From: Parasutterella excrementihominis YIT 11859
Lineage (GTDB): Bacteria > Pseudomonadota > Gammaproteobacteria > Burkholderiales > Burkholderiaceae_F
Assembly: GCF_000205025.1 (NCBI RefSeq)
Contig: NZ_GL883677.1
Coordinates: 1 to 64,000 of the forward strand
DNA: 64,000 nucleotides
Direction of reading: 5' to 3'
The notes under the pieces: generated by a model
The model's database searches: none
Told to the model about the DNA's origin: nothing
The model's input: the letters and a program-made list of their open reading frames with translations, nothing else
Translations under genes and position numbers: made by a program
In this document: piece by piece, positions 1-64,000 of the stretch
Numbering within the stretch: the first letter of the stretch is position 1
Layout: each line of letters opens with the position of its first letter

Positions 1-31
1 ATGACGGTGTTTTACGGGCCCTGTTGATAAA

Positions 32-1555
32 ATGCTGACAGGACGTGCTCAGTACTATTTAGACAAGAGCAAGTTCACGGAAATCGGAGAATTCACCGAC
101 CCGAATGAAAGCCCAGAATACGATATTTTCTACGCAGGCCACACTTCTCCCTCGATCAGCCTGGCTTTCGGCCTCGCTAAAGCAAGAAGCCTCAAAAAAG
201 AAGACTTCAATATTGTTGCATTCATCGGCGACGGTTCTTTGAGCGGCGGCGTTGCCTTTGAAGGCTTGAATAACGCCGGGAAGCTCAATGACAACTTCAT
301 CGTTATCGTCAACGACAACCAAATGGCAATTGCCGAAAACCACGGCAGCCTCTACGACAATTTAAGGGAATTAAGAGAGACCAACGGTCAGAGCGAACAC
401 AACTACTTTAAGTCTCTGGGCTATGACTACATTTACGTCGCCGAAGGCAATGACTTAGAGTCTGTGATTAACGCTCTGAAGAAAGCAAAAGACACGAAGA
501 ACCCGATCGTTGTTCACTTGAATACTCAAAAGGGCGAAGGTTACGCCCCTGCTGAAGCCCACCGTGAAGAGTTCCACTTCAGCGCACCGTATGACGTCGC
601 TGACGGTGAACCTCTGCAGCAGTCAAATGAGTCGAATTACATCACCGACACGCGCGATTATTTACTCCGAAAGGTTAAAGAAAATCCGGAACTGCTCATC
701 ATTTCTTCCGCAACACCTGAAGTCTTCGGCTTCATGGAAAAGGAAAGAAAAGCTTGCGGCAACCAGTACGTTGACGTTGCAATTGCCGAACAGACCGGTG
801 TTTCCACAATGACCGGCGCAGCCAGAGGCGGTGCCAAGGTTATCTACCCTGTAATGGCAACCTTCCTTCAGAGAGCTTATGACCAGCTCGAACAAGACTG
901 GGCCATGGACAACAGTCCTGCCGTCATGCCGGTTATGGGAACTGGTATTCGTGCCCTGACAGACCTGACTCACCTTGGCTTCTGGGACATTCCGATGATC
1001 ACTTCGATCCCGGAAATCGTTTACCTTGCCCCGACGAATGTTGAAGAATACTTCGCCATGATGGACTGGGCCCTGAATCAGAACGAACACAAAGTTGCCA
1101 TCCGTGTTCCGACCTATAGCTATGAACACAGCAAGGGGGAGGTCGATACAGACTACAGCGACCTCAATAAGTTCAAGGTCGTTAAAGAAGGCAAAGATGT
1201 TGCTGTTATCGCGGCCGGTGACTTCTTCGTTAAAGGCGAAAGCGTTGTCGATGCTTTAGCAGAAAAAGGCATCAATGCAACGTTAATCAATCCTCGCTTC
1301 GTCTCCGGTGTTGACACCGAACTTCTGAATTCTCTTAGGCAGAACCATAAGGTTGTTGTGGTTTTGGAAGACGGTTCTAAGGAAGGTGGTTTCGGCGGCA
1401 GAATCGCTCAGGCTGTCGGTGCAACCGGCATGAAGTGCCTGACCTACGGTCTTGAAAAGAAGTTCGTTGATCGTTACAACCCTGAAGAACTCGAAAAGGC
1501 TTATCGCCTGACAGTTCCTCAGATCGTTGAAGACACTCTCAATGCTTTGAAGTAA
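32..1555 (+). CDS. 1-deoxy-D-xylulose-5-phosphate synthase-like transketolase, 5'-truncated
   Basis: Thiamine-diphosphate enzyme of the DXP synthase/transketolase family, which condenses pyruvate with glyceraldehyde 3-phosphate for isoprenoid, thiamine and pyridoxal synthesis. The TPP-binding GDG...NN motif is at about residues 66-81, followed by the pyrimidine-binding and C-terminal transketolase domains. The listed first residues match the KMLTGR segment that family members have about 70 residues from their N-terminus, so the true start is missing. The frame is closed by a TGA at bases 2-4, and the residues just before KMLTGR do not fit the usual HQxYxHK pattern, so there may be a contig edge, an error or decay here. 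The shape (HTS..SLACGLAKAR-like, about 580 aa when whole) resembles the short DXS-like paralogues of anaerobes. Whether it is the housekeeping dxs is unclear. Confidence 0.8.
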   Translation: MLTGRAQYYLDKSKFTEIGEFTDPNESPEYDIFYAGHTSPSISLAFGLAKARSLKKEDFNIVAFIGDGSLSGGVAFEGLNNAGKLNDNFIVIVNDNQMAIAENHGSLYDNLRELRETNGQSEHNYFKSLGYDYIYVAEGNDLESVINALKKAKDTKNPIVVHLNTQKGEGYAPAEAHREEFHFSAPYDVADGEPLQQSNESNYITDTRDYLLRKVKENPELLIISSATPEVFGFMEKERKACGNQYVDVAIAEQTGVSTMTGAARGGAKVIYPVMATFLQRAYDQLEQDWAMDNSPAVMPVMGTGIRALTDLTHLGFWDIPMITSIPEIVYLAPTNVEEYFAMMDWALNQNEHKVAIRVPTYSYEHSKGEVDTDYSDLNKFKVVKEGKDVAVIAAGDFFVKGESVVDALAEKGINATLINPRFVSGVDTELLNSLRQNHKVVVVLEDGSKEGGFGGRIAQAVGATGMKCLTYGLEKKFVDRYNPEELEKAYRLTVPQIVEDTLNALK

Positions 1556-1606
1556 CAACCAAATTGATAAAAGGCCTCCGCGCAGAGTGGAGACCCTAAA
1601 GATTTG

Positions 1607-1641
1607 TTAACGGAGCGGAAAACCCGCTCCGTTAATTATTT
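1607..1641. terminator. Bidirectional rho-independent terminator
   Basis: A perfect 12-bp stem (TTAACGGAGCGG paired with CCGCTCCGTTAA) with a 5-base loop follows the transketolase gene. The right arm touches the stop codon of the convergent MFS gene. The T-rich tails are weak on both sides, so efficiency is uncertain. Confidence 0.6.
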
Positions 1642-2778
1642 GTGCAGTTTCCTCAGAAGAAGAGCGAGACTAAACATCAATGCGATCAAGCCCAAAACAA
1701 TAAACAGAGCTTCATGCAGATTCGTGTGCTGGGCCATCCAGCCGATAGACGGCGGAACAACTAACAAACCGCCGTAAGCCATAAAAGCAACCGTACTCGT
1801 GGCGGCAGCTGCGGGTATTTTCCCGTTTTTACCTGCCATACTGAAAAGCGTCGGAACAATCGGAGCAAGACCTAGACCCATAACAGAATAGGAAACTAAG
1901 ACCAGCGCAACGGAGCTAAAGCTCAGTACTCCGACCATGCCGATAAAAGAAATGACGGATCCGAAAATAATCACAGGGATTTCTCCGAATTCTTTTCTAA
2001 GCGGATCGCCGACTAAGCGAGCGACGAACGTCACTCCGGAAAAAATTCCGTACACGAGAGCTCCGACTCCCAGCGAAGCTTCTTTCACAGTAGTCAAATA
2101 GAGAGCACCCCACTCTCCAACAGAACCTTCAGCTGCATATGCTAAAAGCGCCATAACAGCACAGACCAAAACGACGAGAGGAATTTTGTGTCGGGTCTTA
2201 GCGGTTTTTTCTTCATCTACGCGTCTCTCCGGAAGCAGATATTTGTTAAGCAGCAGACTGAGCAATACAAAGGGGACAGAAGCCCAAAAAAAATTAAGGC
2301 CTGCCGTTAAACCCACGGTTGCGCAGACTGAGCCGATGAGAGAAGCCAATACAGCCCCAAGGCTGTAGAAAGCATGGAAAAGATTCATGCTCTGACTCTT
2401 CGAGTAATGCTCGTACAGCACACCTTGAGTATTCATTGCCACGTCCAGCATACTGATGCCGATCCCCATGGCCCCAAAGCCGAGCAAGACAATTGGAAGT
2501 GCAGTACTAAAACCAATCAAACAAAGTCCCGCAGCGGCAATGACGGCAGTAACACACAACACCATTCGGCTGCCCACTTTTCTAATAAGCGCCGGGCTGC
2601 CTCCCAATCCGACTAAACCCAAAGCACCCGTGCAAAACAAGCAAAGGCCGATAAGCGAATCTGACAACTCCGCAGCTGCCTTCACAGCAGGAAGACGAGC
2701 CATGAGGAGACCGTACATTAAGCCTGGCAATAAGAAGAAAATGCAGCAAGTTAATTTCGATAGCAGAGGATGAAACAT
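1636..2778 (-). CDS. MFS transporter, YbjJ-like
   Basis: Twelve-helix major facilitator superfamily carrier of the inner membrane, about 380 residues from the start chosen here. It has the family's alternating hydrophobic helices, the inter-helix segment RKVGSR after helix 2 and a central charged loop (PERRVDEEKTAKTRHK). It resembles E. coli YbjJ and fucose-permease-like exporters; the substrate cannot be read from sequence. The frame stays open to an ATG at 2838 and a TTG at 2844, but those starts would leave only about 10 bases to the divergent regulator gene. The ATG opening MFHPLLSK sits just before the first helix and leaves room for promoters. The divergent MerR-type gene is its likely regulator. 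Confidence 0.8.
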   Translation of the reverse strand: MFHPLLSKLTCCIFFLLPGLMYGLLMARLPAVKAAAELSDSLIGLCLFCTGALGLVGLGGSPALIRKVGSRMVLCVTAVIAAAGLCLIGFSTALPIVLLGFGAMGIGISMLDVAMNTQGVLYEHYSKSQSMNLFHAFYSLGAVLASLIGSVCATVGLTAGLNFFWASVPFVLLSLLLNKYLLPERRVDEEKTAKTRHKIPLVVLVCAVMALLAYAAEGSVGEWGALYLTTVKEASLGVGALVYGIFSGVTFVARLVGDPLRKEFGEIPVIIFGSVISFIGMVGVLSFSSVALVLVSYSVMGLGLAPIVPTLFSMAGKNGKIPAAAATSTVAFMAYGGLLVVPPSIGWMAQHTNLHEALFIVLGLIALMFSLALLLRKLHK

Positions 2779-2852
2779 ATAACTTTTCAAATAGTTAATA
2801 ATTACGGAAGGGAATGTTAAAGTATGGTGTAACTCCATAGTCAAATCTCAAA

Positions 2853-3644
2853 ATGCTTAAAACCGCTGAATTTGCAAAAATGTGTCACACGACAAAAGAC
2901 ACGCTTATCTTTTATGACCGCATAGACGTTTTTAAACCTGCATTTGTTGATAGCAAAAAATATCGTTATTACGAAGTGCGCCAAGCCGTGCAATTTGCTT
3001 TTCTTTCTCACTTAAGAGATATCGGCTTCAGTCTGGAAGAAATTAAAGAATTCATTAAGCGGCCGAATGAAGAGAAATTCATAAAGCGATTAGAGGAGAG
3101 ATCCGAAGCCTTTCGTGAAGAAATTGAAAAGGCCAAACGATTTCTTCGTTACACGGACGGAATCCTGGAACTAAGCAAAGAAGCCTCTCGACACGTCGAA
3201 GGAGTGATTTCGGTTGAGAGAAAGAAAGAGCGGACTTTTCAATACACACCTTTTCTCAAGCCATGCTCCTTCAATACGATGCGGGAATATACAGACTTTC
3301 TTTTCGAGTCCAGACAGGATGAGACAACGTCGGTTCCCTGGGGTTATGTCGCCGACTTTAAAAGGGACGCGGACAATAGGCTTGTCTTTTTAGGCAGTTT
3401 GGACTTTCCGCTTAAGAGAAAAGGAGTACAGCTGCTAAAGCTCCCTGCAGGACACTACGCTTCTTGGTTCTTTAGAGGAGATATGAACGAACACCAAAAA
3501 CTGTTCCGGAAAAAAGTTTCCGAACTGGAGAAAAATTACGTTTTGACTGACAAGGCCTTTCTGTTCGATCAATCCTCGGTCCTGCTGCTGGGAAACGGCG
3601 AAGTCTTCACAACCAAATACGAGATCTTATTGATCGAAGATTAA
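2853..3644 (+). CDS. MerR-family transcriptional regulator with effector-binding domain
   Basis: The N-terminal winged helix-turn-helix (residues 1-70, including TTKDTLIFYDR and KKYRYYEVRQ) is typical of MerR proteins. A long dimerisation helix follows (about 75-110, rich in Glu/Lys), then a C-terminal domain of about 150 residues resembling BmrR/GyrI-type small-molecule binding domains. Such proteins usually twist a divergent promoter and induce a neighbouring exporter. The head-to-head MFS gene fits that role (inference). No clear Shine-Dalgarno sequence precedes the ATG, but a later start would remove the DNA-binding helix. Confidence 0.8.
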   Translation: MLKTAEFAKMCHTTKDTLIFYDRIDVFKPAFVDSKKYRYYEVRQAVQFAFLSHLRDIGFSLEEIKEFIKRPNEEKFIKRLEERSEAFREEIEKAKRFLRYTDGILELSKEASRHVEGVISVERKKERTFQYTPFLKPCSFNTMREYTDFLFESRQDETTSVPWGYVADFKRDADNRLVFLGSLDFPLKRKGVQLLKLPAGHYASWFFRGDMNEHQKLFRKKVSELEKNYVLTDKAFLFDQSSVLLLGNGEVFTTKYEILLIED

Positions 3645-3728
3645 CAATTTTCTCTAGAGCTCATCACAGCAGGTCGCCGAATTGTTCCCGATCGCTCTCT
3701 AGGCCTTTAACGGCGCTATTTCCAAGAA

Positions 3729-3780
3729 TTGTTTTCGATAGTTATTTTGCTATCATCGCTATACATTATTTGAATAGCGA
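3729..3780 (+). promoter_or_regulatory. Promoter with two overlapping ModE-like dyads upstream of modC
   Basis: A candidate -35 (TTGTTT, 3729-3734) and -10 (TATCAT, 3751-3756) are 16 bases apart. Two inverted repeats cover this region: CGATAG...CTATC (3736-3754) and a perfect TCGCTAT-N11-ATAGCGA (3756-3780). The second has the arm sequence and spacing of ModE operators (CGTTAT...ATAACG in E. coli) and ends three bases before the modC ATG. A molybdate-responsive repressor is the expected ligand. No modE gene lies in the window. Confidence 0.6.
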
Positions 3781-3783
3781 ACA

Positions 3784-4470
3784 ATGATCTCCTTCGATTT
3801 TACGGTCAGGATAGAAGACAGAAAATTTCGATTCTCTGCTGACTTATTGTCTGAAAGAATTGCAATATTAGGCAGAAGCGGCGCGGGAAAATCCACCTTG
3901 GCAAAGGCCCTTGCCGGCTTATTAAAACCCGAATCCGGCTATATCAAATTTGGAAAACGCATTCTTTTTGATTCCAGCACCGGCGTCGACCTCCCGCCTC
4001 AAAAAAGAGGAATAGGTTTCGTATTCCAAAATCATCGCTTATTCCCGTTCATGAGCGTCAGAAAGAACTTGTTGTTCGGACGCCATTTCGCCAATAGAAA
4101 AAATGCGCTCTCTTTCGACGAAGTCGTTCTCTTTCTGGAACTCGAACCGCTTCTGAACAAGAGTCCTTCAAAACTCTCGGGCGGTGAGTCACAAAGAGTC
4201 GCTCTCGGACGAGCTCTGCTCTGTGCTGAAAATTTCATGATTTTGGACGAACCGCTTTCGAGTTTGGATCCTGTCCTCAGCAACTCACTCCAGGGTTATT
4301 TGGAAAGAATTCATTCTTTTGCCGGCCTCCCCTTTCTGTACATCACCCATAGACCTAATGAAGCGCTGCGGCTCACCGAAGAGGCCCTGCTGGTCGCGGA
4401 GGGGAAAAATGTTCTTCTCGGAAAAACCAACGAAGTTTTAAATCAATCTCAATTTTTAAGGAGTGAATGA
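3784..4470 (+). CDS. modC: Molybdate ABC transporter ATP-binding protein (short form)
   Basis: ATPase that powers molybdate import. Walker A GRSGAGKST (about residues 31-39), Q-loop FVFQNHRLFP, signature LSGGESQRVALGRAL and Walker B MILDEPLSSLD are all present. At 228 residues it stops soon after the ATPase core, whereas E. coli ModC (about 350 aa) carries a C-terminal TOBE/MOP molybdate-binding domain; that domain is absent here. Gene order is C-A-B-D rather than A-B-C, and the stop codon overlaps the modA start. The start lies only 3 bases after a ModE-like operator and has no obvious Shine-Dalgarno. Specificity for molybdate rests on the neighbours. Confidence 0.85.
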   Translation: MISFDFTVRIEDRKFRFSADLLSERIAILGRSGAGKSTLAKALAGLLKPESGYIKFGKRILFDSSTGVDLPPQKRGIGFVFQNHRLFPFMSVRKNLLFGRHFANRKNALSFDEVVLFLELEPLLNKSPSKLSGGESQRVALGRALLCAENFMILDEPLSSLDPVLSNSLQGYLERIHSFAGLPFLYITHRPNEALRLTEEALLVAEGKNVLLGKTNEVLNQSQFLRSE

Positions 4471-5195
4471 TGAAAATCCATACTGTTGCTCTCGTTGCTG
4501 CTCTTTGCTTCAGCAGTCAAGCCTTTGCCGAAGTCTCCTTGACGACCGGCGCAGGTTACGCAAATATGGCCAAAGAACTTGCAAAAGCTTTCTCAGCGAC
4601 TTCCGGAAATAAAGTCACTGAAAACTTCGGCGGTAATATCGGCCAAATGATGGCCCAAATCGCAAACGGAAACGGTGCCAATGTCGTGATCTCCGACGAA
4701 GGTACTCTCAAGAGCCTTAAAACACCCGTTCAGCTTACCGACATTCATTCCTTAGGAAACACGCCGCTTGTTTTCATTTGGAAGAAAGGCTTGAACCTCA
4801 AAGGCGTCTCCGATCTCGGAACGGATAAAGTCAAACAATTTGCTTACCCCGATCCGAAGGCCGCCATTTACGGACGTGCCGCCCAGCAATACCTCGATAA
4901 CTTAGGGCCTAATACTGTCACAAAAGACAAGGTCATGAAAATCGCTTCTGTTCCGCAGGTCACTGCTTATGTCATCAAAGGTGAGGTTGATGCGGGCTTT
5001 GTGAACCGCACAGCCACCCGCGCAAATAAAGAAAAGATCGGCGGAAGCGAAGAATTGACGAAAGGATATGCACCGATTCATATGATTGCAGCCGTTGTGA
5101 AGGGACATGAGGGCGACAAGAACGTTCAGCAATTTCTTGCATTCCTTCAATCTGAACAAGCGAAGAAAATCCTTATGAAACATGGAATTCAATAA
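4470..5195 (+). CDS. modA: Molybdate ABC transporter periplasmic binding protein
   Basis: Extracellular solute-binding protein of the ModA family (usual size about 230-260 aa). A Sec signal peptide (MKIHTVALVAALCFSSQAFA) precedes a mature chain that begins EVSLTTGAGYANMAKELAKAF, the typical ModA opening that positions oxyanion-binding Ser/Thr residues. Two in-frame ATGs are adjacent; the second is chosen because the AAGGAG ribosome site is better spaced from it. It overlaps the modC stop by one base and is followed 3 bases later by modB, so the genes are probably co-translated. Confidence 0.87.
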   Translation: MKIHTVALVAALCFSSQAFAEVSLTTGAGYANMAKELAKAFSATSGNKVTENFGGNIGQMMAQIANGNGANVVISDEGTLKSLKTPVQLTDIHSLGNTPLVFIWKKGLNLKGVSDLGTDKVKQFAYPDPKAAIYGRAAQQYLDNLGPNTVTKDKVMKIASVPQVTAYVIKGEVDAGFVNRTATRANKEKIGGSEELTKGYAPIHMIAAVVKGHEGDKNVQQFLAFLQSEQAKKILMKHGIQ

Positions 5196-5198
5196 GCT

Positions 5199-5867
5199 AT
5201 GAATTCCGAAACCGTTTTCTTTCCTCTGCTGCTCACAACAAAGACCTGCGCGGTTTCGCTGTTCCTGTTTTTGTTTTTAGCTGTTCCTCTTTCTTATTGG
5301 CTTGCCGGCAGGAAAAGCATCTTTGCAAAAGCAGTCGAACTTCTGATTACACTGCCGCTTGTATTCCCGCCGATCGCGCTGGGTTATATGCTGTTGGTAG
5401 TTTTAGGAAGAAACGGATTAGTCGGCATCCTCCTAGAAAACTTGGGCCTAAGGATGGTATTTTCACAAACCGGCGTTATTCTCGCTGCATTCATTGCCGG
5501 TCTCCCTCTTGTCGTCAAACCTCTGCAGGCCGCCTTTGACTGTCAGGAAGCAAAGGAATTAGAGGAAGCTGCACGCGTATGCGGTCTTAACAAACTCAAA
5601 ACTTTCTTTTTCATCTCGATTCCTCTTTGTTCAAAAACACTTTTAGCGGGGTTACTTCTTGGATTAGCGAGAGCTTCCGGAGAAGTGGGAATCACCATGA
5701 TGCTCGGCGGTAATATTTCGGGAAGAACTAATACGCTCTCTCTGGAAATTTTCAACAGTGTCTCCAGAGGAGATTTCGACTGCGCCGCATTTCTGTGCAC
5801 AATCTTGGCAGTTTTTGCAGGACTTATTTATGCCGCCTTATATTTCCTGCAGCCCAAAAGGATTTAG
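5199..5867 (+). CDS. modB: Molybdate ABC transporter permease
   Basis: Inner-membrane channel subunit with about five or six hydrophobic helices and the EAA loop that docks to the ATPase (EEAARVCGLNKLKTFFFISIP, about residues 120-140). The length of 222 aa matches ModB. It lies 3 bases after modA and just before modD. Tungstate transport by the same family cannot be excluded. Confidence 0.87.
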   Translation: MNSETVFFPLLLTTKTCAVSLFLFLFLAVPLSYWLAGRKSIFAKAVELLITLPLVFPPIALGYMLLVVLGRNGLVGILLENLGLRMVFSQTGVILAAFIAGLPLVVKPLQAAFDCQEAKELEEAARVCGLNKLKTFFFISIPLCSKTLLAGLLLGLARASGEVGITMMLGGNISGRTNTLSLEIFNSVSRGDFDCAAFLCTILAVFAGLIYAALYFLQPKRI

Positions 5868-5870
5868 TTT

Positions 5871-6707
5871 ATGTTTTACATACCCACATCATTTTTAGAA
5901 AATATCTTAAAGGAAGACATTCCATGGAATGACAGCACCACAGAGGCGCTCGGTATTTCAGGTGTCCCCGGTAAAATTTCTTGTTTTCCCAAAAAAGACG
6001 GCTTCGTCAGCGGCATTGAAATAGGTGTGAGACTTTTCAAAGAAGTCGGCTTAGAGGTGACTTGTATAGGAAAAGACGGCGATTTTTACAGTGCCGGACA
6101 AACGGTTTTAGAAGCCCGCGGCACTGCCGAAAAAATCCATTCCGTCTATAAGACCGTCCAAAATATCCTTGAGTACTCTTCCGGAATCACGAACCGCGTC
6201 AGAGCGATGACAAGGCAAATCGAGGCTGCCGGTTCTAAGGCCAAAGTCGCTGTCACTAGAAAACATTTCCCCGGAACAAAAACCATTTCTCTGAACGCTG
6301 CCCTCTTAGGAGGCGCTATTGTCCATCGCGCCGGACTGTCTGAATCTATTCTTGTTTTCGATCAGCATCGCGTTTTTTGTAAAGATCCCGTTGCCGCCAT
6401 AAGTGTGGCGAAGAAGCACGAACCTGAAAAGAAAATCGCGGTAGAAGTAGACAATGAAGAGGAAGGTTTTAAATACATCCACGCCGGCGCAGACATTATT
6501 CAGTGCGAGCGTTTCAGTCCCGCAGCTCTGAAAGCTTTCGTTGCTAAAGCTAGAAATATTAGAAACGATGTCATCATTAATGCTGCCGGTGGTATTAACG
6601 ATACCAATGCATCCGAATACGCCCTAACTGGCAGCAACGTATTGGTTACCTCGTGGGTTTATTTTGGACGTCCTTTCGACATCAAAATGAAGATTTCGTC
6701 CGATTAG
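5871..6707 (+). CDS. modD: ModD, quinolinate-phosphoribosyltransferase-like protein of molybdate operons
   Basis: Homologous to nicotinate-nucleotide pyrophosphorylase (NadC) but of the ModD subgroup found only in mod operons; its biochemical role is not established. Family motifs visible: SSGITNRVRAMT (about residues 100-112), VTRKHFPGTK (about 124-133), the acidic VEVDNEEE and the closing glycine-rich NAAGGINDTNA phosphate-binding loop (about 237-247). The length of 278 aa is normal. Last gene of the modCABD unit; a terminator follows. Confidence 0.85.
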   Translation: MFYIPTSFLENILKEDIPWNDSTTEALGISGVPGKISCFPKKDGFVSGIEIGVRLFKEVGLEVTCIGKDGDFYSAGQTVLEARGTAEKIHSVYKTVQNILEYSSGITNRVRAMTRQIEAAGSKAKVAVTRKHFPGTKTISLNAALLGGAIVHRAGLSESILVFDQHRVFCKDPVAAISVAKKHEPEKKIAVEVDNEEEGFKYIHAGADIIQCERFSPAALKAFVAKARNIRNDVIINAAGGINDTNASEYALTGSNVLVTSWVYFGRPFDIKMKISSD

Positions 6708-6732
6708 AAAACCAATAGTTTTCGTTTCGAAT

Positions 6733-6768
6733 AACGGCAGGCACCATGATGAGGGCTTGCCGTTTTTT
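6733..6768 (+). terminator. Rho-independent terminator after modCABD
   Basis: AACGGCAGGC pairs with GCTTGCCGTT (one G-U pair) around a 12-base loop, followed by a run of six T. It closes the mod operon. Confidence 0.75.
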
Positions 6769-6832
6769 CAATTCGTTTCTAGAACACTTAAGGCATAACA
6801 CACAAGACTTCAAATACAAGTTGCCAAAAAAC

Positions 6833-6913
6833 TCAAGGCTCTTCGTAAAAGTAAGACTGTTCGATACCTTTGAAGATCATTTCTCGATTATTGACATCTG
6901 ACGTCAGGGCTGA
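6833..6913 (-). pseudogene. Severed C-terminal tail of the Fic gene
   Basis: Read one base out of frame with the upstream Fic ORF, these codons give [16 protein letters not shown] and then IEQSYFYEEP before a TGA. This matches the C-terminus of class III Fic proteins (usual ending xREvFmKGIDqSYyYEGY), including the inhibitory S-x-x-x-E motif. The tail follows directly on the RFL of the upstream frame when one base near 6914 is skipped. This indicates a frameshift rather than an independent gene. Confidence 0.75.
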
Positions 6914-7361
6914 GAAATCTTAGTTCCAAATCATTCACCGGACTTCTTTCCATCGCTTGAAGATAGGCAGTCTTATCCACTTTTTTCCAGTCGACTACTA
7001 CACCTAAATTTTTCTTGAGAATCTGGTCAAGCCAAATACGAGTAGACCTTCCATTTCCTTCCATAAAAGGATGGGCTACGTTCATTTCAACGTACTTCGA
7101 AATAATTTCCTCGAAGGTCTTTTCAGGCATCTTCTCGATTTTTATTAGCGCCTCAACAAGGTAAAGTGCGTTCACAAAACGGAAGTTTCCCTTCGAGATA
7201 TTCTGTTGCCTAACTTCACCGGAAAAGTCGTACAGACCGTTAAAGAGATATTTGTGAATTTGCAGGAGGCCTTTGAATGAACCGACTTCGATAGAGTTGA
7301 CATCTCCTGTTTCAAAGAGTGCCTTTGCTTTGGCAAGGCCCTGTCTATCCAAGTCTTTCAT
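6888..7361 (-). CDS. Fic-domain AMP-transferase, C-terminally frameshifted
   Basis: Fic enzymes transfer AMP (or other nucleotide moieties) from ATP to hydroxyl side chains of target proteins. The active-site loop [12 protein letters not shown] (residues 97-108) has the catalytic His and the full HPFx[D/E]GNGRxxR signature. The flap region is [11 protein letters not shown] (52-62). The 157-residue frame ends in SPDVRCQ, out of register with the family; the missing end, including the inhibitory motif, is found in the next frame (separate entry). If the frameshift is real, the enzyme would be released from its class III autoinhibition or be unstable. No antitoxin gene is adjacent. The start is the ATG opening [16 protein letters not shown], which fits family alignments. 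Confidence 0.8.
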
Positions 7362-7426
7362 CGTCTCTTGCCGTCGTTGGATAATAAAAAATCCCAGGAG
7401 GCAATAGCCAACTGAGAATCAATTAA

Positions 7427-7520
7427 TGGCGGAGAAGGAGGGATTCGAACCCTCGAGACCGGTTTTTGCCAGTCTGCACCCTTAGCAGGGGTGTGCCTTC
7501 AGCCACTCGGCCACTTCTCC
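7427..7520 (-). tRNA. tRNA-Ser (anticodon GCU)
   Basis: Acceptor stem GGAGAAG/CTTCTCC, discriminator G and an encoded CCA. The anticodon stem CACCC/GGGTG encloses loop CTGCTAA, giving anticodon GCU. A long variable arm (class II) and a TTCGAAT T-loop identify a serine tRNA. Total length with CCA is 94 bases. Confidence 0.95.
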
Positions 7521-7641
7521 GCACATCGATCATTGCGATCAGGAAAGCGTATTCTATAGATAAAGTTTATTTTTTGCAAACGAGTTCAAAACGGGTCTCA
7601 AAAGGCGAACGTCCACATTCCTCTAAGTATCTCGCTTAACC

Positions 7642-7941
7642 TCAGTTGTTCGGAATACAGTGAAAGCGAATAACTGCACTGGCTCGCTGCGCTTCGTAAT
7701 TAAAAATGCGGTTTTTATCGGTTATGTAGTAAACCTGGGGAACTAAATTTTCTTGGATGCCCTTACAATATAAACAGGCTTGATCCTCAAGTCCTTTCGC
7801 GACGACTTCACCCTTCATGGTGAAATCAAAATAACCGGAAATCTCATAGTCATTCGGTCCGATTTGTCTATCTGTCCAGCTGCATCCGGCAACAACAGAA
7901 GTCAAAACAAAGAGGCCAAGGGTCGTGATTATCCTTTTCAT
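7642..7941 (-). CDS. Small lipoprotein of unknown function
   Basis: A 99-residue protein with a type II signal peptide: basic start MKRIITT, a hydrophobic core, then lipobox VVAGC with lipidation at Cys20. The mature part has a CLYCKG pair and a final His-Cys, so it could form disulfides in the periplasm. I do not recognise a family. It stands alone between the serine tRNA and the rubrerythrin gene, transcribed away from the latter. Confidence 0.65.
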   Translation of the reverse strand: MKRIITTLGLFVLTSVVAGCSWTDRQIGPNDYEISGYFDFTMKGEVVAKGLEDQACLYCKGIQENLVPQVYYITDKNRIFNYEAQRASAVIRFHCIPNN

Positions 7942-8019
7942 TTTTGCTACTGTTTAAAGTCTTTTATTGCACTGTAACTGATTCGATTTTTCATTTCATC
8001 CGCTCCTGTTCGAATTGGT

Positions 8020-8047
8020 TAACAAGGCTTAAAGTTGTCGTTATAAT
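8020..8047 (+). promoter_or_regulatory. Sigma-70-type promoter of rubrerythrin
   Basis: TTAACA (8020-8025) and a consensus TATAAT (8042-8047) separated by 16 bases, about 44 bases before the start codon. No additional operator is evident. Confidence 0.6.
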
Positions 8048-8090
8048 CCTCCGAAACCCTATTTTTTTAGCTTCTTAATGGAGAAAAAAC

Positions 8091-8630
8091 ATGTCTAAAC
8101 CTTTGGCCGGTACTAAGACCGAAAAGAATTTATGGACGGCCTTTGCCGGTGAATCCCAGGCTCGCAATAAATATGACTACTTTGCCGGTGTCGCCCGCAA
8201 AGAAGGTTTCCAGCAGATCGCCGCTATCTTCGAAGAAACGGCTTCTAACGAAAAAGCTCACGCCAAGATTTGGTTCAAAGAACTCCAGGGCATCGGCAAT
8301 ACTGCAGAAAACCTGAAGGCTGCCGCCAGCGGTGAACACTACGAATGGACCGATATGTACGACCAGTTCGCGAAGGACGCCGAGGAAGAAGGCTTCCCCG
8401 AACTCGCCGCTAAGTTCCGCGGTGTCGGCGCTATCGAAAAACACCACGAAGAACGTTATCTGAAGCTCTTAAACAACGTCGAAATGCAGAAAGTTTTCGA
8501 AAAGAGCGAAATCGTTATGTGGCAGTGCCGTGAATGCGGTAACCTCGTTATCGGCCCGCGCGCTCCTGAAATCTGTCCCGTCTGCTCTCATCCGCAGGCT
8601 TATTTCCAGCTTCAGGAAACCAATTTCTAA
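8091..8630 (+). CDS. Rubrerythrin
   Basis: Non-heme diiron protein that reduces hydrogen peroxide in anaerobes, taking electrons through its own rubredoxin domain. The N-terminal four-helix ferritin-like domain (residues 1-140) carries the ligand motifs GESQARNKY (20-28), EExxxNExxH ([10 protein letters not shown]) and the second-half EKHHEERY. The C-terminal rubredoxin domain has CREC and CPVC (about residues 144-165). The length of 179 aa fits. A good GGAG ribosome site precedes the ATG. It is cytoplasmic and probably protects against oxidative bursts. Its stop codon overlaps that of the convergent EamA gene. Confidence 0.93.
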
Positions 8631-9580
8631 TTTGGTTGACTGACTTTCCGGCCTGAGTCCCGAAAGACTTTCAAAGACAGAAGGACTCCGCCGAGAAGTA
8701 AAAAGACCCCAACAACAAGCGTCCATTTGGGCGCTTGTTGTTTATAGATTAGAGAATATATGACCGAGAAGATCGTCTCAAACACGATCATCTGACCGCT
8801 CAAGGCCACGGGCAAACGAGCGCTCATCATGTTCCAAAGCGCCATCCCAGCCCATCCGCAGATTAAACCTGCCGCGACCATCAGCAGCACGAACTTAACC
8901 GGTGTCTGTCCCAAAACCGCTCCTCCGTGGAGAAAGGCCTCAAAGTTCACCGCAACATAACAAAGCAGTGTCGCAGGCAGCATGGAAGCGCCTTGTGCCG
9001 TTGTCCAAGCCAGCGGCGAAACGTTGGGGTGCTTCAGCAACCATTGACTGTTTCGGATCGGAAACCACGTCCATAACGCCATCGCTCCGAAGCTGCACAA
9101 AAAGCCCAGCCAATACTCGACAGAAGAAGTGGCCACAGAAATTTCTGAAAATTCGTCAATATTGCCGATCCATAAACCGATTAGAATCATCGCGAGCGGC
9201 AAAGAAAGACGCCGCCAGGGCACAACAACAGTGGTCTCTGCTCCGGGTCGATTCGTCAGCAGCGCAACGTTCAACGGGATTAATGCCATCAGCATCCCGG
9301 AAGTCGGAACGCCGGCCAAGCGAACTCCTTTCGTCAAAAGAACGTAATAGACGGCGTTCCCGAAAAAACCTAAGCAAAAGGCCTTGATCCAGTCCGATGT
9401 GGTCAAAAGCGCCAGCGTCTTTCGACAGTAGTAGCAAATCACTAAACTTCCGATCGAATAGACGGTAAAACGCCCCATCGCTACGGTAGCGGGAGAATAT
9501 TCAGGTAAAAGCAGCGGAATAATGTAAATAAAACCCCAAAGGGAACATCCGAGTATTCCGTACAGCACGCCCAGAAACAT
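8627..9580 (-). CDS. EamA/DMT-family membrane transporter
   Basis: Ten-helix drug/metabolite transporter made of two EamA repeats, 317 residues. Repeat 1 starts [20 protein letters not shown] and repeat 2 around residues 155-290. Such carriers export amino acids or metabolites or import small compounds; the substrate is unknown. It is convergent with and overlaps the rubrerythrin stop codon, and divergent from the amino-acid ABC transporter operon. The C-terminus is a short hydrophilic tail. Confidence 0.8.
8711..8742 (+). terminator. Candidate terminator of rubrerythrin inside the convergent gene
   Basis: A perfect 11-bp inverted repeat (AACAACAAGCG/CGCTTGTTGTT, 10-base loop) followed by TATAG lies 80 bases past the rubrerythrin stop, inside the EamA coding region. 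The U-tract is weak, so its function is tentative. Confidence 0.4.
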
Positions 9581-9624
9581 TTATCTATCACCTGTTTTTC
9601 TTTTAACGTCTTAATCAATTAGAC

Positions 9625-9652
9625 TTGAGGCTATCGGATTACCACCTAAAAT
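9625..9652 (+). promoter_or_regulatory. Promoter of the polar amino acid ABC operon
   Basis: TTGAGG and TAAAAT spaced by 16 bases, about 30 bases before the first gene of the operon. Confidence 0.5.
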
Positions 9653-9681
9653 TTAACCTCATTTAAGAAATAGGAGTCTAA

Positions 9682-10452
9682 ATGTTAAAACGCTCGTTTT
9701 TGGCTATTCCGCTTGTGGCTGTACTCTCCATGAGTCTCTTGACAGCTTGTGGTAATAAAAAAGAGGCCGCTGCTCCGGCAAAGGCTGAAAAAGTTTTACG
9801 CGTTGGCACCAATCCTACATTTGCACCGTTTGAATTCCAGGCTAAAGGTTCTAACGACCTGACCGGTTTCGATATTGACCTGGCTAAAGCACTTGGCAAA
9901 CAGATGGGTTACAAAGTTGAACTCGTCAACCTCGGCTTCGATGGTCTGATTCCCGCGCTCTCCACAGGCAACATTGACCTCGCTGTCTCCGGAATGTCCA
10001 TTACGGAAGAACGTAAGAACGCCGTTGATTTCTGCGATCCTTACTACACTTCAGGCCTGATTGTTTTAGTTCGTCCCGACGAAACCAACATCAAAGGCAT
10101 CAATGATTTAGTCGGCAAAAGAATCGGTGCACAGATCGGCACAACAGGCGCTACAAAGGCCAGCTCTGTTAAAGGCGCTGACGTCAAACAGTACAACAAC
10201 GCCAACGAGCCGTTCATCGAACTCGACAACAAGGGCGTTGATGCCGTCATCAATGACCAGCCGGTCGTTGCTTACTACCTCGTGAACGGCGGCAAAGGCA
10301 AGATGGTCGGTGACATCATGGAAGCCGAGTACTACGGCATCGCTGCCAAAAAAGGAAACAAAGCGCTTGTAAAACAAGTAAATGAAGCCTTAGCAGCGCT
10401 TAAAAAGAACGGAGAATACGATAAAATCTACAAGAAGTGGTTCGGAGCTTAA
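9682..10452 (+). CDS. Polar amino acid ABC transporter substrate-binding lipoprotein
   Basis: Family 3 solute-binding protein (SBP_bac_3 fold, 256 aa). A lipoprotein signal ends in LLTACG with the lipidated Cys at about residue 23. The mature protein opens with LRVGTNPTFAPFEFQ, followed by the ligand-contact segments TGFDIDLAKALG and ALSTGNIDLAVSGMSIT. It captures an amino acid (glutamine, arginine or similar; not resolvable) in the periplasm for the permease and ATPase encoded next. A good GGAG ribosome site is present. A hairpin separates it from the permease gene, consistent with higher expression of the binding protein. Confidence 0.9.
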   Translation: MLKRSFLAIPLVAVLSMSLLTACGNKKEAAAPAKAEKVLRVGTNPTFAPFEFQAKGSNDLTGFDIDLAKALGKQMGYKVELVNLGFDGLIPALSTGNIDLAVSGMSITEERKNAVDFCDPYYTSGLIVLVRPDETNIKGINDLVGKRIGAQIGTTGATKASSVKGADVKQYNNANEPFIELDNKGVDAVINDQPVVAYYLVNGGKGKMVGDIMEAEYYGIAAKKGNKALVKQVNEALAALKKNGEYDKIYKKWFGA

Positions 10453-10476
10453 TCTGATCCCGCTGTAGAAAGAGAG

Positions 10477-10499
10477 GGCAGGAATCAACAGTTCCTGCC
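10477..10499 (+). terminator. Intra-operon hairpin between binding protein and permease
   Basis: An 8-bp stem GGCAGGAA/TTCCTGCC with a 7-base loop and no long U-tract. Probably a partial terminator or mRNA-stabilising stem that sets the binding protein above the membrane subunits. Confidence 0.5.
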
Positions 10500-10536
10500 T
10501 GTTGTCATATCTAAACACTGAGAAAATCACATCACA

Positions 10537-11208
10537 ATGGCTTTGGAACTTAACCTGAGCATTATCACAGAGAACCTGCCGCTCTTATTAAAAGGCGCCG
10601 GTATCACGCTCGAAATTACTGCTCTTTCCGTGGGATTAGGCTTACTAATCGGTATGTTTGTCGGCGTCGCCAAACTTTCTGACAACCGACTCATACGAGG
10701 ACTCGCTTCTGTCTACGTAGACTGTATCCGAGGCACGCCTCTGCTGGTTCAGATTTTCTTGGTTTACTTTGCTCTTCCTCAAATTATCGGACACCGAATC
10801 GATCCGTTCGTGGCAGCCGTCGGCGCCTGCTCGATTAACAGTGGTGCCTACGTTGCAGAAATCTTCCGCGCCGGTATTCAAAGCATCGACAAAGGACAGA
10901 TGGAAGCTTCCAGAGCGCTCGGCCTCAACTGGTTTCAGGCCATGCGTTTTGTGATCATGCCGCAGGCGTTTAAGCGCATCATTCCGCCGCTCGGTAACGA
11001 ATTCATCGCCATGCTGAAAGACTCCTCCTTGGTGTCCGTGATCGGTTTCGAAGAACTGACTCGTACCGGCCAGCTGATCATCTCCAGAACTTACGCCGCG
11101 TTTGAAATCTGGATTGTGGTCGCCCTCTTGTACCTCATCATGACTTTGGCCATTTCACGCTTTGTCGCTTTACTTGAAAAACGCTTCTCTAAAGGCACGA
11201 GAAAATAA
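10537..11208 (+). CDS. Polar amino acid ABC transporter permease
   Basis: HisM/GlnP-type inner-membrane subunit of 223 aa. Several transmembrane helices, the [19 protein letters not shown] motif (about residues 61-79) characteristic of amino acid permeases, and the EAA loop [21 protein letters not shown] (about 123-143). The downstream ATPase gene starts 2 bases after its stop. Confidence 0.9.
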
Positions 11209-11210
11209 TC

Positions 11211-11954
11211 ATGGAAGAAAAAGATTCAAAAACGATGATCTCCGTCAAACACCTCTCCAAAAAATTCGGTGACGTGACGGTCCTCAAAGATATCAATCTG
11301 GATATCAAAGAAAAAGAAGTGGTCGTGATTATCGGACCGTCCGGAAGCGGCAAAAGTACGATTCTGCGCTGTCTGAACCACTTGGAAACCCCGAGCGGCG
11401 GCGAAATCGTTATCGACGGCATCAAGCTCGAAGAAGGTGCAAACCTAAATGCCATTCGCCGTGAAGTCGGCATGGTCTTCCAAAGGTTTAATCTGTTCCC
11501 GAACATGACCGTTCTGCAGAACATCATGCTCGCTCCGATGCAGGTTCGCGGTAAATCTAAAGAAGAAGCTAAAGAAAAAGCCATGCGTCTGCTCAAACGC
11601 GTCGGTTTGGAACATAAAGCCGATGCAATGCCGGATGAACTGTCCGGCGGCCAACAGCAGCGTGTTGCTATCGCCCGCGCCTTAGCCATGAACCCGAAAG
11701 CCCTCCTCTTTGATGAACCGACCAGCGCTCTTGACCCGGAAATGGTGAAGGAAGTTTTGGACGTCATGAAGTCGCTTGCCAAAGAAGGCATGACCATGGT
11801 GGTGGTCACACACGAAATGGGCTTCGCCAAGGAAGTCGGCGACCGCGTGATGTTCGTAGACGGCGGCTTAATTGTCGAAGAAGCCACGCCTGAAGAATTC
11901 TTCTCTCATCCGAAGAACAAACGAACTCAGGATTTCCTCTCCAAGATCCTGTAG
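11211..11954 (+). CDS. Polar amino acid ABC transporter ATP-binding protein (GlnQ type)
   Basis: ATPase subunit of 247 aa with Walker [10 protein letters not shown] (about residues 42-50), Q-loop [14 protein letters not shown], signature [15 protein letters not shown], Walker [14 protein letters not shown] and the H-loop VTHEMGFA. This is the usual GlnQ/HisP pattern. Last gene of the three-gene importer; a strong terminator follows. Confidence 0.93.
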
Positions 11955-11980
11955 CCTCGGTTTCAGCTTTTCTTTTCTGC

Positions 11981-12009
11981 AAATCAGACCTTCGGGTCTG
12001 ATTTTTTAT
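11981..12009 (+). terminator. Rho-independent terminator with UUCG loop
   Basis: A 10-bp stem AAATCAGACC/GGTCTGATTT capped by TTCG and running into a T-rich tail, directly after the amino acid transporter operon. Confidence 0.85.
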
Positions 12010-12094
12010 TGAGAAAAGATTTTTCGTTTGCCTTTCTTAAATAGAATAGGATTTATCGTTTTTCCATAAAAATTTGCATAACAAGAGTACAAAT

Positions 12095-13093
12095 ATGAAA
12101 ATTTCTCGTCTTTGCCTTCTTGCGGCATCCCTTGCCGCAGTCCTGACCGTTACCGGCTGCGATGATAAAAAAACGGCTACTCCTGCTGCTCAGGCCTCTG
12201 CTGCTAAAACATATAACATCGGTGTTGTTCAGCTTGTCGAACATCAGGCGCTTGACGCTGCCAACAAGGGCTTTGTCGACGGCCTCGCATCCAAGGGTTT
12301 CGTAGAGGGCAAGAACGTCAAATTTGACTTCCAGAATGCTCAGGCGGATCAGTCCAATCTTCGCAATATCGCAACCCGTTTTACCGGCAATAAGGTTGAC
12401 TTGATCGGCGCCATTGCAACGCCTGCGGCTCAGACTATGGCCAACGCCACGAACAAGATTCCTATCGTCGCAACCGCTGTCACCGATTTTGAAATCGCCA
12501 AGCTCGTCAAGAGTAATGACAAACCGGGGACCAACGTAACCGGGTCTTCCGATATGGCGCCCATCAGCAGCTTACTGGAACTGATCGTCAAAATTTATCC
12601 TAACGCCAAAAACGTCGGTGTGATGTACTCCTCCAGCGAAATCAATTCCGAACGTCAGGTTCAGATCTTCAAAGAAGAAGCCAAGAAGCACAATCTCAAC
12701 GTTCGCGAAGCAACTGTCTCTAACGTTAATGACATCCAGCAGGCTGCTCAGAGCTTAGTTGGCAAGGTTGACCTTATCTATACACCGACGGACAACACCA
12801 TTGCATCCGCTGTTCCGGCTCTAATCAAAATCACCGAAAAAGCCAAACTGCCGGTCTTTGCCGGGGAAGGCGGTGAAGTGAAAGGCGGAGCAACGGCCGC
12901 TATCGCGATTGATTACTACGAACTCGGCAAGATCGCAGGCACCATGGCGGCCGATATCCTTGAAGGCAAAGCCAAGCCAGAAACCATGCCGATCCAGTAT
13001 CAGAAGAACTTCAAGACCGTTTTCAACGGAACCGCCGTTAAGAATCTCGGCTTGACCATCCCGGCTGATGTGAAGCACGAACTCGTTAAGTAA
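12095..13093 (+). CDS. TrpX-type ABC transporter substrate-binding lipoprotein
   Basis: Binding protein of the PF04392 family (often called TrpX or tryptophan/tyrosine-type). A lipoprotein signal with lipobox VTGC (MKISRLCLLAAS...) precedes a periplasmic-binding-protein fold beginning YNIGVVQLVEHQALDAANKGF, the family's conserved opening. The start is the ATG before KISRLC, preceded by AAGAG; an upstream in-frame ATG at 12074 would add seven hydrophilic residues before the signal. The ligand is not proven by sequence: aromatic amino acids are reported for relatives. The permease gene begins 15 bases after its stop. Confidence 0.85.
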   Translation: MKISRLCLLAASLAAVLTVTGCDDKKTATPAAQASAAKTYNIGVVQLVEHQALDAANKGFVDGLASKGFVEGKNVKFDFQNAQADQSNLRNIATRFTGNKVDLIGAIATPAAQTMANATNKIPIVATAVTDFEIAKLVKSNDKPGTNVTGSSDMAPISSLLELIVKIYPNAKNVGVMYSSSEINSERQVQIFKEEAKKHNLNVREATVSNVNDIQQAAQSLVGKVDLIYTPTDNTIASAVPALIKITEKAKLPVFAGEGGEVKGGATAAIAIDYYELGKIAGTMAADILEGKAKPETMPIQYQKNFKTVFNGTAVKNLGLTIPADVKHELVK

Positions 13094-13108
13094 TCAAAAG
13101 TTCTTTCG

Positions 13109-14005
13109 ATGTTAGATTTAGTTTTATCCACCGTTTCTCAAGGCTTGCTGTGGGCCATTATGGCCCTCGGCGTCTTCCTTACTTTCCGCGTCCTGGATAT
13201 CGCAGACTTGTCCGTTGAAGGCACCTTCCCTCTCGGTGCTGCTGTCGCAGCTACCTTGATCGACGCAGGTCACTCGGTTTGGTTTGCCATGCTGATTGCG
13301 CTGATCGCGGGCTGCATCGGCGGTACGGTCACCGCACTGCTGACCACCAAGCTTAAGATCCCGGCACTGCTTTCCGGCATTCTGACCATGATCGGCCTTT
13401 ACTCCGTCAACCTCATGATCATGGGAAAAGCCAACGTCCCCCTGCTCCGCGCAGAAACCGTCTTTACGCTGACCGAGGATCTCTTCGGTGTTTCTTCGGT
13501 TGTCGCTACCCTGATTGTGGGTTTAATCGCAACGACAGTAGTCGGTGTGATCATGTATTGGTTCTTCGGCACTGTGCTGGGTACTGCTATTCGTGCCACC
13601 GGCTGCAACCCTCAGATGGCCCGTGCGCAAGGCATCAACACCAACGTCATGGTCATTCTCGGACTGCTTATCTCTAACGGTTTGGTCGCCCTTTCCGGCG
13701 CCCTCGTTGCCCAAAGCAACGGCTTTGCCGACGTGGGTATGGGTACCGGCACTATCGTCATCGGCTTGGCGTCGGTCATTATCGGTGAAGTGCTTTTCGG
13801 AACGCGCAGCTTTAAGAACTGGCTGATTTCCGTCGTGCTCGGCTCTGTGGTGTACCGCGCCGTGATCGCCATCGTTCTGGAACTGGGCATGCCGCCGAAC
13901 GACCTCAAACTGTTCACCGCTGTTTTGGTTGCTATCGCACTTTCTCTGCCTTTGATCAAAAACAAATTCGCCATCATGAAGCGTTCGGAGGAAGCCGATG
14001 CTTAA
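13109..14005 (+). CDS. TrpY-type ABC transporter permease
   Basis: Branched-chain-amino-acid-type permease (BPD_transp_2 fold), 298 aa, about eight helices. Conserved features are GVFLTFRVLDIADLSVEGTF at residues 21-40 and IRATGCNPQMARAQGI, the cytoplasmic coupling loop, at about 157-172. Its 3' end overlaps the ATPase gene by 8 bases, indicating coupled translation. Confidence 0.88.
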   Translation: MLDLVLSTVSQGLLWAIMALGVFLTFRVLDIADLSVEGTFPLGAAVAATLIDAGHSVWFAMLIALIAGCIGGTVTALLTTKLKIPALLSGILTMIGLYSVNLMIMGKANVPLLRAETVFTLTEDLFGVSSVVATLIVGLIATTVVGVIMYWFFGTVLGTAIRATGCNPQMARAQGINTNVMVILGLLISNGLVALSGALVAQSNGFADVGMGTGTIVIGLASVIIGEVLFGTRSFKNWLISVVLGSVVYRAVIAIVLELGMPPNDLKLFTAVLVAIALSLPLIKNKFAIMKRSEEADA

Positions 14006-14798
14006 GATTACTCATCTCCATAAGACTTTCTTCCCCAACACGCCGAATGAGAAAAAGGCGCTTCGCGGTGTGAACCTGACGCTTGAAGAAGGAGACTTTG
14101 TCACCGTTATCGGTTCCAACGGTTCCGGCAAATCTACTTTGATGAACTGCATTGCAGGCGTTTTTTATCCTGATAAAGGCCACATTCTCATTGACGGAGT
14201 CGACGTCACACGCATGCCCGAGCATGTTCGCGCCAAGTACATCGGACGAGTTTTCCAGGATCCGATGAAAGGAACGGCTGCCGATATGCAGGTAGCCGAA
14301 AACCTCGCAATGGCAAGCCGCCGTGGCAAACCTTTATCGCTCAAGTGGAGCTCTCAGAGTAGTCAGTTGGCTGAGTTCCGTGAGGCTTTGAAAGAGCTGG
14401 ATTTAGGTCTTGAGAACCGTCTGGAAACCCGCATCGGAACGCTTTCTGGCGGCCAAAGACAATCCATCACGCTGCTGATGGCCACTCTGGTTCCGCCCAA
14501 GCTTTTACTTCTGGACGAACACACCGCTGCCTTAGACCCGAAAACGGCTGAGAAAGTCTTAAATCTGACGCAGAAGCGTGTTTCTGAGGGCAATCTCACC
14601 ACGCTGATGATCACGCACAATATGCGAGATGCTCTGCGTTTCGGCAATCGTCTGATCATGATGCACGAAGGCCGTGTGGTGGTAGACGTAAAGGGAGAGC
14701 AAAAGAAGGAACTAACGATTCAGTCTCTCCTGGAGCTTTTCGAGAAGGCCAGCGGCGCAGAGTTCGATGATCCCGAAGCCCTGCTTACCGTCGACTAA
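13998..14798 (+). CDS. TrpZ-type ABC transporter ATP-binding protein
   Basis: ATPase of 266 aa: Walker A GSNGSGKST (about residues 38-46), Q-loop RVFQDPMKG, signature LSGGQRQSITLLMA, Walker B LLLLDEHTAALDPKT and H-loop ITHNMRDAL. The Walker B extension reads DEHTAALD rather than DEPTSALD, which is usual for this TrpZ-like group. It drives import through the preceding permease. Confidence 0.9.
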   Translation: MLKITHLHKTFFPNTPNEKKALRGVNLTLEEGDFVTVIGSNGSGKSTLMNCIAGVFYPDKGHILIDGVDVTRMPEHVRAKYIGRVFQDPMKGTAADMQVAENLAMASRRGKPLSLKWSSQSSQLAEFREALKELDLGLENRLETRIGTLSGGQRQSITLLMATLVPPKLLLLDEHTAALDPKTAEKVLNLTQKRVSEGNLTTLMITHNMRDALRFGNRLIMMHEGRVVVDVKGEQKKELTIQSLLELFEKASGAEFDDPEALLTVD

Positions 14799-14822
14799 CA
14801 AAAACTTTTGAAATTCTTCCGG

Positions 14823-14857
14823 TCCCGGTCTGTTAAGAAAATAGGCCGGGATTTTTT
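14823..14857 (+). terminator. Rho-independent terminator after the TrpXYZ-type operon
   Basis: TCCCGGTC pairs with GGCCGGGA (one G-U pair) around a 13-base loop, then six T. The stop codon of the convergent tilS lies in the loop. Confidence 0.75.
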
Positions 14858-16269
14858 ATGAATTCAATTTTGTATCGCGGCGTACCGTCGTCATCCACTT
14901 GCTCGCGAACTTCGGAGCCGACGCCGCCCACATAAATCAGCGTTTTGCCCCGCCAAACCAAAGGCAGGTTCTTGCGTTCAAACTCAGGGACCCCTGCTTC
15001 CTGGAAGAGCATTTTGAGGGCTTTGCGGGGACGGAATTTATGAATCTTGATTTTCTCACCGCCGGAGCGCCGGCGAATCGAGAGCGGCTGAGCTTTCAGA
15101 TAACCTTCGTTAAAGCCCTCTTCGGCCGGTGTGAAAACAAGCTTCCCGTTGTACTGTGGTAAGTCAATTTCAGGTTCTCCGTGCCATTCGACAATGATCT
15201 CAGCTTCGCTTTCCGGCTTTTCATGCTCGGTGACCATAAGACGAGACCCGTATTTGCGAATTTCTAAACCGTCGGAGAACATGAGACAGACACTTTGCTT
15301 TGTCGTCTCTTTGATCTGGCGAATCATTTCCAGCAGACGCGTCCTCGGCAGGGGTTTAAAACCTACTCTGTCGAGCCACAATCTCAGAACCCGAGCTCTG
15401 CGTCCAGCAGGAAGTGCTAAAAAATCGTCAATACGAAGGTATTTCCCGTCGTTCTCAGACGCTTGATTAAAGTCGTCTTCGGCGACATCACGAAGCGTCT
15501 CTGCCGCTTCTGCTATCAGCTCTATGCTGCGGGCTGCGGCTGTTTTGAATCCCGGACGAATCTTTTCCAGTTCGGGAATGATGTTGTGCCGAATCGCGTT
15601 GCGAAGATATTTCGTATCTTCATTACTTTCATCTTCGACCCACTTGATACCTCGAATTTCGGCAAAACGTTCCAGTTCTGTCCTTTGAAACCCGAGCAGC
15701 GGACGCATAATCGTGCATCCGTCTTTGCGAAGCAGCGGAGGCATGGCGGCTAATCCCGCAGGACCTGAGCCTCTCATCCATTGAATAAGGAACGTTTCGA
15801 GCTGATCGTCTAAATGATGAGCCGTTAAGATCGCGTCCGCCGCTGCCTTCCTCGCTTCCTCTTCGAGAACTTCATAACGAAGCTGACGCGCTTCAGCCTC
15901 AAAACCGGCGCCGCCCGAAGGCACTGTCACTTTTCTGAGAACAAACCGCACACCGCACTTCTTCGCGCGCTCTTCACAAAACTCAGCCCATTCGTTGGCA
16001 TGCTTTGAAAGGCCGTGGTGGACGTGGACCGCGGTAATTTCGCCGTAAGACTTTCCCTTGAGCTGGGAGACTGCGTAAAGCAGAACGGAGGAATCCAGAC
16101 CGCCCGAGAAGGCGACAATCACATTGATCGGTTTCTCGCCGGAAGCAATCGGCAGTCCGTCGGCGGACAGCTGCAGCTGTCGGGCAGTATTTTCAAGAGC
16201 TGTCCGGACACGCGTTGTAATGCCGCGGACAGTTTTCTTTTCAGAAGGATTATTTTTCGACTTCGGCAT
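14833..16269 (-). CDS. tilS: tRNA(Ile)-lysidine synthase
   Basis: Modifies C34 of the CAU-anticodon isoleucine tRNA to lysidine with ATP and lysine, so that it reads AUA; essential in most bacteria. The N-type ATP pyrophosphatase P-loop SGGLDSS (residues 55-61), the [13 protein letters not shown] segment and the [20 protein letters not shown] motif are all present. TilS-type central and C-terminal domains complete 478 residues, slightly long owing to an N-terminal extension of about 45 residues. The ATG lies inside the last codons of accA (20-base overlap), suggesting translational coupling. Confidence 0.93.
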
Positions 16270-17221
16270 ATTTTCCGTAGTTGAGGAGCTTCTTGTAGCG
16301 TTCTTCCAGAAGCTCCTCGGTGCTCATGCGCTTCAGCGTGCGAAGGGAATCGCTCAAAGAACGCTTTAAGGTTTGGGCCATCGCTTCAGGATCGCGATGA
16401 GCGCCGCCTAAAGGCTCAGGCAGGATCTTGTCGATCAGACCGGCATCAAACAGCTGGTGAGCGGTCAATCCCAAGGCCTTTGCTGCATCCGGAGCCTTAG
16501 CTGCACTCTTCCACAAAATGGAAGCACAGCCTTCCGGCGAAATAACGGAATAAGTGGAATACTGAAGCATCTGAACGACATCAGCCACTGCAATCGCCAA
16601 GGCGCCGCCGGAGCCGCCCTCGCCAATTACCGTTGCAACGATCGGCGTTTTCAGTCGACTCATCACAAAGAGGTTGTGACCGATCGCCTCGGACTGCCCG
16701 CGCTCTTCAGCGCCGATGCCCGGATAGGCACCCGGTGTGTCGACGAAGGTAAAGATCGGCATGGAGAACTTCTCGGCTGTCTGCATCAAGCGGAGCGCTT
16801 TGCGATAGCCTTCCGGACGGCTCATTCCGAAATTACGGAGCGTTCTTTCGCGCGTATCACGGCCTTTCTGATGTCCGATCACCATAACCGGCTCACCGTT
16901 AAAACGAGCCATGCCGCCGACAATAGAAGGATCATCCGCGTAAGCACGATCACCGTGCAGTTCATGGAAGTCCGTAAAAATCATGTTGATGTAATCCAGT
17001 GTGTACGGACGATTCGGATGGCGAGCCAAAAGCGACATTTCCCAAGGAGAAAGCTTATTGAAGATTTCTTTGAGAAGTTTGGCTTTTTTCTTTTCAAGCC
17101 CGTTGATGTCGCTCGTTAAATCCAAACCTTCGGATCCGGAGCTCATATCGCGGAGTTCCTGAATTTTTTCCTCAAGCTGAGCAACGGGTTTTTCAAATTC
17201 TAAGTAAGTGACTTTTGCCAT
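16250..17221 (-). CDS. accA: Acetyl-CoA carboxylase carboxyltransferase subunit alpha
   Basis: Alpha half of the carboxyltransferase that moves CO2 from biotin to acetyl-CoA, the committed step of fatty acid synthesis. 323 aa (E. coli 319). Visible landmarks: the coiled N-terminus ([16 protein letters not shown]), the [19 protein letters not shown] segment and the crotonase-like core with [17 protein letters not shown] (about residues 204-220). An AAAGGAAT ribosome site precedes the ATG. It sits between an alkA-like gene and tilS, so a cysS-alkA-accA-tilS unit is plausible. Confidence 0.95.
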
Positions 17222-17230
17222 GTTATTCCT

Positions 17231-17884
17231 TTAGTACTGCATCGGTCCGTTGTTAAGGCTTCGCCATAAATACCATGTGCCGGCGGTTTTCCATGGACCC
17301 CATTTGGCAATCACCGATGACATTTCTTCTTTTCGGTCGGCCGCTGACCATTCTTCAAACGCGATCTCCGGAAAATACGCTTGGCCGACGGCTTTGATAA
17401 AGCCGTAATCGAGCATTGGAGCAACATCCGGACGACGCAGCGCAAAGATCAAAAACATTTCCGCCGTCCAGGGGCCTACGCCTTTGATGGTACAAAGTTC
17501 CTTGATAACTTCCTCATTGGAACGATGTTGAAAGCCGTCGGCCGCATCCGGATTCTCGAGAAAAAAGCGACAGATATCAAAAACGTACTCAATCTTACGT
17601 TCGCTCAAACCTGCGGTCCTCAAGGTTCGACGATGTTTGCGGGTAATAATTTCAGGTTTTATTTCTTTACAGGCTTTAGCAAACCGTTCCCATATGTTGG
17701 CCGCCGCTTTAACGGAGATCTGCTGCCCGATCACGGAGCGCAGCAGCGTCTCAAAAGGATTCCCGCGAGTCGCAAGAAATCCTTCAGGATTGGCGCGAAT
17801 GATTTGGGCCATGACGGGATCAGCTTCGGAAAGCTCCTTTTTAGCTTGATCCCACCATTCGGGTTTTTCGGTTTGCTCTGCCAT
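17231..17884 (-). CDS. AlkA-like DNA-3-methyladenine glycosylase II
   Basis: HhH-GPD base-excision glycosylase that removes alkylated purines. The helix-hairpin-helix KGVGPWTAEM lies at residues 141-150 of the longer frame, and the catalytic aspartate is in MLDYGF (D166), matching the PDDY of E. coli AlkA. No Fe-S cysteine cluster is present. The frame extends to a TTG at 17905 that overlaps cysS; the ATG opening MAEQTEKPEW, 5 bases after the cysS stop, is preferred. It lacks the N-terminal AlkA beta domain, as in many short bacterial forms. Confidence 0.85.
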   Translation of the reverse strand: MAEQTEKPEWWDQAKKELSEADPVMAQIIRANPEGFLATRGNPFETLLRSVIGQQISVKAAANIWERFAKACKEIKPEIITRKHRRTLRTAGLSERKIEYVFDICRFFLENPDAADGFQHRSNEEVIKELCTIKGVGPWTAEMFLIFALRRPDVAPMLDYGFIKAVGQAYFPEIAFEEWSAADRKEEMSSVIAKWGPWKTAGTWYLWRSLNNGPMQY

Positions 17885-17889
17885 AGAGA

Positions 17890-19284
17890 TTAAGCTCTGC
17901 GCCAAGTCGTCACACCGCCGGGAGCATCTTCCAAAACAATATTCTTTTCTAAGAGCTCCTTACGGATTTCATCAGCTCTTGCCCAGTTCTTAGCAGCCTT
18001 TGCCGCCTTTCTTTCCGCGATCAAGGCTTCGACAGCTGCTTCGTCCACTGAATCCACGGCGCCTTTGACGAAGGCTTCTGGGTCTAGCTGGAGGATGCCA
18101 AGCACACCGCCGAGTTTTTTGAGCTGGCGTGCAAGTTCAGGAGACTTCGTTTGGTTGACTTCTTTGGCCAATTCGAAGAGAACAGCAACAGCCTGAGCCG
18201 TATTGAAATCGTCATCCATCGCTTCTTTGAACTGAGCGGCATACTTTTCGTTCCAGTCCAGAGGGTTGTCGTCTGCTGGCGTATTTTTGAGCGCCGTATA
18301 AAGACGAATCAGTGCCTGATGAGCGTCTTCGACCAAAGCAGAAGAGAAATCGATCGGGCTTCTGTAGTGGGAGCGCAGTAAGAAGAAACGGAGCGTTTCG
18401 TTGCCGTTCTTGTCGCCGTACTGAGTGTTCGTTTCCTTTAAAGCATCACGGATGGTCCAGAAGTTGCCGAGAGACTTACTCATTTTCTCGCCGTTGACGC
18501 GCAGCGGACCGGAGTGCATCCAGGTGTTCACGAACTTCTTACCGTTGGCAGCTTCACTCTGAGCGATTTCATTTTCATGGTGCGGGAACATCAAGTCAGG
18601 ACCGCCGCCGTGAATATCAAAGGTTTCTCCAAGCAGATCACAGCTCATGGCAGAGCACTCAATATGCCAGCCGGGACGTCCTTTGCCCCATTTGGAATCC
18701 CACTCGGGTTCACCGGGTTTTGCTCTCTTCCAAAGTGCAAAGTCCAGCGGATCCTGCTTGGCTTCCTCAACTCTAACGCGCTCCCCGGGCTGCAGTTCGT
18801 CGACTTTCTTGCCGGACAAGGCGCCGTAGGGTTTAAATTTACGAACGGAGAAATCGACGTCACCATTCTTGTCCTGATAGGCATAGCCCTTTTCTTCGAG
18901 CTTCTCGATCAGGGCAAGCATCTTAGGAATGTATTGAGTCGCTCTCGGCTCAACGCTCGGAGGCAAGCAGCCGAGTTCACCGAGATCTTCCTGCATGCGC
19001 TTGGTATAGGTCTCGGCCAGCTCGGACGGCAGAATCTTGCGTTCAGCCGCACGTTTAATAATCTTGTCGTCAACATCGGTTACGTTGCGGACGAATTTGA
19101 CGTCGTAGCCGCTCTCCTGGAGCCAGCGTCTTGCCACGTCAAAAGCGATAAATGTTCTTCCGTGTCCAATGTGGCAGTCATCGTAGACGGTAACGCCGCA
19201 AACATACATTCCGACTTTTTCGGGTGTAATGGATTTAAAGGGCTCCACGCTACGAGAGAGCGTATTGTAAATTTTTAAGGCCAT
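17890..19284 (-). CDS. cysS: Cysteinyl-tRNA synthetase
   Basis: Class I synthetase charging tRNA-Cys, 464 aa (E. coli 461). The HIGH motif (residues 38-41, within [12 protein letters not shown]) and KMSKS ([11 protein letters not shown]) are present. Zinc ligands are seen in [11 protein letters not shown], the WHIECSAM segment and the [10 protein letters not shown] segment. The frame is open to 19347, but the ATG opening [12 protein letters not shown] has an excellent AAAGGAAG site and matches family N-termini. Confidence 0.95.
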
Positions 19285-19460
19285 CGGACTTCCTTTCGTT
19301 AATGGAACAGCCGGATTGAGTCGAAGCTTCCTAACTTCTGCTCGCACCGAGCCTAATTTGTTGATTTTACCAAATGGAAGCCTTCACACCTAAGCAGGAA
19401 ACCGTCTGTACCAAAGACAAAGATACTCCCGACCTAAGTAGAAATCCTAGGGCTCAAGAC

Positions 19461-19488
19461 TTGTCATAAACATCAGATCGTTTAGATT
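19461..19488 (+). promoter_or_regulatory. Promoter of the small lipoprotein
   Basis: TTGTCA and TAGATT spaced by 16 bases, about 27 bases before the ATG. The rest of the cysS-lipoprotein gap (19285-19515) shows nothing else recognisable. Confidence 0.5.
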
Positions 19489-19515
19489 GGGAGAAGTTGT
19501 TCTAAGGAGATCGTT

Positions 19516-19722
19516 ATGAAGCGTTTTACAATCGTCCTTGCTTTGCTGTCGTTACCTTTCATTGCCGGCTGCATGCACCACGGCCATTACTACAACGATC
19601 ATCGTCCGTACGCCCCCGACGGCTACTACGGACCGCATCGTTATGACAATTCGGCCTATCCGCAATACCCTTGCGCAGAACCTCAGCAGAGAATGCCGCA
19701 CCGCGGTTACCATCGGTACTAA
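19516..19722 (+). CDS. Small His/Tyr-rich lipoprotein
   Basis: A 68-residue protein. The signal peptide MKRFTIVLALLSLPFIAGC ends in a lipobox with lipidation at Cys19. The mature 50 residues are very rich in His and Tyr (MHHGHYYNDHRPYAPDGYYG...), with one further Cys, and end HRGYHRY. Such composition could bind metal ions or heme, but no family is recognised. It has a clear promoter, an AAGGAG ribosome site and its own terminator, so it is probably real. Confidence 0.65.
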   Translation: MKRFTIVLALLSLPFIAGCMHHGHYYNDHRPYAPDGYYGPHRYDNSAYPQYPCAEPQQRMPHRGYHRY

Positions 19723-19784
19723 ACCGAAAAAGAATATTTGAGAGCATTCTTGAAAAAATCCTTTTCAAGAGCCTCCGTGAAAAA

Positions 19785-19825
19785 AAAAGCGAAAACCGGA
19801 GAACCGATTTTCGCTTTTGGTTTTT
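19785..19825. terminator. Strong bidirectional terminator
   Basis: AAAAGCGAAAA-C-CGG pairs with CCG-A-TTTTCGCTTTT around loop AGAA, flanked by A-runs on the left and T-runs on the right. It therefore serves both the small lipoprotein (+) and the flavoprotein operon (-). Confidence 0.85.
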
Positions 19826-19866
19826 ATGTAGTGCCGGAAAATTTTCCGGACTGGATTTTCACAATA

Positions 19867-21561
19867 TCACTTGATTTCCATCGACTTCACGGTTTTATCA
19901 ATGTCACCGCCGGCAGCCATAACGCCAGCCAAACGTCCGAACGTCAAAGCTCTGCCGTGATTCATGCCCGGGCAAATGGTCGGATAGTCGCCGGATCCGA
20001 AGTAGTCACCGGCCGCGGCGCCGCAAACGTAGAGGCCTTCGATCGGTTTATCATTCTTGTCTAAGACATGAAGGCTAGGATCAGTATGCAAACCGCCGGA
20101 CATTGCGAGGAGTGTGCTCACAAGACGGCCGGCATAGAACGGGCCCTTCTGAATCGGAGTAAGCAGTTCGGGACGCTTGCCGAAATCATCGTCATGGCCT
20201 TTAGCCGCAAGTTCGTTGTAGCGAGTTACGGTTGCTTTAAAGGCTTCTACAGGAACGCCCATCTTCTGAGCAAGTTCATCAAGTGTATCGGCAACGACAA
20301 CCTTACCGTCCTTGATGTGCTGCGCCTGGGAAGCCTTTTCAATTTCAACGTTCCAGCCGTTGCCCCAAGGCTGCCACATTTGTCCGTAGAAAAGACCGCC
20401 GGCGAGGTTGCCGTCAACCTGTTTCTTCACGTCCTGTGTCCAGTTGGAGTCGTAGACCGTCCATGCAATTCCGTGCGGCTGAAGTTCTTTAGAGCAAGAC
20501 TTGGACTGGGTGTTGACGTCTTCGTTCATAAAACGTTCGCCGTTGGCGTTCACATGCAGGAAACCGTAGCTGCCGGCGCCGGCCTCTAAGTGAACCGTTG
20601 CTGCATGGTTATCGTTCTTCTGCATCACGCCGCCGGCCTGCATCGCCATGATGTGGGCGTCACCGGTGTTGGATTTTGTCGGGAAGTAGATCTGTGCATC
20701 GGCGTGCAGAGAATACGGGGCAAAAGCCTTTCTCATTTCTTCATTGGAGCCGTAGCAGCCGGTTGCAATGATGACGCCTTTTGCGGCATTGATCTGGGTA
20801 TAGTTATTCGGTCTGCCGGCGATGAGACCGGTAACGCGCTTGTTAGCGTCCTGAATGAACTGGACGGCAGGAGTACGGTACATCAGTGTGACGCCGGCTT
20901 TCTTCAGTTCTTCTTCAAAGCAAGGCATGAGCGCGACATTGCCGATGCCTTCGGAGTTACCGTATGTGTAGTCAAGATTGATGTTCTTGTTGTAGAAGAA
21001 GTGCGTGACGGGGAATTCGGTGTAAGTCGGGCCTTTGTAATAGCCTTCCCAAAGTGTCACATTGGTGTCGTGTTTGCCGGCAATGTCAATGGCCCAATCC
21101 ATGCAGTCACCGCACTTTCTGGCAAACATCCAAAGCAGGCGTTCATCCATTCTGCCTTGGCCCCATGCCACCAGACGGCGGACGATTTCGGCGGCATCAA
21201 TATCGATACCCATCTTTTTCTGCAGAGAACTGTTAAAGGCAGTGATATGACCGCCTCGACAGCTCCAGCCACGGGTTTTTTCAACTAGAACGACTTTGGC
21301 ACCTTCCTGAGCGGCTGCCAGTGCGGCTGCAAAACCGGCAAGGCCTGCACCGATCACCACAACGTCGGTGTTCACTGTCTTTTTGATCTGTTCCGGAGCA
21401 ATCTTGGGCGCCGGTTTTTCCCAGCTCCAGCCGCTGCACTTCGGCCGCTGCCACTTTTCAGGAATATCACCGGCGTGCGCTGCAGTTCCGGCCATAGCTG
21501 CGCCTGTCGCGGCTAACGTGCTTTTAAGGAAACCGCGGCGAGAAATTTCAACTTTTGACAT
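19867..21561 (-). CDS. Tat-exported FAD-dependent reductase (fumarate reductase/flavocytochrome c family, substrate unknown)
   Basis: Periplasmic flavoprotein of the FrdA/FccA/UrdA fold, 564 aa. The Tat signal SRRGFLK (residues 7-13) precedes an FAD Rossmann motif GAGLAG (71-76), a TRGWSCRGGHITAFNS flavin segment and the C-terminal GLYVCGAAAGDY..TFGRLAG flavin-binding end. The heme domain is a separate gene just upstream, together making a split flavocytochrome. By eye, the residues that bind and protonate fumarate in Shewanella FccA are not conserved: NEITTRDKAS corresponds to NEDVNTQSKS (347-356), HHTMGG to LLAMSGG (484-490), and GANRLGGNA to GSGDYPTICPG. An acceptor other than fumarate, such as another enoate or aromatic compound, is therefore likely (inference). 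Electrons would come from the quinone pool via cytochromes. Confidence 0.85.
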   Translation of the reverse strand: MSKVEISRRGFLKSTLAATGAAMAGTAAHAGDIPEKWQRPKCSGWSWEKPAPKIAPEQIKKTVNTDVVVIGAGLAGFAAALAAAQEGAKVVLVEKTRGWSCRGGHITAFNSSLQKKMGIDIDAAEIVRRLVAWGQGRMDERLLWMFARKCGDCMDWAIDIAGKHDTNVTLWEGYYKGPTYTEFPVTHFFYNKNINLDYTYGNSEGIGNVALMPCFEEELKKAGVTLMYRTPAVQFIQDANKRVTGLIAGRPNNYTQINAAKGVIIATGCYGSNEEMRKAFAPYSLHADAQIYFPTKSNTGDAHIMAMQAGGVMQKNDNHAATVHLEAGAGSYGFLHVNANGERFMNEDVNTQSKSCSKELQPHGIAWTVYDSNWTQDVKKQVDGNLAGGLFYGQMWQPWGNGWNVEIEKASQAQHIKDGKVVVADTLDELAQKMGVPVEAFKATVTRYNELAAKGHDDDFGKRPELLTPIQKGPFYAGRLVSTLLAMSGGLHTDPSLHVLDKNDKPIEGLYVCGAAAGDYFGSGDYPTICPGMNHGRALTFGRLAGVMAAGGDIDKTVKSMEIK

Positions 21562-21591
21562 TTTTATTCTCCTTGGTGAGAAGTTAAGTAA

Positions 21592-21939
21592 TTAAGGGAC
21601 TTGGATGCTTTGTGCGCCTTTGTGACATTCGGCGCAGGCAATTACGGACTGAGAGTGGCCTTTGTGACACTGAAGGCATTCGAACGTATCGAAATGGGTT
21701 TTGTGAATGTTGGCGACCTTCTTGCCTTCGATTTCTAAAGCTTTGCCAGCAGGCTCTTCTCCATGACATTTTTGACAGGAGGCTTCGGAGACATTTGAGC
21801 TCGAAGGTTTGCCTTCCATGTGGCAGGCGGCGCAGTCCTGACCTTTAGCTGCATGAAGGTCTGCAACGCCCGCGGCTGAGGCGTTCAGCATAAATGCGCC
21901 AAAAGCTGCAAAGGTTAATACGACTAATTGTTTGTTCAT
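21592..21939 (-). CDS. Periplasmic tetraheme cytochrome c, partner of the flavoprotein
   Basis: A 115-residue exported protein (signal peptide MNKQLVVLTFAAFGAFMLNASA) with four CXXCH heme sites at residues 36-40, 55-59, 88-92 and 102-106, plus extra His residues for bis-His ligation. Size and spacing match the heme domain of FccA-type flavocytochromes, here on its own gene 30 bases before the flavoprotein. It should relay electrons to the flavoprotein. Its promoter region carries two copies of a TGTCAG-N4-CTGAC palindrome next to a Crp-type regulator gene. Confidence 0.9.
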   Translation of the reverse strand: MNKQLVVLTFAAFGAFMLNASAAGVADLHAAKGQDCAACHMEGKPSSSNVSEASCQKCHGEEPAGKALEIEGKKVANIHKTHFDTFECLQCHKGHSQSVIACAECHKGAQSIQVP

Positions 21940-21993
21940 CTTTCTTCCTTGTTCGAGGATGTTTTCAATATAAAAATGATGAACAACACTTGT

Positions 21994-22009
21994 TGTCAGC
22001 TATCTGACA
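21994..22009. promoter_or_regulatory. Palindromic operator candidate, proximal copy
   Basis: Perfect TGTCAG-ctat-CTGACA, centred about 62 bases upstream of the tetraheme cytochrome start. Geometry resembles Crp/Fnr-family sites but the half-site is neither TGTGA nor TTGAT. Confidence 0.6.
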
Positions 22010-22044
22010 CTTTTACCAATGCCCCTTTGCTGCCGCTCCAAAAG

Positions 22045-22060
22045 TGTCAGGAAGCTGACG
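22045..22060. promoter_or_regulatory. Palindromic operator candidate, distal copy
   Basis: TGTCAG-gaag-CTGACG, overlapping the last codons of the regulator gene. The distance between the two palindrome centres is 51 bases, close to five helical turns. Confidence 0.55.
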
Positions 22061-22790
22061 GTTTTTCTCGTCTTTTGCGAATGCGAACGGATGGCTGAGC
22101 TCCGTTTTCCAGCCAGTCAAAACAGCCGTCAATGAACTTTTTAGAGAGTTGCGTTTCGCCTTTCTTTCTCACGATGTCTCCGTTTGACTCAATTTCCGTA
22201 TGAACTGAAGAAACCGATTGTCGGGAGGCGTTCACAAAGGCTGAGAGCTCAACAGCGGTCAGTGTCAACGGAATACTGACAAAACTTTTTTTCTCTGTGG
22301 ATTTTCCGAAAGAAGCCGCCAGACTTGCGTAAAGAACCTGAAGGCGATCGGGAAGCGTTAAGGTCGAGTTGGCGATTAATGCTTCCATGCAGGATTCGTG
22401 ATGCGCAATCACCGACAGCGTATGCGCATGCAAAAGCTCCGGGTTTTGGATAAGGAAGTCCCTGAAGATATCTCGTTTGATCAAGCGAACTTCCGAGTCG
22501 CGAAACGCACTGTCGTAAACGTTAACGGACTCATGAGTCAGACCGTCTACGTCTCCCATCAAAGAACCGGGAGGGATAAGCGAAAGATAATGATTTTTAA
22601 GGTGCTTATCCGGAAACGAGAATACGCCTAGGCCGCAGAGGACCAAAGCGATTTCTCCTGCGTCACCGCCGTTAAAAATCGAAGCGCCCTGCTTGAGGCG
22701 AAGATAACGTCCGTACTGATTGAAGAACTGTTGTATTCGCGGATCGATCTGAGGATGGATCCACGGCAATTGGCGAAAAACTTGTCTCAT
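22047..22790 (-). CDS. Crp/Fnr-family transcriptional regulator
   Basis: N-terminal cyclic-nucleotide-like beta-barrel (residues about 20-130), long dimer helix and C-terminal winged helix (about 175-235). There is no N-terminal cysteine cluster of the FNR type, and the cAMP-contact Arg-Ser pair of CRP is not evident, so the signal is unknown. The recognition helix reads SRQSVSSVHTEI, where CRP has SRETVGRILKML: the Glu that reads TGTGA is a Gln, in line with a different half-site such as TGTCAG. The ATG at 22790 has a GGAAGG site; a GTG lies 6 bases upstream. It probably controls the adjacent cytochrome/flavoprotein operon. Confidence 0.85.
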   Translation of the reverse strand: MRQVFRQLPWIHPQIDPRIQQFFNQYGRYLRLKQGASIFNGGDAGEIALVLCGLGVFSFPDKHLKNHYLSLIPPGSLMGDVDGLTHESVNVYDSAFRDSEVRLIKRDIFRDFLIQNPELLHAHTLSVIAHHESCMEALIANSTLTLPDRLQVLYASLAASFGKSTEKKSFVSIPLTLTAVELSAFVNASRQSVSSVHTEIESNGDIVRKKGETQLSKKFIDGCFDWLENGAQPSVRIRKRREKPSAS

Positions 22791-22986
22791 GATCACCTTC
22801 CGTCACCCTCAGATTACACACCCGCAGGATTTTTTGCACTTGTGACTTTCTCTAAGCAGAGGCCGAGAAAAGTCCGAATTCGGTCTCCGCAGTTGTAAAT
22901 ATTCTTGATTTTTGCGTTGTTTAGCCGAATTCCATAGAATCTTGACTAACATGTAAGTTTGTTCAAACAATAAGTACAGGTTCAAT

Positions 22987-23547
22987 ATGCGTCTGCCCTT
23001 GATCTTCGGTTGTGCAGTCCTCTCCGGTTTGCTTCTTTCAGCTCAGGTTTCCGCACAGGATAGCGTTCCGCTCTTCGGTGATAAGACCCCGGACATTGTG
23101 AATCCGGCCCGCTCGGTATCCCAGCTGATCAGCCGAGGCAAATACGCAGATGCCATGAATCTCGCAGACAAAGAATTGGCTGTCAATCCGCAGAACGTCA
23201 ACCTTCGCTTCCTTCGAGGCGTTATCTTCATGGAAACGAAGAAAAATGACGAGGCAAAAAGAGTTTTTGAACAGCTGATTCGCGAATATCCCGAAATCGC
23301 AGATTCCTACAACAACCTCGCCGTCATCTATGCCGGCGAAGGCAACCTCGGACGCGCCCAGGATCTTCTGGAGCGTGCGCTGATGAACAACGCCTCATCC
23401 GTCACGACTTATTCCAACCTCGGTGATATTTACGCTGCTAAAGCTGCCGATATGTATGCCAAGGCGGCACGTTTGGCACCCAAGAACGGACGTTTAAAGG
23501 AAAAAGCTCAAATTGCTCAGGATCTGACGATTCGGACCGCTCCTTAA
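22987..23547 (+). CDS. Exported tetratricopeptide-repeat protein
   Basis: A 186-residue protein with a Sec signal peptide (MRLPLIFGCAVLSGLLLSAQVSAQ) followed by about three to four TPR units: GKYADAMNLADKELAVNP, NDEAKRVFEQLIREYPE, NLGRAQDLLERALMNN and a final AAKAADMYAKAARLAP. It is probably a periplasmic scaffold for protein contacts; the specific role is unknown. It is followed by two cyclophilin genes, with a terminator-like hairpin in between, which hints at envelope protein folding. Confidence 0.75.
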   Translation: MRLPLIFGCAVLSGLLLSAQVSAQDSVPLFGDKTPDIVNPARSVSQLISRGKYADAMNLADKELAVNPQNVNLRFLRGVIFMETKKNDEAKRVFEQLIREYPEIADSYNNLAVIYAGEGNLGRAQDLLERALMNNASSVTTYSNLGDIYAAKAADMYAKAARLAPKNGRLKEKAQIAQDLTIRTAP

Positions 23548-23558
23548 TCTATTCTTTG

Positions 23559-23588
23559 CTGCAGGCATTCTCCTGCAGAATGTTTTTT
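23559..23588 (+). terminator. Terminator or attenuator before ppiA
   Basis: CTGCAGG/CCTGCAG stem with a 6-base loop, then AATG and six T. It ends the TPR transcript or attenuates read-through into the cyclophilin genes. Confidence 0.6.
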
Positions 23589-23601
23589 AGGATTTAACTC
23601 C

Positions 23602-24159
23602 ATGTTTAATGTCAAAAAACTGGCTTTCGGCGCCGCAATGCTGGCTGCCTCTGCTGTTTGCTTTGCTGCTCCTAAAGTTGAAATCGTTACCTCGGAAGGC
23701 AACATCGTTGTCAACCTTAACGAGAAAGCTGCTCCGACGACAGTAGCTAACTTCGTCAAGTATGCAAAAGAAGGTTTTTATAACGGTACGATTTTCCATC
23801 GCGTCATCAACAACTTCATGATTCAGGGCGGCGGTTTTGACCGAAATCTGCATCAGAAGAGCACGCACGCTCCGATCAAACTCGAAGATAAGAACGGTCT
23901 GAAAAACACCGTCGGTACCATTGCAATGGCCCGTACGAACAATCCTGATTCTGCTACCAGCCAGTTCTTCATCAACCTGAAAGACAACGACTTCCTTAAC
24001 GGCACATCCACCAAGGACGGTTACGCTGTTTTCGGTGAAGTCGTCACCGGTATGGATGTCGTTCGCAAGATCGGCCGTGCTCCGACAGGATCCAAGGGTT
24101 TCATGGATGATGTCCCGGTTCGTCCCGTCATCATCGAATCCGTCAAAGTTTTAAAGTAA
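23602..24159 (+). CDS. ppiA: Periplasmic cyclophilin-type peptidyl-prolyl isomerase
   Basis: Cyclophilin fold of 185 aa with a signal peptide (MFNVKKLAFGAAMLAASAVCFAA). The catalytic stretch FHRVINNFMIQGGG (about residues 70-83) contains the catalytic Arg, and TSQFFINLKDN (about 119-129) is the second signature. It accelerates proline isomerisation of exported proteins. The cytoplasmic paralogue follows 17 bases later. Confidence 0.88.
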   Translation: MFNVKKLAFGAAMLAASAVCFAAPKVEIVTSEGNIVVNLNEKAAPTTVANFVKYAKEGFYNGTIFHRVINNFMIQGGGFDRNLHQKSTHAPIKLEDKNGLKNTVGTIAMARTNNPDSATSQFFINLKDNDFLNGTSTKDGYAVFGEVVTGMDVVRKIGRAPTGSKGFMDDVPVRPVIIESVKVLK

Positions 24160-24176
24160 TTTTTTAGGAAAAAGAA

Positions 24177-24668
24177 ATGATCCGTTTAACTACAAACTTC
24201 GGCACTATCGATATTGAACTCGATTACAAGAATGCACCTGTTACTGCTTCTAACTTCGAACAGTATGTCAAAGACGGCCACTACAACGGCCTGATTTTCC
24301 ACCGCGTCATCCCCGGCTTCATGATCCAGGGCGGCGGCTTCAAACCCGGCATGGACGAAGTCGGCACTCGCGAACCGATCAAGAACGAAGCCAACAACGG
24401 CTTGTCCAATGAAAAGTACACCATTGCTATGGCTCGTACGAACGATCCGCATTCTGCCAGCGCTCAATTCTTCATCAACGTCGCCGACAACAAGTTCCTC
24501 GATTTCAAGAGCGAAACAATGCAGGGCTGGGGCTATGCCGTATTCGGCAAGGTTGTTGCCGGTCAGGATGTTGTTGACAAGATCGCTAAAGTCCGCACCG
24601 GTAGAGTCGGTTGGTATGACGATGTCCCGACCGAAGATGTCGTTATCGAAAAAGCTGAGGTTATCTAA
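24177..24668 (+). CDS. ppiB: Cytoplasmic cyclophilin-type peptidyl-prolyl isomerase
   Basis: 163 aa, no signal peptide. [28 protein letters not shown] and the GYAVFGKVV ending match E. coli PpiB (164 aa). It shares about the same core with the preceding periplasmic copy, suggesting tandem duplication. The next gene, lpxH, starts directly at the following base. Confidence 0.92.
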
Positions 24669-25457
24669 GTGTCATTCAACGGCGTTGTTCCTGCTGAGAG
24701 CTGTCTCTCCAAAATTCCTCCTTTGCAAAATCCCGTCTTTATCGCCGATTTGCATTTAGCTGCCGACAAACCGGCAACTAAGGAGGCCTTTTTCAAGTTC
24801 CTCAAAAACGACGCCGCTCGTTTCTCCGAGCTCGTCATTCTCGGAGACCTCTTCGAATTCTGGGCCGGAGACGATCATGCTCCGGCCTATGCCGACATTT
24901 TGGAAGCCCTCAAAGCTTTCTTCCTCAACGGGCACCGCATCTATGTGATGCACGGAAACCGCGACTTTCTGCTCGGTAAAGGTTTTACCGCAGCCACCGG
25001 TGCTCAGCTCATTGCAGACCCGATTCCGGTTCAAGTCGGATTTGATCACATCCTTTTGTCCCACGGCGATATGTGGTGCACGCTTGATCCTGAATATCAG
25101 CAGTTCCGTGCGACCCTGCGCAGCCCCGATGTCCAGCGTCAGATCCTCGGTGAAAAACTTGAACACCGTATCGCTTTGGCCGGAGGCCTGCGCAATCAGA
25201 GCGCCTATGACAACCAAGAAAAAAGCAAGGAAGTCATGGATGTCGTCGTCAATGACGTCGCCCGTTCCGTGCGACAATATAGAACCAAAATCATTATTCA
25301 CGGACATACCCACCGTCCTGCACACCATACGCACGTCAATGAAGACTCGCGTTTCGACCGCTGGGTACTGCCTGACTGGGATTTCGAAAACGGTCGTTCC
25401 CGCGGCGGCTACCTGAGCTTCGAGAACGGATATATTCATTTCGGACATTTGGACTGA
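24669..25457 (+). CDS. lpxH: UDP-2,3-diacylglucosamine diphosphatase
   Basis: Calcineurin-like phosphoesterase making lipid X in lipid A synthesis, acting at the inner face of the cytoplasmic membrane. Metal-binding motifs are ADLHLAADKP, GDLFEFWAGDD, GNRDFLLG, SHGD and HGHTHRP in the expected order. 262 aa against about 240 for E. coli, with a slightly longer N-terminus. The start is GTG, immediately after the ppiB stop. Presence implies a lipopolysaccharide-bearing outer membrane. Confidence 0.9.
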   Translation: MSFNGVVPAESCLSKIPPLQNPVFIADLHLAADKPATKEAFFKFLKNDAARFSELVILGDLFEFWAGDDHAPAYADILEALKAFFLNGHRIYVMHGNRDFLLGKGFTAATGAQLIADPIPVQVGFDHILLSHGDMWCTLDPEYQQFRATLRSPDVQRQILGEKLEHRIALAGGLRNQSAYDNQEKSKEVMDVVVNDVARSVRQYRTKIIIHGHTHRPAHHTHVNEDSRFDRWVLPDWDFENGRSRGGYLSFENGYIHFGHLD

Positions 25458-25458
25458 A

Positions 25459-26235
25459 ATGCTGATCGATTCACACTCTCACATTGACGGAGCTGAGTTT
25501 CAGCTCGATATCGACGAAGTTTTTGCCCGCATGAAAGAGGCCGAAGTCGGAGGCGCCTTAGTCGCCGGCACATCGCTTCAGGATTACGAGCGGGGCTTGA
25601 ATTTCGCCAATGCACATAAAAACGTTTGGTACGCCGCCGGCGTTCATCCGAGTACCAAGGATGACGACCATGAAGCGAGCATCGAAGAACTCGTCGGACT
25701 CACTCAACCACAGAAAGTCGTTGCCATCGGCGAATGCGGTTTGGACTACTACTATGAGGAAGCGCCTTACGATGCTCAGCTCGAGCGTTTTGCCCGCCAC
25801 ATCGAGGCCGCAAAACTGGCAAATCTGCCGGTAATTGTCCACTCTCGTGACGCACAGGAAGACACGATTCGTCTGTTAAAAGAGCACGACGCAGGTTCGA
25901 CAGGCTTTGTGCTCCACTGCTTCACAGGCGATAAGAAAATGGCTCAAGATGCGCTCGATCTCGGCGGCTATCTTTCTTTTTCGGGTATCGTCACGTTCAA
26001 GAACGCAACTCAGATTCAGGAAGTCGCGTCCTGGGTTCCGAGCGATCGCTATCTCGTAGAAACCGATTGTCCTTACCTTGCTCCGATTCCGTTCCGCGGA
26101 AAACGCAACGAACCTTCCTACGTTCGTTACGTTGCTCGTAAGGTCGCTTTTCTGCGGGGAGAGACGCTCGAAAAAGTAGCTGAAGATTCCACCCAAAACT
26201 TTTTCAGATTATTCAGCAAGGCTGAATTACTATGA
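25459..26235 (+). CDS. TatD-family metal-dependent hydrolase (YcfH-like)
   Basis: TIM-barrel deoxyribonuclease family protein of 258 aa: DSHSHIDG metal ligands near the N-terminus, GECGLDYY (Glu ligand), PVIVHSRDAQEDT, LHCFTGDKKMA and ETDCPYLAPIPFRGKRNEP. The role in DNA or metabolite hydrolysis is not defined for this subgroup. It starts one base after lpxH and overlaps the following ankyrin gene. Confidence 0.88.
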   Translation: MLIDSHSHIDGAEFQLDIDEVFARMKEAEVGGALVAGTSLQDYERGLNFANAHKNVWYAAGVHPSTKDDDHEASIEELVGLTQPQKVVAIGECGLDYYYEEAPYDAQLERFARHIEAAKLANLPVIVHSRDAQEDTIRLLKEHDAGSTGFVLHCFTGDKKMAQDALDLGGYLSFSGIVTFKNATQIQEVASWVPSDRYLVETDCPYLAPIPFRGKRNEPSYVRYVARKVAFLRGETLEKVAEDSTQNFFRLFSKAELL

Positions 26236-26879
26236 TGTACCGCAAATTAGCTTTACTTGCCGCTTCCTGCCTTTTATCGGTTTCCGCATTCGCAACGACA
26301 TACGACGATGCCGTGGATGCCACATTTAAAAACGATGCCGACGCCTTAGCTCCTCTGCTTGCGAAAGGTCTCGACCCGAATACCGTCACCTCCAGCGGTG
26401 CCGGCGAACCGCTTTTAATGCTTGCCATCCGCAAGAATGCAAACAACGTGATTGATCTGCTGCTTAAGCAGAAAAACATCAAGGTTGATCAACCCAATAC
26501 ACTGAAAGAAACCCCGCTGATGATCGCAATCTTCCTGAAAGACAACGACGTGGCGAAAAAGTTAATTGCTCACGGCGCCGCAGTTAACAATCCTAAAAAC
26601 TGGTCTCCCCTGCACTACGCAGCCACGTCCGGCAACAAGGAAATGGTCAAGTACCTGATCAGCAAAGGCGCCGATGTGAACGCAAGAACGCTTCGCGGCA
26701 TCACTCCGCTTTACATGGCAGCCAGAGAAGCCGATGCTGACACAGTCAAGCTCCTTTTGCATGCCGGAGCCCGCAAGGATTACTGTACCAACGATGAACT
26801 CGCTCCGTACGATATTGCCAAACAGCGCGGCAATTCGACTGAAGTGCAGAATCTTCTGAAATACGATCACTGCCGTTAA
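26232..26879 (+). CDS. Exported ankyrin-repeat protein
   Basis: Signal peptide (MYRKLALLAASCLLSVSAFA) and four to five ankyrin repeats in 215 aa; the best are TPLMIAIFLKDNDVAKKLIAHGA, NWSPLHYAATSGNKEMVKYLISKGADVN and TPLYMAAREADADTVKLLLHAGA. It probably binds proteins in the periplasm; the partner is unknown. Two ATGs are adjacent at the start and overlap the tatD stop. The single Cys pair near the C-terminus (CTND...DHC) might form a disulfide. A terminator follows. Confidence 0.8.
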   Translation: MMYRKLALLAASCLLSVSAFATTYDDAVDATFKNDADALAPLLAKGLDPNTVTSSGAGEPLLMLAIRKNANNVIDLLLKQKNIKVDQPNTLKETPLMIAIFLKDNDVAKKLIAHGAAVNNPKNWSPLHYAATSGNKEMVKYLISKGADVNARTLRGITPLYMAAREADADTVKLLLHAGARKDYCTNDELAPYDIAKQRGNSTEVQNLLKYDHCR

Positions 26880-26904
26880 TTCGCAGCACAAACTTATCAC
26901 TCAC

Positions 26905-26934
26905 GGCCCATCCATCCCGATGGGCCGGTTTTTT
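26905..26934 (+). terminator. Rho-independent terminator after the ankyrin gene
   Basis: GGCCCAT/ATGGGCC stem with an 8-base loop and a T-run, just before the U32 gene. Confidence 0.75.
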
Positions 26935-26942
26935 AATAAACC

Positions 26943-28811
26943 ATGACACCGTCCCGTACTCTCGAACTTCTCGCTCCCTGCAAGACCTGCGATATCGGCA
27001 TCGAAGCCTTCAAACACGGCGCTGATGCCGTCTATATCGGCGGACCGCTTTTCAGCGCCCGCGCCAATGCCGGGAACTCCATGTCGGAAATAGAGCGTCT
27101 TGCTTCCTTCGCGCACCGTTTCAACGGACGTGTCTATATGGCACTGAATACGATCTTTTCCGATGAGGAACTGCCGGAGGCCGTAAGGCTCGCCCATCAG
27201 GCTTACCACGCAGGCGTTGATGCGCTGATCGTTCAAGACATGGGACTGCTGATGTGCGATCTGCCGCCGATCCAGCTGCATGCATCCACTCAGTGCGATA
27301 TCCGCACCACGGAAAAAGCCGTGTTTCTGGAATCCATCGGCTTTTCTCAGATCGTCCCTGCTCGTGAACTGACTTTGGGGCAGATCCAAGAGATGGCTGA
27401 AGCGCTGAAAACCGCCCGAATTGAATTCTTTATTCACGGCGCGCTTTGCGTCAGCTACAGCGGTCAATGCTACGCCAGTCAAGCCTTTAAAGGCCGGAGC
27501 GCCAACCGCGGAGACTGCGCGCAAATCTGCCGCCTCCCGTTTGACCTCTTTGACGAGGAAGGCAAATCTATCAGCCGCGGCAAACATCTCCTTTCCTTGA
27601 AAGACAACAACCAGTCTCAGAACCTAGACGCCCTCATTGCCGCCGGCGTTCGCAGCTTCAAGATTGAAGGCAGATACAAGGACCTGACTTACGTCAAGAA
27701 CACGACTGCTTTCTATCGTCGAGAACTTGATGCTTGGCTGGAAAAGCACCCGGACTTCGAAGCTGAGAGCGACGGAAAAGTCGAATTTAACTTTGAGCCC
27801 TCGCTCGAGAACGCTTTCAACCGCGGAGCAACCGACTACTTTGTCAACGGCCGCAGCGACCATATGGAGGCCTTCAGCACGCCGAAAAATTCCGGCGCCG
27901 TCATCGGCCAGGTCGTCAAAGTTAACGACCGCTCCTTCCTCGTTAAAACCAAAGAAGAACTCCATAACGGCGACGGCCTGACTTTCTTTACCGACACGGA
28001 TGAACTTTCAGGGCTTCTGATCAATCGTGCCGAACAAAAAGACACCGGTCTTTGGGAAGTCTTCACGCGCGAGCCCTGCAGCCGAATCACCGGCCTGAAA
28101 GAAGGTCTCCGCTTAATGCGCAATAAAGACGCGGCTTGGCTTAAACGAATGAATGCCGAGACTGCGCTCAGAAAGATCCCGATTCGCATCGAAGCTTCCG
28201 TCGGCCCGAACGGCATCGATATCCGTGCCGATGACGGTCACGGTCATCAATCCGAGGTTTCTCTTTTAGAACCTCTCCCGGAAGCCAAGAATCCGCAGGC
28301 AGTCAAAGAACAGGTTCTGCGCGCCTTGGGCAAACTCGGCTCCACCGACTTTGTTGCCGACAATATCCAAATTGAGGGAGATCATCCCGGTTTTATGAGC
28401 GCTTCTGTGCTTAACGGTCTTCGCAGAGAGCTGATCTCTCGCTTGGAAGAGGATCGTTCTCAAAAGAGAGAAATTCTTCCGCAGGCAGGAGATGACACAT
28501 CCGCCGTCTTCCCGGTTAAAGAACTGGACTATCACGGCAATGTCATGAACAAGAAGGCGCTTGAGTTTTACAAACTTCACGGAACTCAAGTCACCGAACC
28601 TGCCTTTGAGAAAGGACAGCATAAAGGCGAAACAGAAGTCATGCGCTGCCGCTACTGCATTCGTCACGCTTTGAACATCTGTCCGAAACAAGGCAAGCTG
28701 CGCGGCGAGAAAATCAAACCGACTCCGCTGAAGCTTCGAAACGGCAAAATTGAACTCACGGCTCACTTCCACTGCAAGCCGTGCGAAATGTCGTTGACTA
28801 CGAAGGTCTAA
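26943..28811 (+). CDS. rlhA: U32-family protein, RlhA-like (23S rRNA hydroxylation)
   Basis: 622 aa. The N-terminal U32 barrel starts ELLAPCKTCDIGIEAFKHGADAVYIGG and carries the signature FIHGALCVSYSGQCYASQ (about residues 160-177) with the cysteine set CAQICRLPF expected to hold an Fe-S cluster. A long C-terminal extension with HFHCKPCEM and RCRYCIRHALNICPKQ adds further cysteines. Length and layout match E. coli RlhA (YdcP, about 650 aa), which hydroxylates C2501 of 23S rRNA using prephenate. Other U32 members (TrhP, UbiU) are shorter, so RlhA is the best guess. Confidence 0.75.
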   Translation: MTPSRTLELLAPCKTCDIGIEAFKHGADAVYIGGPLFSARANAGNSMSEIERLASFAHRFNGRVYMALNTIFSDEELPEAVRLAHQAYHAGVDALIVQDMGLLMCDLPPIQLHASTQCDIRTTEKAVFLESIGFSQIVPARELTLGQIQEMAEALKTARIEFFIHGALCVSYSGQCYASQAFKGRSANRGDCAQICRLPFDLFDEEGKSISRGKHLLSLKDNNQSQNLDALIAAGVRSFKIEGRYKDLTYVKNTTAFYRRELDAWLEKHPDFEAESDGKVEFNFEPSLENAFNRGATDYFVNGRSDHMEAFSTPKNSGAVIGQVVKVNDRSFLVKTKEELHNGDGLTFFTDTDELSGLLINRAEQKDTGLWEVFTREPCSRITGLKEGLRLMRNKDAAWLKRMNAETALRKIPIRIEASVGPNGIDIRADDGHGHQSEVSLLEPLPEAKNPQAVKEQVLRALGKLGSTDFVADNIQIEGDHPGFMSASVLNGLRRELISRLEEDRSQKREILPQAGDDTSAVFPVKELDYHGNVMNKKALEFYKLHGTQVTEPAFEKGQHKGETEVMRCRYCIRHALNICPKQGKLRGEKIKPTPLKLRNGKIELTAHFHCKPCEMSLTTKV

Positions 28812-29665
28812 AACCTGAAGTTCATTTGAGCACGGTTCTTGGCATCCGAGATGGCATCCAAGAGCCGCGAATACGCCGGAGAATCCTGAGGCGTCAGAAG
28901 CAGCAGCTCCTGCCAAAATTCGACTGCTTTGCTGTATTGACCACTTTGGTAAGCCACGATTCCGCCGAGCTCAAGCGCTCGAATGTTGGAGGGCTCCAGC
29001 TTTACGGCTTGCTCAAGATCAGATACTGCCTGAGAGCGGAGCATGGGATCCGACGTTTCTAGGGCAAAGACAGCGCGCTGAACGCGATAATCCGCCGTTT
29101 TGGCAACTCCGTTCGGAGATACGTGAAAGGCCTCATTCATCGCATTTACGGCCTCTTTATATTGCCCCTCCCTCCCGAATTCATCAGCCAGCGCAAGCCA
29201 CGCACGAACCGCTCTAGGGCTTTCTTTAAGGAAAGTCTTGAGTTGTCCGATCCGGTCGGCCGGGTGTGCAGCTGCCTGCGCTTCCGGTGTTCCTTTATAA
29301 GTTACAAGGGAAGGATTAGCCCAGGAAAAATAAAGGAAAACAGCGGTTAAGGGAACGAGGAGACAAAGAAAAATAGAAACCGGCTTTACCCAGCTCGGAT
29401 TGCGGTATGCAACGTTGGGAGTTGCGGTTTCCTCGACTGCCCTAGCCTCAAGCTCGGAAAGTTCTGCGTCGTAGACAGCTTTGGAGATTCTGTGTTCGGC
29501 CAATTCTTGATTCAGGGTTTGGAATTGATCCTGATAAACCAGGCGATTGAGCCCTGTGTTTTCGACTTCCGTTTTAGAAGAAGAACGGAGGCCGATATAA
29601 AGACAAACTTCTAAAAGCAGAAGCAGTGCTGCGGCGCAGATCCAAAAGATAAGATCGGAGGACAT
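28808..29665 (-). CDS. Short CcmI/NrfG-like TPR protein for heme attachment
   Basis: 285 aa with two membrane helices (residues about 6-24 and 93-113) separated by a cytoplasmic coiled stretch (YQDQFQTLNQELAEHRISKAVYDAELSELE), then periplasmic TPR repeats. This is the CcmI/CycH plan, but it lacks the C-terminal domain of the full CcmI encoded elsewhere in the window. In the System I pathway such proteins present apocytochrome to the CcmF/H ligase. Its place after the octaheme cytochrome gene suggests a dedicated NrfG-like helper, perhaps for the unusual CXXCK site (inference). Confidence 0.75.
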   Translation of the reverse strand: MSSDLIFWICAAALLLLLEVCLYIGLRSSSKTEVENTGLNRLVYQDQFQTLNQELAEHRISKAVYDAELSELEARAVEETATPNVAYRNPSWVKPVSIFLCLLVPLTAVFLYFSWANPSLVTYKGTPEAQAAAHPADRIGQLKTFLKESPRAVRAWLALADEFGREGQYKEAVNAMNEAFHVSPNGVAKTADYRVQRAVFALETSDPMLRSQAVSDLEQAVKLEPSNIRALELGGIVAYQSGQYSKAVEFWQELLLLTPQDSPAYSRLLDAISDAKNRAQMNFRF

Positions 29666-29692
29666 TCACAACTCCTGCTTTTAGGTTTATCC

Positions 29693-29719
29693 GTCAAACC
29701 GGCGGTTAACCGGTTTGAC
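29693..29719. terminator. Hairpin between the octaheme cytochrome and the CcmI-like gene
   Basis: A perfect 10-bp stem GTCAAACCGG/CCGGTTTGAC with a 7-base loop and no U-tract; probably an mRNA-processing or stabilising stem inside the operon. Confidence 0.5.
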
Positions 29720-29735
29720 GAAAGATTAAATCAAA

Positions 29736-31385
29736 TTACTTCTGGGCGGTCTGCTGAGCCTGGGGCTGAGCTTGTGCAGCAACTTTAGCAGCAACTGCGT
29801 CGCGGAGAAGTTTTGTTGCTTTCTGAGAGGCGGCCACGGATTTTGCCAGGGACTCTTTAGCCTGAGGCATATTGTGGAACCAAGAACCGTTGGAAGCGGT
29901 CCACCATTCCCAGTTGGTATGAGCAACAGAGTGGAGATCCTGAGCCTGTTTGATAACGGCAGGATCAACACCGGCGTCGTTAGCCTGTCTGAAGGCGATG
30001 AACATCTGGCCCATGGAGGCTTCGGCTTCACGAAGTTTGCCGTTGTAGTGAGCATTCATGGAGTCAAGAACCTTGTTCATCTGAGCTTCGGTCTTGTCCT
30101 TATGACACTGCAGACAGGTTTCCTGGATATATGCACGCGGTGTGGTTGCCCAGTGAGAGGTGTAAACGTCGCCGTTTGCATCTTTAACCTTCGGCATGTG
30201 GCAGGCTGCGCAGCCGACGCCCATTTGGTCATGCTTGGAGTTCCAATAGACTTCGGTGTCCGGGTGCTGCATCTTGGTTAGAAGAGCGCCGGTCTGATTG
30301 TGCTTGAAGTCCTTGAAAGAAGCATGTTTGTAGAAGTCTTCAATGCGGGTGACATCAACCAGCGGGAAGAGGTTCGTGCGCGGGTCGTCCATCTTGATGG
30401 GCTTGCCGGTAGCAGGATCGGTACCCGGGTTGCAGTTGTATTCAACGTGGCACTGTGCGCACATGAGTTTGCTGTCGGGTTTGCCGAGGATGGCGATCTT
30501 GCGGGTGAAGCCGCGAAGACCCATATCCTTAACTTCAATCGGAGTCTTGTTGGCGGATTCCGAATAAAGTGTCGGGTAGTCGGTACGAGTCATGGCCTGG
30601 ATCAATGCGTCGCGAACGATACGGGGCTGAGCACTGTGCGGGTCATGGCACATGTTACAGTTCAAAGCATGGTTGATGTTGTGAACCAGATCGACCGGGT
30701 TGGAAGCACGGCTCCACTTGGCCTTAGTGTTCGGGTCGCCCAAGTAGGCCCAATCCATCATGACGTCTGTAGATTTGCAGGTCCAGCAAACAGGGTTGGC
30801 TGCGGCTGCAGTACCGGGTTTATGAGGCTTCTGAGCGTTGCCGGGGATCGTGTCATCGATCTTTTCCCAGACGCCGAAGAAACCGCCGTTGTCACCGCTG
30901 AAGAGCCAGCCTTCTTTCGGTTGGAAGCGGCCGCCGAAGGAGCGGTCGGCAATAAACTGGTCGACTGCTGCATAAGCGTGCGATCTCGGCAGGTTGTGTT
31001 CTTTCACAAAGCCGTGAGCTCCGAGTGCTTCATCAAAGAAGGGATTCGGAGAGATGTTGTTCAAATTCTTCTTGGAATCGCGAGCGATACGATGATCGTT
31101 AACCTTGTACATCGTTTCGAATTGATTCGGGTGGCAGCTGCTGCACTGCTGTGGACTCATGGAAACCGTCGGATGAGTCTTAGGATTCTTTAAATGGTCA
31201 GCAGTACCGTCATGGCAGGTTGCGCACGGAAGGTTCGCATGTTTGGAACCGGTGTGCAGTGTGCCGATGTTGGAGTGACAGGCGGTACAGTTCGCATCAT
31301 TCTGAGCCGGAGCTGCATAAGAAACGCCAAAGTACCCGATCAATGCCAAAGCGAGGACAGAAGGAAAAAGGGGCATTTTTGTCAT
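29736..31385 (-). CDS. Octaheme cytochrome c nitrite reductase (ammonia-forming, NrfA/ONR family)
   Basis: Exported (signal peptide MTKMPLFPSVLALALIGYFGVSYA) 549-aa multiheme enzyme predicted to reduce nitrite to ammonium in the periplasm. Eight heme sites: Cys33, Cys54 and Cys81 (CXXCH), Cys200 (CWTCK, lysine-ligated catalytic heme), Cys243, Cys309, Cys392 and Cys424. The last five match pentaheme NrfA, including CAQCHVEY (active-site Tyr316) and the KMQH pair (Gln373-His374). Three extra N-terminal hemes and the Tyr316-Asn-Cys318 sequence match the octaheme TvNiR type, where the Tyr is cross-linked to that Cys. The frame is open upstream to 31610, but the ATG at 31385 has an AAGGA site and begins the signal peptide. 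A low-complexity QAQPQAQQTAQ tail ends it. Confidence 0.88.
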   Translation of the reverse strand: MTKMPLFPSVLALALIGYFGVSYAAPAQNDANCTACHSNIGTLHTGSKHANLPCATCHDGTADHLKNPKTHPTVSMSPQQCSSCHPNQFETMYKVNDHRIARDSKKNLNNISPNPFFDEALGAHGFVKEHNLPRSHAYAAVDQFIADRSFGGRFQPKEGWLFSGDNGGFFGVWEKIDDTIPGNAQKPHKPGTAAAANPVCWTCKSTDVMMDWAYLGDPNTKAKWSRASNPVDLVHNINHALNCNMCHDPHSAQPRIVRDALIQAMTRTDYPTLYSESANKTPIEVKDMGLRGFTRKIAILGKPDSKLMCAQCHVEYNCNPGTDPATGKPIKMDDPRTNLFPLVDVTRIEDFYKHASFKDFKHNQTGALLTKMQHPDTEVYWNSKHDQMGVGCAACHMPKVKDANGDVYTSHWATTPRAYIQETCLQCHKDKTEAQMNKVLDSMNAHYNGKLREAEASMGQMFIAFRQANDAGVDPAVIKQAQDLHSVAHTNWEWWTASNGSWFHNMPQAKESLAKSVAASQKATKLLRDAVAAKVAAQAQPQAQQTAQK

Positions 31386-31425
31386 TTTTAAGTCCTTAAA
31401 AAGACCGAAACTTTTTCTTGGTGTA

Positions 31426-31449
31426 TGTGAACCGAAATATTTGTTCACA
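31426..31449. promoter_or_regulatory. Dyad operator candidate upstream of the octaheme cytochrome
   Basis: Perfect TGTGAAC-N10-GTTCACA, 41 to 64 bases before the cytochrome start. The half-sites recall CRP boxes, but the spacing is 8 bases too wide for a single CRP site. No binding protein can be named. Confidence 0.45.
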
Positions 31450-31654
31450 ATGTAAGTTTGAAGTCTTATGAGTCTTAATTCAACCTTAAAAACGGTGTAC
31501 CTCCTAATTTCTCTCTTATCTACCTCTTCAGAGATAAGAACAATGCCGTAGCCATTTCGCGTTTTATTCCCAAAACACGGGAAGGGTCGACCATACGAAA
31601 ATTTAGTCAATAAAATAACAAGAAAATTTGATTTCTCAACAAGAAGGTAGCTTC

Positions 31655-32440
31655 ATGAAAAAAATTAAACTTTTGACTGCTCTGGCCCTGGCATCCGCAG
31701 CTTTTGCTGTTTCTGCCCAGAACATTGCCACCGTGAACGGCAAACCGATTCCTAAGTCTCTCCAAGACGAATGGGTCGCCCAGCTCGTAGCAAACGGCGG
31801 TAAAGACACTCCGGAAGCACGCCGTCAAATTACCGAAAATTTAGTGGCCAACGCTTTGGTTGAACAGGAAGCCGCAAAACGCAAGATTTCTGACGATCCC
31901 AAAGTTAAGTTCGCTTTAGATTACGCCAAATTCCGCATTCTTCAGGAAGCGCTTCTGAGAGATGAGATGGCTAAGCACCCGGTCAGCGAAAAAGAAATCA
32001 AGGCTCGCTACGAAGAAGAAAAAGCAGCCCTTGGCAATAAAGAATATGAAGTCAGCCACATTCTGGTCAAAGATCAGAAGACCGCTGAGAATATTGAAAA
32101 GAAACTGGCTGCCGGCGGCAACTTCGCTGCTTTGGCCAAAGAATTTTCTGTTGACACCGGCGCCAAAGAAAACGGCGGAGACTTAGGCTGGAACCGTCCT
32201 GCGGTATTTGTTAAACCGTTTGCCGACGCCGTCAAGAACATGAAGAAAGGCGAAATTTCCAAGGCACCGGTTAAAACCGAATTCGGCTGGCATATCATCA
32301 AGGTCAACGATGTTAAGGAAGTCCCCTTCCCAACTTACGACTCTGTTAAGGATCAGATCCGCGAAGGTCTGGAGCTGAAAAAACAGCAGAACTTCCTCAA
32401 TGAACTGATGAAGACCAATAAGATCGAATACGGCAAATAA
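31655..32440 (+). CDS. Periplasmic parvulin-type peptidyl-prolyl isomerase
   Basis: 261 aa with a signal peptide (MKKIKLLTALALASAAFAVSA). An N-terminal SurA-like chaperone segment (VNGKPIPKSLQDEWVAQL...) is followed by a rotamase domain (residues about 130-225: YEVSHILVKDQKTAENI, FAALAKEFSVDTGAKENGGDLGW, FGWHIIKV). It helps fold exported proteins. The start is the ATG after AGAAGG; an upstream in-frame ATG at 31628 would precede the signal with nine hydrophilic residues. Divergent from the octaheme cytochrome gene; a terminator follows. Confidence 0.85.
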   Translation: MKKIKLLTALALASAAFAVSAQNIATVNGKPIPKSLQDEWVAQLVANGGKDTPEARRQITENLVANALVEQEAAKRKISDDPKVKFALDYAKFRILQEALLRDEMAKHPVSEKEIKARYEEEKAALGNKEYEVSHILVKDQKTAENIEKKLAAGGNFAALAKEFSVDTGAKENGGDLGWNRPAVFVKPFADAVKNMKKGEISKAPVKTEFGWHIIKVNDVKEVPFPTYDSVKDQIREGLELKKQQNFLNELMKTNKIEYGK

Positions 32441-32457
32441 TCCATTCGGAACCTAGC

Positions 32458-32484
32458 AAAAAACCGGCGCGAAGCCGGTTTTTT
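32458..32484. terminator. Bidirectional terminator between parvulin and ccm genes
   Basis: AAAAACCGGC-GCGAA-GCCGGTTTTTT reads as a stem with U-tract on both strands. A second 8-bp stem CGGAGAAG/CTTCTCCG (32494-32514) follows just before the ccmI stop. Confidence 0.85.
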
Positions 32485-32523
32485 GCGTTTAAGCGGAGAA
32501 GGAAATCTTCTCCGTTCGTTTTG

Positions 32524-33900
32524 TTAGCGAGCAACCACATTCGTTAACTTGAGCGTTACATCGTCAGCGCCGACCTTAACAGGAGCGGAAGTCTGCCCCT
32601 CCAGATCTCCGTTCACAGGCATCATCTGCTGAGCATAGCCTAAACGAGCCGTGATCATGACGGTGTCATGCTCGTCTAACGTGCCGCCGCCCATATCCAT
32701 CGGCGGAAGCATGGTGTTGTCGAGCTTGAAGTGAACCGGGAAGCTCAGCACTTTGATCTTCAACTGAGCAATCGGTGCTCGGCTGCCGCTTGCCGGACGA
32801 GCGGTCACGTAAAGCGTGTCAAATTTGGCCGCCTGCTCTTCCAGTTTTGGATCCAGTTCCACCACGCCGGAAATGAAATGCGTCGCCTTCATCGCCTGTG
32901 CGGGAACCGGTGTCTGTCCCATCGGAGCAGAACCGTTCTTCATCATCTGGCTCATCATCGGGACAGCTCTATCATCCTTATTGACAGGGTTGCCAAAATC
33001 TAGCGTATCCTGAACCGGTCCGACAATATTGCCGAGTTTACGGGCTTCCTGAATACTGCCGATCACGGCTGCACGCATATCGTCGTTCGCAGAAAGCGTG
33101 CCGAGAAGACGTTCCCAATACATCACTGCGTGACGATAGTCGCCGCGGTTGAAGTAATCGGTACCGCCCATCATCAGAGCTTTCCAGTTGGTCGGATCAA
33201 TCTTGAGGGCTTTCTGTACGAGTTCCCAAGGTTTGCCGCTGAGATCCTGACCCTGAACCATCGCAATCGCGTCAGCCAAGTCAACCATGATGGCAGGATT
33301 GCCCGGAGCCAGCTGATCGGCCTTAGTAAAGGCAGCTTCGGCTTCCTTGTAATTCTTCATGGTCAGCATGGTGCGTCCGAGCATCATCCAGCCCTGAATG
33401 TCACCCGGAGTTTCTCTGAGATGATCACGCAGCTTCTTCAGTGCGGAATCCATGTCGTGCATTTCGCCAGCCTGGCGGACAACCGTACCGGTGTTGTAAT
33501 CCACCACGCCTTCATTGATACCGCCGTCTAAGCGGAAGTCACCGAGATGCTGTGTAGCAGCCCACATAGCCACGGCAAAGAAAGGAACAACCAGAACCAA
33601 GACAAAAACCGTGTAAACGCCGGCTTTTTGATTGGTCGGTTCGACCTGCTTTTCAGGAATGGATTCTTCAATCACGCGGCGCTCGAGCTCGAGACGGCTT
33701 TCGTCATATTCATTCTGAGAAATTGCGCCACGGGCCAATTCGTCTTCCAGTTCTTTGAACTGGTCGCGATAGATCGCAATATTAGCCTGAGGAAGCTCTT
33801 CGGCGCCCGTGTCCTTTTTACGGAATGTCAGCAGCGGAATACAAATGATCAAAAGCAGGACGATGATCATCGCTCCGGCTGAAAGTAAAAATGTCATCAT
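32524..33900 (-). CDS. ccmI: Cytochrome c maturation protein CcmI (CycH)
   Basis: 458 aa. Two membrane helices (near residues 5-25 and 95-115) bracket a cytoplasmic leucine-zipper-like loop. Periplasmic TPR units follow (e.g. MLGRTMLTMKNYKEAEAAFTKADQLAPGN), then a C-terminal CycH domain with beta-rich sequence (FISGVVELDPKLEEQAAKFDTLYVTARP). It presents apocytochromes to the CcmF-CcmH ligase. Last gene of the ccmABCDEFGHI operon, overlapping ccmH by 4 bases. It is the larger of two CcmI-like proteins in the window. Confidence 0.87.
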   Translation of the reverse strand: MMTFLLSAGAMIIVLLLIICIPLLTFRKKDTGAEELPQANIAIYRDQFKELEDELARGAISQNEYDESRLELERRVIEESIPEKQVEPTNQKAGVYTVFVLVLVVPFFAVAMWAATQHLGDFRLDGGINEGVVDYNTGTVVRQAGEMHDMDSALKKLRDHLRETPGDIQGWMMLGRTMLTMKNYKEAEAAFTKADQLAPGNPAIMVDLADAIAMVQGQDLSGKPWELVQKALKIDPTNWKALMMGGTDYFNRGDYRHAVMYWERLLGTLSANDDMRAAVIGSIQEARKLGNIVGPVQDTLDFGNPVNKDDRAVPMMSQMMKNGSAPMGQTPVPAQAMKATHFISGVVELDPKLEEQAAKFDTLYVTARPASGSRAPIAQLKIKVLSFPVHFKLDNTMLPPMDMGGGTLDEHDTVMITARLGYAQQMMPVNGDLEGQTSAPVKVGADDVTLKLTNVVAR

Positions 33901-34409
33901 TTGGCATCTCTCCTTTTCGCCGGTTCAGTTCCGCGAAGGAGCTCTTCGGCACGTCGTTTTTGTTCTTCCGTCAGTTCGACGGGTTTAAGTTTCTTGCGTT
34001 TTGCCATCGTGTAGAACAGTCCGCCTAAGGCGAGAACCAGAAAAAGAATCGGTCCGAGCCAAAGCAGAAGCGTACTCATCTTGAAAGGCGGATTGTAGAG
34101 AACGAAGTCTCCGTAACGGTCGACCATGAAGTCGATAATCTGCTGATTCGTCTTGCCTTCTGCGATCTGTTTGACGACCTGCTTTTTAAGGTCCATCGCA
34201 AGCTCGGCATTACTGTCGGCGATTGACTGGTTCTGGCAGACCAGGCAGCGCAGCTGGGCAGAAATTTCTGCCACGCGTTTGTTTGCCACAGGGTCAAGAA
34301 TCGTCGGCTTGACGTCAGGCTGTGCCGGACTCTGCTGTGCAGGCTGAGCATGAGCTCCGGTCAGTGCAAAAGCTGTAAAAAACAGTGCGAGTAAAAATTT
34401 CTTCATCAT
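33897..34409 (-). CDS. ccmH: Cytochrome c maturation thiol-oxidoreductase CcmH
   Basis: 170 aa, signal peptide then the LRCLVCQNQSIADSNAELA motif (Cys pair LRCxxC, about residues 53-56) that reduces the apocytochrome CXXCH disulfide. One membrane helix lies near residues 105-125, with a basic C-terminus. Overlaps ccmG and ccmI by 4 bases on each side. Confidence 0.92.
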   Translation of the reverse strand: MMKKFLLALFFTAFALTGAHAQPAQQSPAQPDVKPTILDPVANKRVAEISAQLRCLVCQNQSIADSNAELAMDLKKQVVKQIAEGKTNQQIIDFMVDRYGDFVLYNPPFKMSTLLLWLGPILFLVLALGGLFYTMAKRKKLKPVELTEEQKRRAEELLRGTEPAKRRDAK

Positions 34410-34942
34410 TCTGCTTTCAGTTGATTGATGAGAGGATGAATCTTCTTATCCCAGGCTTCCGGAGTGATCGGGCCGATCTGCTTGTAGCGAATCACGCCTT
34501 TCTTATCAATCACAAAGGTCTCGGGAACACCGTAGACACCGAAGTTGATGCCCACTTCACCGGTCGGATCTTTAATGGAGAAGTCATAAGGGTCGCCGCC
34601 CTGGCGCAGGAAGCGCATCGCGTCGGCATCCTTATCTTTGTAATCTAAGCCGATGATCGGGACGATCTTCTGGCCGCCCTTGCCGACCTTAACCATGGTC
34701 GGATGTTCCTGGCGGCAGGAACCGCACCAGGAGGACCAAACATTCAGCAGCCAGACCTGGCCCAGCATGTCCTTTTTAGAGACAACTTTGTTCGGGTCAT
34801 CGAGTCTCGGCAGAGAAAACTCCGGTGCAGGTTTTCCGATCAGCGGAGAAGGCACTTCTCGCGGGTCGCGGTTCAAACCCACCATGAGGAAGATCGCCAG
34901 TGCCAGGAAGATGACCAGCGGAAGAACATATTTCATTTTCAT
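34406..34942 (-). CDS. ccmG: Thiol:disulfide interchange protein CcmG/DsbE
   Basis: Membrane-anchored thioredoxin-fold protein of 178 aa (anchor at residues 5-23). The active site is WCGSC in LLNVWSSWCGSCRQEHP (usual CcmG: WCxxC), plus the acidic GLDYKDKDADAMRFL insert and the cis-proline segment YGVPETFVID. It keeps apocytochrome cysteines reduced for heme ligation. Confidence 0.93.
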   Translation of the reverse strand: MKMKYVLPLVIFLALAIFLMVGLNRDPREVPSPLIGKPAPEFSLPRLDDPNKVVSKKDMLGQVWLLNVWSSWCGSCRQEHPTMVKVGKGGQKIVPIIGLDYKDKDADAMRFLRQGGDPYDFSIKDPTGEVGINFGVYGVPETFVIDKKGVIRYKQIGPITPEAWDKKIHPLINQLKAE

Positions 34943-34954
34943 GATTCAAATCCC

Positions 34955-36910
34955 CTACTCTGCCTGGGCGCTGCGGACGCGGCGGCGAGTTCTGTAGCGT
35001 TTATCCAACATGGCGATAAAGGCACCGAAAGACATGATGAGCGTGCCCCACCAAATCCATGTCACGAAAGGCTTGTCGTAGGCGCGAACCACCCATGCGC
35101 CGTCGACGGTCTGGTCACCCATGGATACGTAGACGTCGCCGGTAATCGAAGAGCTGATCGCTGCTTCGGTCATGGGCATCTGACTGGAGAAGTACTTGCG
35201 TTTCTGAGGTGTCAGGGTCGCAACTTCTTTGCCGTTTTCCGTGACCTTAAACACACCTTCGTCAGCGATGTAGTTCGGGCCGCGGATACCGCGTTTGACG
35301 TCTTCAAACTTGAAGTCGTAAGAACCGACGTTGACCTCGTGGCCCGGCGTCATCGTGACGTCGCGCTCCAGAGAGTACGTCATGACCATGCCGATACCGA
35401 CGATGGAAACGGCAACACCCAAGTGCGCAATCATCATGCCCCACCAAGAGCGGGAGAGTTTGAAGATCTTGCCGAAGAAATTGCCCTTGAAGTTGCGGAT
35501 GTTTTCACGCAAAGATTCAATGAAGGTGAATAAGACCCACCAAGAGAGCGTCAGACCGACAAAGAGCCAGGTACTCCAGCCTTTGATCAGCGGGGTGGCA
35601 GCGCCGAGAATCACTGCGGCGATAAAGCACCAGGCCGTACGTTTGACGATGTCGGAAATCTTGGCGTCTTTCCAGCGTACCAGTGGCCCGATACCCATGA
35701 GAAGAATCACAGGCACCATGATCGGTCCGAAAACGGAATCAAAGTAAGGAGGTCCGACGGAAATCTTGCCAGCATTCAGCGCGTCAATAAACAGCGGATA
35801 GAGCGTACCCAAGAGGACGGCCAGCATGGCGACAACGAGAAGCACGTTGTTCACAAGCAGCATCGCTTCTCGAGAGAACAGTTCGAAGGCGCCGCCGGTA
35901 CCGACTTTAGGTGCTCTCCAGGCAAATAGAAGCAGAGAGCCGCCGATCACCAGAACGAGGAGTCCGAGAATGAAGAGGCCGCGCTGCGGGTCGGTCGCGA
36001 AAGCGTGCACACTGGTGAGCACGCCGGAACGGACGAGGAAAGTGCCAAGCAGCGACAGAGAGAAAGTGATCAGAGCCAGAAGAACGGTCCAAATCTTGAA
36101 GCAGCCGCGTTTTTCGGTCACGGCCAAAGAGTGAAGCAGTGCGGTTGCTGTGAGCCACGGCATGAAGGAAGCGTTTTCAACCGGATCCCAGAACCACCAG
36201 CCGCCCCAGCCTAATTCGTAGTAAGACCAGTAGGAACCTAAGGAAATACCGAGGGTCAGGAAAATCCAAGCTGCGCTTGTCCAAGGACGGGTCCAGCGAG
36301 CCCAAGCTGCGTCCAGGCGGCCGCCGATCAAAGCAGCAACGGCAAACGCAAAAGGAACGACCATACCGACGTAACCCATATAAAGCAGAGGCGGATGGAA
36401 AACCATACCCGGGTCCTGCAGCAGCGGGTTCAGGTCTCGGCCTTCGTGAGCAGCCGGGAACAGACGAATGAACGGGTCACTGGTAAGGAGCATGAAAAGC
36501 GTCAGGCCGACGGAAATCAGACCCATAACACCGATGACGCGGGCCATCACGTCCTGCGGGAGGCGGCGAGAACAGACGGCAACCGCTAAGCCCCAAAGAG
36601 CCAGCAGCAGTGTCCAGAAAAGAATGGAGCCTTCATGAGAGCCCCAAGTGGCCGACAAACGGTAGAACCACGGCAGCATGCTGTTGGAGTTGTTTGCCAC
36701 GTTCATGACGGAGAAGTCACTTGTGTAGAAACACCAAGCCAAACAGCAGAATGCGAACGTGCAGAAAACAGCGTTGGCAAACACGGCCGGACGAGCCACG
36801 TTAACCCAGCTGCGCACGCCTAATGCGGTACCCGCCAAGGGAAGAAGACCTTGGATCAGGGCCGCAATCAGGGCCAAGATCAAGGAAAAATGACCTAACT
36901 CTGCAATCAT
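34955..36910 (-). CDS. ccmF: Cytochrome c heme lyase subunit CcmF
   Basis: Large polytopic membrane protein (651 aa; family about 650). The tryptophan-rich WWD motif ELGWGGWWFWDPVENASFMPW lies at about residues 230-250. Conserved His are in GSHEGSILFW and HPPLLYMGYVG. It ligates heme from CcmE to the apocytochrome thiols. Only one CcmF is encoded here, so it may also have to serve the CXXCK heme of the octaheme reductase, for which enteric bacteria use NrfE. Confidence 0.95.
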   Translation of the reverse strand: MIAELGHFSLILALIAALIQGLLPLAGTALGVRSWVNVARPAVFANAVFCTFAFCCLAWCFYTSDFSVMNVANNSNSMLPWFYRLSATWGSHEGSILFWTLLLALWGLAVAVCSRRLPQDVMARVIGVMGLISVGLTLFMLLTSDPFIRLFPAAHEGRDLNPLLQDPGMVFHPPLLYMGYVGMVVPFAFAVAALIGGRLDAAWARWTRPWTSAAWIFLTLGISLGSYWSYYELGWGGWWFWDPVENASFMPWLTATALLHSLAVTEKRGCFKIWTVLLALITFSLSLLGTFLVRSGVLTSVHAFATDPQRGLFILGLLVLVIGGSLLLFAWRAPKVGTGGAFELFSREAMLLVNNVLLVVAMLAVLLGTLYPLFIDALNAGKISVGPPYFDSVFGPIMVPVILLMGIGPLVRWKDAKISDIVKRTAWCFIAAVILGAATPLIKGWSTWLFVGLTLSWWVLFTFIESLRENIRNFKGNFFGKIFKLSRSWWGMMIAHLGVAVSIVGIGMVMTYSLERDVTMTPGHEVNVGSYDFKFEDVKRGIRGPNYIADEGVFKVTENGKEVATLTPQKRKYFSSQMPMTEAAISSSITGDVYVSMGDQTVDGAWVVRAYDKPFVTWIWWGTLIMSFGAFIAMLDKRYRTRRRVRSAQAE

Positions 36911-36918
36911 TTCAACTC

Positions 36919-37365
36919 CTACTCTTTCATGGCGCGAGCTTTCTTATGCGCGTCCTGCACGGCTTTTTCAGCCTCGGGCGGCATATAGTTCTCGTCATGT
37001 TTTGCTAAGACTTGGTCAGCCACAAAAACACCGTTTTGCAGTTTTCCCTGAGCGACCACGCCCTTGCCTTCTTTAAACAAATCGGGCAGGCTGCCCTTGT
37101 ATGTCACGGGAACGGTATGAGCCGTATCCGTCACCTCGAAGCGAACCGTCACGCCGTCTTTCTGACGCTGAACGGAACCTTCCTGTACAAATCCGCCGAT
37201 GCGGAATGCTCTGCCTTCCGGCGCTTCATGAGCTGCTACCTGGGAAGGGGAGAAGAAAAACACGAGGTTCTCTTCAAATGCATTGAAAACCAGGGCCGCA
37301 GCGGCACCGCAAATTATTAAGCCTCCGGCTATGAGCCCGAGACGTTTTTTCTGTGTGCTGTTCAT
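36919..37365 (-). CDS. ccmE: Heme chaperone CcmE
   Basis: 148 aa, one N-terminal anchor helix (residues 10-28) and the OB-fold domain. The heme-binding histidine is H123 in [12 protein letters not shown], with the axial Tyr127 of the HxxxY motif. It carries heme covalently from CcmC to CcmF. Confidence 0.94.
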
Positions 37366-37550
37366 AAATCCTCCTCAGCTTGGTGCGCGCGTGCTTCCAT
37401 CAGCAGCTCTTTTGCCGCTTTCTGTCTTCTGCGCACCAGCCCGAACACTTCGCAAATAAAACAAAAGAAAACCATTCCGTAGGCGCCCCACACGTACTGT
37501 GCGTAACCGCCCATCGCAAAGAAATCTGAAATTCCGGACCACTGACCCAT
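37362..37550 (-). CDS. ccmD: Heme exporter protein CcmD
   Basis: A 62-residue single-helix protein ([24 protein letters not shown]) with a charged C-terminus. Small size, the GYAxYVWxAYG motif and the position between ccmC and ccmE identify it. It helps release holo-CcmE from CcmABC. Confidence 0.88.
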
Positions 37551-38287
37551 TACAGTTCTCCTTTAAGCGCAAGTTGCTGTGCCCATTCCTGATTGCGTTC
37601 GCGCTCCAAAATCACAGAACGCAGACGGACGAAGGTCACTGCAAAGGTGTAAAGCCAAAAACCGATGACCATCAGAGCCAGAGCCCAAAGCATCACCGGA
37701 TGAATAGACGAACCCGAAGCTGTAATGGAAGCCCCCTGATGAAGCGTGTTCCACCACTGAACCGAGAAGTAAACGATGGGTACGTTGATCACGCCGACAA
37801 TGCCGATCACCGCGCAGGCCTTATCAGCGCGGCGCCAATCGGGAATGGCGTTCTGCAGCGCGATATAACCTAAATAGAAGAAGAACAGAATCAAGGCACT
37901 GGTAAGACGCGCGTCCCAAACCCAGTAGGCGCCCCATGTCGGGCGCCCCCAGAGAGAACCGGTCCAAAGTGCAAGGAAAGCCATCAGACAGCCGGTCGGT
38001 GCTAAAGAGGCAGCAACCATCGGCCAAAGGCGGTTTTCTGTAATCAGGCCCAAAGAGCAGAAGATCGCCATCACCACATAAAGCAGCATGGCCATCCAGG
38101 CGCAAGCGACGTGGATATAAAGAATGCGGTAGGAGTTGCCCTGTGTTGCGTCGACCGGTGCCAGAAAAAAGCCGACATACATCGCCGCAAGAATGACGAT
38201 AATGGCCAAAATAAAGCACGGCCGCAGCGCCTTTCCGGCAAAACTGTACATCCCCTCAGGAGTAAGGATTGACTTGTTAGTTTTCAT
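37550..38287 (-). CDS. ccmC: Heme exporter protein CcmC
   Basis: Six-helix membrane protein of 245 aa with the WWD-type motif WGRPTWGAYWVWDARLTS (about residues 115-132) and conserved His residues (YIHVACAW and WNTLHQGAS). It loads heme onto CcmE. Overlaps ccmD by one base. Confidence 0.94.
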   Translation of the reverse strand: MKTNKSILTPEGMYSFAGKALRPCFILAIIVILAAMYVGFFLAPVDATQGNSYRILYIHVACAWMAMLLYVVMAIFCSLGLITENRLWPMVAASLAPTGCLMAFLALWTGSLWGRPTWGAYWVWDARLTSALILFFFYLGYIALQNAIPDWRRADKACAVIGIVGVINVPIVYFSVQWWNTLHQGASITASGSSIHPVMLWALALMVIGFWLYTFAVTFVRLRSVILERERNQEWAQQLALKGEL

Positions 38288-38307
38288 AATGCGTCCAAAA
38301 AAGCAAA

Positions 38308-38976
38308 TTAATCCGATGCAAATCTCAGCGCTGCTGAGGTTGCGACAGGCATCACGACTAAAGAGAAGAGCGTGAGCGCGCCGACAATAAAGAAATAAGC
38401 GGCTGAGTTAATCCCGACTGCCACTGCTTCTGCAGCTCCAGCGCCGAAAATCAAAACAGGAATATACAAGGGAAGAACGAGAAGCGACGTCAATACGCTT
38501 CCGCCTCTGAGTCCGAGTGTGAGCGCAGCTCCGACACTGCCCACTAAACTCAGCACCGGCGTACCGATGAAGAGCGAACTCATCATGACCAGCGCAACAT
38601 CGGCTTGTAGGTCGAACATGAGCGCAAACAAGCCGGAGATTAATGTCAGAGGAATACCTGTGGTGAGCCAATGCGCAAAGACTTTTGCGATGACGATAAC
38701 CGTTAAAGGCTCACCGGAAAGAAGCATCTGCTCCAATGTTCCGTCTGCATAGTCATTGGCAAAAAGACGCGGGAGTGAAAGCAAAGCGGCTAAGAGCGCT
38801 GCAACCCAGACGACGCCGGGTGCAATCATTCTTAAGAGCTGCTGGTCGGGTCCGATTCCGAGCGGAACCAGGGTCACAACCACAATAAAGAAGAAGACCG
38901 TGTTTAAAACATCGGATCTTTGACGGAGGGCTAATTTGAGATCCCGCCGAACAACGGCTAAGAATAATCGAAACAT
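38308..38976 (-). CDS. ccmB: Heme exporter protein CcmB
   Basis: Six-helix ABC permease of 222 aa. Typical signatures are RRDLKLALRQRSDVLNTVFFF at the N-terminus and GPDQQLLRMIAPGVVWVAALLAALLSLPRLF. Works with CcmA in releasing holo-CcmE. Starts 2 bases after ccmA. Confidence 0.93.
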   Translation of the reverse strand: MFRLFLAVVRRDLKLALRQRSDVLNTVFFFIVVVTLVPLGIGPDQQLLRMIAPGVVWVAALLAALLSLPRLFANDYADGTLEQMLLSGEPLTVIVIAKVFAHWLTTGIPLTLISGLFALMFDLQADVALVMMSSLFIGTPVLSLVGSVGAALTLGLRGGSVLTSLLVLPLYIPVLIFGAGAAEAVAVGINSAAYFFIVGALTLFSLVVMPVATSAALRFASD

Positions 38977-38978
38977 GA

Positions 38979-39674
38979 TTAAGCCACCTCTCCTGCCAAA
39001 TCGTGTTTTTTAACCATCCTGCCGTTCAACCAGCGGCCGCCCGTCAGTTCGATGCGCTGAACATTATTGGCTGCAATCGGGACTTCCTGATGCGTCGTAA
39101 AAGCCACAATTCCGCCTTCATTAACATGCTCGACAATTAGATTGGCTAAATTTGCCACGGCTTTAACGTCCAAAGCTGTGAAAGGTTCGTCTAAGACCCA
39201 GAATCCTGCGTGGCGGCTAAGGTAAAGACGGGCAAGTGCAACGCGTCTTCTCTGACCTTGAGAAAGGTGACGCGTGTAGTGATCTTCAAAGCCTTCAAGA
39301 CCCACCATTGCGAGTGCGTGATCGGCCTGTTCTTTAGTGACCGGATGCTCCCCGATCTCACAATTAATAAGAAGGTTTTCTCGGGCAGTGAGCTCGTCTT
39401 TGACACCGTTTAAGTGCCCGATGTAAACGAGATCTTTCCAGAACTCTTCTTTGAGCTTTTTAATGGGTTCGTTTTTCCAAAGGATTTGACCTTCCTGGGG
39501 CTGCATTAAGCCGACAAGAAGACGCAGGAGACTGGTCTTGCCTGTGCCGTTGGGTCCTGCAATACGGACCAGGGTGCCGGCAGCGCACTGGAAATTCAGC
39601 TTGGAAAACAGCAGCCGCTCTCCGCGTATACATCGAACCGACTGAAGCTCAAGCTTGGCTTTCTCTTCTGACAT
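38979..39674 (-). CDS. ccmA: Cytochrome c maturation ATP-binding protein CcmA
   Basis: ABC ATPase of 231 aa: Walker A GPNGTGKTS (about residues 40-48, usual GPNGAGKTS), signature LSQGQRRRVALARL, Walker B FWVLDEPFTALD and H-loop TTHQE. First gene of the ccmABCDEFGHI operon, which fills 7 kb of the minus strand with tight spacing and several 4-base overlaps. Confidence 0.94.
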   Translation of the reverse strand: MSEEKAKLELQSVRCIRGERLLFSKLNFQCAAGTLVRIAGPNGTGKTSLLRLLVGLMQPQEGQILWKNEPIKKLKEEFWKDLVYIGHLNGVKDELTARENLLINCEIGEHPVTKEQADHALAMVGLEGFEDHYTRHLSQGQRRRVALARLYLSRHAGFWVLDEPFTALDVKAVANLANLIVEHVNEGGIVAFTTHQEVPIAANNVQRIELTGGRWLNGRMVKKHDLAGEVA

Positions 39675-40069
39675 AAATTTTTATAAATGGGATCCGGATG
39701 CGAAAAATTTTAAGAATCGACGATTAAACAAACCTTATAACGAGTTGTAAAAATGCAAACCGTGAATTACCGCAGGCTTACGACTGCGGAATTCTGGGGC
39801 GTTTTGTTAAATTCGGATCAAAAGACAAAAATGAAAAATCGGATTCAGATTTGAAGTGTCAAGAGGCTGATTTGTTGTCAGTGTAACGGTAGATGTAACA
39901 TTTTTATTTGAATTTTTAAGACAACTTACTGTTTTTACATATAAATTTAATTGACTTAATTACTTACCATTTATAGGGAAAATGCTTAGAATATCCTTAA
40001 GTTCCCTGGGAAATCCTTCCCGGGAGTGTGAGTTTTAACAACCCCTGCAACTACTGAGAAGATGCTTCT
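39675..40069 (+). promoter_or_regulatory. 395-base regulatory gap between ccmA and hyaA
   Basis: AT-rich and non-coding. A possible hya promoter is TTGACT (39951-39956) with TATAGG (39972-39977), a short 15-base spacer. Upstream are TGTCAA-gagg-CTGATT (39857-39872), similar to the flavocytochrome operators, and a GTAAC direct repeat (GTAAC-N7-GTAAC, about 39883-39899). Nearer the gene are two palindromes, TTCCCTGGGAA (40002-40012) and TTCCCGGGAG (40017-40026), which could also pair with each other in the mRNA leader. The ccm promoter must lie at the left edge but is not clear. Confidence 0.45.
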
Positions 40070-41170
40070 ATGACAGAAACTAACTATCAATTGATGCGGC
40101 GGCAAGGTGTCTCAAGACGCAGTTTCCTTAAATTCTGCTCTTTGACAGCCGCTTCCCTCGGACTCGGTGCAAACGGCGCAGCGGACATCGCCCACGCGAT
40201 GGAAACTAAACCACGTACTCCGGTTATCTGGCTCCACGGCCTGGAATGCACCTGCTGTACTGAATCTTTCATTCGTTCCTACCATCCGCTGACCAAAGAC
40301 GTCATCCTTTCGATGATTTCTCTGGCCTACGACGACACACTGATGGTCGCTGCCGGTGAACAAGATCACCAGGCCCTCGAAGACGTCATGAAGAAATTCA
40401 ACGGCAACTACATCCTGGCTGTTGAAGGATCTCCCTGCCTCGGCGCTGACGGCATGTTCTGTCTGCCCGGCGGCAAACCCTTCCTTGAAAAACTAATGCA
40501 CGTTGCTAAAGGCGCAAAGGCCGTTATCGCCTGGGGCTCCTGCTCTTCCTGGGGCTGCATCAACACAGCCAAACCGAACCCGACAAAATCTGTTCCTATT
40601 ACAGATGTCATCAAAGATAAGCCGATTATCCGCGTACCGGGCTGCCCCCCGATTCCGGAAGTCATGACAGGCGTCATCACTTACATGCTGACATATGACC
40701 GTCTGCCTCCGGTTGACGCTCAGCTTCGTCCGAAGATGTTCTACGGCCAGCGCAACCACGATAAGTGCTATCGCCGCGCTCACTTCGACGCAGGTCAGTT
40801 CGTTGAAAAATTCGACGACATCGGCGCCAAACTCGGCTACTGCCTCTACAAGGTCGGCTGCAAGGGACCTGTCACTTACAACTCCTGCTCTTCTATCCGT
40901 TGGAACGACATGCTGTCTTGGCCGGTTGAATCCGGACATCCGTGCTTGGCCTGCTCCGAAGACAACTTCTGGGATAAGGGCAGCTTCTACGCTCACGAAC
41001 CGACCATCCTGCCTCCGAGCTGGGGTCTTGGCATCCAGGCTACTGCTGACCGCGTAGGCTTGGCTGCTCTTGGCGTTATGGGTGCCGCTGTGGCTGTTCA
41101 CGCCGCTGCAAGCGCCGTCGCTCGCGCCAAGTCAAAAGAAGTCAACAAGGACATGGGAGTAAATGAATAA
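40070..41170 (+). CDS. hyaA: Uptake [NiFe] hydrogenase small subunit, oxygen-tolerant type
   Basis: Electron-transfer subunit, 366 aa. The Tat signal VSRRSFLKF (residues 14-22) exports the folded heterodimer. The proximal cluster region has CTCCTES (Cys60, Cys62, Cys63), GSCSSWGC (Cys158, Cys163) and PGCPP (Cys192). These six cysteines have the same spacing as C17, C19, C20, C115, C120 and C149 of E. coli Hyd-1, which hold a [4Fe-3S] cluster linked to oxygen tolerance. Medial and distal cluster ligands follow ([29 protein letters not shown]). The C-terminal helix ([18 protein letters not shown]) anchors it to HyaC. Group 1d-like. Confidence 0.95.
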
Positions 41171-42939
41171 TGGCAAATAAGAAAGTTGTTGTTGACCCTG
41201 TAACCCGAATCGAGGGTCACTTACGTATGCAGGCCGTCCTCGATGAAAACAATGTCATCGTCGACGCAATGTCAACCGGCACGATGTGGCGCGGTCTTGA
41301 AGTCATTCTGAAGGGACGCGACCCCCGTGATGCATGGGCCTTTGTGGAACGCGTCTGCGGCGTCTGCACCGGTATTCATGCTCTGTCTGCCGTTCGCGCG
41401 GTTGAAGACGCTCTCGGAATCCAGATTCCGAAGAACGCCAACATCATCCGCAACCTGATGAACGCTACGCTGTACAGCCAGGACCACCTGACTCACTTCT
41501 ATCAGCTCCACGGCTGCGACTGGATTGACGTCGTCTCCGCTTTGAGCGCCGACCCGAAGAAGACCAGCGAAATCCAGCAGTCCATTTCCACGCATGCTCT
41601 CTCCTCTCCTGCTTACTTCAAAGAAGTTCAGGACCGCTTGAAAGCATTCGTCGCCAGCGGCCAGCTCGGTATTTTTGCTAACGCTTACTGGGGCAACCCC
41701 GGCTACAAACTTCCTCCGGAAATCAACCTTCTGGGCGTTACTCACTATCTCGAAAGCTTGGACTTCCAGCGCGAAATCGTTAAGGTCCACGCTATCGTCG
41801 GCGGCAAGAACCCCCACCCGAACTATCTGGTTGGCGGCGTTCCCTGCCCGATTAACATGAGCGACACAGGTGCCCAGGGCATCATGATCAACCAGGTTTG
41901 GATGAACTTCCTGCGCGATGTGGCTAAGTCCACCATCCGCTTCATCGATGAAGTCTACTATCCTGACCTGATCGCTATGCAGGCTTACTACAAAGACTGG
42001 TACAAGATCGGCGGAGGCCTCGCCAACAAGAATCTGCTCTGCTACGGCGACTTCCCGGCTTATGCCAACGATATGTCCGAAAAGAGCCTCGTTATGCCGA
42101 ACGGCGCCGTTATCGACGGCAAGTTCGACCAGATTCTTCCGGTTGACCTTAAGGATCCCAACCAGATCAAAGAATTCGTTGATCACTCTTGGTACTCTTA
42201 TCCGAAACCCGACGAAGGTCTGCATCCTTGGGAAGGTATCACCGACCCGAACTTCGACCTCGGCAAAGCCGGCGTCGATTACGAAGGCACCAAGACCGAC
42301 ATCAAGTGGCTCACCACAAACGCCCGCTACTCTTGGATCAAAGCTCCGAGATGGAACGGACACGCTATGGAAACCGGTCCCCTTGCACGTATGGTTGTCG
42401 CCTACGCCAAGAAGATGCCGCGCCAGAAAGAACTCGTCGACCGCGCTCTTGCTCAGGCCGGCGTACCTGTCGAAGCTCTCTTCTCCACGCTCGGCCGTAC
42501 CCTCTGCCGCGGTTTGGAAGCCAAGATGTGCGCTCAACTCATGCTCGAATACGTTGATGAACTCGAAGCCAACATCAAGGCCGGTGACGAAGTCGCTGCC
42601 AACATGGATAAATGGGAACCGAGTACTTGGCCGAAAGAATGCAAAGGCGTCGGTCAGTGCGAAGCTCCGCGCGGTGCCCTCGGACACTGGTGCGTTATTA
42701 AAGACGGCGTGATCGAAAACTGGCAGGCTGTTGTTCCGTCTACGTGGAATGCTTCTCCGCGTGACACCAAGGGCCAGCTCGGTGCATACGAAGCCGCTCT
42801 GCTCGGCACACCTGTTGCCGTAGCTGATCAGCCTCTCGAAATCTTGCGTACGATCCATAGCTTTGACCCGTGCTTGGCCTGCGCAACTCACGTCATGTCG
42901 ACCAGCGGTGAGGAACTCTGCAAAGTTCAAGTCCGCTAA
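41170..42939 (+). CDS. hyaB: Uptake [NiFe] hydrogenase large subunit
   Basis: Catalytic subunit of 589 aa holding the Ni-Fe(CN)2CO site. N-terminal ligands are in [11 protein letters not shown] (about residues 58-68) and C-terminal ligands in [10 protein letters not shown] 15-residue tail after that His ([15 protein letters not shown]) is the propeptide removed by HyaD. The start ATG shares one base with the hyaA stop. It oxidises H2 in the periplasm. Confidence 0.96.
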
Positions 42940-42951
42940 TTAGGAGGTTTT

Positions 42952-43722
42952 ATGAAAATCTCGAAATGGGCATACAGCATTGAGGAAGGCCCGATTGAAC
43001 CCGTGTACGTGTACGAAGCACCTGTACGCTTCTGGCACTGGGCTCAGTGCGCCGCATTCTTCATGCTGGTCATTACGGGTTTCCTGATTGGCTGGCCGCC
43101 GATTGCTAACTACGCCACCACTTGGGATACCTACTTCTTCGGGAATATCATCCTGCTGCACTTGGTTTGCGGCATGCTGTTCGCCGTTTTGATGCTCTAT
43201 CGTATTTATTGGGCATTCGTCGGCAACAAGTATTCCCGTATGATCTTCATCCTTCCTTTCTGGGATATGGAATGGATTAAAGGTATTTTCGGCACCGCCC
43301 TCTATTACCTTTTCCTGAACAAACACCCGAAGGAATATGTGGGTCATAACCCTCTGGCTCAGACGGCCATGTGTCTCATGTACGTCCTCGGCTCCATCCT
43401 GATCATCCTGACCGGTTTAGGCCTCTACGCCGAACAGTGGGGATGGGATACAGGCTGGATGTCCTGGTTCGGCTGGGTTACAGCATGGCTCGGCGGTCCT
43501 CAGCCGGTGCGTACCTTCCATCATCTTCTGATGTACTACCTGCTCATCTTCCTCTGCGCTCACCTTTACATGAGCTTCCGTGAAGACATCATGGGCGGCG
43601 GCACACAGGTTTCTACGATGATCAACGGTATCCGCTTCTTCAAGGAACCGATCCGTCAGCCGGGTAACGAAGACATTCCGCCTTCTGACATCCCGAATGC
43701 TTCTTCTGCCAACAAAGCCTAG
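42952..43722 (+). CDS. hyaC: Hydrogenase cytochrome b subunit
   Basis: Di-heme b-type membrane protein of 256 aa with four helices. Heme-ligating His are in the RFWHWAQCAAFF helix, the ILLHLVCGMLFAVL helix and the FHHLLMYYLLIFLCAHLYMSFRED helix. It accepts electrons from the small subunit and reduces quinone. A GGAGG ribosome site precedes the ATG. Confidence 0.93.
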   Translation: MKISKWAYSIEEGPIEPVYVYEAPVRFWHWAQCAAFFMLVITGFLIGWPPIANYATTWDTYFFGNIILLHLVCGMLFAVLMLYRIYWAFVGNKYSRMIFILPFWDMEWIKGIFGTALYYLFLNKHPKEYVGHNPLAQTAMCLMYVLGSILIILTGLGLYAEQWGWDTGWMSWFGWVTAWLGGPQPVRTFHHLLMYYLLIFLCAHLYMSFREDIMGGGTQVSTMINGIRFFKEPIRQPGNEDIPPSDIPNASSANKA

Positions 43723-43730
43723 GCTTTCTC

Positions 43731-44078
43731 ATGGCAAGATCTTCGGATCAAACTAACGGCCAAAACAGCGGAGGAATTCCTCCGCTGCGAGGCCGTATTT
43801 CACGTTCTTCCAGAAGTGCACCTCATCCGGGCGCATTTCTGGAATCGCGTTTTTTAGAGCCTCTCGGAATTTCACAAGCCGAACTTGCACAGGCTATCGG
43901 CGTCTCGCGGCGCCGCATCAACGAGCTCATCGTCGGAAAACGCTCGATTTCAACCGACACGGCGATTCGCTTATCCCGATACTTCCATACCGATCCAGAA
44001 TTCTGGCTCTCTCTGCAAATGCGCTGGGACATTCATCAGGCGCTTGAGAATGAGAATGCAGAAGAGAAAATCAGCTAG
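43731..44078 (+). CDS. Orphan HigA-like antitoxin/HTH protein inside the hydrogenase cluster
   Basis: 115 aa. Residues about 45-100 are a HigA/VapI-type XRE domain (PHPGAFLESRFLEPLGISQAELAQ, GVSRRRINELIVGKRSISTDTAIRLSRYF and the typical DPEFWLSLQMRWDIHQA ending). A 30-residue Arg/Ser-rich N-terminal extension is unusual. No HigB toxin gene lies beside it: the next gene is hyaD. It starts 8 bases after the hyaC stop, so it is probably co-transcribed with the structural genes. It could act as a local repressor of the maturation genes or be a remnant of a toxin-antitoxin pair. Confidence 0.82.
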   Translation: MARSSDQTNGQNSGGIPPLRGRISRSSRSAPHPGAFLESRFLEPLGISQAELAQAIGVSRRRINELIVGKRSISTDTAIRLSRYFHTDPEFWLSLQMRWDIHQALENENAEEKIS

Positions 44079-44168
44079 ATTTATTGGAGGAAAAGCGAAG
44101 AAACCCATCAAAAAAACCATTTTGGGCGGACAAATAATCCGTTTTCTCCGTAGTTTTACTTAAATTTT

Positions 44169-44219
44169 GTAACTATACTAGTGGCATATTAAGAACCTGT
44201 AACCATAACGGTGGCAATT
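44169..44219 (+). repeat. Two tandem imperfect repeats upstream of hyaD
   Basis: GTAACTATACTAGTGGCAT and GTAACCATAACGGTGGCAA are spaced exactly 30 bases apart (starts at 44169 and 44199), in the 147-base gap before hyaD. Direct repeats about three helical turns apart suggest binding of an activator or of the nearby HTH protein. Confidence 0.5.
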
Positions 44220-44225
44220 CTAGAT

Positions 44226-44867
44226 ATGCAAAACCTCAAAGATATTCCGTGTCTGATCCTGGGGATCGGAAACATCCTCTGGGCAGACGAAGGCTTCGGA
44301 GTCAGAGTCGTTGAAGCTTTCAACGACAAGTACGCCTTTACCGATCCGAATAACGTTATTGCAGACGGCGGCACACTCGGTATGTATCTCTACGACAGAA
44401 TCTGCCGAGCAGAAAAACTCCTGATTTTTGACTGCTGCGACTTCAAAGGCAAACCCGGCGAACTCCGTGTCCTTCGCAACGACGATGTCAAACTTTGGAC
44501 TGCTACCAAGATATCTCCGCATCAGACCGGCATGAATGACCTCCTGGTCGCAGCGGCGGTTCGAGGCGCTATACCGAACGATATTGCTGTCGTCGGCTTC
44601 CAGCCGGTTCTCCTGGACGACTACGGCGGCTCCTTATCTGCAGAAGCAAAAGGAAAAGTCGATGAGGCAGTTCGCGACGGCTATGAGATCGTCCGCGGAT
44701 GGAACGTCGGACTTCGTGTTCGTTCCGAAGACGAAATGGCTCCGGCGCTGATGGATGCGCCCTGCTTAAATATTGATCAATACGAAAGCGGACGTCCCTC
44801 GGCAGAAGAAGCCTGCAGAGACGGCGATATCCGTTTTGCGCGCTTTGTCGCAAAGGCAGACAAATAA
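44226..44867 (+). CDS. hyaD: Hydrogenase maturation endopeptidase
   Basis: Nickel-checking protease that trims the C-terminus of HyaB. LILGIGNILWADEGFGVRVVEAF near the N-terminus holds the metal-sensing acidic residue, DCCDFKGKPGEL follows, and SPHQTGMNDLL carries the conserved His. About 213 aa. The frame also opens at a GTG at 44211; neither start has a strong ribosome site, and the ATG is chosen for fit to the family. Its stop overlaps the hypC-like gene. Confidence 0.92.
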   Translation: MQNLKDIPCLILGIGNILWADEGFGVRVVEAFNDKYAFTDPNNVIADGGTLGMYLYDRICRAEKLLIFDCCDFKGKPGELRVLRNDDVKLWTATKISPHQTGMNDLLVAAAVRGAIPNDIAVVGFQPVLLDDYGGSLSAEAKGKVDEAVRDGYEIVRGWNVGLRVRSEDEMAPALMDAPCLNIDQYESGRPSAEEACRDGDIRFARFVAKADK

Positions 44868-45193
44868 TGTGTATCGGAATTCCAATGAAGGTTGAGTCTC
44901 TGCCCTATCCCGGCAGAGCTGTCTGCTCCGGCCGCGGCCAAACCGAAAACCTCGACGTCCTGATGCTCGGAGACGTCCAAATCGGCGAATGGGTTCTGGC
45001 TTGGAACGGAATGGGAACGAAAATAATTACAGAAGAACGGGCTCGTCAGGTCGATGCAGCGCTCGATGCACTGGAAGCAGCCATGAACGGTCAGACACCT
45101 GACGTCGAAGATGCATTCGCAGATATCGTCGCCAATACCGGCAAGTTGCCTCCGCACCTCCAAGCCCAACTCGATAAAAAGGAGAAGCACTGA
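44867..45193 (+). CDS. hupF: HypC/HupF-family hydrogenase chaperone
   Basis: 108 aa beginning MCIGIPMKVE with the essential Cys2 of the HypC family. Longer than the second HypC copy later in the cluster and placed between hyaD and hyaE, as HupF is in rhizobial and Azotobacter clusters. There HupF protects the large-subunit precursor under oxygen (family knowledge). Confidence 0.9.
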   Translation: MCIGIPMKVESLPYPGRAVCSGRGQTENLDVLMLGDVQIGEWVLAWNGMGTKIITEERARQVDAALDALEAAMNGQTPDVEDAFADIVANTGKLPPHLQAQLDKKEKH

Positions 45194-45639
45194 TGGAACT
45201 GATGGGCACTTCCCCGAAGATTGACCTCTACAGCCATCCTTTGTTTTTAAGAATGGTCAACGAACATGGTTTTGAAAGCTGCGACAAGGATATCTTCCCG
45301 CAGTTTCTGCAGAAACCGGGCCTTTCGATGGTTGTTTTTATTGAAGACCCGAACCGCATGAAAGAAACCATGGACGCACTCGTGATTGCGCCGGAATTGG
45401 CAAAAAGCTGCGGCTTGATCGAACACAAAGCAGTGGTCGGACCTCCTAACGCCAGAAAACTTGCCGTAACTTACGGCTTCAAACGCTGGCCTGCTTTGGT
45501 CTTTTTCCGCGACGGCAAATATTTAGGTGCGGTTGACGGACTGCGCCTTTGGGCGGATTTAGTTCGTGAAGCTGACGAAATCATGCACAGCGAACCGCAC
45601 TATCCGCCCTCCGTTGGCATCCCTGTTCGTTCCATCTAA
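45193..45639 (+). CDS. hyaE: HyaE/HupG thioredoxin-like hydrogenase assembly protein
   Basis: 148 aa with a thioredoxin-like fold (MVVFIEDPNRMKETMDALVIAPELAK and YGFKRWPALVFFRDGKYLGAVDG) but no CXXC pair, as usual for HyaE. It binds the Tat-exported small subunit precursor and proofreads it. Overlaps hupF by one base. Confidence 0.85.
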   Translation: MELMGTSPKIDLYSHPLFLRMVNEHGFESCDKDIFPQFLQKPGLSMVVFIEDPNRMKETMDALVIAPELAKSCGLIEHKAVVGPPNARKLAVTYGFKRWPALVFFRDGKYLGAVDGLRLWADLVREADEIMHSEPHYPPSVGIPVRSI

Positions 45640-45662
45640 CTAAACCTATAAAGACTTCAATC

Positions 45663-46568
45663 ATGATCACCAAACCGATTTCGATTCCTATCAACCTGCT
45701 CGGCCCGGGCTCCCAGCCGGAGCGCTCTGTTGCCAACACGATCGGCGTACCCGACATTGTGGACACCTTCCGTCAGCCGTACACGCCCGAAGTCGCCAAC
45801 AAAGCTACCGCGGAGAAGTGCCGTCAGTTCTTCATCGACCTTTATGAAGAAATGCGCCTTTGGAATATGGACAGCGGAGATGCCGGTCCTGCCTTTGCGA
45901 TGAACGGCTATGACAAAGATACCCTGGCACTTATTAATCAGATGCTCGGCGAAGGCGAAGTGGCCATTCGTATTTCCATCCCGAACGAAACCTTCGACGA
46001 AATCCGTATTCAGGAATCGATATTCGTGGGTGTTTGGCGCGTGTGCTACTACCGTGACGGTCAGCAGATTGCCGACCAGCTGGAAGTCAGCGCCATTCCT
46101 TCCTGCGTAGCCGAAGCTGCTTACGTAACAAGCCAGCCGGATTTGCATCCGGTTGAATTCGGACCGGAAGCCATGAACAGCCCGGCCATTATCGCCGAAC
46201 TGAAAGAAGCGCTTAAAGCATGGGAACCGGGTGCCCCGGCTTTCACGATCAACCTCTCGCATCTTCCGATGTCTGCAGAAGACCATAAAGTGATCGAAGC
46301 GGCTGTCGGTGCCGGCGCCGTTCAAATGATGTCCCGCGGTTTCGGCAACTGCCGTATCTCTTCGACCGACGTTCGTCACGTCTGGAAAGTTCAGTATTTG
46401 AACAACGCTCCGGCCCGTCTGATGATCCTGAACACCCTCGTTGTCGCAGGTCTTCCTGAAGAAGCCGTTGCAGCTTCCGAGGACTTGGCCGATTCTGCCG
46501 TTCGCATCAAAGAATTGATCGAATGGGTCACGAAGAGCTGGGAACTTTCTCCTGTGGAAGTCAAATAA
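45663..46568 (+). CDS. hyaF: HyaF/HupH hydrogenase expression protein
   Basis: 301 aa, family-typical size. Conserved segments include [11 protein letters not shown] near the start and the C-terminal [32 protein letters not shown]. In HupSL systems it assists small subunit maturation, especially with oxygen present. Its stop codon overlaps the rubredoxin start. Confidence 0.88.
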
Positions 46569-46828
46569 TGCCCGGATTTGAAGGTACTTTTTTAGGCGAC
46601 AGCTCCAAGCTGCATCCGGATACGCGCTTGGAGTGCAAAGTCTGCCATTACATCTACGATCCTGCTAAAGGCGACGTAGATCAGAACATTGAACCCGGCA
46701 CTCCTTTCTCGGAACTGCCCGAGTATTGGAATTGTCCGGTTTGCGGCTGCGAACGCGACCTTTTTATGGTTGTGCCCGAAGACTATGATCAAAACCAACG
46801 CTCCGACGACTCAGAATCCTCAAAGTGA
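46568..46828 (+). CDS. hupI: Rubredoxin (HupI-type)
   Basis: 86 aa. [14 protein letters not shown] and [11 protein letters not shown] supply the four cysteines that bind one iron. The start is the ATG opening MPGFEGTF, overlapping the hyaF stop (TAATG). Rubredoxins in hup clusters are needed for small-subunit cluster assembly under oxygen. It overlaps the next gene by 44 bases. Confidence 0.9.
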
Positions 46829-47384
46829 AGAGCCGTGGGCGCCGAATCCGGCACAGCGGCTTGAAAGAGGCTTCAACAGAATCTGGCAGACCCGAATGCA
46901 GGGCCTGCCGATGCTGCACCCGCGCGTCCATGTGCAGGCGGTCGGTTTCCATAAGTGGAAATACTTCTGGCTCGGAATCATTGTCACGCCTTGGTGCATG
47001 AACGTGATTTTGGCTAAAGGACAGCCTTCTAAATGGAAGTCGATTCCGGAAGGACGCCGTCTGCACTATCCGTTCCCGGCCGGAATATATGACTTCATCA
47101 GCGTAAAAGACAGAATCCTGGGCGAATATCAGATGTGCTCGCTCATGTCACCGCTCGAAGAAGTTGTTTCCGACCACGACATGGCTGTTGAAATCGCTAA
47201 GGCTGCTTTGGAAGAACTCATGAAGCCCGAACAGGAGCCCGAACTCGGAGAACCGATTCCAGCGATCCAGCCTGAAGTCGACCCGGAAACCATCGAAAAA
47301 GCGGTCGAGACCGCCATCAACCGTCCGATCTCGCGTCGTTCGTTCTTAAGACCAAAAGCAACCCAAGAGGAACAAGAATCATGA
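46785..47384 (+). CDS. hupJ: HybE/HupJ-type hydrogenase assembly chaperone
   Basis: About 199 aa. The core reads [34 protein letters not shown]...[14 protein letters not shown], the conserved HybE family block. A Glu/Pro-rich linker leads to a C-terminal [11 protein letters not shown]. That end mimics the twin-arginine sequence SRRSFLK of HyaA, as known for HupJ/HybE proteins fused to a Tat-like tail. The start is the ATG inside the rubredoxin 3' end; an upstream in-frame ATG at 46689 would overlap far more. Confidence 0.85.
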
Positions 47385-48475
47385 GTTATCTCGGTGCGAT
47401 TCGTTTTGTTCTCACAACTGACGGCTGCTCCGTCTCGGATGTCAGTATTGAGCCGGCCAAGGAGCTCCGAATTGAAAAACTGCTCTGCGGCAAGCGCGTG
47501 GAAGATGCCTTAGCACTCCTGCCGCCGCTCTTTGCGCTTTGCCCGGATTCTCAGACCGCCGCTGCCGCAGTGGCCTGTGACGTGGCCCAAAACAGCGTGC
47601 CCTCACAAGAAGTTCTGGTTAAAGCACGTTTTGCCAACCATTTGGAACTCATTAACGAGGGCGTGCGTTTCTTTGCGCTCCAGTGTGCCGGCGAAGATTA
47701 CCGAGCCGCCAAAATTAAAAGCGTGATCCGAGTCCGTGAGCTCGTGAGCGAACTGCGCGAAATGCCTTATGAAGATCAAACCAAGCGAAACAAACTCTGG
47801 AGCGAGCTCAGAGGCGAGGTTTCCTACCTGCTGCTGGACGGCTTCTCCGAGAGCTGGGAGCAAGACCTTTTTAACGGCACCATTACACCGAGCAAAGACA
47901 GCCTGACCGCTTTCTTTGACAAGATTTCTTCGCACCGCAGCCGCGGCTACACTTCCGGACCTCTGTTGGATAAGCCGACCGCTTTTATCCTTCAGGCTTT
48001 AAAAGAAAGAGGATGCTGGAAGAACGGCTCCCTAGAGAGTGATGTTCGCTCTCTGACAGGCCCCGTTGCCCGCATGAGGAAGAACCCGACGGTTGCCGGG
48101 CTGCTCATGTCAGACGGCAATACCAACTACACGCGTTTTGTGGCGCGGTTCATTGAGGTACTCAGCGCTGCAGACTTAATCCGCATGCCTTTAGAAACGA
48201 TTGCCGCTATGGAGCTAGGCAAAGGAAACGCCGTCTCTCTCGTTCAGAACTCCCGCGGAATTCTCCTTCATGCTGCCAAAATCATCGACGGCGTCATCGA
48301 GAACTACCGCATTCTGACCCCGACGGAAATCAATGTTGTGGATTCCGAATGGTTTAAGAAAACGCTGCTGAATCTCAAAGCAAAAGACGCCGAAGAGCTG
48401 AAGAAGCTGGCTGAGCTGACGATTTTGTCGTTTGATCCCTGCACCCAGATGGATGTGGAGCTGAAAAATGCATGA
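47381..48475 (+). CDS. hupK: HupK-like scaffold for NiFe cofactor assembly
   Basis: 364 aa. Distantly related to the hydrogenase large subunit: LCGKRVEDALALLPPLFALCPDSQTAAA aligns by eye with the first CXXC region of HyaB but keeps only one Cys, and the end LSFDPCTQMDVEL echoes the HSFDPCLAC motif. HupK/HoxV proteins are proposed to hold the Fe(CN)2CO unit before transfer to the large subunit. Overlaps hypA by 8 bases. Confidence 0.78.
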   Translation: MSYLGAIRFVLTTDGCSVSDVSIEPAKELRIEKLLCGKRVEDALALLPPLFALCPDSQTAAAAVACDVAQNSVPSQEVLVKARFANHLELINEGVRFFALQCAGEDYRAAKIKSVIRVRELVSELREMPYEDQTKRNKLWSELRGEVSYLLLDGFSESWEQDLFNGTITPSKDSLTAFFDKISSHRSRGYTSGPLLDKPTAFILQALKERGCWKNGSLESDVRSLTGPVARMRKNPTVAGLLMSDGNTNYTRFVARFIEVLSAADLIRMPLETIAAMELGKGNAVSLVQNSRGILLHAAKIIDGVIENYRILTPTEINVVDSEWFKKTLLNLKAKDAEELKKLAELTILSFDPCTQMDVELKNA

Positions 48476-48815
48476 GATGTCGTTGGCCCAAAGCATTGTT
48501 GAGATCGTAGAAAACACCGCTCAGCAAAACCAGGCTTCTTCGGTGGTGGCGGTCAAACTGATCATCGGCGAATTGGCCGGCGTAGAAATGCATGCCCTCA
48601 TGCAAGGTCTCAAAATCGCCTCGCAGGGAACGGTTATGCAGGAAGCAAAGATTGAAATTGAGCGCCCGGGGGGAACAGCCTGGTGTCTTAAGTGTCAGAA
48701 AACTGTTCCGATTCATCGCCGCGGGGAGCCGTGTCCCGTGTGCGGCAGCTATCAGCTGAGTGTCAACGGCGGCGATGATTTCCGAGTCAGTGAACTGGAA
48801 CTCGGAGATTCCTAG
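48468..48815 (+). CDS. hypA: Hydrogenase nickel metallochaperone HypA
   Basis: 115 aa starting MHEMSLAQSIV, where Met1 and His2 bind nickel. The zinc site is formed by CLKC and CPVC (about residues 74-95). Works with HypB to insert nickel. Confidence 0.94.
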   Translation: MHEMSLAQSIVEIVENTAQQNQASSVVAVKLIIGELAGVEMHALMQGLKIASQGTVMQEAKIEIERPGGTAWCLKCQKTVPIHRRGEPCPVCGSYQLSVNGGDDFRVSELELGDS

Positions 48816-48836
48816 TTTTTATTTAAGGAGTGAATT

Positions 48837-49019
48837 ATGTGTGTTACATGCGGTTGCGGCGGAAAGAAAGCCACGGTTGAAGAACTCGACCAAACGAAGA
48901 CTCATGAACATCCTCATGCCGAAGACGGCCACGTTCATCGTGACAGCGACCAGCATCGCCATCATCATGACGCCGGCCATCATGAACACGGCAGTGCCGG
49001 TGCTCATAAGCACGAATAA
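48837..49019 (+). CDS. Free-standing HypB N-terminal metal-binding peptide (Cys motif plus His-rich)
   Basis: 60 aa. It opens MCVTCGCGG, the high-affinity nickel motif that normally begins HypB (MCTTCGCG in E. coli), and continues into a histidine-rich stretch (THEHPHAEDGHVHRD.. HRHHHDAGHHEHG) like the nickel-storage region of rhizobial HypB. It then stops. The GTPase part of HypB is a separate gene 70 bases on, in another frame, with its own ribosome site and a hairpin between. An AAGGAG site precedes this ATG. It is probably a nickel-storage/donor protein acting with HypA-HypB. Confidence 0.85.
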   Translation: MCVTCGCGGKKATVEELDQTKTHEHPHAEDGHVHRDSDQHRHHHDAGHHEHGSAGAHKHE

Positions 49020-49036
49020 TTATTGATATTCCGACG

Positions 49037-49061
49037 GGAGCTCGTGTACAGCTCGAGCTCC
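49037..49061 (+). terminator. Hairpin between the two HypB parts
   Basis: A perfect 8-bp stem GGAGCTCG/CGAGCTCC with a 9-base loop, followed by GGTCTTTTCTTC. A weak terminator or attenuator that would lower GTPase expression relative to the metal-binding peptide. Confidence 0.45.
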
Positions 49062-49089
49062 GGTCTTTTCTTCGACCAAGGAAAAAAGA

Positions 49090-49764
49090 ATGGAAAAAAT
49101 CAACGATCGTTTGGTCCAGTTGGAAATTGACGTTTTAAGCGCCAACGACAAGAAGGCGGCCCAAAACCGCGAGAAATTTATTGCCGAAGGCATCTTGGCA
49201 TTAAACCTTGTTTCCAGTCCCGGAAGCGGTAAGACCACACTGCTCTGCAATACGATCAATAAGATCAAAGATCAGTACAAACTTGCTGTGATCGAAGGAG
49301 ATCAACAAACCCTCAACGACGCCGAACGCATTCGCGCGACCGGCTGCCGTGCTATCCAGATCAACACCGGCGAAGGTTGCCATCTTGACGCCGACATGAT
49401 CGAAGAGGCTTGTCAAAAGATTAAGCCTGAGCCCAATTCCATCCTCTTTATCGAAAACGTCGGCAACCTTGTTTGCCCGGCTGCTTTCGATTTAGGAGAA
49501 GACTGTAAGGTTGTCGTGCTTTCTGTTACCGAAGGCGAGGACAAACCGATCAAATATCCGGATATGTTTGCCGCAAGCTCTCTGATGCTGATCAACAAAG
49601 TTGACCTGCTCCCATATGTGGACTTCAGCGTTGAAAAATGCAAAGAGTACGCCCGCAGAGTCAATCCGAACATTGAATTTATTGAAGTATCCGCCACCAA
49701 AGGCACCGGCATGGACGCTTGGTGCGAGTGGCTCGGCAAACGTTTTGCCGCTGTTTCGAAATAA
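49090..49764 (+). CDS. hypB: HypB GTPase domain protein
   Basis: 224 aa G-protein that drives nickel delivery to hydrogenase. P-loop SSPGSGKTT (about residues 42-50), switch/metal region [17 protein letters not shown] and [29 protein letters not shown] (Walker B and metal-site Cys) and NKVDLLPY (guanine specificity). It begins at the [17 protein letters not shown] part of normal HypB, lacking the N-terminal CxxCGCG motif. A strong AAGGAAAAAAG site precedes the ATG. Confidence 0.95.
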
Positions 49765-49767
49765 TTT

Positions 49768-52074
49768 ATGAGCAGCTCGATTCGTGCAGAAAAATTAAGG
49801 ATTAAAGGAACCGTCCAGGGGGTCGGTTTCCGTCCTTTTGTATTTGTTCTGGCCAAAAATGAGGGACTGACCGGCACCGTTCTTAATGACGGACGCGGTG
49901 TCGAAGCCGTACTCGAGGGTTCCTCTGAAGCTTTAGAACGTTTCCGCACTCGGTTGCTGAAAGAGCTGCCCCCGCTCGCCTCCATCGAATCGGTTGAAGC
50001 TGAAGATATTCCTGTCGAAGGACGTCAGGACTTCGTGATTCTGGAAAGCCGATCTAATTCAGTCAGCACGGTTATCCCGGCCGATGCCGCCGTCTGTGAA
50101 GCGTGCCTCAAGGAACTCACCGACAAAAACAATCGTCGGTATCGTTATCCTTTTATCAACTGCACGCACTGCGGTCCGCGCTATACCATCACGGCGCATC
50201 TTCCCTATGACCGTCCTCAGACGAGCATGAAAGCATTCCCGATGTGCCCGGACTGTCTGCAGGAATATAAAAATCCCCTTGATCGTCGTTTTCACGCACA
50301 GCCCAACGCCTGCGACGTCTGCGGCCCGCATCTCGAACTGAAGGATAAAAAAGGCAATCTTGTTCTTTGTGAGGACGAAATTGCGGAGCTGCTCAGACAG
50401 ATTCAAGACGGCAAAATTGCCGCCGTAAAGGGGCTCGGCGGCTTTCATTTGGTTTGTGATGCAGGAAATGCTGCTGCGGTCTCTGAGCTGCGTCAGCGCA
50501 AGCACCGCCCGTTCAAGCCGTTCGCGGTCATGGCCTTAAACGACCTTTCCGCCTCTCGCTTTGTCCGCATCTCGGAGAAAGCCTCAAAAGAACTCCATTC
50601 ACCACAAGCACCGATCGTCCTTTGCCCTAAAACAGAAGACGCCGATCGCCTCCTCCCGGGCATCGCACCTGAACTTAATCGTATCGGTGTCATGATGCCC
50701 TACACGCCGATCCATTGGCTTCTTTTCTTCGAAGCCATGGGGCGTCCTGAAGATCCGGACTGGTACAAAAAAGAATGCGATCTAGTCCTCGTTATGACGA
50801 GTGCAAATGCCGGCGGCGAGCCGCTCGTTATCGGCAATGATGAAGCCGTACAAAAACTCGACGGAATTGCCGATCTCTTTTTAACGCACAATCGAGACAT
50901 CCTGATTCGCTGTGATGACTCGGTGATGCAGCAAAGAGAAAAAGACGTTCAGCTCATCCGGCGTGCCCGCGGATTTACGCCTGTAGCCGTCCGCCTGCCT
51001 TACGGCGGTTCTTCGGTCATTGCTACCGGACCGTGGCTGAAGAATACGGCTTGTTTAACCAAAGACGATCACGCCTTTTTAACGCAGCACATCGGAGACA
51101 CGGATCGCGTCAGCAACTGCCGAACCTTAGCGCGAGCCGTTGAGCATCTCTCGGAAATTTTTGAGATCACGCCGAAATACATTGCGTGCGACCTGCATCC
51201 GGATTTCTTTTCCACATCGCTCGCCGAAGAGCTCGCAGACAAATACGACGCAGAGTTAATTCCAGTCCAGCATCATCACGCGCATATTGCCGCCGTCATG
51301 GCTGAGCACGGACTCTCGGAGCCGGTCTTAGGGCTGGCGCTCGACGGGGTCGGCTTAGGTACCGACAACAAACCTTGGGGCGGCGAACTCTTAAAAGTGA
51401 CACCTGAGAGTTTTGAACGTCTGAACAGCATCGCTCCGATCACGATGCCCGGCGCCGATAAATGCGCCCGCGAAGGCTGGCGAATGGCAGCTAAGATTTT
51501 TGCCGAGGACGGCAAAGCCGAAGCGTTGGAAAAACTCGCTCAAGAGGTCAGCAAACCCAGCCTTCACCTCATTACCGCTCAAGCCAACGCTCCTGAGACC
51601 ACAAGTTTAGGACGTCTCTTTGATGCAGCAGCTTCTATGTTCGGCATCTGCCACGTCTCAAGTTACGAAGGAGAAGCCCCGGTTCGCCTGCAAGCGGCCT
51701 CCGAAGGACGTCAGGGACAAAATCGAACAGATCTTGTTGAAGTCATCGACGGACATCCGAATTTTGTCCCGCTTCTTCTGGCACTTTCCGAATACACAGA
51801 TATACAGCAAGCAGCAGCGGATTTCCAAGAAACACTGGCTCAGGTATTGGCAAAAGAGGTCATCCGCGCCTCTGAAAGAGAAAACATTCAGAAAGTTTGC
51901 CTCTCAGGCGGCTGCTGTTTAAATTCATTATTAACGCAGCGGCTCCGCGAGCTACTGGAACGGCACGAATTACAAGTTTATGAGGGACTCAAAGTTCCTC
52001 CGAATGACGGAGGCGTATCACTCGGCCAAGCATGGGTCGTTCTCATGCGTCTTCACAGTACAGCTAAAGAGTAA
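49768..52074 (+). CDS. hypF: Carbamoyltransferase HypF
   Basis: 768 aa enzyme making the cyanide ligands of the NiFe site from carbamoyl phosphate. The acylphosphatase domain is [11 protein letters not shown] (about residues 14-24). Two zinc-finger repeats follow ([17 protein letters not shown] and [15 protein letters not shown]), then a YrdC-like domain ([15 protein letters not shown]). The Kae1-like carbamoyltransferase domain has [13 protein letters not shown] and [10 protein letters not shown]. Confidence 0.95.
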
Positions 52075-52079
52075 GAATC

Positions 52080-52313
52080 ATGTGTTTAGCAATTCCCGTA
52101 CAAATTAAAGAAATCATCGACGAGAACACTGCCGTCGCAGAAATCTCGGGACTGAAGAAAACCATCTCAACTGCCCTCTTGGAAGACGTCAAGGTCGGCG
52201 ACTATGTCATTTTGCATGTCGGATACGCCCTCCAGAAGATCGATCCTGAAGAGGCTCAAAAGACACTGGCTCTTTTTGCTTCTGAGGCCTCTGCGACAGG
52301 AGAACCGGCATGA
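52080..52313 (+). CDS. hypC: Hydrogenase assembly chaperone HypC
   Basis: 77 aa starting [12 protein letters not shown] with the functional Cys2. The [21 protein letters not shown] segment is standard. It forms the HypCD complex that carries the iron cofactor. Second HypC-family member of the cluster. Its stop overlaps hypD by 4 bases. Confidence 0.95.
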
Positions 52314-53416
52314 AGTACATCACCGAGTACCGTGACAAAGAGCTCGCCAAAAAGCTCGTTGCCGATATCGCCAAAGAAGCCCGTCCCGATAGAAATTACC
52401 GGCTTATGGAGTTCTGCGGCGGCCATACGCATGTCATCAGTCGATACGGCTTGGAAGGCATTTTGCCTAAGAACGTCCGCATGATTCACGGTCCCGGCTG
52501 CCCGGTCTGCGTCATGCCGATCGGCCGTATTGATTCGGCCATTGAACTTGCCTTGGAACACGGCGTCATCCTCTGCACCTACGCAGACACCATGCGCGTT
52601 CCGGCTTCCAAGGGACTTTCGCTGATGAAAGCAAAAGCTCAGGGCGGCGACATACGCATGATTTACTCGGCAGCCGACTGTTTGGACATCGCTCGCGCCA
52701 ATCCGGATAGAAACGTCGTTTTCTTTGCCATCGGTTTTGAGACCACCACGCCGGCGACCGCCGTGGTTTTAAAGCAAGCCAAAGCGGAAGGCTTAAAGAA
52801 CTTCTTTGTGTTTTGCAATCATGTTCTGACGCCGCCGGCCATGCGCCACATTCTGAAGAACCAGGAAAAAGTCCAAATTGAAGGTTTTGTCGGACCGGCT
52901 CATGTTTCTACGATCATCGGCAGCGAGCCTTATGAAACGTTCGCCAAAGACTATTCCAAGCCGGTTGTTATCGCTGGTTTCGAGCCTTTGGATATGCTTC
53001 AGTCTATTCTGATGCTGATCCGCCAAATCAACCGCGGCGAAGCCAAAGTCGAAAACGAATTTACACGCGCCGTTCGCCCCGAAGGCAATATGAAGGCCAT
53101 TCGAATGATGGAAGAAGTTTTTGCGCTTCGCGACAGCTTTGAGTGGCGAGGGCTCGGCTCCGTTCCTAAATCTGCGTTAAAACTGTCCGACGCATACAGC
53201 GACTTCGACGCTGAAAAGCATTTCAACTTGGTTTACCGCAGTGTGCCCGACAACAAGGCCTGCGAATGCGGCGCCATCCTGCGCGGCGAAAAACAGCCGT
53301 CTGACTGTCGTGCATTCGGAACGGTGTGCACACCGGAAAGCCCTATCGGCTCCTGCATGGTATCCAGCGAAGGCGCCTGCGCCGCTTACTTCACTTACGG
53401 CAGACACAAGAGATAA
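52310..53416 (+). CDS. hypD: Hydrogenase maturation protein HypD
   Basis: 368 aa Fe-S protein on which Fe(CN)2CO is built. Conserved: [47 protein letters not shown] and [13 protein letters not shown], plus the C-terminal cysteine cluster ([34 protein letters not shown]). Confidence 0.95.
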
Positions 53417-53435
53417 GAATTCCGGAGAATAAATA

Positions 53436-54485
53436 ATGTCTGAAGAAAAGAAACACTATCAACGTCCTCTGAATTTCAAGACCGGAAAAGTCGAAATGAA
53501 CTTCGGTGCCGGCGGCAAAGCCAGTGCTCAGCTCATTGCCGACCTCTTCGCTAAAAACTTCTCCAACGAGTTCCTTGATCAAGGCGATGACGGCGCCAGA
53601 CTTCCTCAGCCTAAAGGCGAACTTGTTATGGCCACTGACTCGCATGTCGTAAGCCCTATTTTCTTTGCGGGAGGCGATATCGGAGGCCTCTCCATTCACG
53701 GTACGGTTAACGACGTAGCCGTTTGCGGTGCTACGCCTCTCTACATTTCCTGCGGCTTTATTTTGGAAGAAGGCTTCCCCTTGAGTGACCTCAAACGCAT
53801 CGTGGAGAGTATGGCCGCTGCCGCTAAAGAAGCCGGCGTCAAAATCGTGACCGGCGACACCAAGGTCGTCGAACGCGGCAAAGCCGACGGCATTTACATC
53901 AACACCTGCGGCGTAGGCGTCCTGCCTGAAGGCGTTCGTCTCTCGGGCGCCAACTGCCGTCCGGGCGATGTCATCGCGATCTCCGGTGATATCGGAGACC
54001 ATGGCGTAGCCGTCATGAGCCAGCGCGTGAACTTAGGGTTTGAAACCGGTGTCGTGAGCGACTCCGCAAGCCTGAACCGTCTGACCGAAAAACTCGTGGC
54101 AGAAATTCCGTCCCTTCGCTGCATGCGCGATCCGACACGAGGCGGACTCGGAACCACGCTGAATGAAATCGCTAAGCAGTCTTCCGTTGGCATGGTTCTT
54201 GAAGAGGACAAGATCCCGGTTAAAGAATCCGTAGAAGCCGCCTGCGAATTTTTAGGTCTCGACCCGCTCTACGTCGCCAATGAGGGTAAGGTCATTGCCA
54301 TCTGCGCACCTGAAGAGGCAGAAAAGATGCTTCAAATCATGAGAGACGATCCTCTTGGCAAGAATGCTCAGATCATCGGCCGCTGCATCGAAGATGAAAA
54401 TCACTTCGTCCAAATGGAAACAGGATTCGGCGGCGTCCGCATGGTGGACTGGCTGACAGGCGAACAACTCCCTCGAATTTGTTAA
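53436..54485 (+). CDS. hypE: Carbamoyl-dehydratase HypE
   Basis: 349 aa PurM/AIR-synthase-like ATPase that dehydrates the carbamoyl group on its C-terminal cysteine to give cyanide. The terminal PRIC sequence (Cys349) is intact. N-terminal GAGGKASAQLIADLF and GDDGARL and the DPTRGGLGTTLNEIA segment match the family. Last gene of the hyp set. Confidence 0.95.
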   Translation: MSEEKKHYQRPLNFKTGKVEMNFGAGGKASAQLIADLFAKNFSNEFLDQGDDGARLPQPKGELVMATDSHVVSPIFFAGGDIGGLSIHGTVNDVAVCGATPLYISCGFILEEGFPLSDLKRIVESMAAAAKEAGVKIVTGDTKVVERGKADGIYINTCGVGVLPEGVRLSGANCRPGDVIAISGDIGDHGVAVMSQRVNLGFETGVVSDSASLNRLTEKLVAEIPSLRCMRDPTRGGLGTTLNEIAKQSSVGMVLEEDKIPVKESVEAACEFLGLDPLYVANEGKVIAICAPEEAEKMLQIMRDDPLGKNAQIIGRCIEDENHFVQMETGFGGVRMVDWLTGEQLPRIC

Positions 54486-54567
54486 ACTCTGAATAAGCAC
54501 GGCTTTCGTGATACTTTGGGTTGAGTCGTGCGCTCCAAATAATTGAAAAATAGGTAAGGAGACTCAG

Positions 54568-55230
54568 TTGGTTAAACCGCAGACGATCTTATTGGTGGAC
54601 GATCACTCGCTTATTACGACGGCCATGTCTGCTCTTTTGCAAAGCATGTATCCGGACGTGCAGATTCACGTCGGAGCGACGGCAAAAGAGGCTGTTGAGT
54701 TGGCTGAAAAATACGGCGACTCCGCTGATCTGATGATTCTTGACCTCGGCCTGCCTGACTCTCAAGGCACCGATCTCTTAGTACGACTTTTACAAAATTA
54801 TCCGGCGCTCAAAATTCTGGTCCTCTCCGGCAACTGTGATCCGGACAGCATCCTCAAAGCACTCTCCGCAGGTGCCGCCGGCTACGTACCGAAGACACTT
54901 GACGCCAACCTGCTTAAGAGCACGATCAATTTCGTTCTCGAGGGCGGTGTCTACATTCCCTCGAAGATTCTCTCTCAGCAGCAGTCGATGGGAATGAGCC
55001 CTCAGCAGCCGGTTGTCAATCCCTCTTCAAAGGTTCACTTGACTACTCGTCAGTGTCAGGTATTGAAGCTTTTGAGCCAGGGCGATTCCATCAAGACGAT
55101 TTGCCGCAAGATGGATCTTTCCGAGGGTACGATTAAAACCCATGTTACGGCCCTTTATCGCGCTTTTGACGCACGAAACCGTACGGAAGCACTCATTGCT
55201 GCCCGACGCAACGGCTTTAACGTAGATTAG
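54568..55230 (+). CDS. NarL/FixJ-type response regulator without adjacent kinase
   Basis: 220 aa. Receiver domain (residues 1-125) with acidic DD at 11-12, phospho-acceptor D59 (LMILDLGLPD) and conserved Lys in YVPKTLDA. LuxR-type HTH at the C-terminus (about 152-215: LTTRQCQVLKLLSQGDSIKTICRKMDLSEGTIKTHV). The start is TTG with a GGAG site; no ATG fits. No histidine kinase gene lies nearby. Position just after hypE makes hydrogenase regulation possible but unproven. Confidence 0.85.
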   Translation: MVKPQTILLVDDHSLITTAMSALLQSMYPDVQIHVGATAKEAVELAEKYGDSADLMILDLGLPDSQGTDLLVRLLQNYPALKILVLSGNCDPDSILKALSAGAAGYVPKTLDANLLKSTINFVLEGGVYIPSKILSQQQSMGMSPQQPVVNPSSKVHLTTRQCQVLKLLSQGDSIKTICRKMDLSEGTIKTHVTALYRAFDARNRTEALIAARRNGFNVD

Positions 55231-55252
55231 TTTTTAGAGCCTCTACTAACGC

Positions 55253-55290
55253 AAAACCTCTGATACCGAGTTCGGTTCAGAGGTTTTCTT
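55253..55290 (+). terminator. Rho-independent terminator after the response regulator
   Basis: AAAACCTCTGA/TCAGAGGTTTT stem of 11 bp with a 13-base loop, closing the regulator gene transcript. Confidence 0.75.
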
Positions 55291-55308
55291 ATGCGCTTTA
55301 AGTGAAGA

Positions 55309-55641
55309 TTACTTGGCAGCGGCCTCTTTAACTTTAGCTTCTTTAGCCTTGCCTTCATCAGCAGCTTTTTCTTCAGCCTTAGCTTCTTTGCCGCCTTCTT
55401 TGTATTCGGCTGCTTGGGCCTTGGCGTTCTCTTTAGCTTCCTGAGCCAAGATCAGCTTCTCTTTCTTAGCTTTCAGATCGGCAGCTGCAACATCAAGTTT
55501 TGCAGTCAGGTTGGCCAGGAACTTCTCAGCCATTTCGATGTGTTCGATCTTACGGGCCTTTTTGGCTTTCTTCAGATCAGCGACAACGGCGAGAATGCGT
55601 TTTTCAATCTTTTTGGCCTGTTTGGCGGATGTCTTTTTCAT
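55309..55641 (-). CDS. Lys/Ala-rich coiled protein of unknown function
   Basis: 110 aa from the ATG opening MKKTSAKQAKK, which has an AAGGAGA ribosome site (the frame opens 13 codons earlier). Almost half Lys and Ala with many Glu, predicted helical. The C-terminal third (AKAEEKAADEGKAKEAKVKEAAAK) resembles histone-H1-like or alanine/lysine-rich bacterial DNA-binding tails, but no domain is recognised. It overlaps the end of the DUF805 gene by 38 bases. Confidence 0.65.
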   Translation of the reverse strand: MKKTSAKQAKKIEKRILAVVADLKKAKKARKIEHIEMAEKFLANLTAKLDVAAADLKAKKEKLILAQEAKENAKAQAAEYKEGGKEAKAEEKAADEGKAKEAKVKEAAAK

Positions 55642-56161
55642 TTTGTGTCTCCTTGCTGTTAGGTACTTTCTCTTGTTCAATAATTTCTTTCTGCTCTTTT
55701 TCGAACAATTCTTCGCGTCTTTTTACTGCCGGTTCAAAAGGCATCGGAGGCGGCGTCAAATACTCAATGCCGTCAATTAACGGAGGCACTGTTTTCGCTC
55801 GCAGATTCTTCGAAGGCAGACGCTCGGTCGTTCCGTACTTGTTCGGCTGTGCCGGATCAGGAGCCCAGCACATGACAAAAAAGCAAATCGGAGGAACTAT
55901 AGCAGGAAAAACCCACCAACCCGAATATCCGCAGTCATGTAATCGGCGAATAAACAATAGAACGGAAGGAATTGATGTTAAAGCCGCATAAATCGGCAGG
56001 ACGATCGGAAAACCGGTGAAAAGCAAATCAATGCCTGCCGCCAGCGCAAGAAAGATGCATTGAAAAAATACGAAGCTCCACACTTCGACTCTTCCTGCGC
56101 GTCCGTGGAAATCCTCCACATGGCTGACGGAAAAAATAAACCAACGAAATGCAATCTTCAT
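55604..56161 (-). CDS. DUF805-family inner-membrane protein
   Basis: 185 aa with about four hydrophobic helices. The family signature GRAGRVEVWSFVFFQCIF near the N-terminus and FIRRLHDCGYSGWWV in the middle match DUF805 (YhaH-like). The C-terminal 65 residues are polar and end in a Glu/Lys-rich stretch, longer than usual. Function unknown. Confidence 0.8.
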   Translation of the reverse strand: MKIAFRWFIFSVSHVEDFHGRAGRVEVWSFVFFQCIFLALAAGIDLLFTGFPIVLPIYAALTSIPSVLLFIRRLHDCGYSGWWVFPAIVPPICFFVMCWAPDPAQPNKYGTTERLPSKNLRAKTVPPLIDGIEYLTPPPMPFEPAVKRREELFEKEQKEIIEQEKVPNSKETQNEKDIRQTGQKD

Positions 56162-56249
56162 TCAACAAATCCCCTTAAGACTTCCATCTTAGGAGGATGA
56201 CGAATTATTCGGCTGTTTGATTACCCGATTAGGTCTATCCAAAAAGCAA

Positions 56250-56280
56250 GGGGGCCGAAGCCCCCTCTCTTTAGAACAAT
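56250..56280 (-). terminator. Terminator of the yajC-secD-secF transcripts
   Basis: On the minus strand GGGGGC-UUCG-GCCCCC is followed by a U-rich tail (TTGCTTTTT), after the secF stop. The reverse read also has a T-rich tail and could serve the plus strand. Confidence 0.8.
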
Positions 56281-56292
56281 ATCCGAACGGAA

Positions 56293-57228
56293 TTACGGAA
56301 CCATATCGGAGATTTCGTCTTTGCGAACCTTCTTCACCAAGTCCTCGCGTTTGACTCCTAAGTACAAGGCAATCGCAGCGGACACGAACACAGAAGAATA
56401 AACGCCCAGCAAAATACCGATGGTCAGAGCCAGCGCGAAGTAATGCAGAGCCGGACCGCCGAAGAAGAACATCGACAGCGTAACCATCAAGGTCGAGCTG
56501 TGAGTGATCACCGTACGGGAAATGGTCTGCGTAATCGCGGTATCGACGATTTCCACCGGCGTGCCTTTACGGATCTTACGGAAGCATTCACGACAGCGGT
56601 CGAAAATAATCACGGACTCGTTGACCGAGTAACCCAAAACCGCAAGAACGGCCGCCAGGACCGGCAGAGAAAATTCCCACTGGAACAGCGAGAAGACACC
56701 GAGCACCAGGAAAACGTCGTGCATATTCGCGATAATGGCCGCAACAGCGAACTTCCATTCGAAACGGAAGGCCAAGTAAATCATGATACCGACGATCACC
56801 AGGAGCAGAGCCGTCAGACCGTCGGTAGCGAGTTCTTCACCGACCTGCGGTCCCACGAATTCCGTGCGGCGCAGCTGAGCTTCCGGAGCTTTCTCATGAA
56901 TGACTTTCATGACTTCTTCGCTCATCTGAGCAGAAGTCTTGTTGCCTTTCAGAGGAAGCCGGATCTGAGCGTCGCGGGCTGTACCGAAGTTCACGACCTG
57001 GACTTCACCGCCCGTGGCTTTTTCCAAGTCCACGCGCAGCTCCTGCACCGGAACGGCATCCGGGTAGTTGACTTCCATCACCAAACCGCCGGTGAACTCA
57101 ATGGAGAAAGCCAAACCGCGAACGACCAAGAGCCCAATCGCAATAAAGAAAGAAATAAACGAAATCGCGTTCAGTATCTTGGAATACTTCATGAACGGAA
57201 TCGTTTTGTGGATTCTAAATAGTTCCAT
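56293..57228 (-). CDS. secF: Protein translocase subunit SecF
   Basis: 311 aa, six helices, RND-like fold. Conserved FSIEFTGGLVMEVNY near residue 27 and YSVNESVIIFDRCRE (about 200-214) identify it. With SecD it pulls translocating proteins into the periplasm using the proton gradient. An AAGGAG site precedes the ATG, 2 bases after secD. Confidence 0.95.
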   Translation of the reverse strand: MELFRIHKTIPFMKYSKILNAISFISFFIAIGLLVVRGLAFSIEFTGGLVMEVNYPDAVPVQELRVDLEKATGGEVQVVNFGTARDAQIRLPLKGNKTSAQMSEEVMKVIHEKAPEAQLRRTEFVGPQVGEELATDGLTALLLVIVGIMIYLAFRFEWKFAVAAIIANMHDVFLVLGVFSLFQWEFSLPVLAAVLAVLGYSVNESVIIFDRCRECFRKIRKGTPVEIVDTAITQTISRTVITHSSTLMVTLSMFFFGGPALHYFALALTIGILLGVYSSVFVSAAIALYLGVKREDLVKKVRKDEISDMVP

Positions 57229-57230
57229 GG

Positions 57231-59129
57231 TTAAGCTCCTTTCGCCGTTGACTTGTCGGCGTCAGGACGCCAAATTTGACCGATAGAAAGCGAAGTGAGT
57301 TTCTTGCGGCGCCCGTACCAGAGGTTGACGAGTGCGCGGGACACCATCACGGACGTGAAGATAGAGGTCAAGATACCTAAGCAGTGAACCACCGCGAAGC
57401 CTCTGACCGGGCCGGAACCGAAAATCAACAGCGCGATACCGGCGATCAAGCTCGTAATGTTGGAGTCCAAAATCGTGTTGAACGCCATATCGTAGCCCTC
57501 TTTGATCGCCTGCTGCGGCGTACGGTTTTCACGCAGCTCTTCACGAATACGTTCGTTAATCAGCACGTTCGCGTCCACAGCCATACCGAGTGTCAGCGCC
57601 ATAGCAGCAATACCCGGCAGGGTCAGTGTTGCCTGCAGCATCGAGAGGATGGCAACCAGCAGGAACAGGTTGCAGGTCAAAGCGATCGCAGAGAACACAC
57701 CGAAGAGGTGGTAGTAGATGACCATGAACACGGAAACTGCGATGAAGCCCCACAGCGTGGATTCGAAACCGGCTTTAATGTTTGCGGCACCCAAGCTCGG
57801 ACCGACCAGACGTTCTTCAATGATTTCCATCGGAGCGGCCAAGGAACCGGCACGAAGCAGCAAGGCGGTGTCCGTGGCTTCAACCGTAGTCATACGGCCG
57901 GAAATTTGAACGCGTCCGCCGCCGATTTCCTGACGGATTACGGGAGCCGTCACGACTTCGCCCTTACCCTTTTCAAACAGGATAATGGCCATGCGTTTGC
58001 CGACGTTTTCACGAGTGACGTCTTTGAAAATACGTGCGCCCTTAGCATCCAGCGTCAGGTTAACCGTCGGCTCGTGCGTCTGGTTGTCAAAGCCCGGCTG
58101 AGCGTCATTGAGGTTGTCACCGGTCAGGACGACCTGACGTTTAACCAGAATGTCGCGGCCTTCACGGTCTTTAAAGCGCTCGGTACCGAAAGGAACCGTG
58201 CCCTGAGAAAGCTGGGCCAGCGCTTCGGGACTGTCGTCGACCATACGCACTTCAAGCGTTGCGGTACGACCTAAGATGTCCTTGGCTTTAGCCGTGTCCT
58301 GAACACCCGGGAGCTGAACCACAATACGGTCTGCACCCTGCTGAGCGATCACAGGTTCGGCCACGCCGAGTTCGTTGATTCGGTTATGCAGAGTCGCCAC
58401 GTTCTGCTTCAAAGCGTAGGACTGAACGTCGCTCATCGCTTTCTGAGACATCGTAGCGCGAATCATGAACTTGCCGTTCTGATCTTCTTTCGCAAAGGTG
58501 AGATCGGTCTGACGGTTACGGAGAACATCCATAGCCGCTTCAAGATCCTGCTCATTGCGGAAAGAGATTTCAAGTGTGTCGCCGACACGGACAATACCGG
58601 CATGACGGATCTTATGGTCACGAAGCAGTGTTCTGACTTCGCCGGTCGCAGCTTCAATGCGTTTTGTCACGGCCGCCTTCATGTCAACGGCGAGCAGGAA
58701 GTGCACACCGCCGCGAAGGTCAAGACCGAGATACATCGGAAGCGCGTTGATCTTAAGCAGCCAAGTCGGAGTATTCGGAACGAGGTTAAGCGCGACGATA
58801 TAAGAAGGATCGGCAGGGTCCGGATTCAGTGCTTTTTCAAGCACGTCGCGGGAGCGAAGCTGAAGTTCGCCGTCTGTCGGAGCAAAACGTACGCGAACCG
58901 AGTTCTGCTGAGCGCCCTGCTCAAAGAAAACGCCGTTGGGTTTGATTTGAGCGGCGGCAAGTGCGTCTTCAACCGTCTTTAACGTCTGTTCGGTTACTTT
59001 AACCGTTGCCTTACCCGGGCTGACCTGAACGGCCGGAGACTCACCGTAGAAATTGGGGAGCGTATATACCGCTGCGACGATCAAAATCACCGCAATCAAT
59101 ATATATTTCCAAAGAGGGTATCGATTCAT
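57231..59129 (-). CDS. secD: Protein translocase subunit SecD
   Basis: 632 aa (E. coli 615). LGLDLRGGVHFLLAVDM (about residues 133-149) and the C-terminal GMAVDANVLINERIREELR are the SecD signatures, with a large periplasmic P1 domain between the first two helices. A 7-bp inverted repeat (TGCCGGC/GCCGGCA, 59141-59158) lies in its leader. Confidence 0.95.
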   Translation of the reverse strand: MNRYPLWKYILIAVILIVAAVYTLPNFYGESPAVQVSPGKATVKVTEQTLKTVEDALAAAQIKPNGVFFEQGAQQNSVRVRFAPTDGELQLRSRDVLEKALNPDPADPSYIVALNLVPNTPTWLLKINALPMYLGLDLRGGVHFLLAVDMKAAVTKRIEAATGEVRTLLRDHKIRHAGIVRVGDTLEISFRNEQDLEAAMDVLRNRQTDLTFAKEDQNGKFMIRATMSQKAMSDVQSYALKQNVATLHNRINELGVAEPVIAQQGADRIVVQLPGVQDTAKAKDILGRTATLEVRMVDDSPEALAQLSQGTVPFGTERFKDREGRDILVKRQVVLTGDNLNDAQPGFDNQTHEPTVNLTLDAKGARIFKDVTRENVGKRMAIILFEKGKGEVVTAPVIRQEIGGGRVQISGRMTTVEATDTALLLRAGSLAAPMEIIEERLVGPSLGAANIKAGFESTLWGFIAVSVFMVIYYHLFGVFSAIALTCNLFLLVAILSMLQATLTLPGIAAMALTLGMAVDANVLINERIREELRENRTPQQAIKEGYDMAFNTILDSNITSLIAGIALLIFGSGPVRGFAVVHCLGILTSIFTSVMVSRALVNLWYGRRKKLTSLSIGQIWRPDADKSTAKGA

Positions 59130-59180
59130 AACTATCGTTGTGCCGGCTTACGCCGGCACATAAAGGTAGGTACAACACAA

Positions 59181-59210
59181 ACGACCGTCTCAAAAAGCGG
59201 GAACGGTCGT
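59181..59210 (-). terminator. Hairpin between yajC and secD
   Basis: An 8-bp stem ACGACCGT/ACGGTCGT with a 14-base loop. On the minus strand it is followed by TTGTGTTG, so it may partly end yajC transcripts. Confidence 0.45.
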
Positions 59211-59233
59211 CCTATCAAGCTATCACTTGAAAA

Positions 59234-59584
59234 TTAGAACTTGACCGTGCCTTTGGGGAGAACAGCCTGAATTGCAACGCGCTGGAAAGTGATGACAACG
59301 GGTTTGTCGTCAACAGCAGCAATCTGAAGGTTGATGTAGTTCTCATCGGCAGCAACAATCTTGCCGCAGATACCGCCGGCAGTGATCACTTCATTTCCGG
59401 TGGTAAGAGAATCGATCATCTTCTTGTGTTCTTTCTGACGTTTCTGCTGAGGACGGATCAAAAGGAACCAGAAAACGGCAAAAATGAGGATCATTACGCC
59501 GAAAGACGAGAACATGCTTTCAAGTCCGCCGGGCTGCGCAGCAGCGCCGGAGGCTGCCTGTGCATATGCTTCAGAAATAAACAA
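59234..59584 (-). CDS. yajC: Preprotein translocase accessory subunit YajC
   Basis: 116 aa with one membrane helix (VMILIFAVFWFLLIRPQQKRQKEHKKM, about residues 30-55) and the conserved LTTGNEVITAGGICGKI segment. The start is TTG with a GGAG site six bases upstream. Usual gene order tgt-yajC-secD-secF is kept, but a 275-base gap separates it from tgt. Confidence 0.93.
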   Translation of the reverse strand: MFISEAYAQAASGAAAQPGGLESMFSSFGVMILIFAVFWFLLIRPQQKRQKEHKKMIDSLTTGNEVITAGGICGKIVAADENYINLQIAAVDDKPVVITFQRVAIQAVLPKGTVKF

Positions 59585-59859
59585 TTTAAAACTCCAACTG
59601 TGAGATATGGGTTCACTGAGGGCAGTGAAAATTTTTCGACGTCCAGTGCTAAGGTCTCTTAAGAATTTCTTCTGTAAATCCGAGTCCTGTCACGGTTCCC
59701 TTTGCCTCTCAAAAGAATGCAAAGGGCAATCCGGGCGCGCCCCGCCCTTTTCAAACTTTGTATTCTACTTTCTTTCGCTTAAGTTGAGCTTGCAGAAATC
59801 GGGCAATCTTATAAAAAACTCAGTAAATTCACGGAGTTCGTGGAAATTGCCCGAAGTTA
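59585..59859 (-). promoter_or_regulatory. Structured 275-base leader between tgt and yajC
   Basis: Non-coding. Just after the tgt stop, CGGGCAAT/ATTGCCCG (59800-59807 with 59846-59853) can pair. Further on, the segment at 59719-59727 can pair either with 59744-59750 (AAAGGGC/GCCCTTT, enclosing the GC palindrome GGGCGCGCCC and followed by a T-rich stretch) or with 59698-59705 (GCAAAGGG/CCCTTTGC). The two pairings exclude each other, as in attenuators. Confidence 0.4.
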
Positions 59860-62054
<2,195 letters not shown>

Positions 62055-62086
62055 GGCTTGACCGGCCAATTGCAAAAAGTGAAAAG

Positions 62087-62662
62087 TTAAATAATGTGGG
62101 GTTTCCCGGGAGGATCGTTGACGTAAGTCACTTCCAAAATCTCAAGTTTCTTTACGCCTTTCGGTGTCGGCAGAAGCACGGTGTCTCCCTCAAAATGTTT
62201 GAGGAAAACTCGCGCGATCGGAGAGATCCAGGAAACATCTCCTACCGAGGCATCAGCCTCGTCGATCCCGACAATACGAATCTTGGATTCATCGCCCTGC
62301 TCATTGGCATAAACGATGGTGGCGCCGAAGAAGATCTGATCTGTCGGCGGTCTTTTATCGATATCGATGACCTCGCTCGCCTCGATTCGCTTATTCAGGA
62401 AGCGGATGCGGCGGTCGATTTCACGCAGACGCTGTTTGCCGTACTGGTAGTCGGCGTTTTCGCTGCGATCGCCGTTGGAAGCCGCCCAAGCAACGACATT
62501 CACGACGTTCGGGCGCTCGACTAAAACCAGGTTCTTGCGCTCATCAAGAAGCCGGTTGTAGCAGGCGCGCGTCATATAGTTCTTTGTCCCGTGAATCTCG
62601 GGAATTTTGACTTCTTCTTCGTCGTCTTCGTCGATATCTTTGAATTCAAGATCTTCGTTCAT
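62087..62662 (-). CDS. greB: Transcription elongation factor GreB
   Basis: 191 aa. The coiled coil that enters the RNA polymerase channel includes NGDRSENADYQYGKQRLREIDRRIRFL (about residues 63-90), with the acidic tip pair in SENAD. The basic extension and YGKxRLREID wording favour GreB over GreA. An acidic N-terminal extension of about 25 residues (EDLEFKDIDEDDEEEVKIPE) is unusual. It rescues backtracked polymerase by transcript cleavage. Confidence 0.9.
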   Translation of the reverse strand: MNEDLEFKDIDEDDEEEVKIPEIHGTKNYMTRACYNRLLDERKNLVLVERPNVVNVVAWAASNGDRSENADYQYGKQRLREIDRRIRFLNKRIEASEVIDIDKRPPTDQIFFGATIVYANEQGDESKIRIVGIDEADASVGDVSWISPIARVFLKHFEGDTVLLPTPKGVKKLEILEVTYVNDPPGKPHII

Positions 62663-62782
62663 TTTTAAAGCTCGATGAACAGATGAAATGATTTAAATCC
62701 CGCGTCTGAACCAAACAGCTTTTACGAAGTTTTTACTGCGTTTCTTCGATGAGCTGTCACTGTCCTTCCGCACTAAAAATAG

Positions 62783-62804
62783 AGAGACCGCGGAAGCGGC
62801 CTCT
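62783..62804 (-). terminator. Terminator of ftsH
   Basis: On the minus strand AGAGGCCGC-TTCC-GCGGTCTCT (one G-U pair) is followed by CTATTTTT, 20 bases after the ftsH stop. Confidence 0.75.
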
Positions 62805-62822
62805 TCTATTGCAATCGTTATT

Positions 62823-64000
62823 TTAGGCTTTAGGACGATCGTCGGAATCCTTCGGCTTATCTTCCGGTTTCACTTCCTCGGAAGGAGCTTCAGCCAGTTT
62901 AGCGTTCGCTTCAGGTTCAGGCGACTCGGTCTGCGGAGCCTGCTCCGTCTTCTTTTCTGCCGGAGCTGCCTGAGCGGTCTGTTCTCCTTCAGCCGGCTGA
63001 GCCGCTTCTTCGTTCTTTCTGCGAACCTTGCTCAGCTGCTTGGGAGGACGCGGATCCTTACCGTTCATGATGTCGTCGATCTGCTCGGCGTCAATGGTTT
63101 CCCATTCGAGCAGAGCGTGCGCCATCTTGTGCATTTCTTCCTGATGAGACTCGATGAGCTTACGGGCAATTGCGTACTGTTCGTCAATAATGCGGCGAAC
63201 TTCTGCATCGACCTTTTCCATCGTGCTCTCGGAGATATGCTTGGACTGAGTCACGGAGCGGCCGAGGAACACTTCGTTCTCGTTTTCACCGTAAACCATC
63301 GGGCCCATCACATCGCTCATGCCGTAGCGGACGACCATGTCGCGAGCCATCTGAGTGGCGCGTTCAAAGTCATTAGACGCACCCGTTGTCATTTGATGCA
63401 TGAAAACTTCTTCGGCAATACGTCCGCCGAACAGGATGGCGATACGAGAGAGCAGATACTGCTTGTCATAAGAGTAATGGTCTTCGGCAGGCAGCTGCAT
63501 CGTCAGACCCAACGCACGTCCGCGAGGAATAATCGTGACTTTGTGTACGGGGTCGCTCTTCGGCATCAGACGTGCAACCAGAGCATGGCCGGATTCGTGG
63601 TAAGCCGTGTTGCGTTTTTCGTCTTCGGACATGACCATGGCTTTGCGCTCAGCGCCCATCATGATCTTGTCTTTAGCGCGTTCGAAGTCTTCCATGGCAA
63701 CCACACGGCCGTTGCGGCGAGCGGCAAACAAGGCCGCTTCGTTCACGAGGTTAGCCAGATCGGCACCGGAGAAGCCGGGCGTACCGCGAGCGAGGACAGA
63801 CTCGTCCACGTCGGCGCCGACCGGAATCTTGCGCATGTGAACTTTCAGAATCTGTTCACGGCCGCGAATATCGGGCAGCGGAACCACGACCTGACGGTCA
63901 AAGCGGCCCGGACGCAGCAATGCGGGGTCAAGAACGTCAGGGCGGTTCGTGGCAGCGATCACGATGACGCTGCTGTTGGTGTCGAAACCGTCCATCTCGA
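62823..64000 (-). CDS. ftsH: ATP-dependent zinc metalloprotease FtsH, 3' part
   Basis: C-terminal part of the membrane-bound AAA+ protease; the N-terminal membrane segment and Walker motifs lie beyond the window, and the reading frame runs through the edge (EMDGF). Visible: [21 protein letters not shown] (second region of homology with arginine fingers), the protease zinc site HESGHA, and a long acidic/Ala/Pro-rich C-terminal tail ending [12 protein letters not shown]. It degrades SecY, LpxC and other membrane and cytosolic proteins in relatives. Confidence 0.95.

What the first reader, a model, noticed from the sequence alone, without database searches (positions are those of the whole stretch)
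29736..31385. Octaheme nitrite reductase with the Tyr-X-Cys cross-link signature in a host-type betaproteobacterium
Three extra N-terminal CXXCH sites precede an NrfA-like five-heme core whose catalytic site is CWTCK, so the lysine-ligated heme is the fourth of eight. The active-site tyrosine is followed by Asn-Cys, the same spacing as Tyr303/Cys305 in Thioalkalivibrio TvNiR, where the two side chains are covalently linked. An automatic annotation would simply call it NrfA and miss the distinction.
Basis: partly seen in the sequence, partly recalled or inferred. Interest (0 to 1): 0.65.

Follow-up and report, generated by a model that had tools for sequence, protein, structure and literature searches.

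The report
Gut Parasutterella octaheme nitrite reductase

Summary
Window 29736-31385 (-) encodes a 549-aa exported protein with seven CXXCH sites and one CWTCK as the fourth site. It aligns end to end with the solved octaheme nitrite reductases (ONRs) TvNiR, TpNiR and TaNiR (E about 1e-132, 41-43% identical, TM-score about 0.92), and with pentaheme NrfA only in part (about 20%). R148, K204, Y316, C318, Q373 and H374 fall on TvNiR R131, K188, Y303, C305, Q360 and H361. The genome is a Parasutterella; ONRs are common in its family. The gene lies beside ccmABCEFGHI with a CcmI/CycH-like TPR gene directly downstream, an arrangement partly conserved in Burkholderiales, which suggests help with CXXCK maturation. 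NarGHI, NapAGH and two NapC-type tetrahemes make nitrate-to-ammonium plausible. Side points: a 2020 paper lists P. excrementihominis as lacking nitrite reductase; natural Tyr-X-Gly ONRs exist; a divergent paralogue family lost the Tyr and carries a CX4CH site. Verdict: new member of a known kind.

The parts
29736..31385 (-). onr: octaheme cytochrome c nitrite reductase, 549 aa with N-terminal signal peptide; hemes at residues 33-37, 54-58, 81-85, 200-204 (CWTCK, catalytic), 243-247, 309-313, 392-396, 424-428; R148, Y316, C318, Q373, H374 in the distal pocket
28808..29665 (-). CcmI/CycH-like TPR protein (285 aa), 70 bp downstream of onr on the same strand; proposed NrfG-like partner for heme attachment at the CXXCK site
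   Evidence: Pfam TPR_CcmH_CycH E 1.7e-16; a CcmI/CycH-type gene lies within 700 bp downstream in 24 of 47 ONR loci with enough flank
32524..33900 (-). ccmI (cycH)
   Evidence: Pfam TPR_CcmH_CycH and Ig_CycH
33897..34409 (-). ccmH
   Evidence: Pfam CcmH E 9e-50
34406..34942 (-). ccmG (thioredoxin-like)
   Evidence: reading of the translation; position in the conserved ccm block
34955..36910 (-). ccmF heme lyase
   Evidence: Pfam CcmF_C E 4e-125 and Cytochrom_C_asm
36919..39674 (-). ccmE, ccmC, ccmB, ccmA
   Evidence: ORFs; conserved ccmABCEFGHI-onr order in relatives; names are readings of the translations
31628..32440 (+). PpiC-type peptidyl-prolyl isomerase gene between ccmI and onr, opposite strand; probably not part of the system
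40070..43722 (+). hyaABC-type [NiFe] hydrogenase (small, large, cytochrome b subunits); a possible electron source, linkage to onr not shown
   Evidence: Pfam for the small subunit; ORFs

Best explanation
It is a periplasmic octaheme cytochrome c nitrite reductase (ONR) of Parasutterella. Nitrite made from nitrate (NarGHI and NapA are encoded elsewhere in the genome) binds the lysine-ligated heme 4 and is reduced by six electrons to ammonium. The seven other hemes pass electrons inward, probably from menaquinol through a NapC/NrfH-type tetraheme. Arg148, Tyr316 and His374 supply the distal pocket. Tyr316 is probably thioether-bonded to Cys318, as in TvNiR. The heme at CWTCK is probably attached by the neighbouring Ccm machinery with the CcmI/CycH-like TPR protein encoded just downstream. 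Shown here: sequence identity, motifs, fold, catalytic residues, gene order, presence of nitrate reductases. Inferred: activity, cross-link, electron route, maturation role.
For: Full-length PDB matches only to ONRs at E about 1e-132, NrfA at 5e-27 or weaker over partial stretches. AlphaFold model pLDDT 86, target TM-score 0.91-0.93 to TvNiR, TpNiR and TaNiR, against 0.61-0.73 to NrfA and no meaningful match to MccA. Six catalytic positions identical to TvNiR. Tree inside a well-supported Parasutterella/Turicimonas ONR clade (98/100). ONR-level hits in more than half of 67 genomes of the family. ccm block upstream on the same strand in 10 related loci, CcmI/CycH-type gene downstream in 24. NarGHI, NapAGH and two NapC-type tetrahemes in the genome. 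No pentaheme NrfA found in the genome.
Against: No activity data. The cross-link cannot be seen in sequence. No dedicated electron donor gene is adjacent. P. excrementihominis cells swelled and burst at 1 mM nitrite (PMC7765368), which does not fit strong nitrite detoxification under those conditions. The CcmI/CycH-like neighbours are only 22-42% identical to the window's. The tree rests on one very distant NrfA outgroup, so its root is unsure.
Confidence: 0.93

Rival explanations
1. A pentaheme NrfA with an unrelated triheme domain fused in front.
For: Pfam and NCBIfam recognise mainly the C-terminal five-heme part as cytochrome c552/NrfA.
Against: Residues 31-537 align continuously to TvNiR and TaNiR including hemes 1-3; NrfA identity is only about 20%; Tyr-X-Cys is absent from E. 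coli NrfA, which has Tyr-Tyr-Phe.
Confidence: 0.02
2. An ONR-fold enzyme used mainly for another substrate (sulfite or hydroxylamine), with nitrite reduction secondary.
For: TvNiR also reduces hydroxylamine, sulfite and peroxide (PMC5433712); the same genome holds mcc/sir-type accessory genes.
Against: All catalytic residues match nitrite-reducing ONRs; nitrate reductases that make nitrite are present; the genome has a separate MccA-like protein, although only the C-terminal half.
Confidence: 0.07
3. A protein of the HAO, OTR or MccA families of octaheme cytochromes.
For: Eight hemes.
Against: No HAO, OTR or MccA sequence reached E 1e-3 in the PDB search; MccA is at noise level by fold (E 0.06 or worse); the catalytic heme has CXXCK at position 4.
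Confidence: 0.01

Closest known systems
TvNiR / TpNiR, octaheme nitrite reductases of Thioalkalivibrio (PDB 2ot4, 3f29, 3sxq)
   Same: Heme order 3 CXXCH + CXXCK + 4 CXXCH, full-length alignment, identical R/K/Y/C/Q/H pocket, TM-score about 0.92
   Different: 41-43% identity; Parasutterella is a neutral-pH gut organism, not a haloalkaliphile; hexamer and cross-link untested here
TaNiR, octaheme nitrite reductase of Trichlorobacter ammonificans (PDB 8rv0)
   Same: Same heme order and CAQCHVEYNCNPGT stretch, TM-score 0.93, 42% identity
   Different: Belongs to a different branch of the ONR tree
ONRs of other Sutterellaceae and environmental Burkholderiales (P. muris, Turicimonas, Duodenibacillus, Sutterella, Ramlibacter, Rubrivivax)
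   Same: 46-85% identity, same motifs, often the same ccm/CcmI gene neighbourhood
   Different: The residue between Tyr and Cys is Val or Ile in most Sutterella and in Mesosutterella, Asn elsewhere
Pentaheme NrfA (E. coli, Wolinella)
   Same: Five-heme core, CXXCK catalytic heme, Tyr/Gln/His pocket
   Different: No triheme N-terminal part, no Cys two residues after the Tyr, about 20% identity

Membership tests
[quoted passage not shown]
   CTACH CATCH CSSCH CWTCK CNMCH CAQCH CAACH CLQCH
ONR family (definition in PMC5433712) | Active-site tyrosine, arginine and cysteine | tested here: met
   Y316, R148, C318 on TvNiR Y303, R131, C305
ONR family (definition in PMC5433712) | More than 40% identity to TvNiR over the whole length | tested here: met
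   41-43%; residues 31-537 aligned
ONR family (PMC10716430) | 3 CXXCH, CXXCK, 4 CXXCH order, with a histidine between the sixth and seventh heme sites; monophyletic apart from NrfA | tested here: met
   H374 lies between heme 6 (309-313) and heme 7 (392-396); tree, with a single distant NrfA outgroup
ONR family (PMC10716430: calcium-dependent) | Calcium site near the active heme | tested here: inconclusive
   Residues at the NrfA-type calcium-site positions (E315, Y316, K371, Q373; positions from my knowledge of NrfA) are present and invariant in 41 sequences; no metal can be seen in a predicted model
ONR family | Tyr-Cys thioether bond | not testable with these tools
   Residues present; the bond needs mass spectrometry or a crystal structure
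ONR family | Homohexamer and nitrite-to-ammonium activity | not testable with these tools
   Needs purified protein
Pentaheme NrfA | Five hemes only, with no triheme N-terminal part | tested here: not met
MccA / HAO / OTR octahemes | Sequence or fold match to MccA, HAO or OTR | tested here: not met
   no hit at E 1e-3; MccA E 0.06 or worse

The most novel reading that the evidence does not exclude
In gut Sutterellaceae, ONR is the main or only enzyme for nitrite ammonification. It is matured with a linked CcmI/CycH-like helper that replaces NrfG, and it was missed in a published gene survey. The family also holds natural cross-link-less ONRs (Tyr-X-Gly) and a sister family that lost the catalytic tyrosine. 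Together these would give a natural series for testing what the Tyr-Cys bond does.
Probability: 0.4. Interest if true: 0.45.

Novelty: new member of a known kind. Interest (0 to 1): 0.25.

Why it matters
ONR is usually described from haloalkaliphiles and sediment bacteria. A soil-focused screen of a million genomes found it rare and does not name Sutterella or Parasutterella in its main text (PMC10716430). Its wide presence in Sutterellaceae means that gut nitrite budgets based on NrfA, NirB or NirK searches can overlook these bacteria; one 2020 survey lists P. excrementihominis as nitrite reductase-negative. [quoted passage not shown]

Tried and rejected
1) NrfA with a fused extra domain: rejected by the continuous full-length ONR match. 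2) HAO, OTR or MccA membership: rejected. 3) An FNR-type regulatory site upstream of onr: no consensus match within two mismatches in 31386-31627, and the number in the window equals chance. Promoter and terminator scans were near the shuffle mean and are not used. 5) Searching the held papers for an ONR in Parasutterella or Sutterella found none that names it; this covers open-licence papers only. 7) The exact species was not confirmed; genus Parasutterella is secure. P. excrementihominis is my guess, because P. muris and a rabbit MAG are the other two species of the genus held.

Full report
Check of the observation. The stated coordinates give a clean 549-residue frame on the minus strand, with eight heme sites in the order CTACH, CATCH, CSSCH, CWTCK, CNMCH, CAQCH, CAACH, CLQCH. 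The N-terminus is hydrophobic (MTKMPLFPSVLALALIGYFGVSYA) and the first 27 residues are unstructured in the model, as expected of a signal peptide.

What it is. A sequence search of solved structures returns the three known octaheme nitrite reductases over almost the whole length at E about 1e-132, and pentaheme NrfA only at 5e-27 or weaker over part of the chain. A model built from 41 window and relative sequences (pLDDT 86, pTM 0.86) superposes on TvNiR, TpNiR and TaNiR with target TM-scores of 0.91-0.93 and 41-43% identity. NrfA gives 0.61-0.73 at 18-22% and MccA is at noise level. In an alignment that includes TvNiR and TaNiR as printed, R148, K204, Y316, C318, Q373 and H374 coincide with TvNiR R131, K188, Y303, C305, Q360 and H361.

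Is the Tyr-X-Cys signature special? No. PMC5433712 defines the ONR family by seven CXXCH, one CXXCK and the active-site tyrosine, arginine and cysteine, and lists 64 members, many from neutral, non-saline habitats. A review also lists the Tyr-Cys link as a general difference between ONR and NrfA (PMC12285233). In my set every full-length ONR but two keeps Tyr-X-Cys. X is Asn in most, Val or Ile in most Sutterella and in Mesosutterella. The two exceptions have Tyr-X-Gly with the rest of the pocket intact: the second copy of a tandem pair in a Sutterella MAG (L054:9916-11526, Tyr-Ala-Gly) and a Nitrospiraceae MAG (L079, Tyr-Ile-Gly). Whether the bond itself forms in the window protein cannot be told from sequence.

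Who carries it. The window lies in a Parasutterella genome (85% identical to P. muris). In the family the tool counts any match in 42 of 67 genomes; most of these are ONR-level hits at E 1e-180 or better, a few are weak NrfA-like or fragmentary. The tree puts the window protein with Parasutterella and Turicimonas (98/100) among Sutterellaceae ONRs, separated by a 98/100 branch from the environmental Burkholderiales, Nitrospirota and solved ONRs. The outgroup is a single, very long NrfA branch, so the root and the placement of long branches are unsure.

Gene neighbourhood. A full ccmABCEFGHI block lies upstream of onr on the same strand, separated from it by an opposite-strand ppiC gene, and a CcmI/CycH-like TPR gene follows onr by 70 bp. 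In relatives, a ccm block lies upstream on the same strand in 10 loci and a CcmI/CycH-type gene lies within 700 bp downstream in 24 of 47 loci with enough sequence. In E. coli the CXXCK heme of NrfA needs the NrfEFG lyase, NrfG being a TPR protein (established knowledge; the nrfABCDEFG order is seen). I therefore infer that the downstream gene is an NrfG-like helper. This is inference from gene order; the neighbours are divergent (22-42% identity). The genome has a second CcmF/CcmH/CcmG set on contig C59, but that sits with NrfC/NrfD-like and NosL/D/F/Y-like genes and more likely serves another cytochrome.

Pathway. The genome encodes NarK-NarGHI (C23), NapAGH (C14) and two NapC/NrfH-type tetraheme cytochromes (C23, C14) (apart from the Pfam hits these names are my reading of the translations). 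No pentaheme NrfA was found with PF02335. With menaquinones reported for P. excrementihominis (PMC7765368), nitrate to nitrite to ammonium respiration is plausible, and the [NiFe] hydrogenase beside the ccm block could feed it. These links are inferred.

Conflict with the literature. PMC7765368 lists P. excrementihominis as nitrate reductase-positive but nitrite reductase-negative, and reports swollen, burst cells at 1 mM nitrite. All three Parasutterella genomes held here carry a full-length ONR. If the window genome is P. excrementihominis, which I could not confirm, the 'negative' entry is an annotation miss. The nitrite sensitivity is a genuine open point: the gene may be poorly expressed under those conditions. 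A 2025 survey names Parasutterella among genera with respiratory nitrate or nitrite reductases without saying which in the text read (PMC12998184), so some presence was already on record.

Verdict. Observation confirmed, interpretation supported, kind already known. The protein is a new member of the ONR family in a gut lineage, of modest interest.

Noticed in passing
G000 contig C57:10215-11888 (L039, P0002); relatives L091-L093, L117-L123: A divergent paralogue family about 32% identical to the ONR: seven CXXCH/CXXCK sites plus a CX4CH eighth site (CARSDCH), catalytic Tyr replaced by His, Ala or Phe and the Gln replaced by Asp, while the Lys, Arg and His are kept. Found in about 8 of 67 family genomes and in a Deferribacterales MAG; one 100/100 clade; function unknown.
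   Followed up: partly
L054:9916-11526 and L079:7977-9755: Natural ONRs with Tyr-X-Gly in place of Tyr-X-Cys; in L054 it sits next to an ordinary Tyr-Val-Cys copy.
   Followed up: partly
G000 contig C62:1796-2839 (L040): A 348-352 aa exported tetraheme protein matching only the C-terminal half of sulfite reductase MccA (393-700, E 9e-62), with a CX15CH site, beside ferredoxin-like, NrfD-like and what reads as an AOR-type oxidoreductase gene.
   Followed up: partly
G000 contig C59 (L115): A cluster reading as NrfC/NrfD-like, NosL, NosD, NosF, NosY and a second CcmF/CcmH/CcmG set, resembling mcc/sir accessory genes, with no octaheme gene seen in the stretch.
   Followed up: partly
L056, L064, L081: ONRs in which one of the heme sites 1-3 does not fit CXXCH; they may have an altered site or lack one heme.
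   Followed up: no
window 19867-21561: Tat-exported FAD-binding reductase of the fumarate-reductase flavoprotein type without heme domain.
   Followed up: no
PMC7765368 Table 2 (literature); window 29736-31385: Parasutterella excrementihominis is listed as lacking nitrite reductase, although the Parasutterella genomes held carry an intact ONR.
   Followed up: partly
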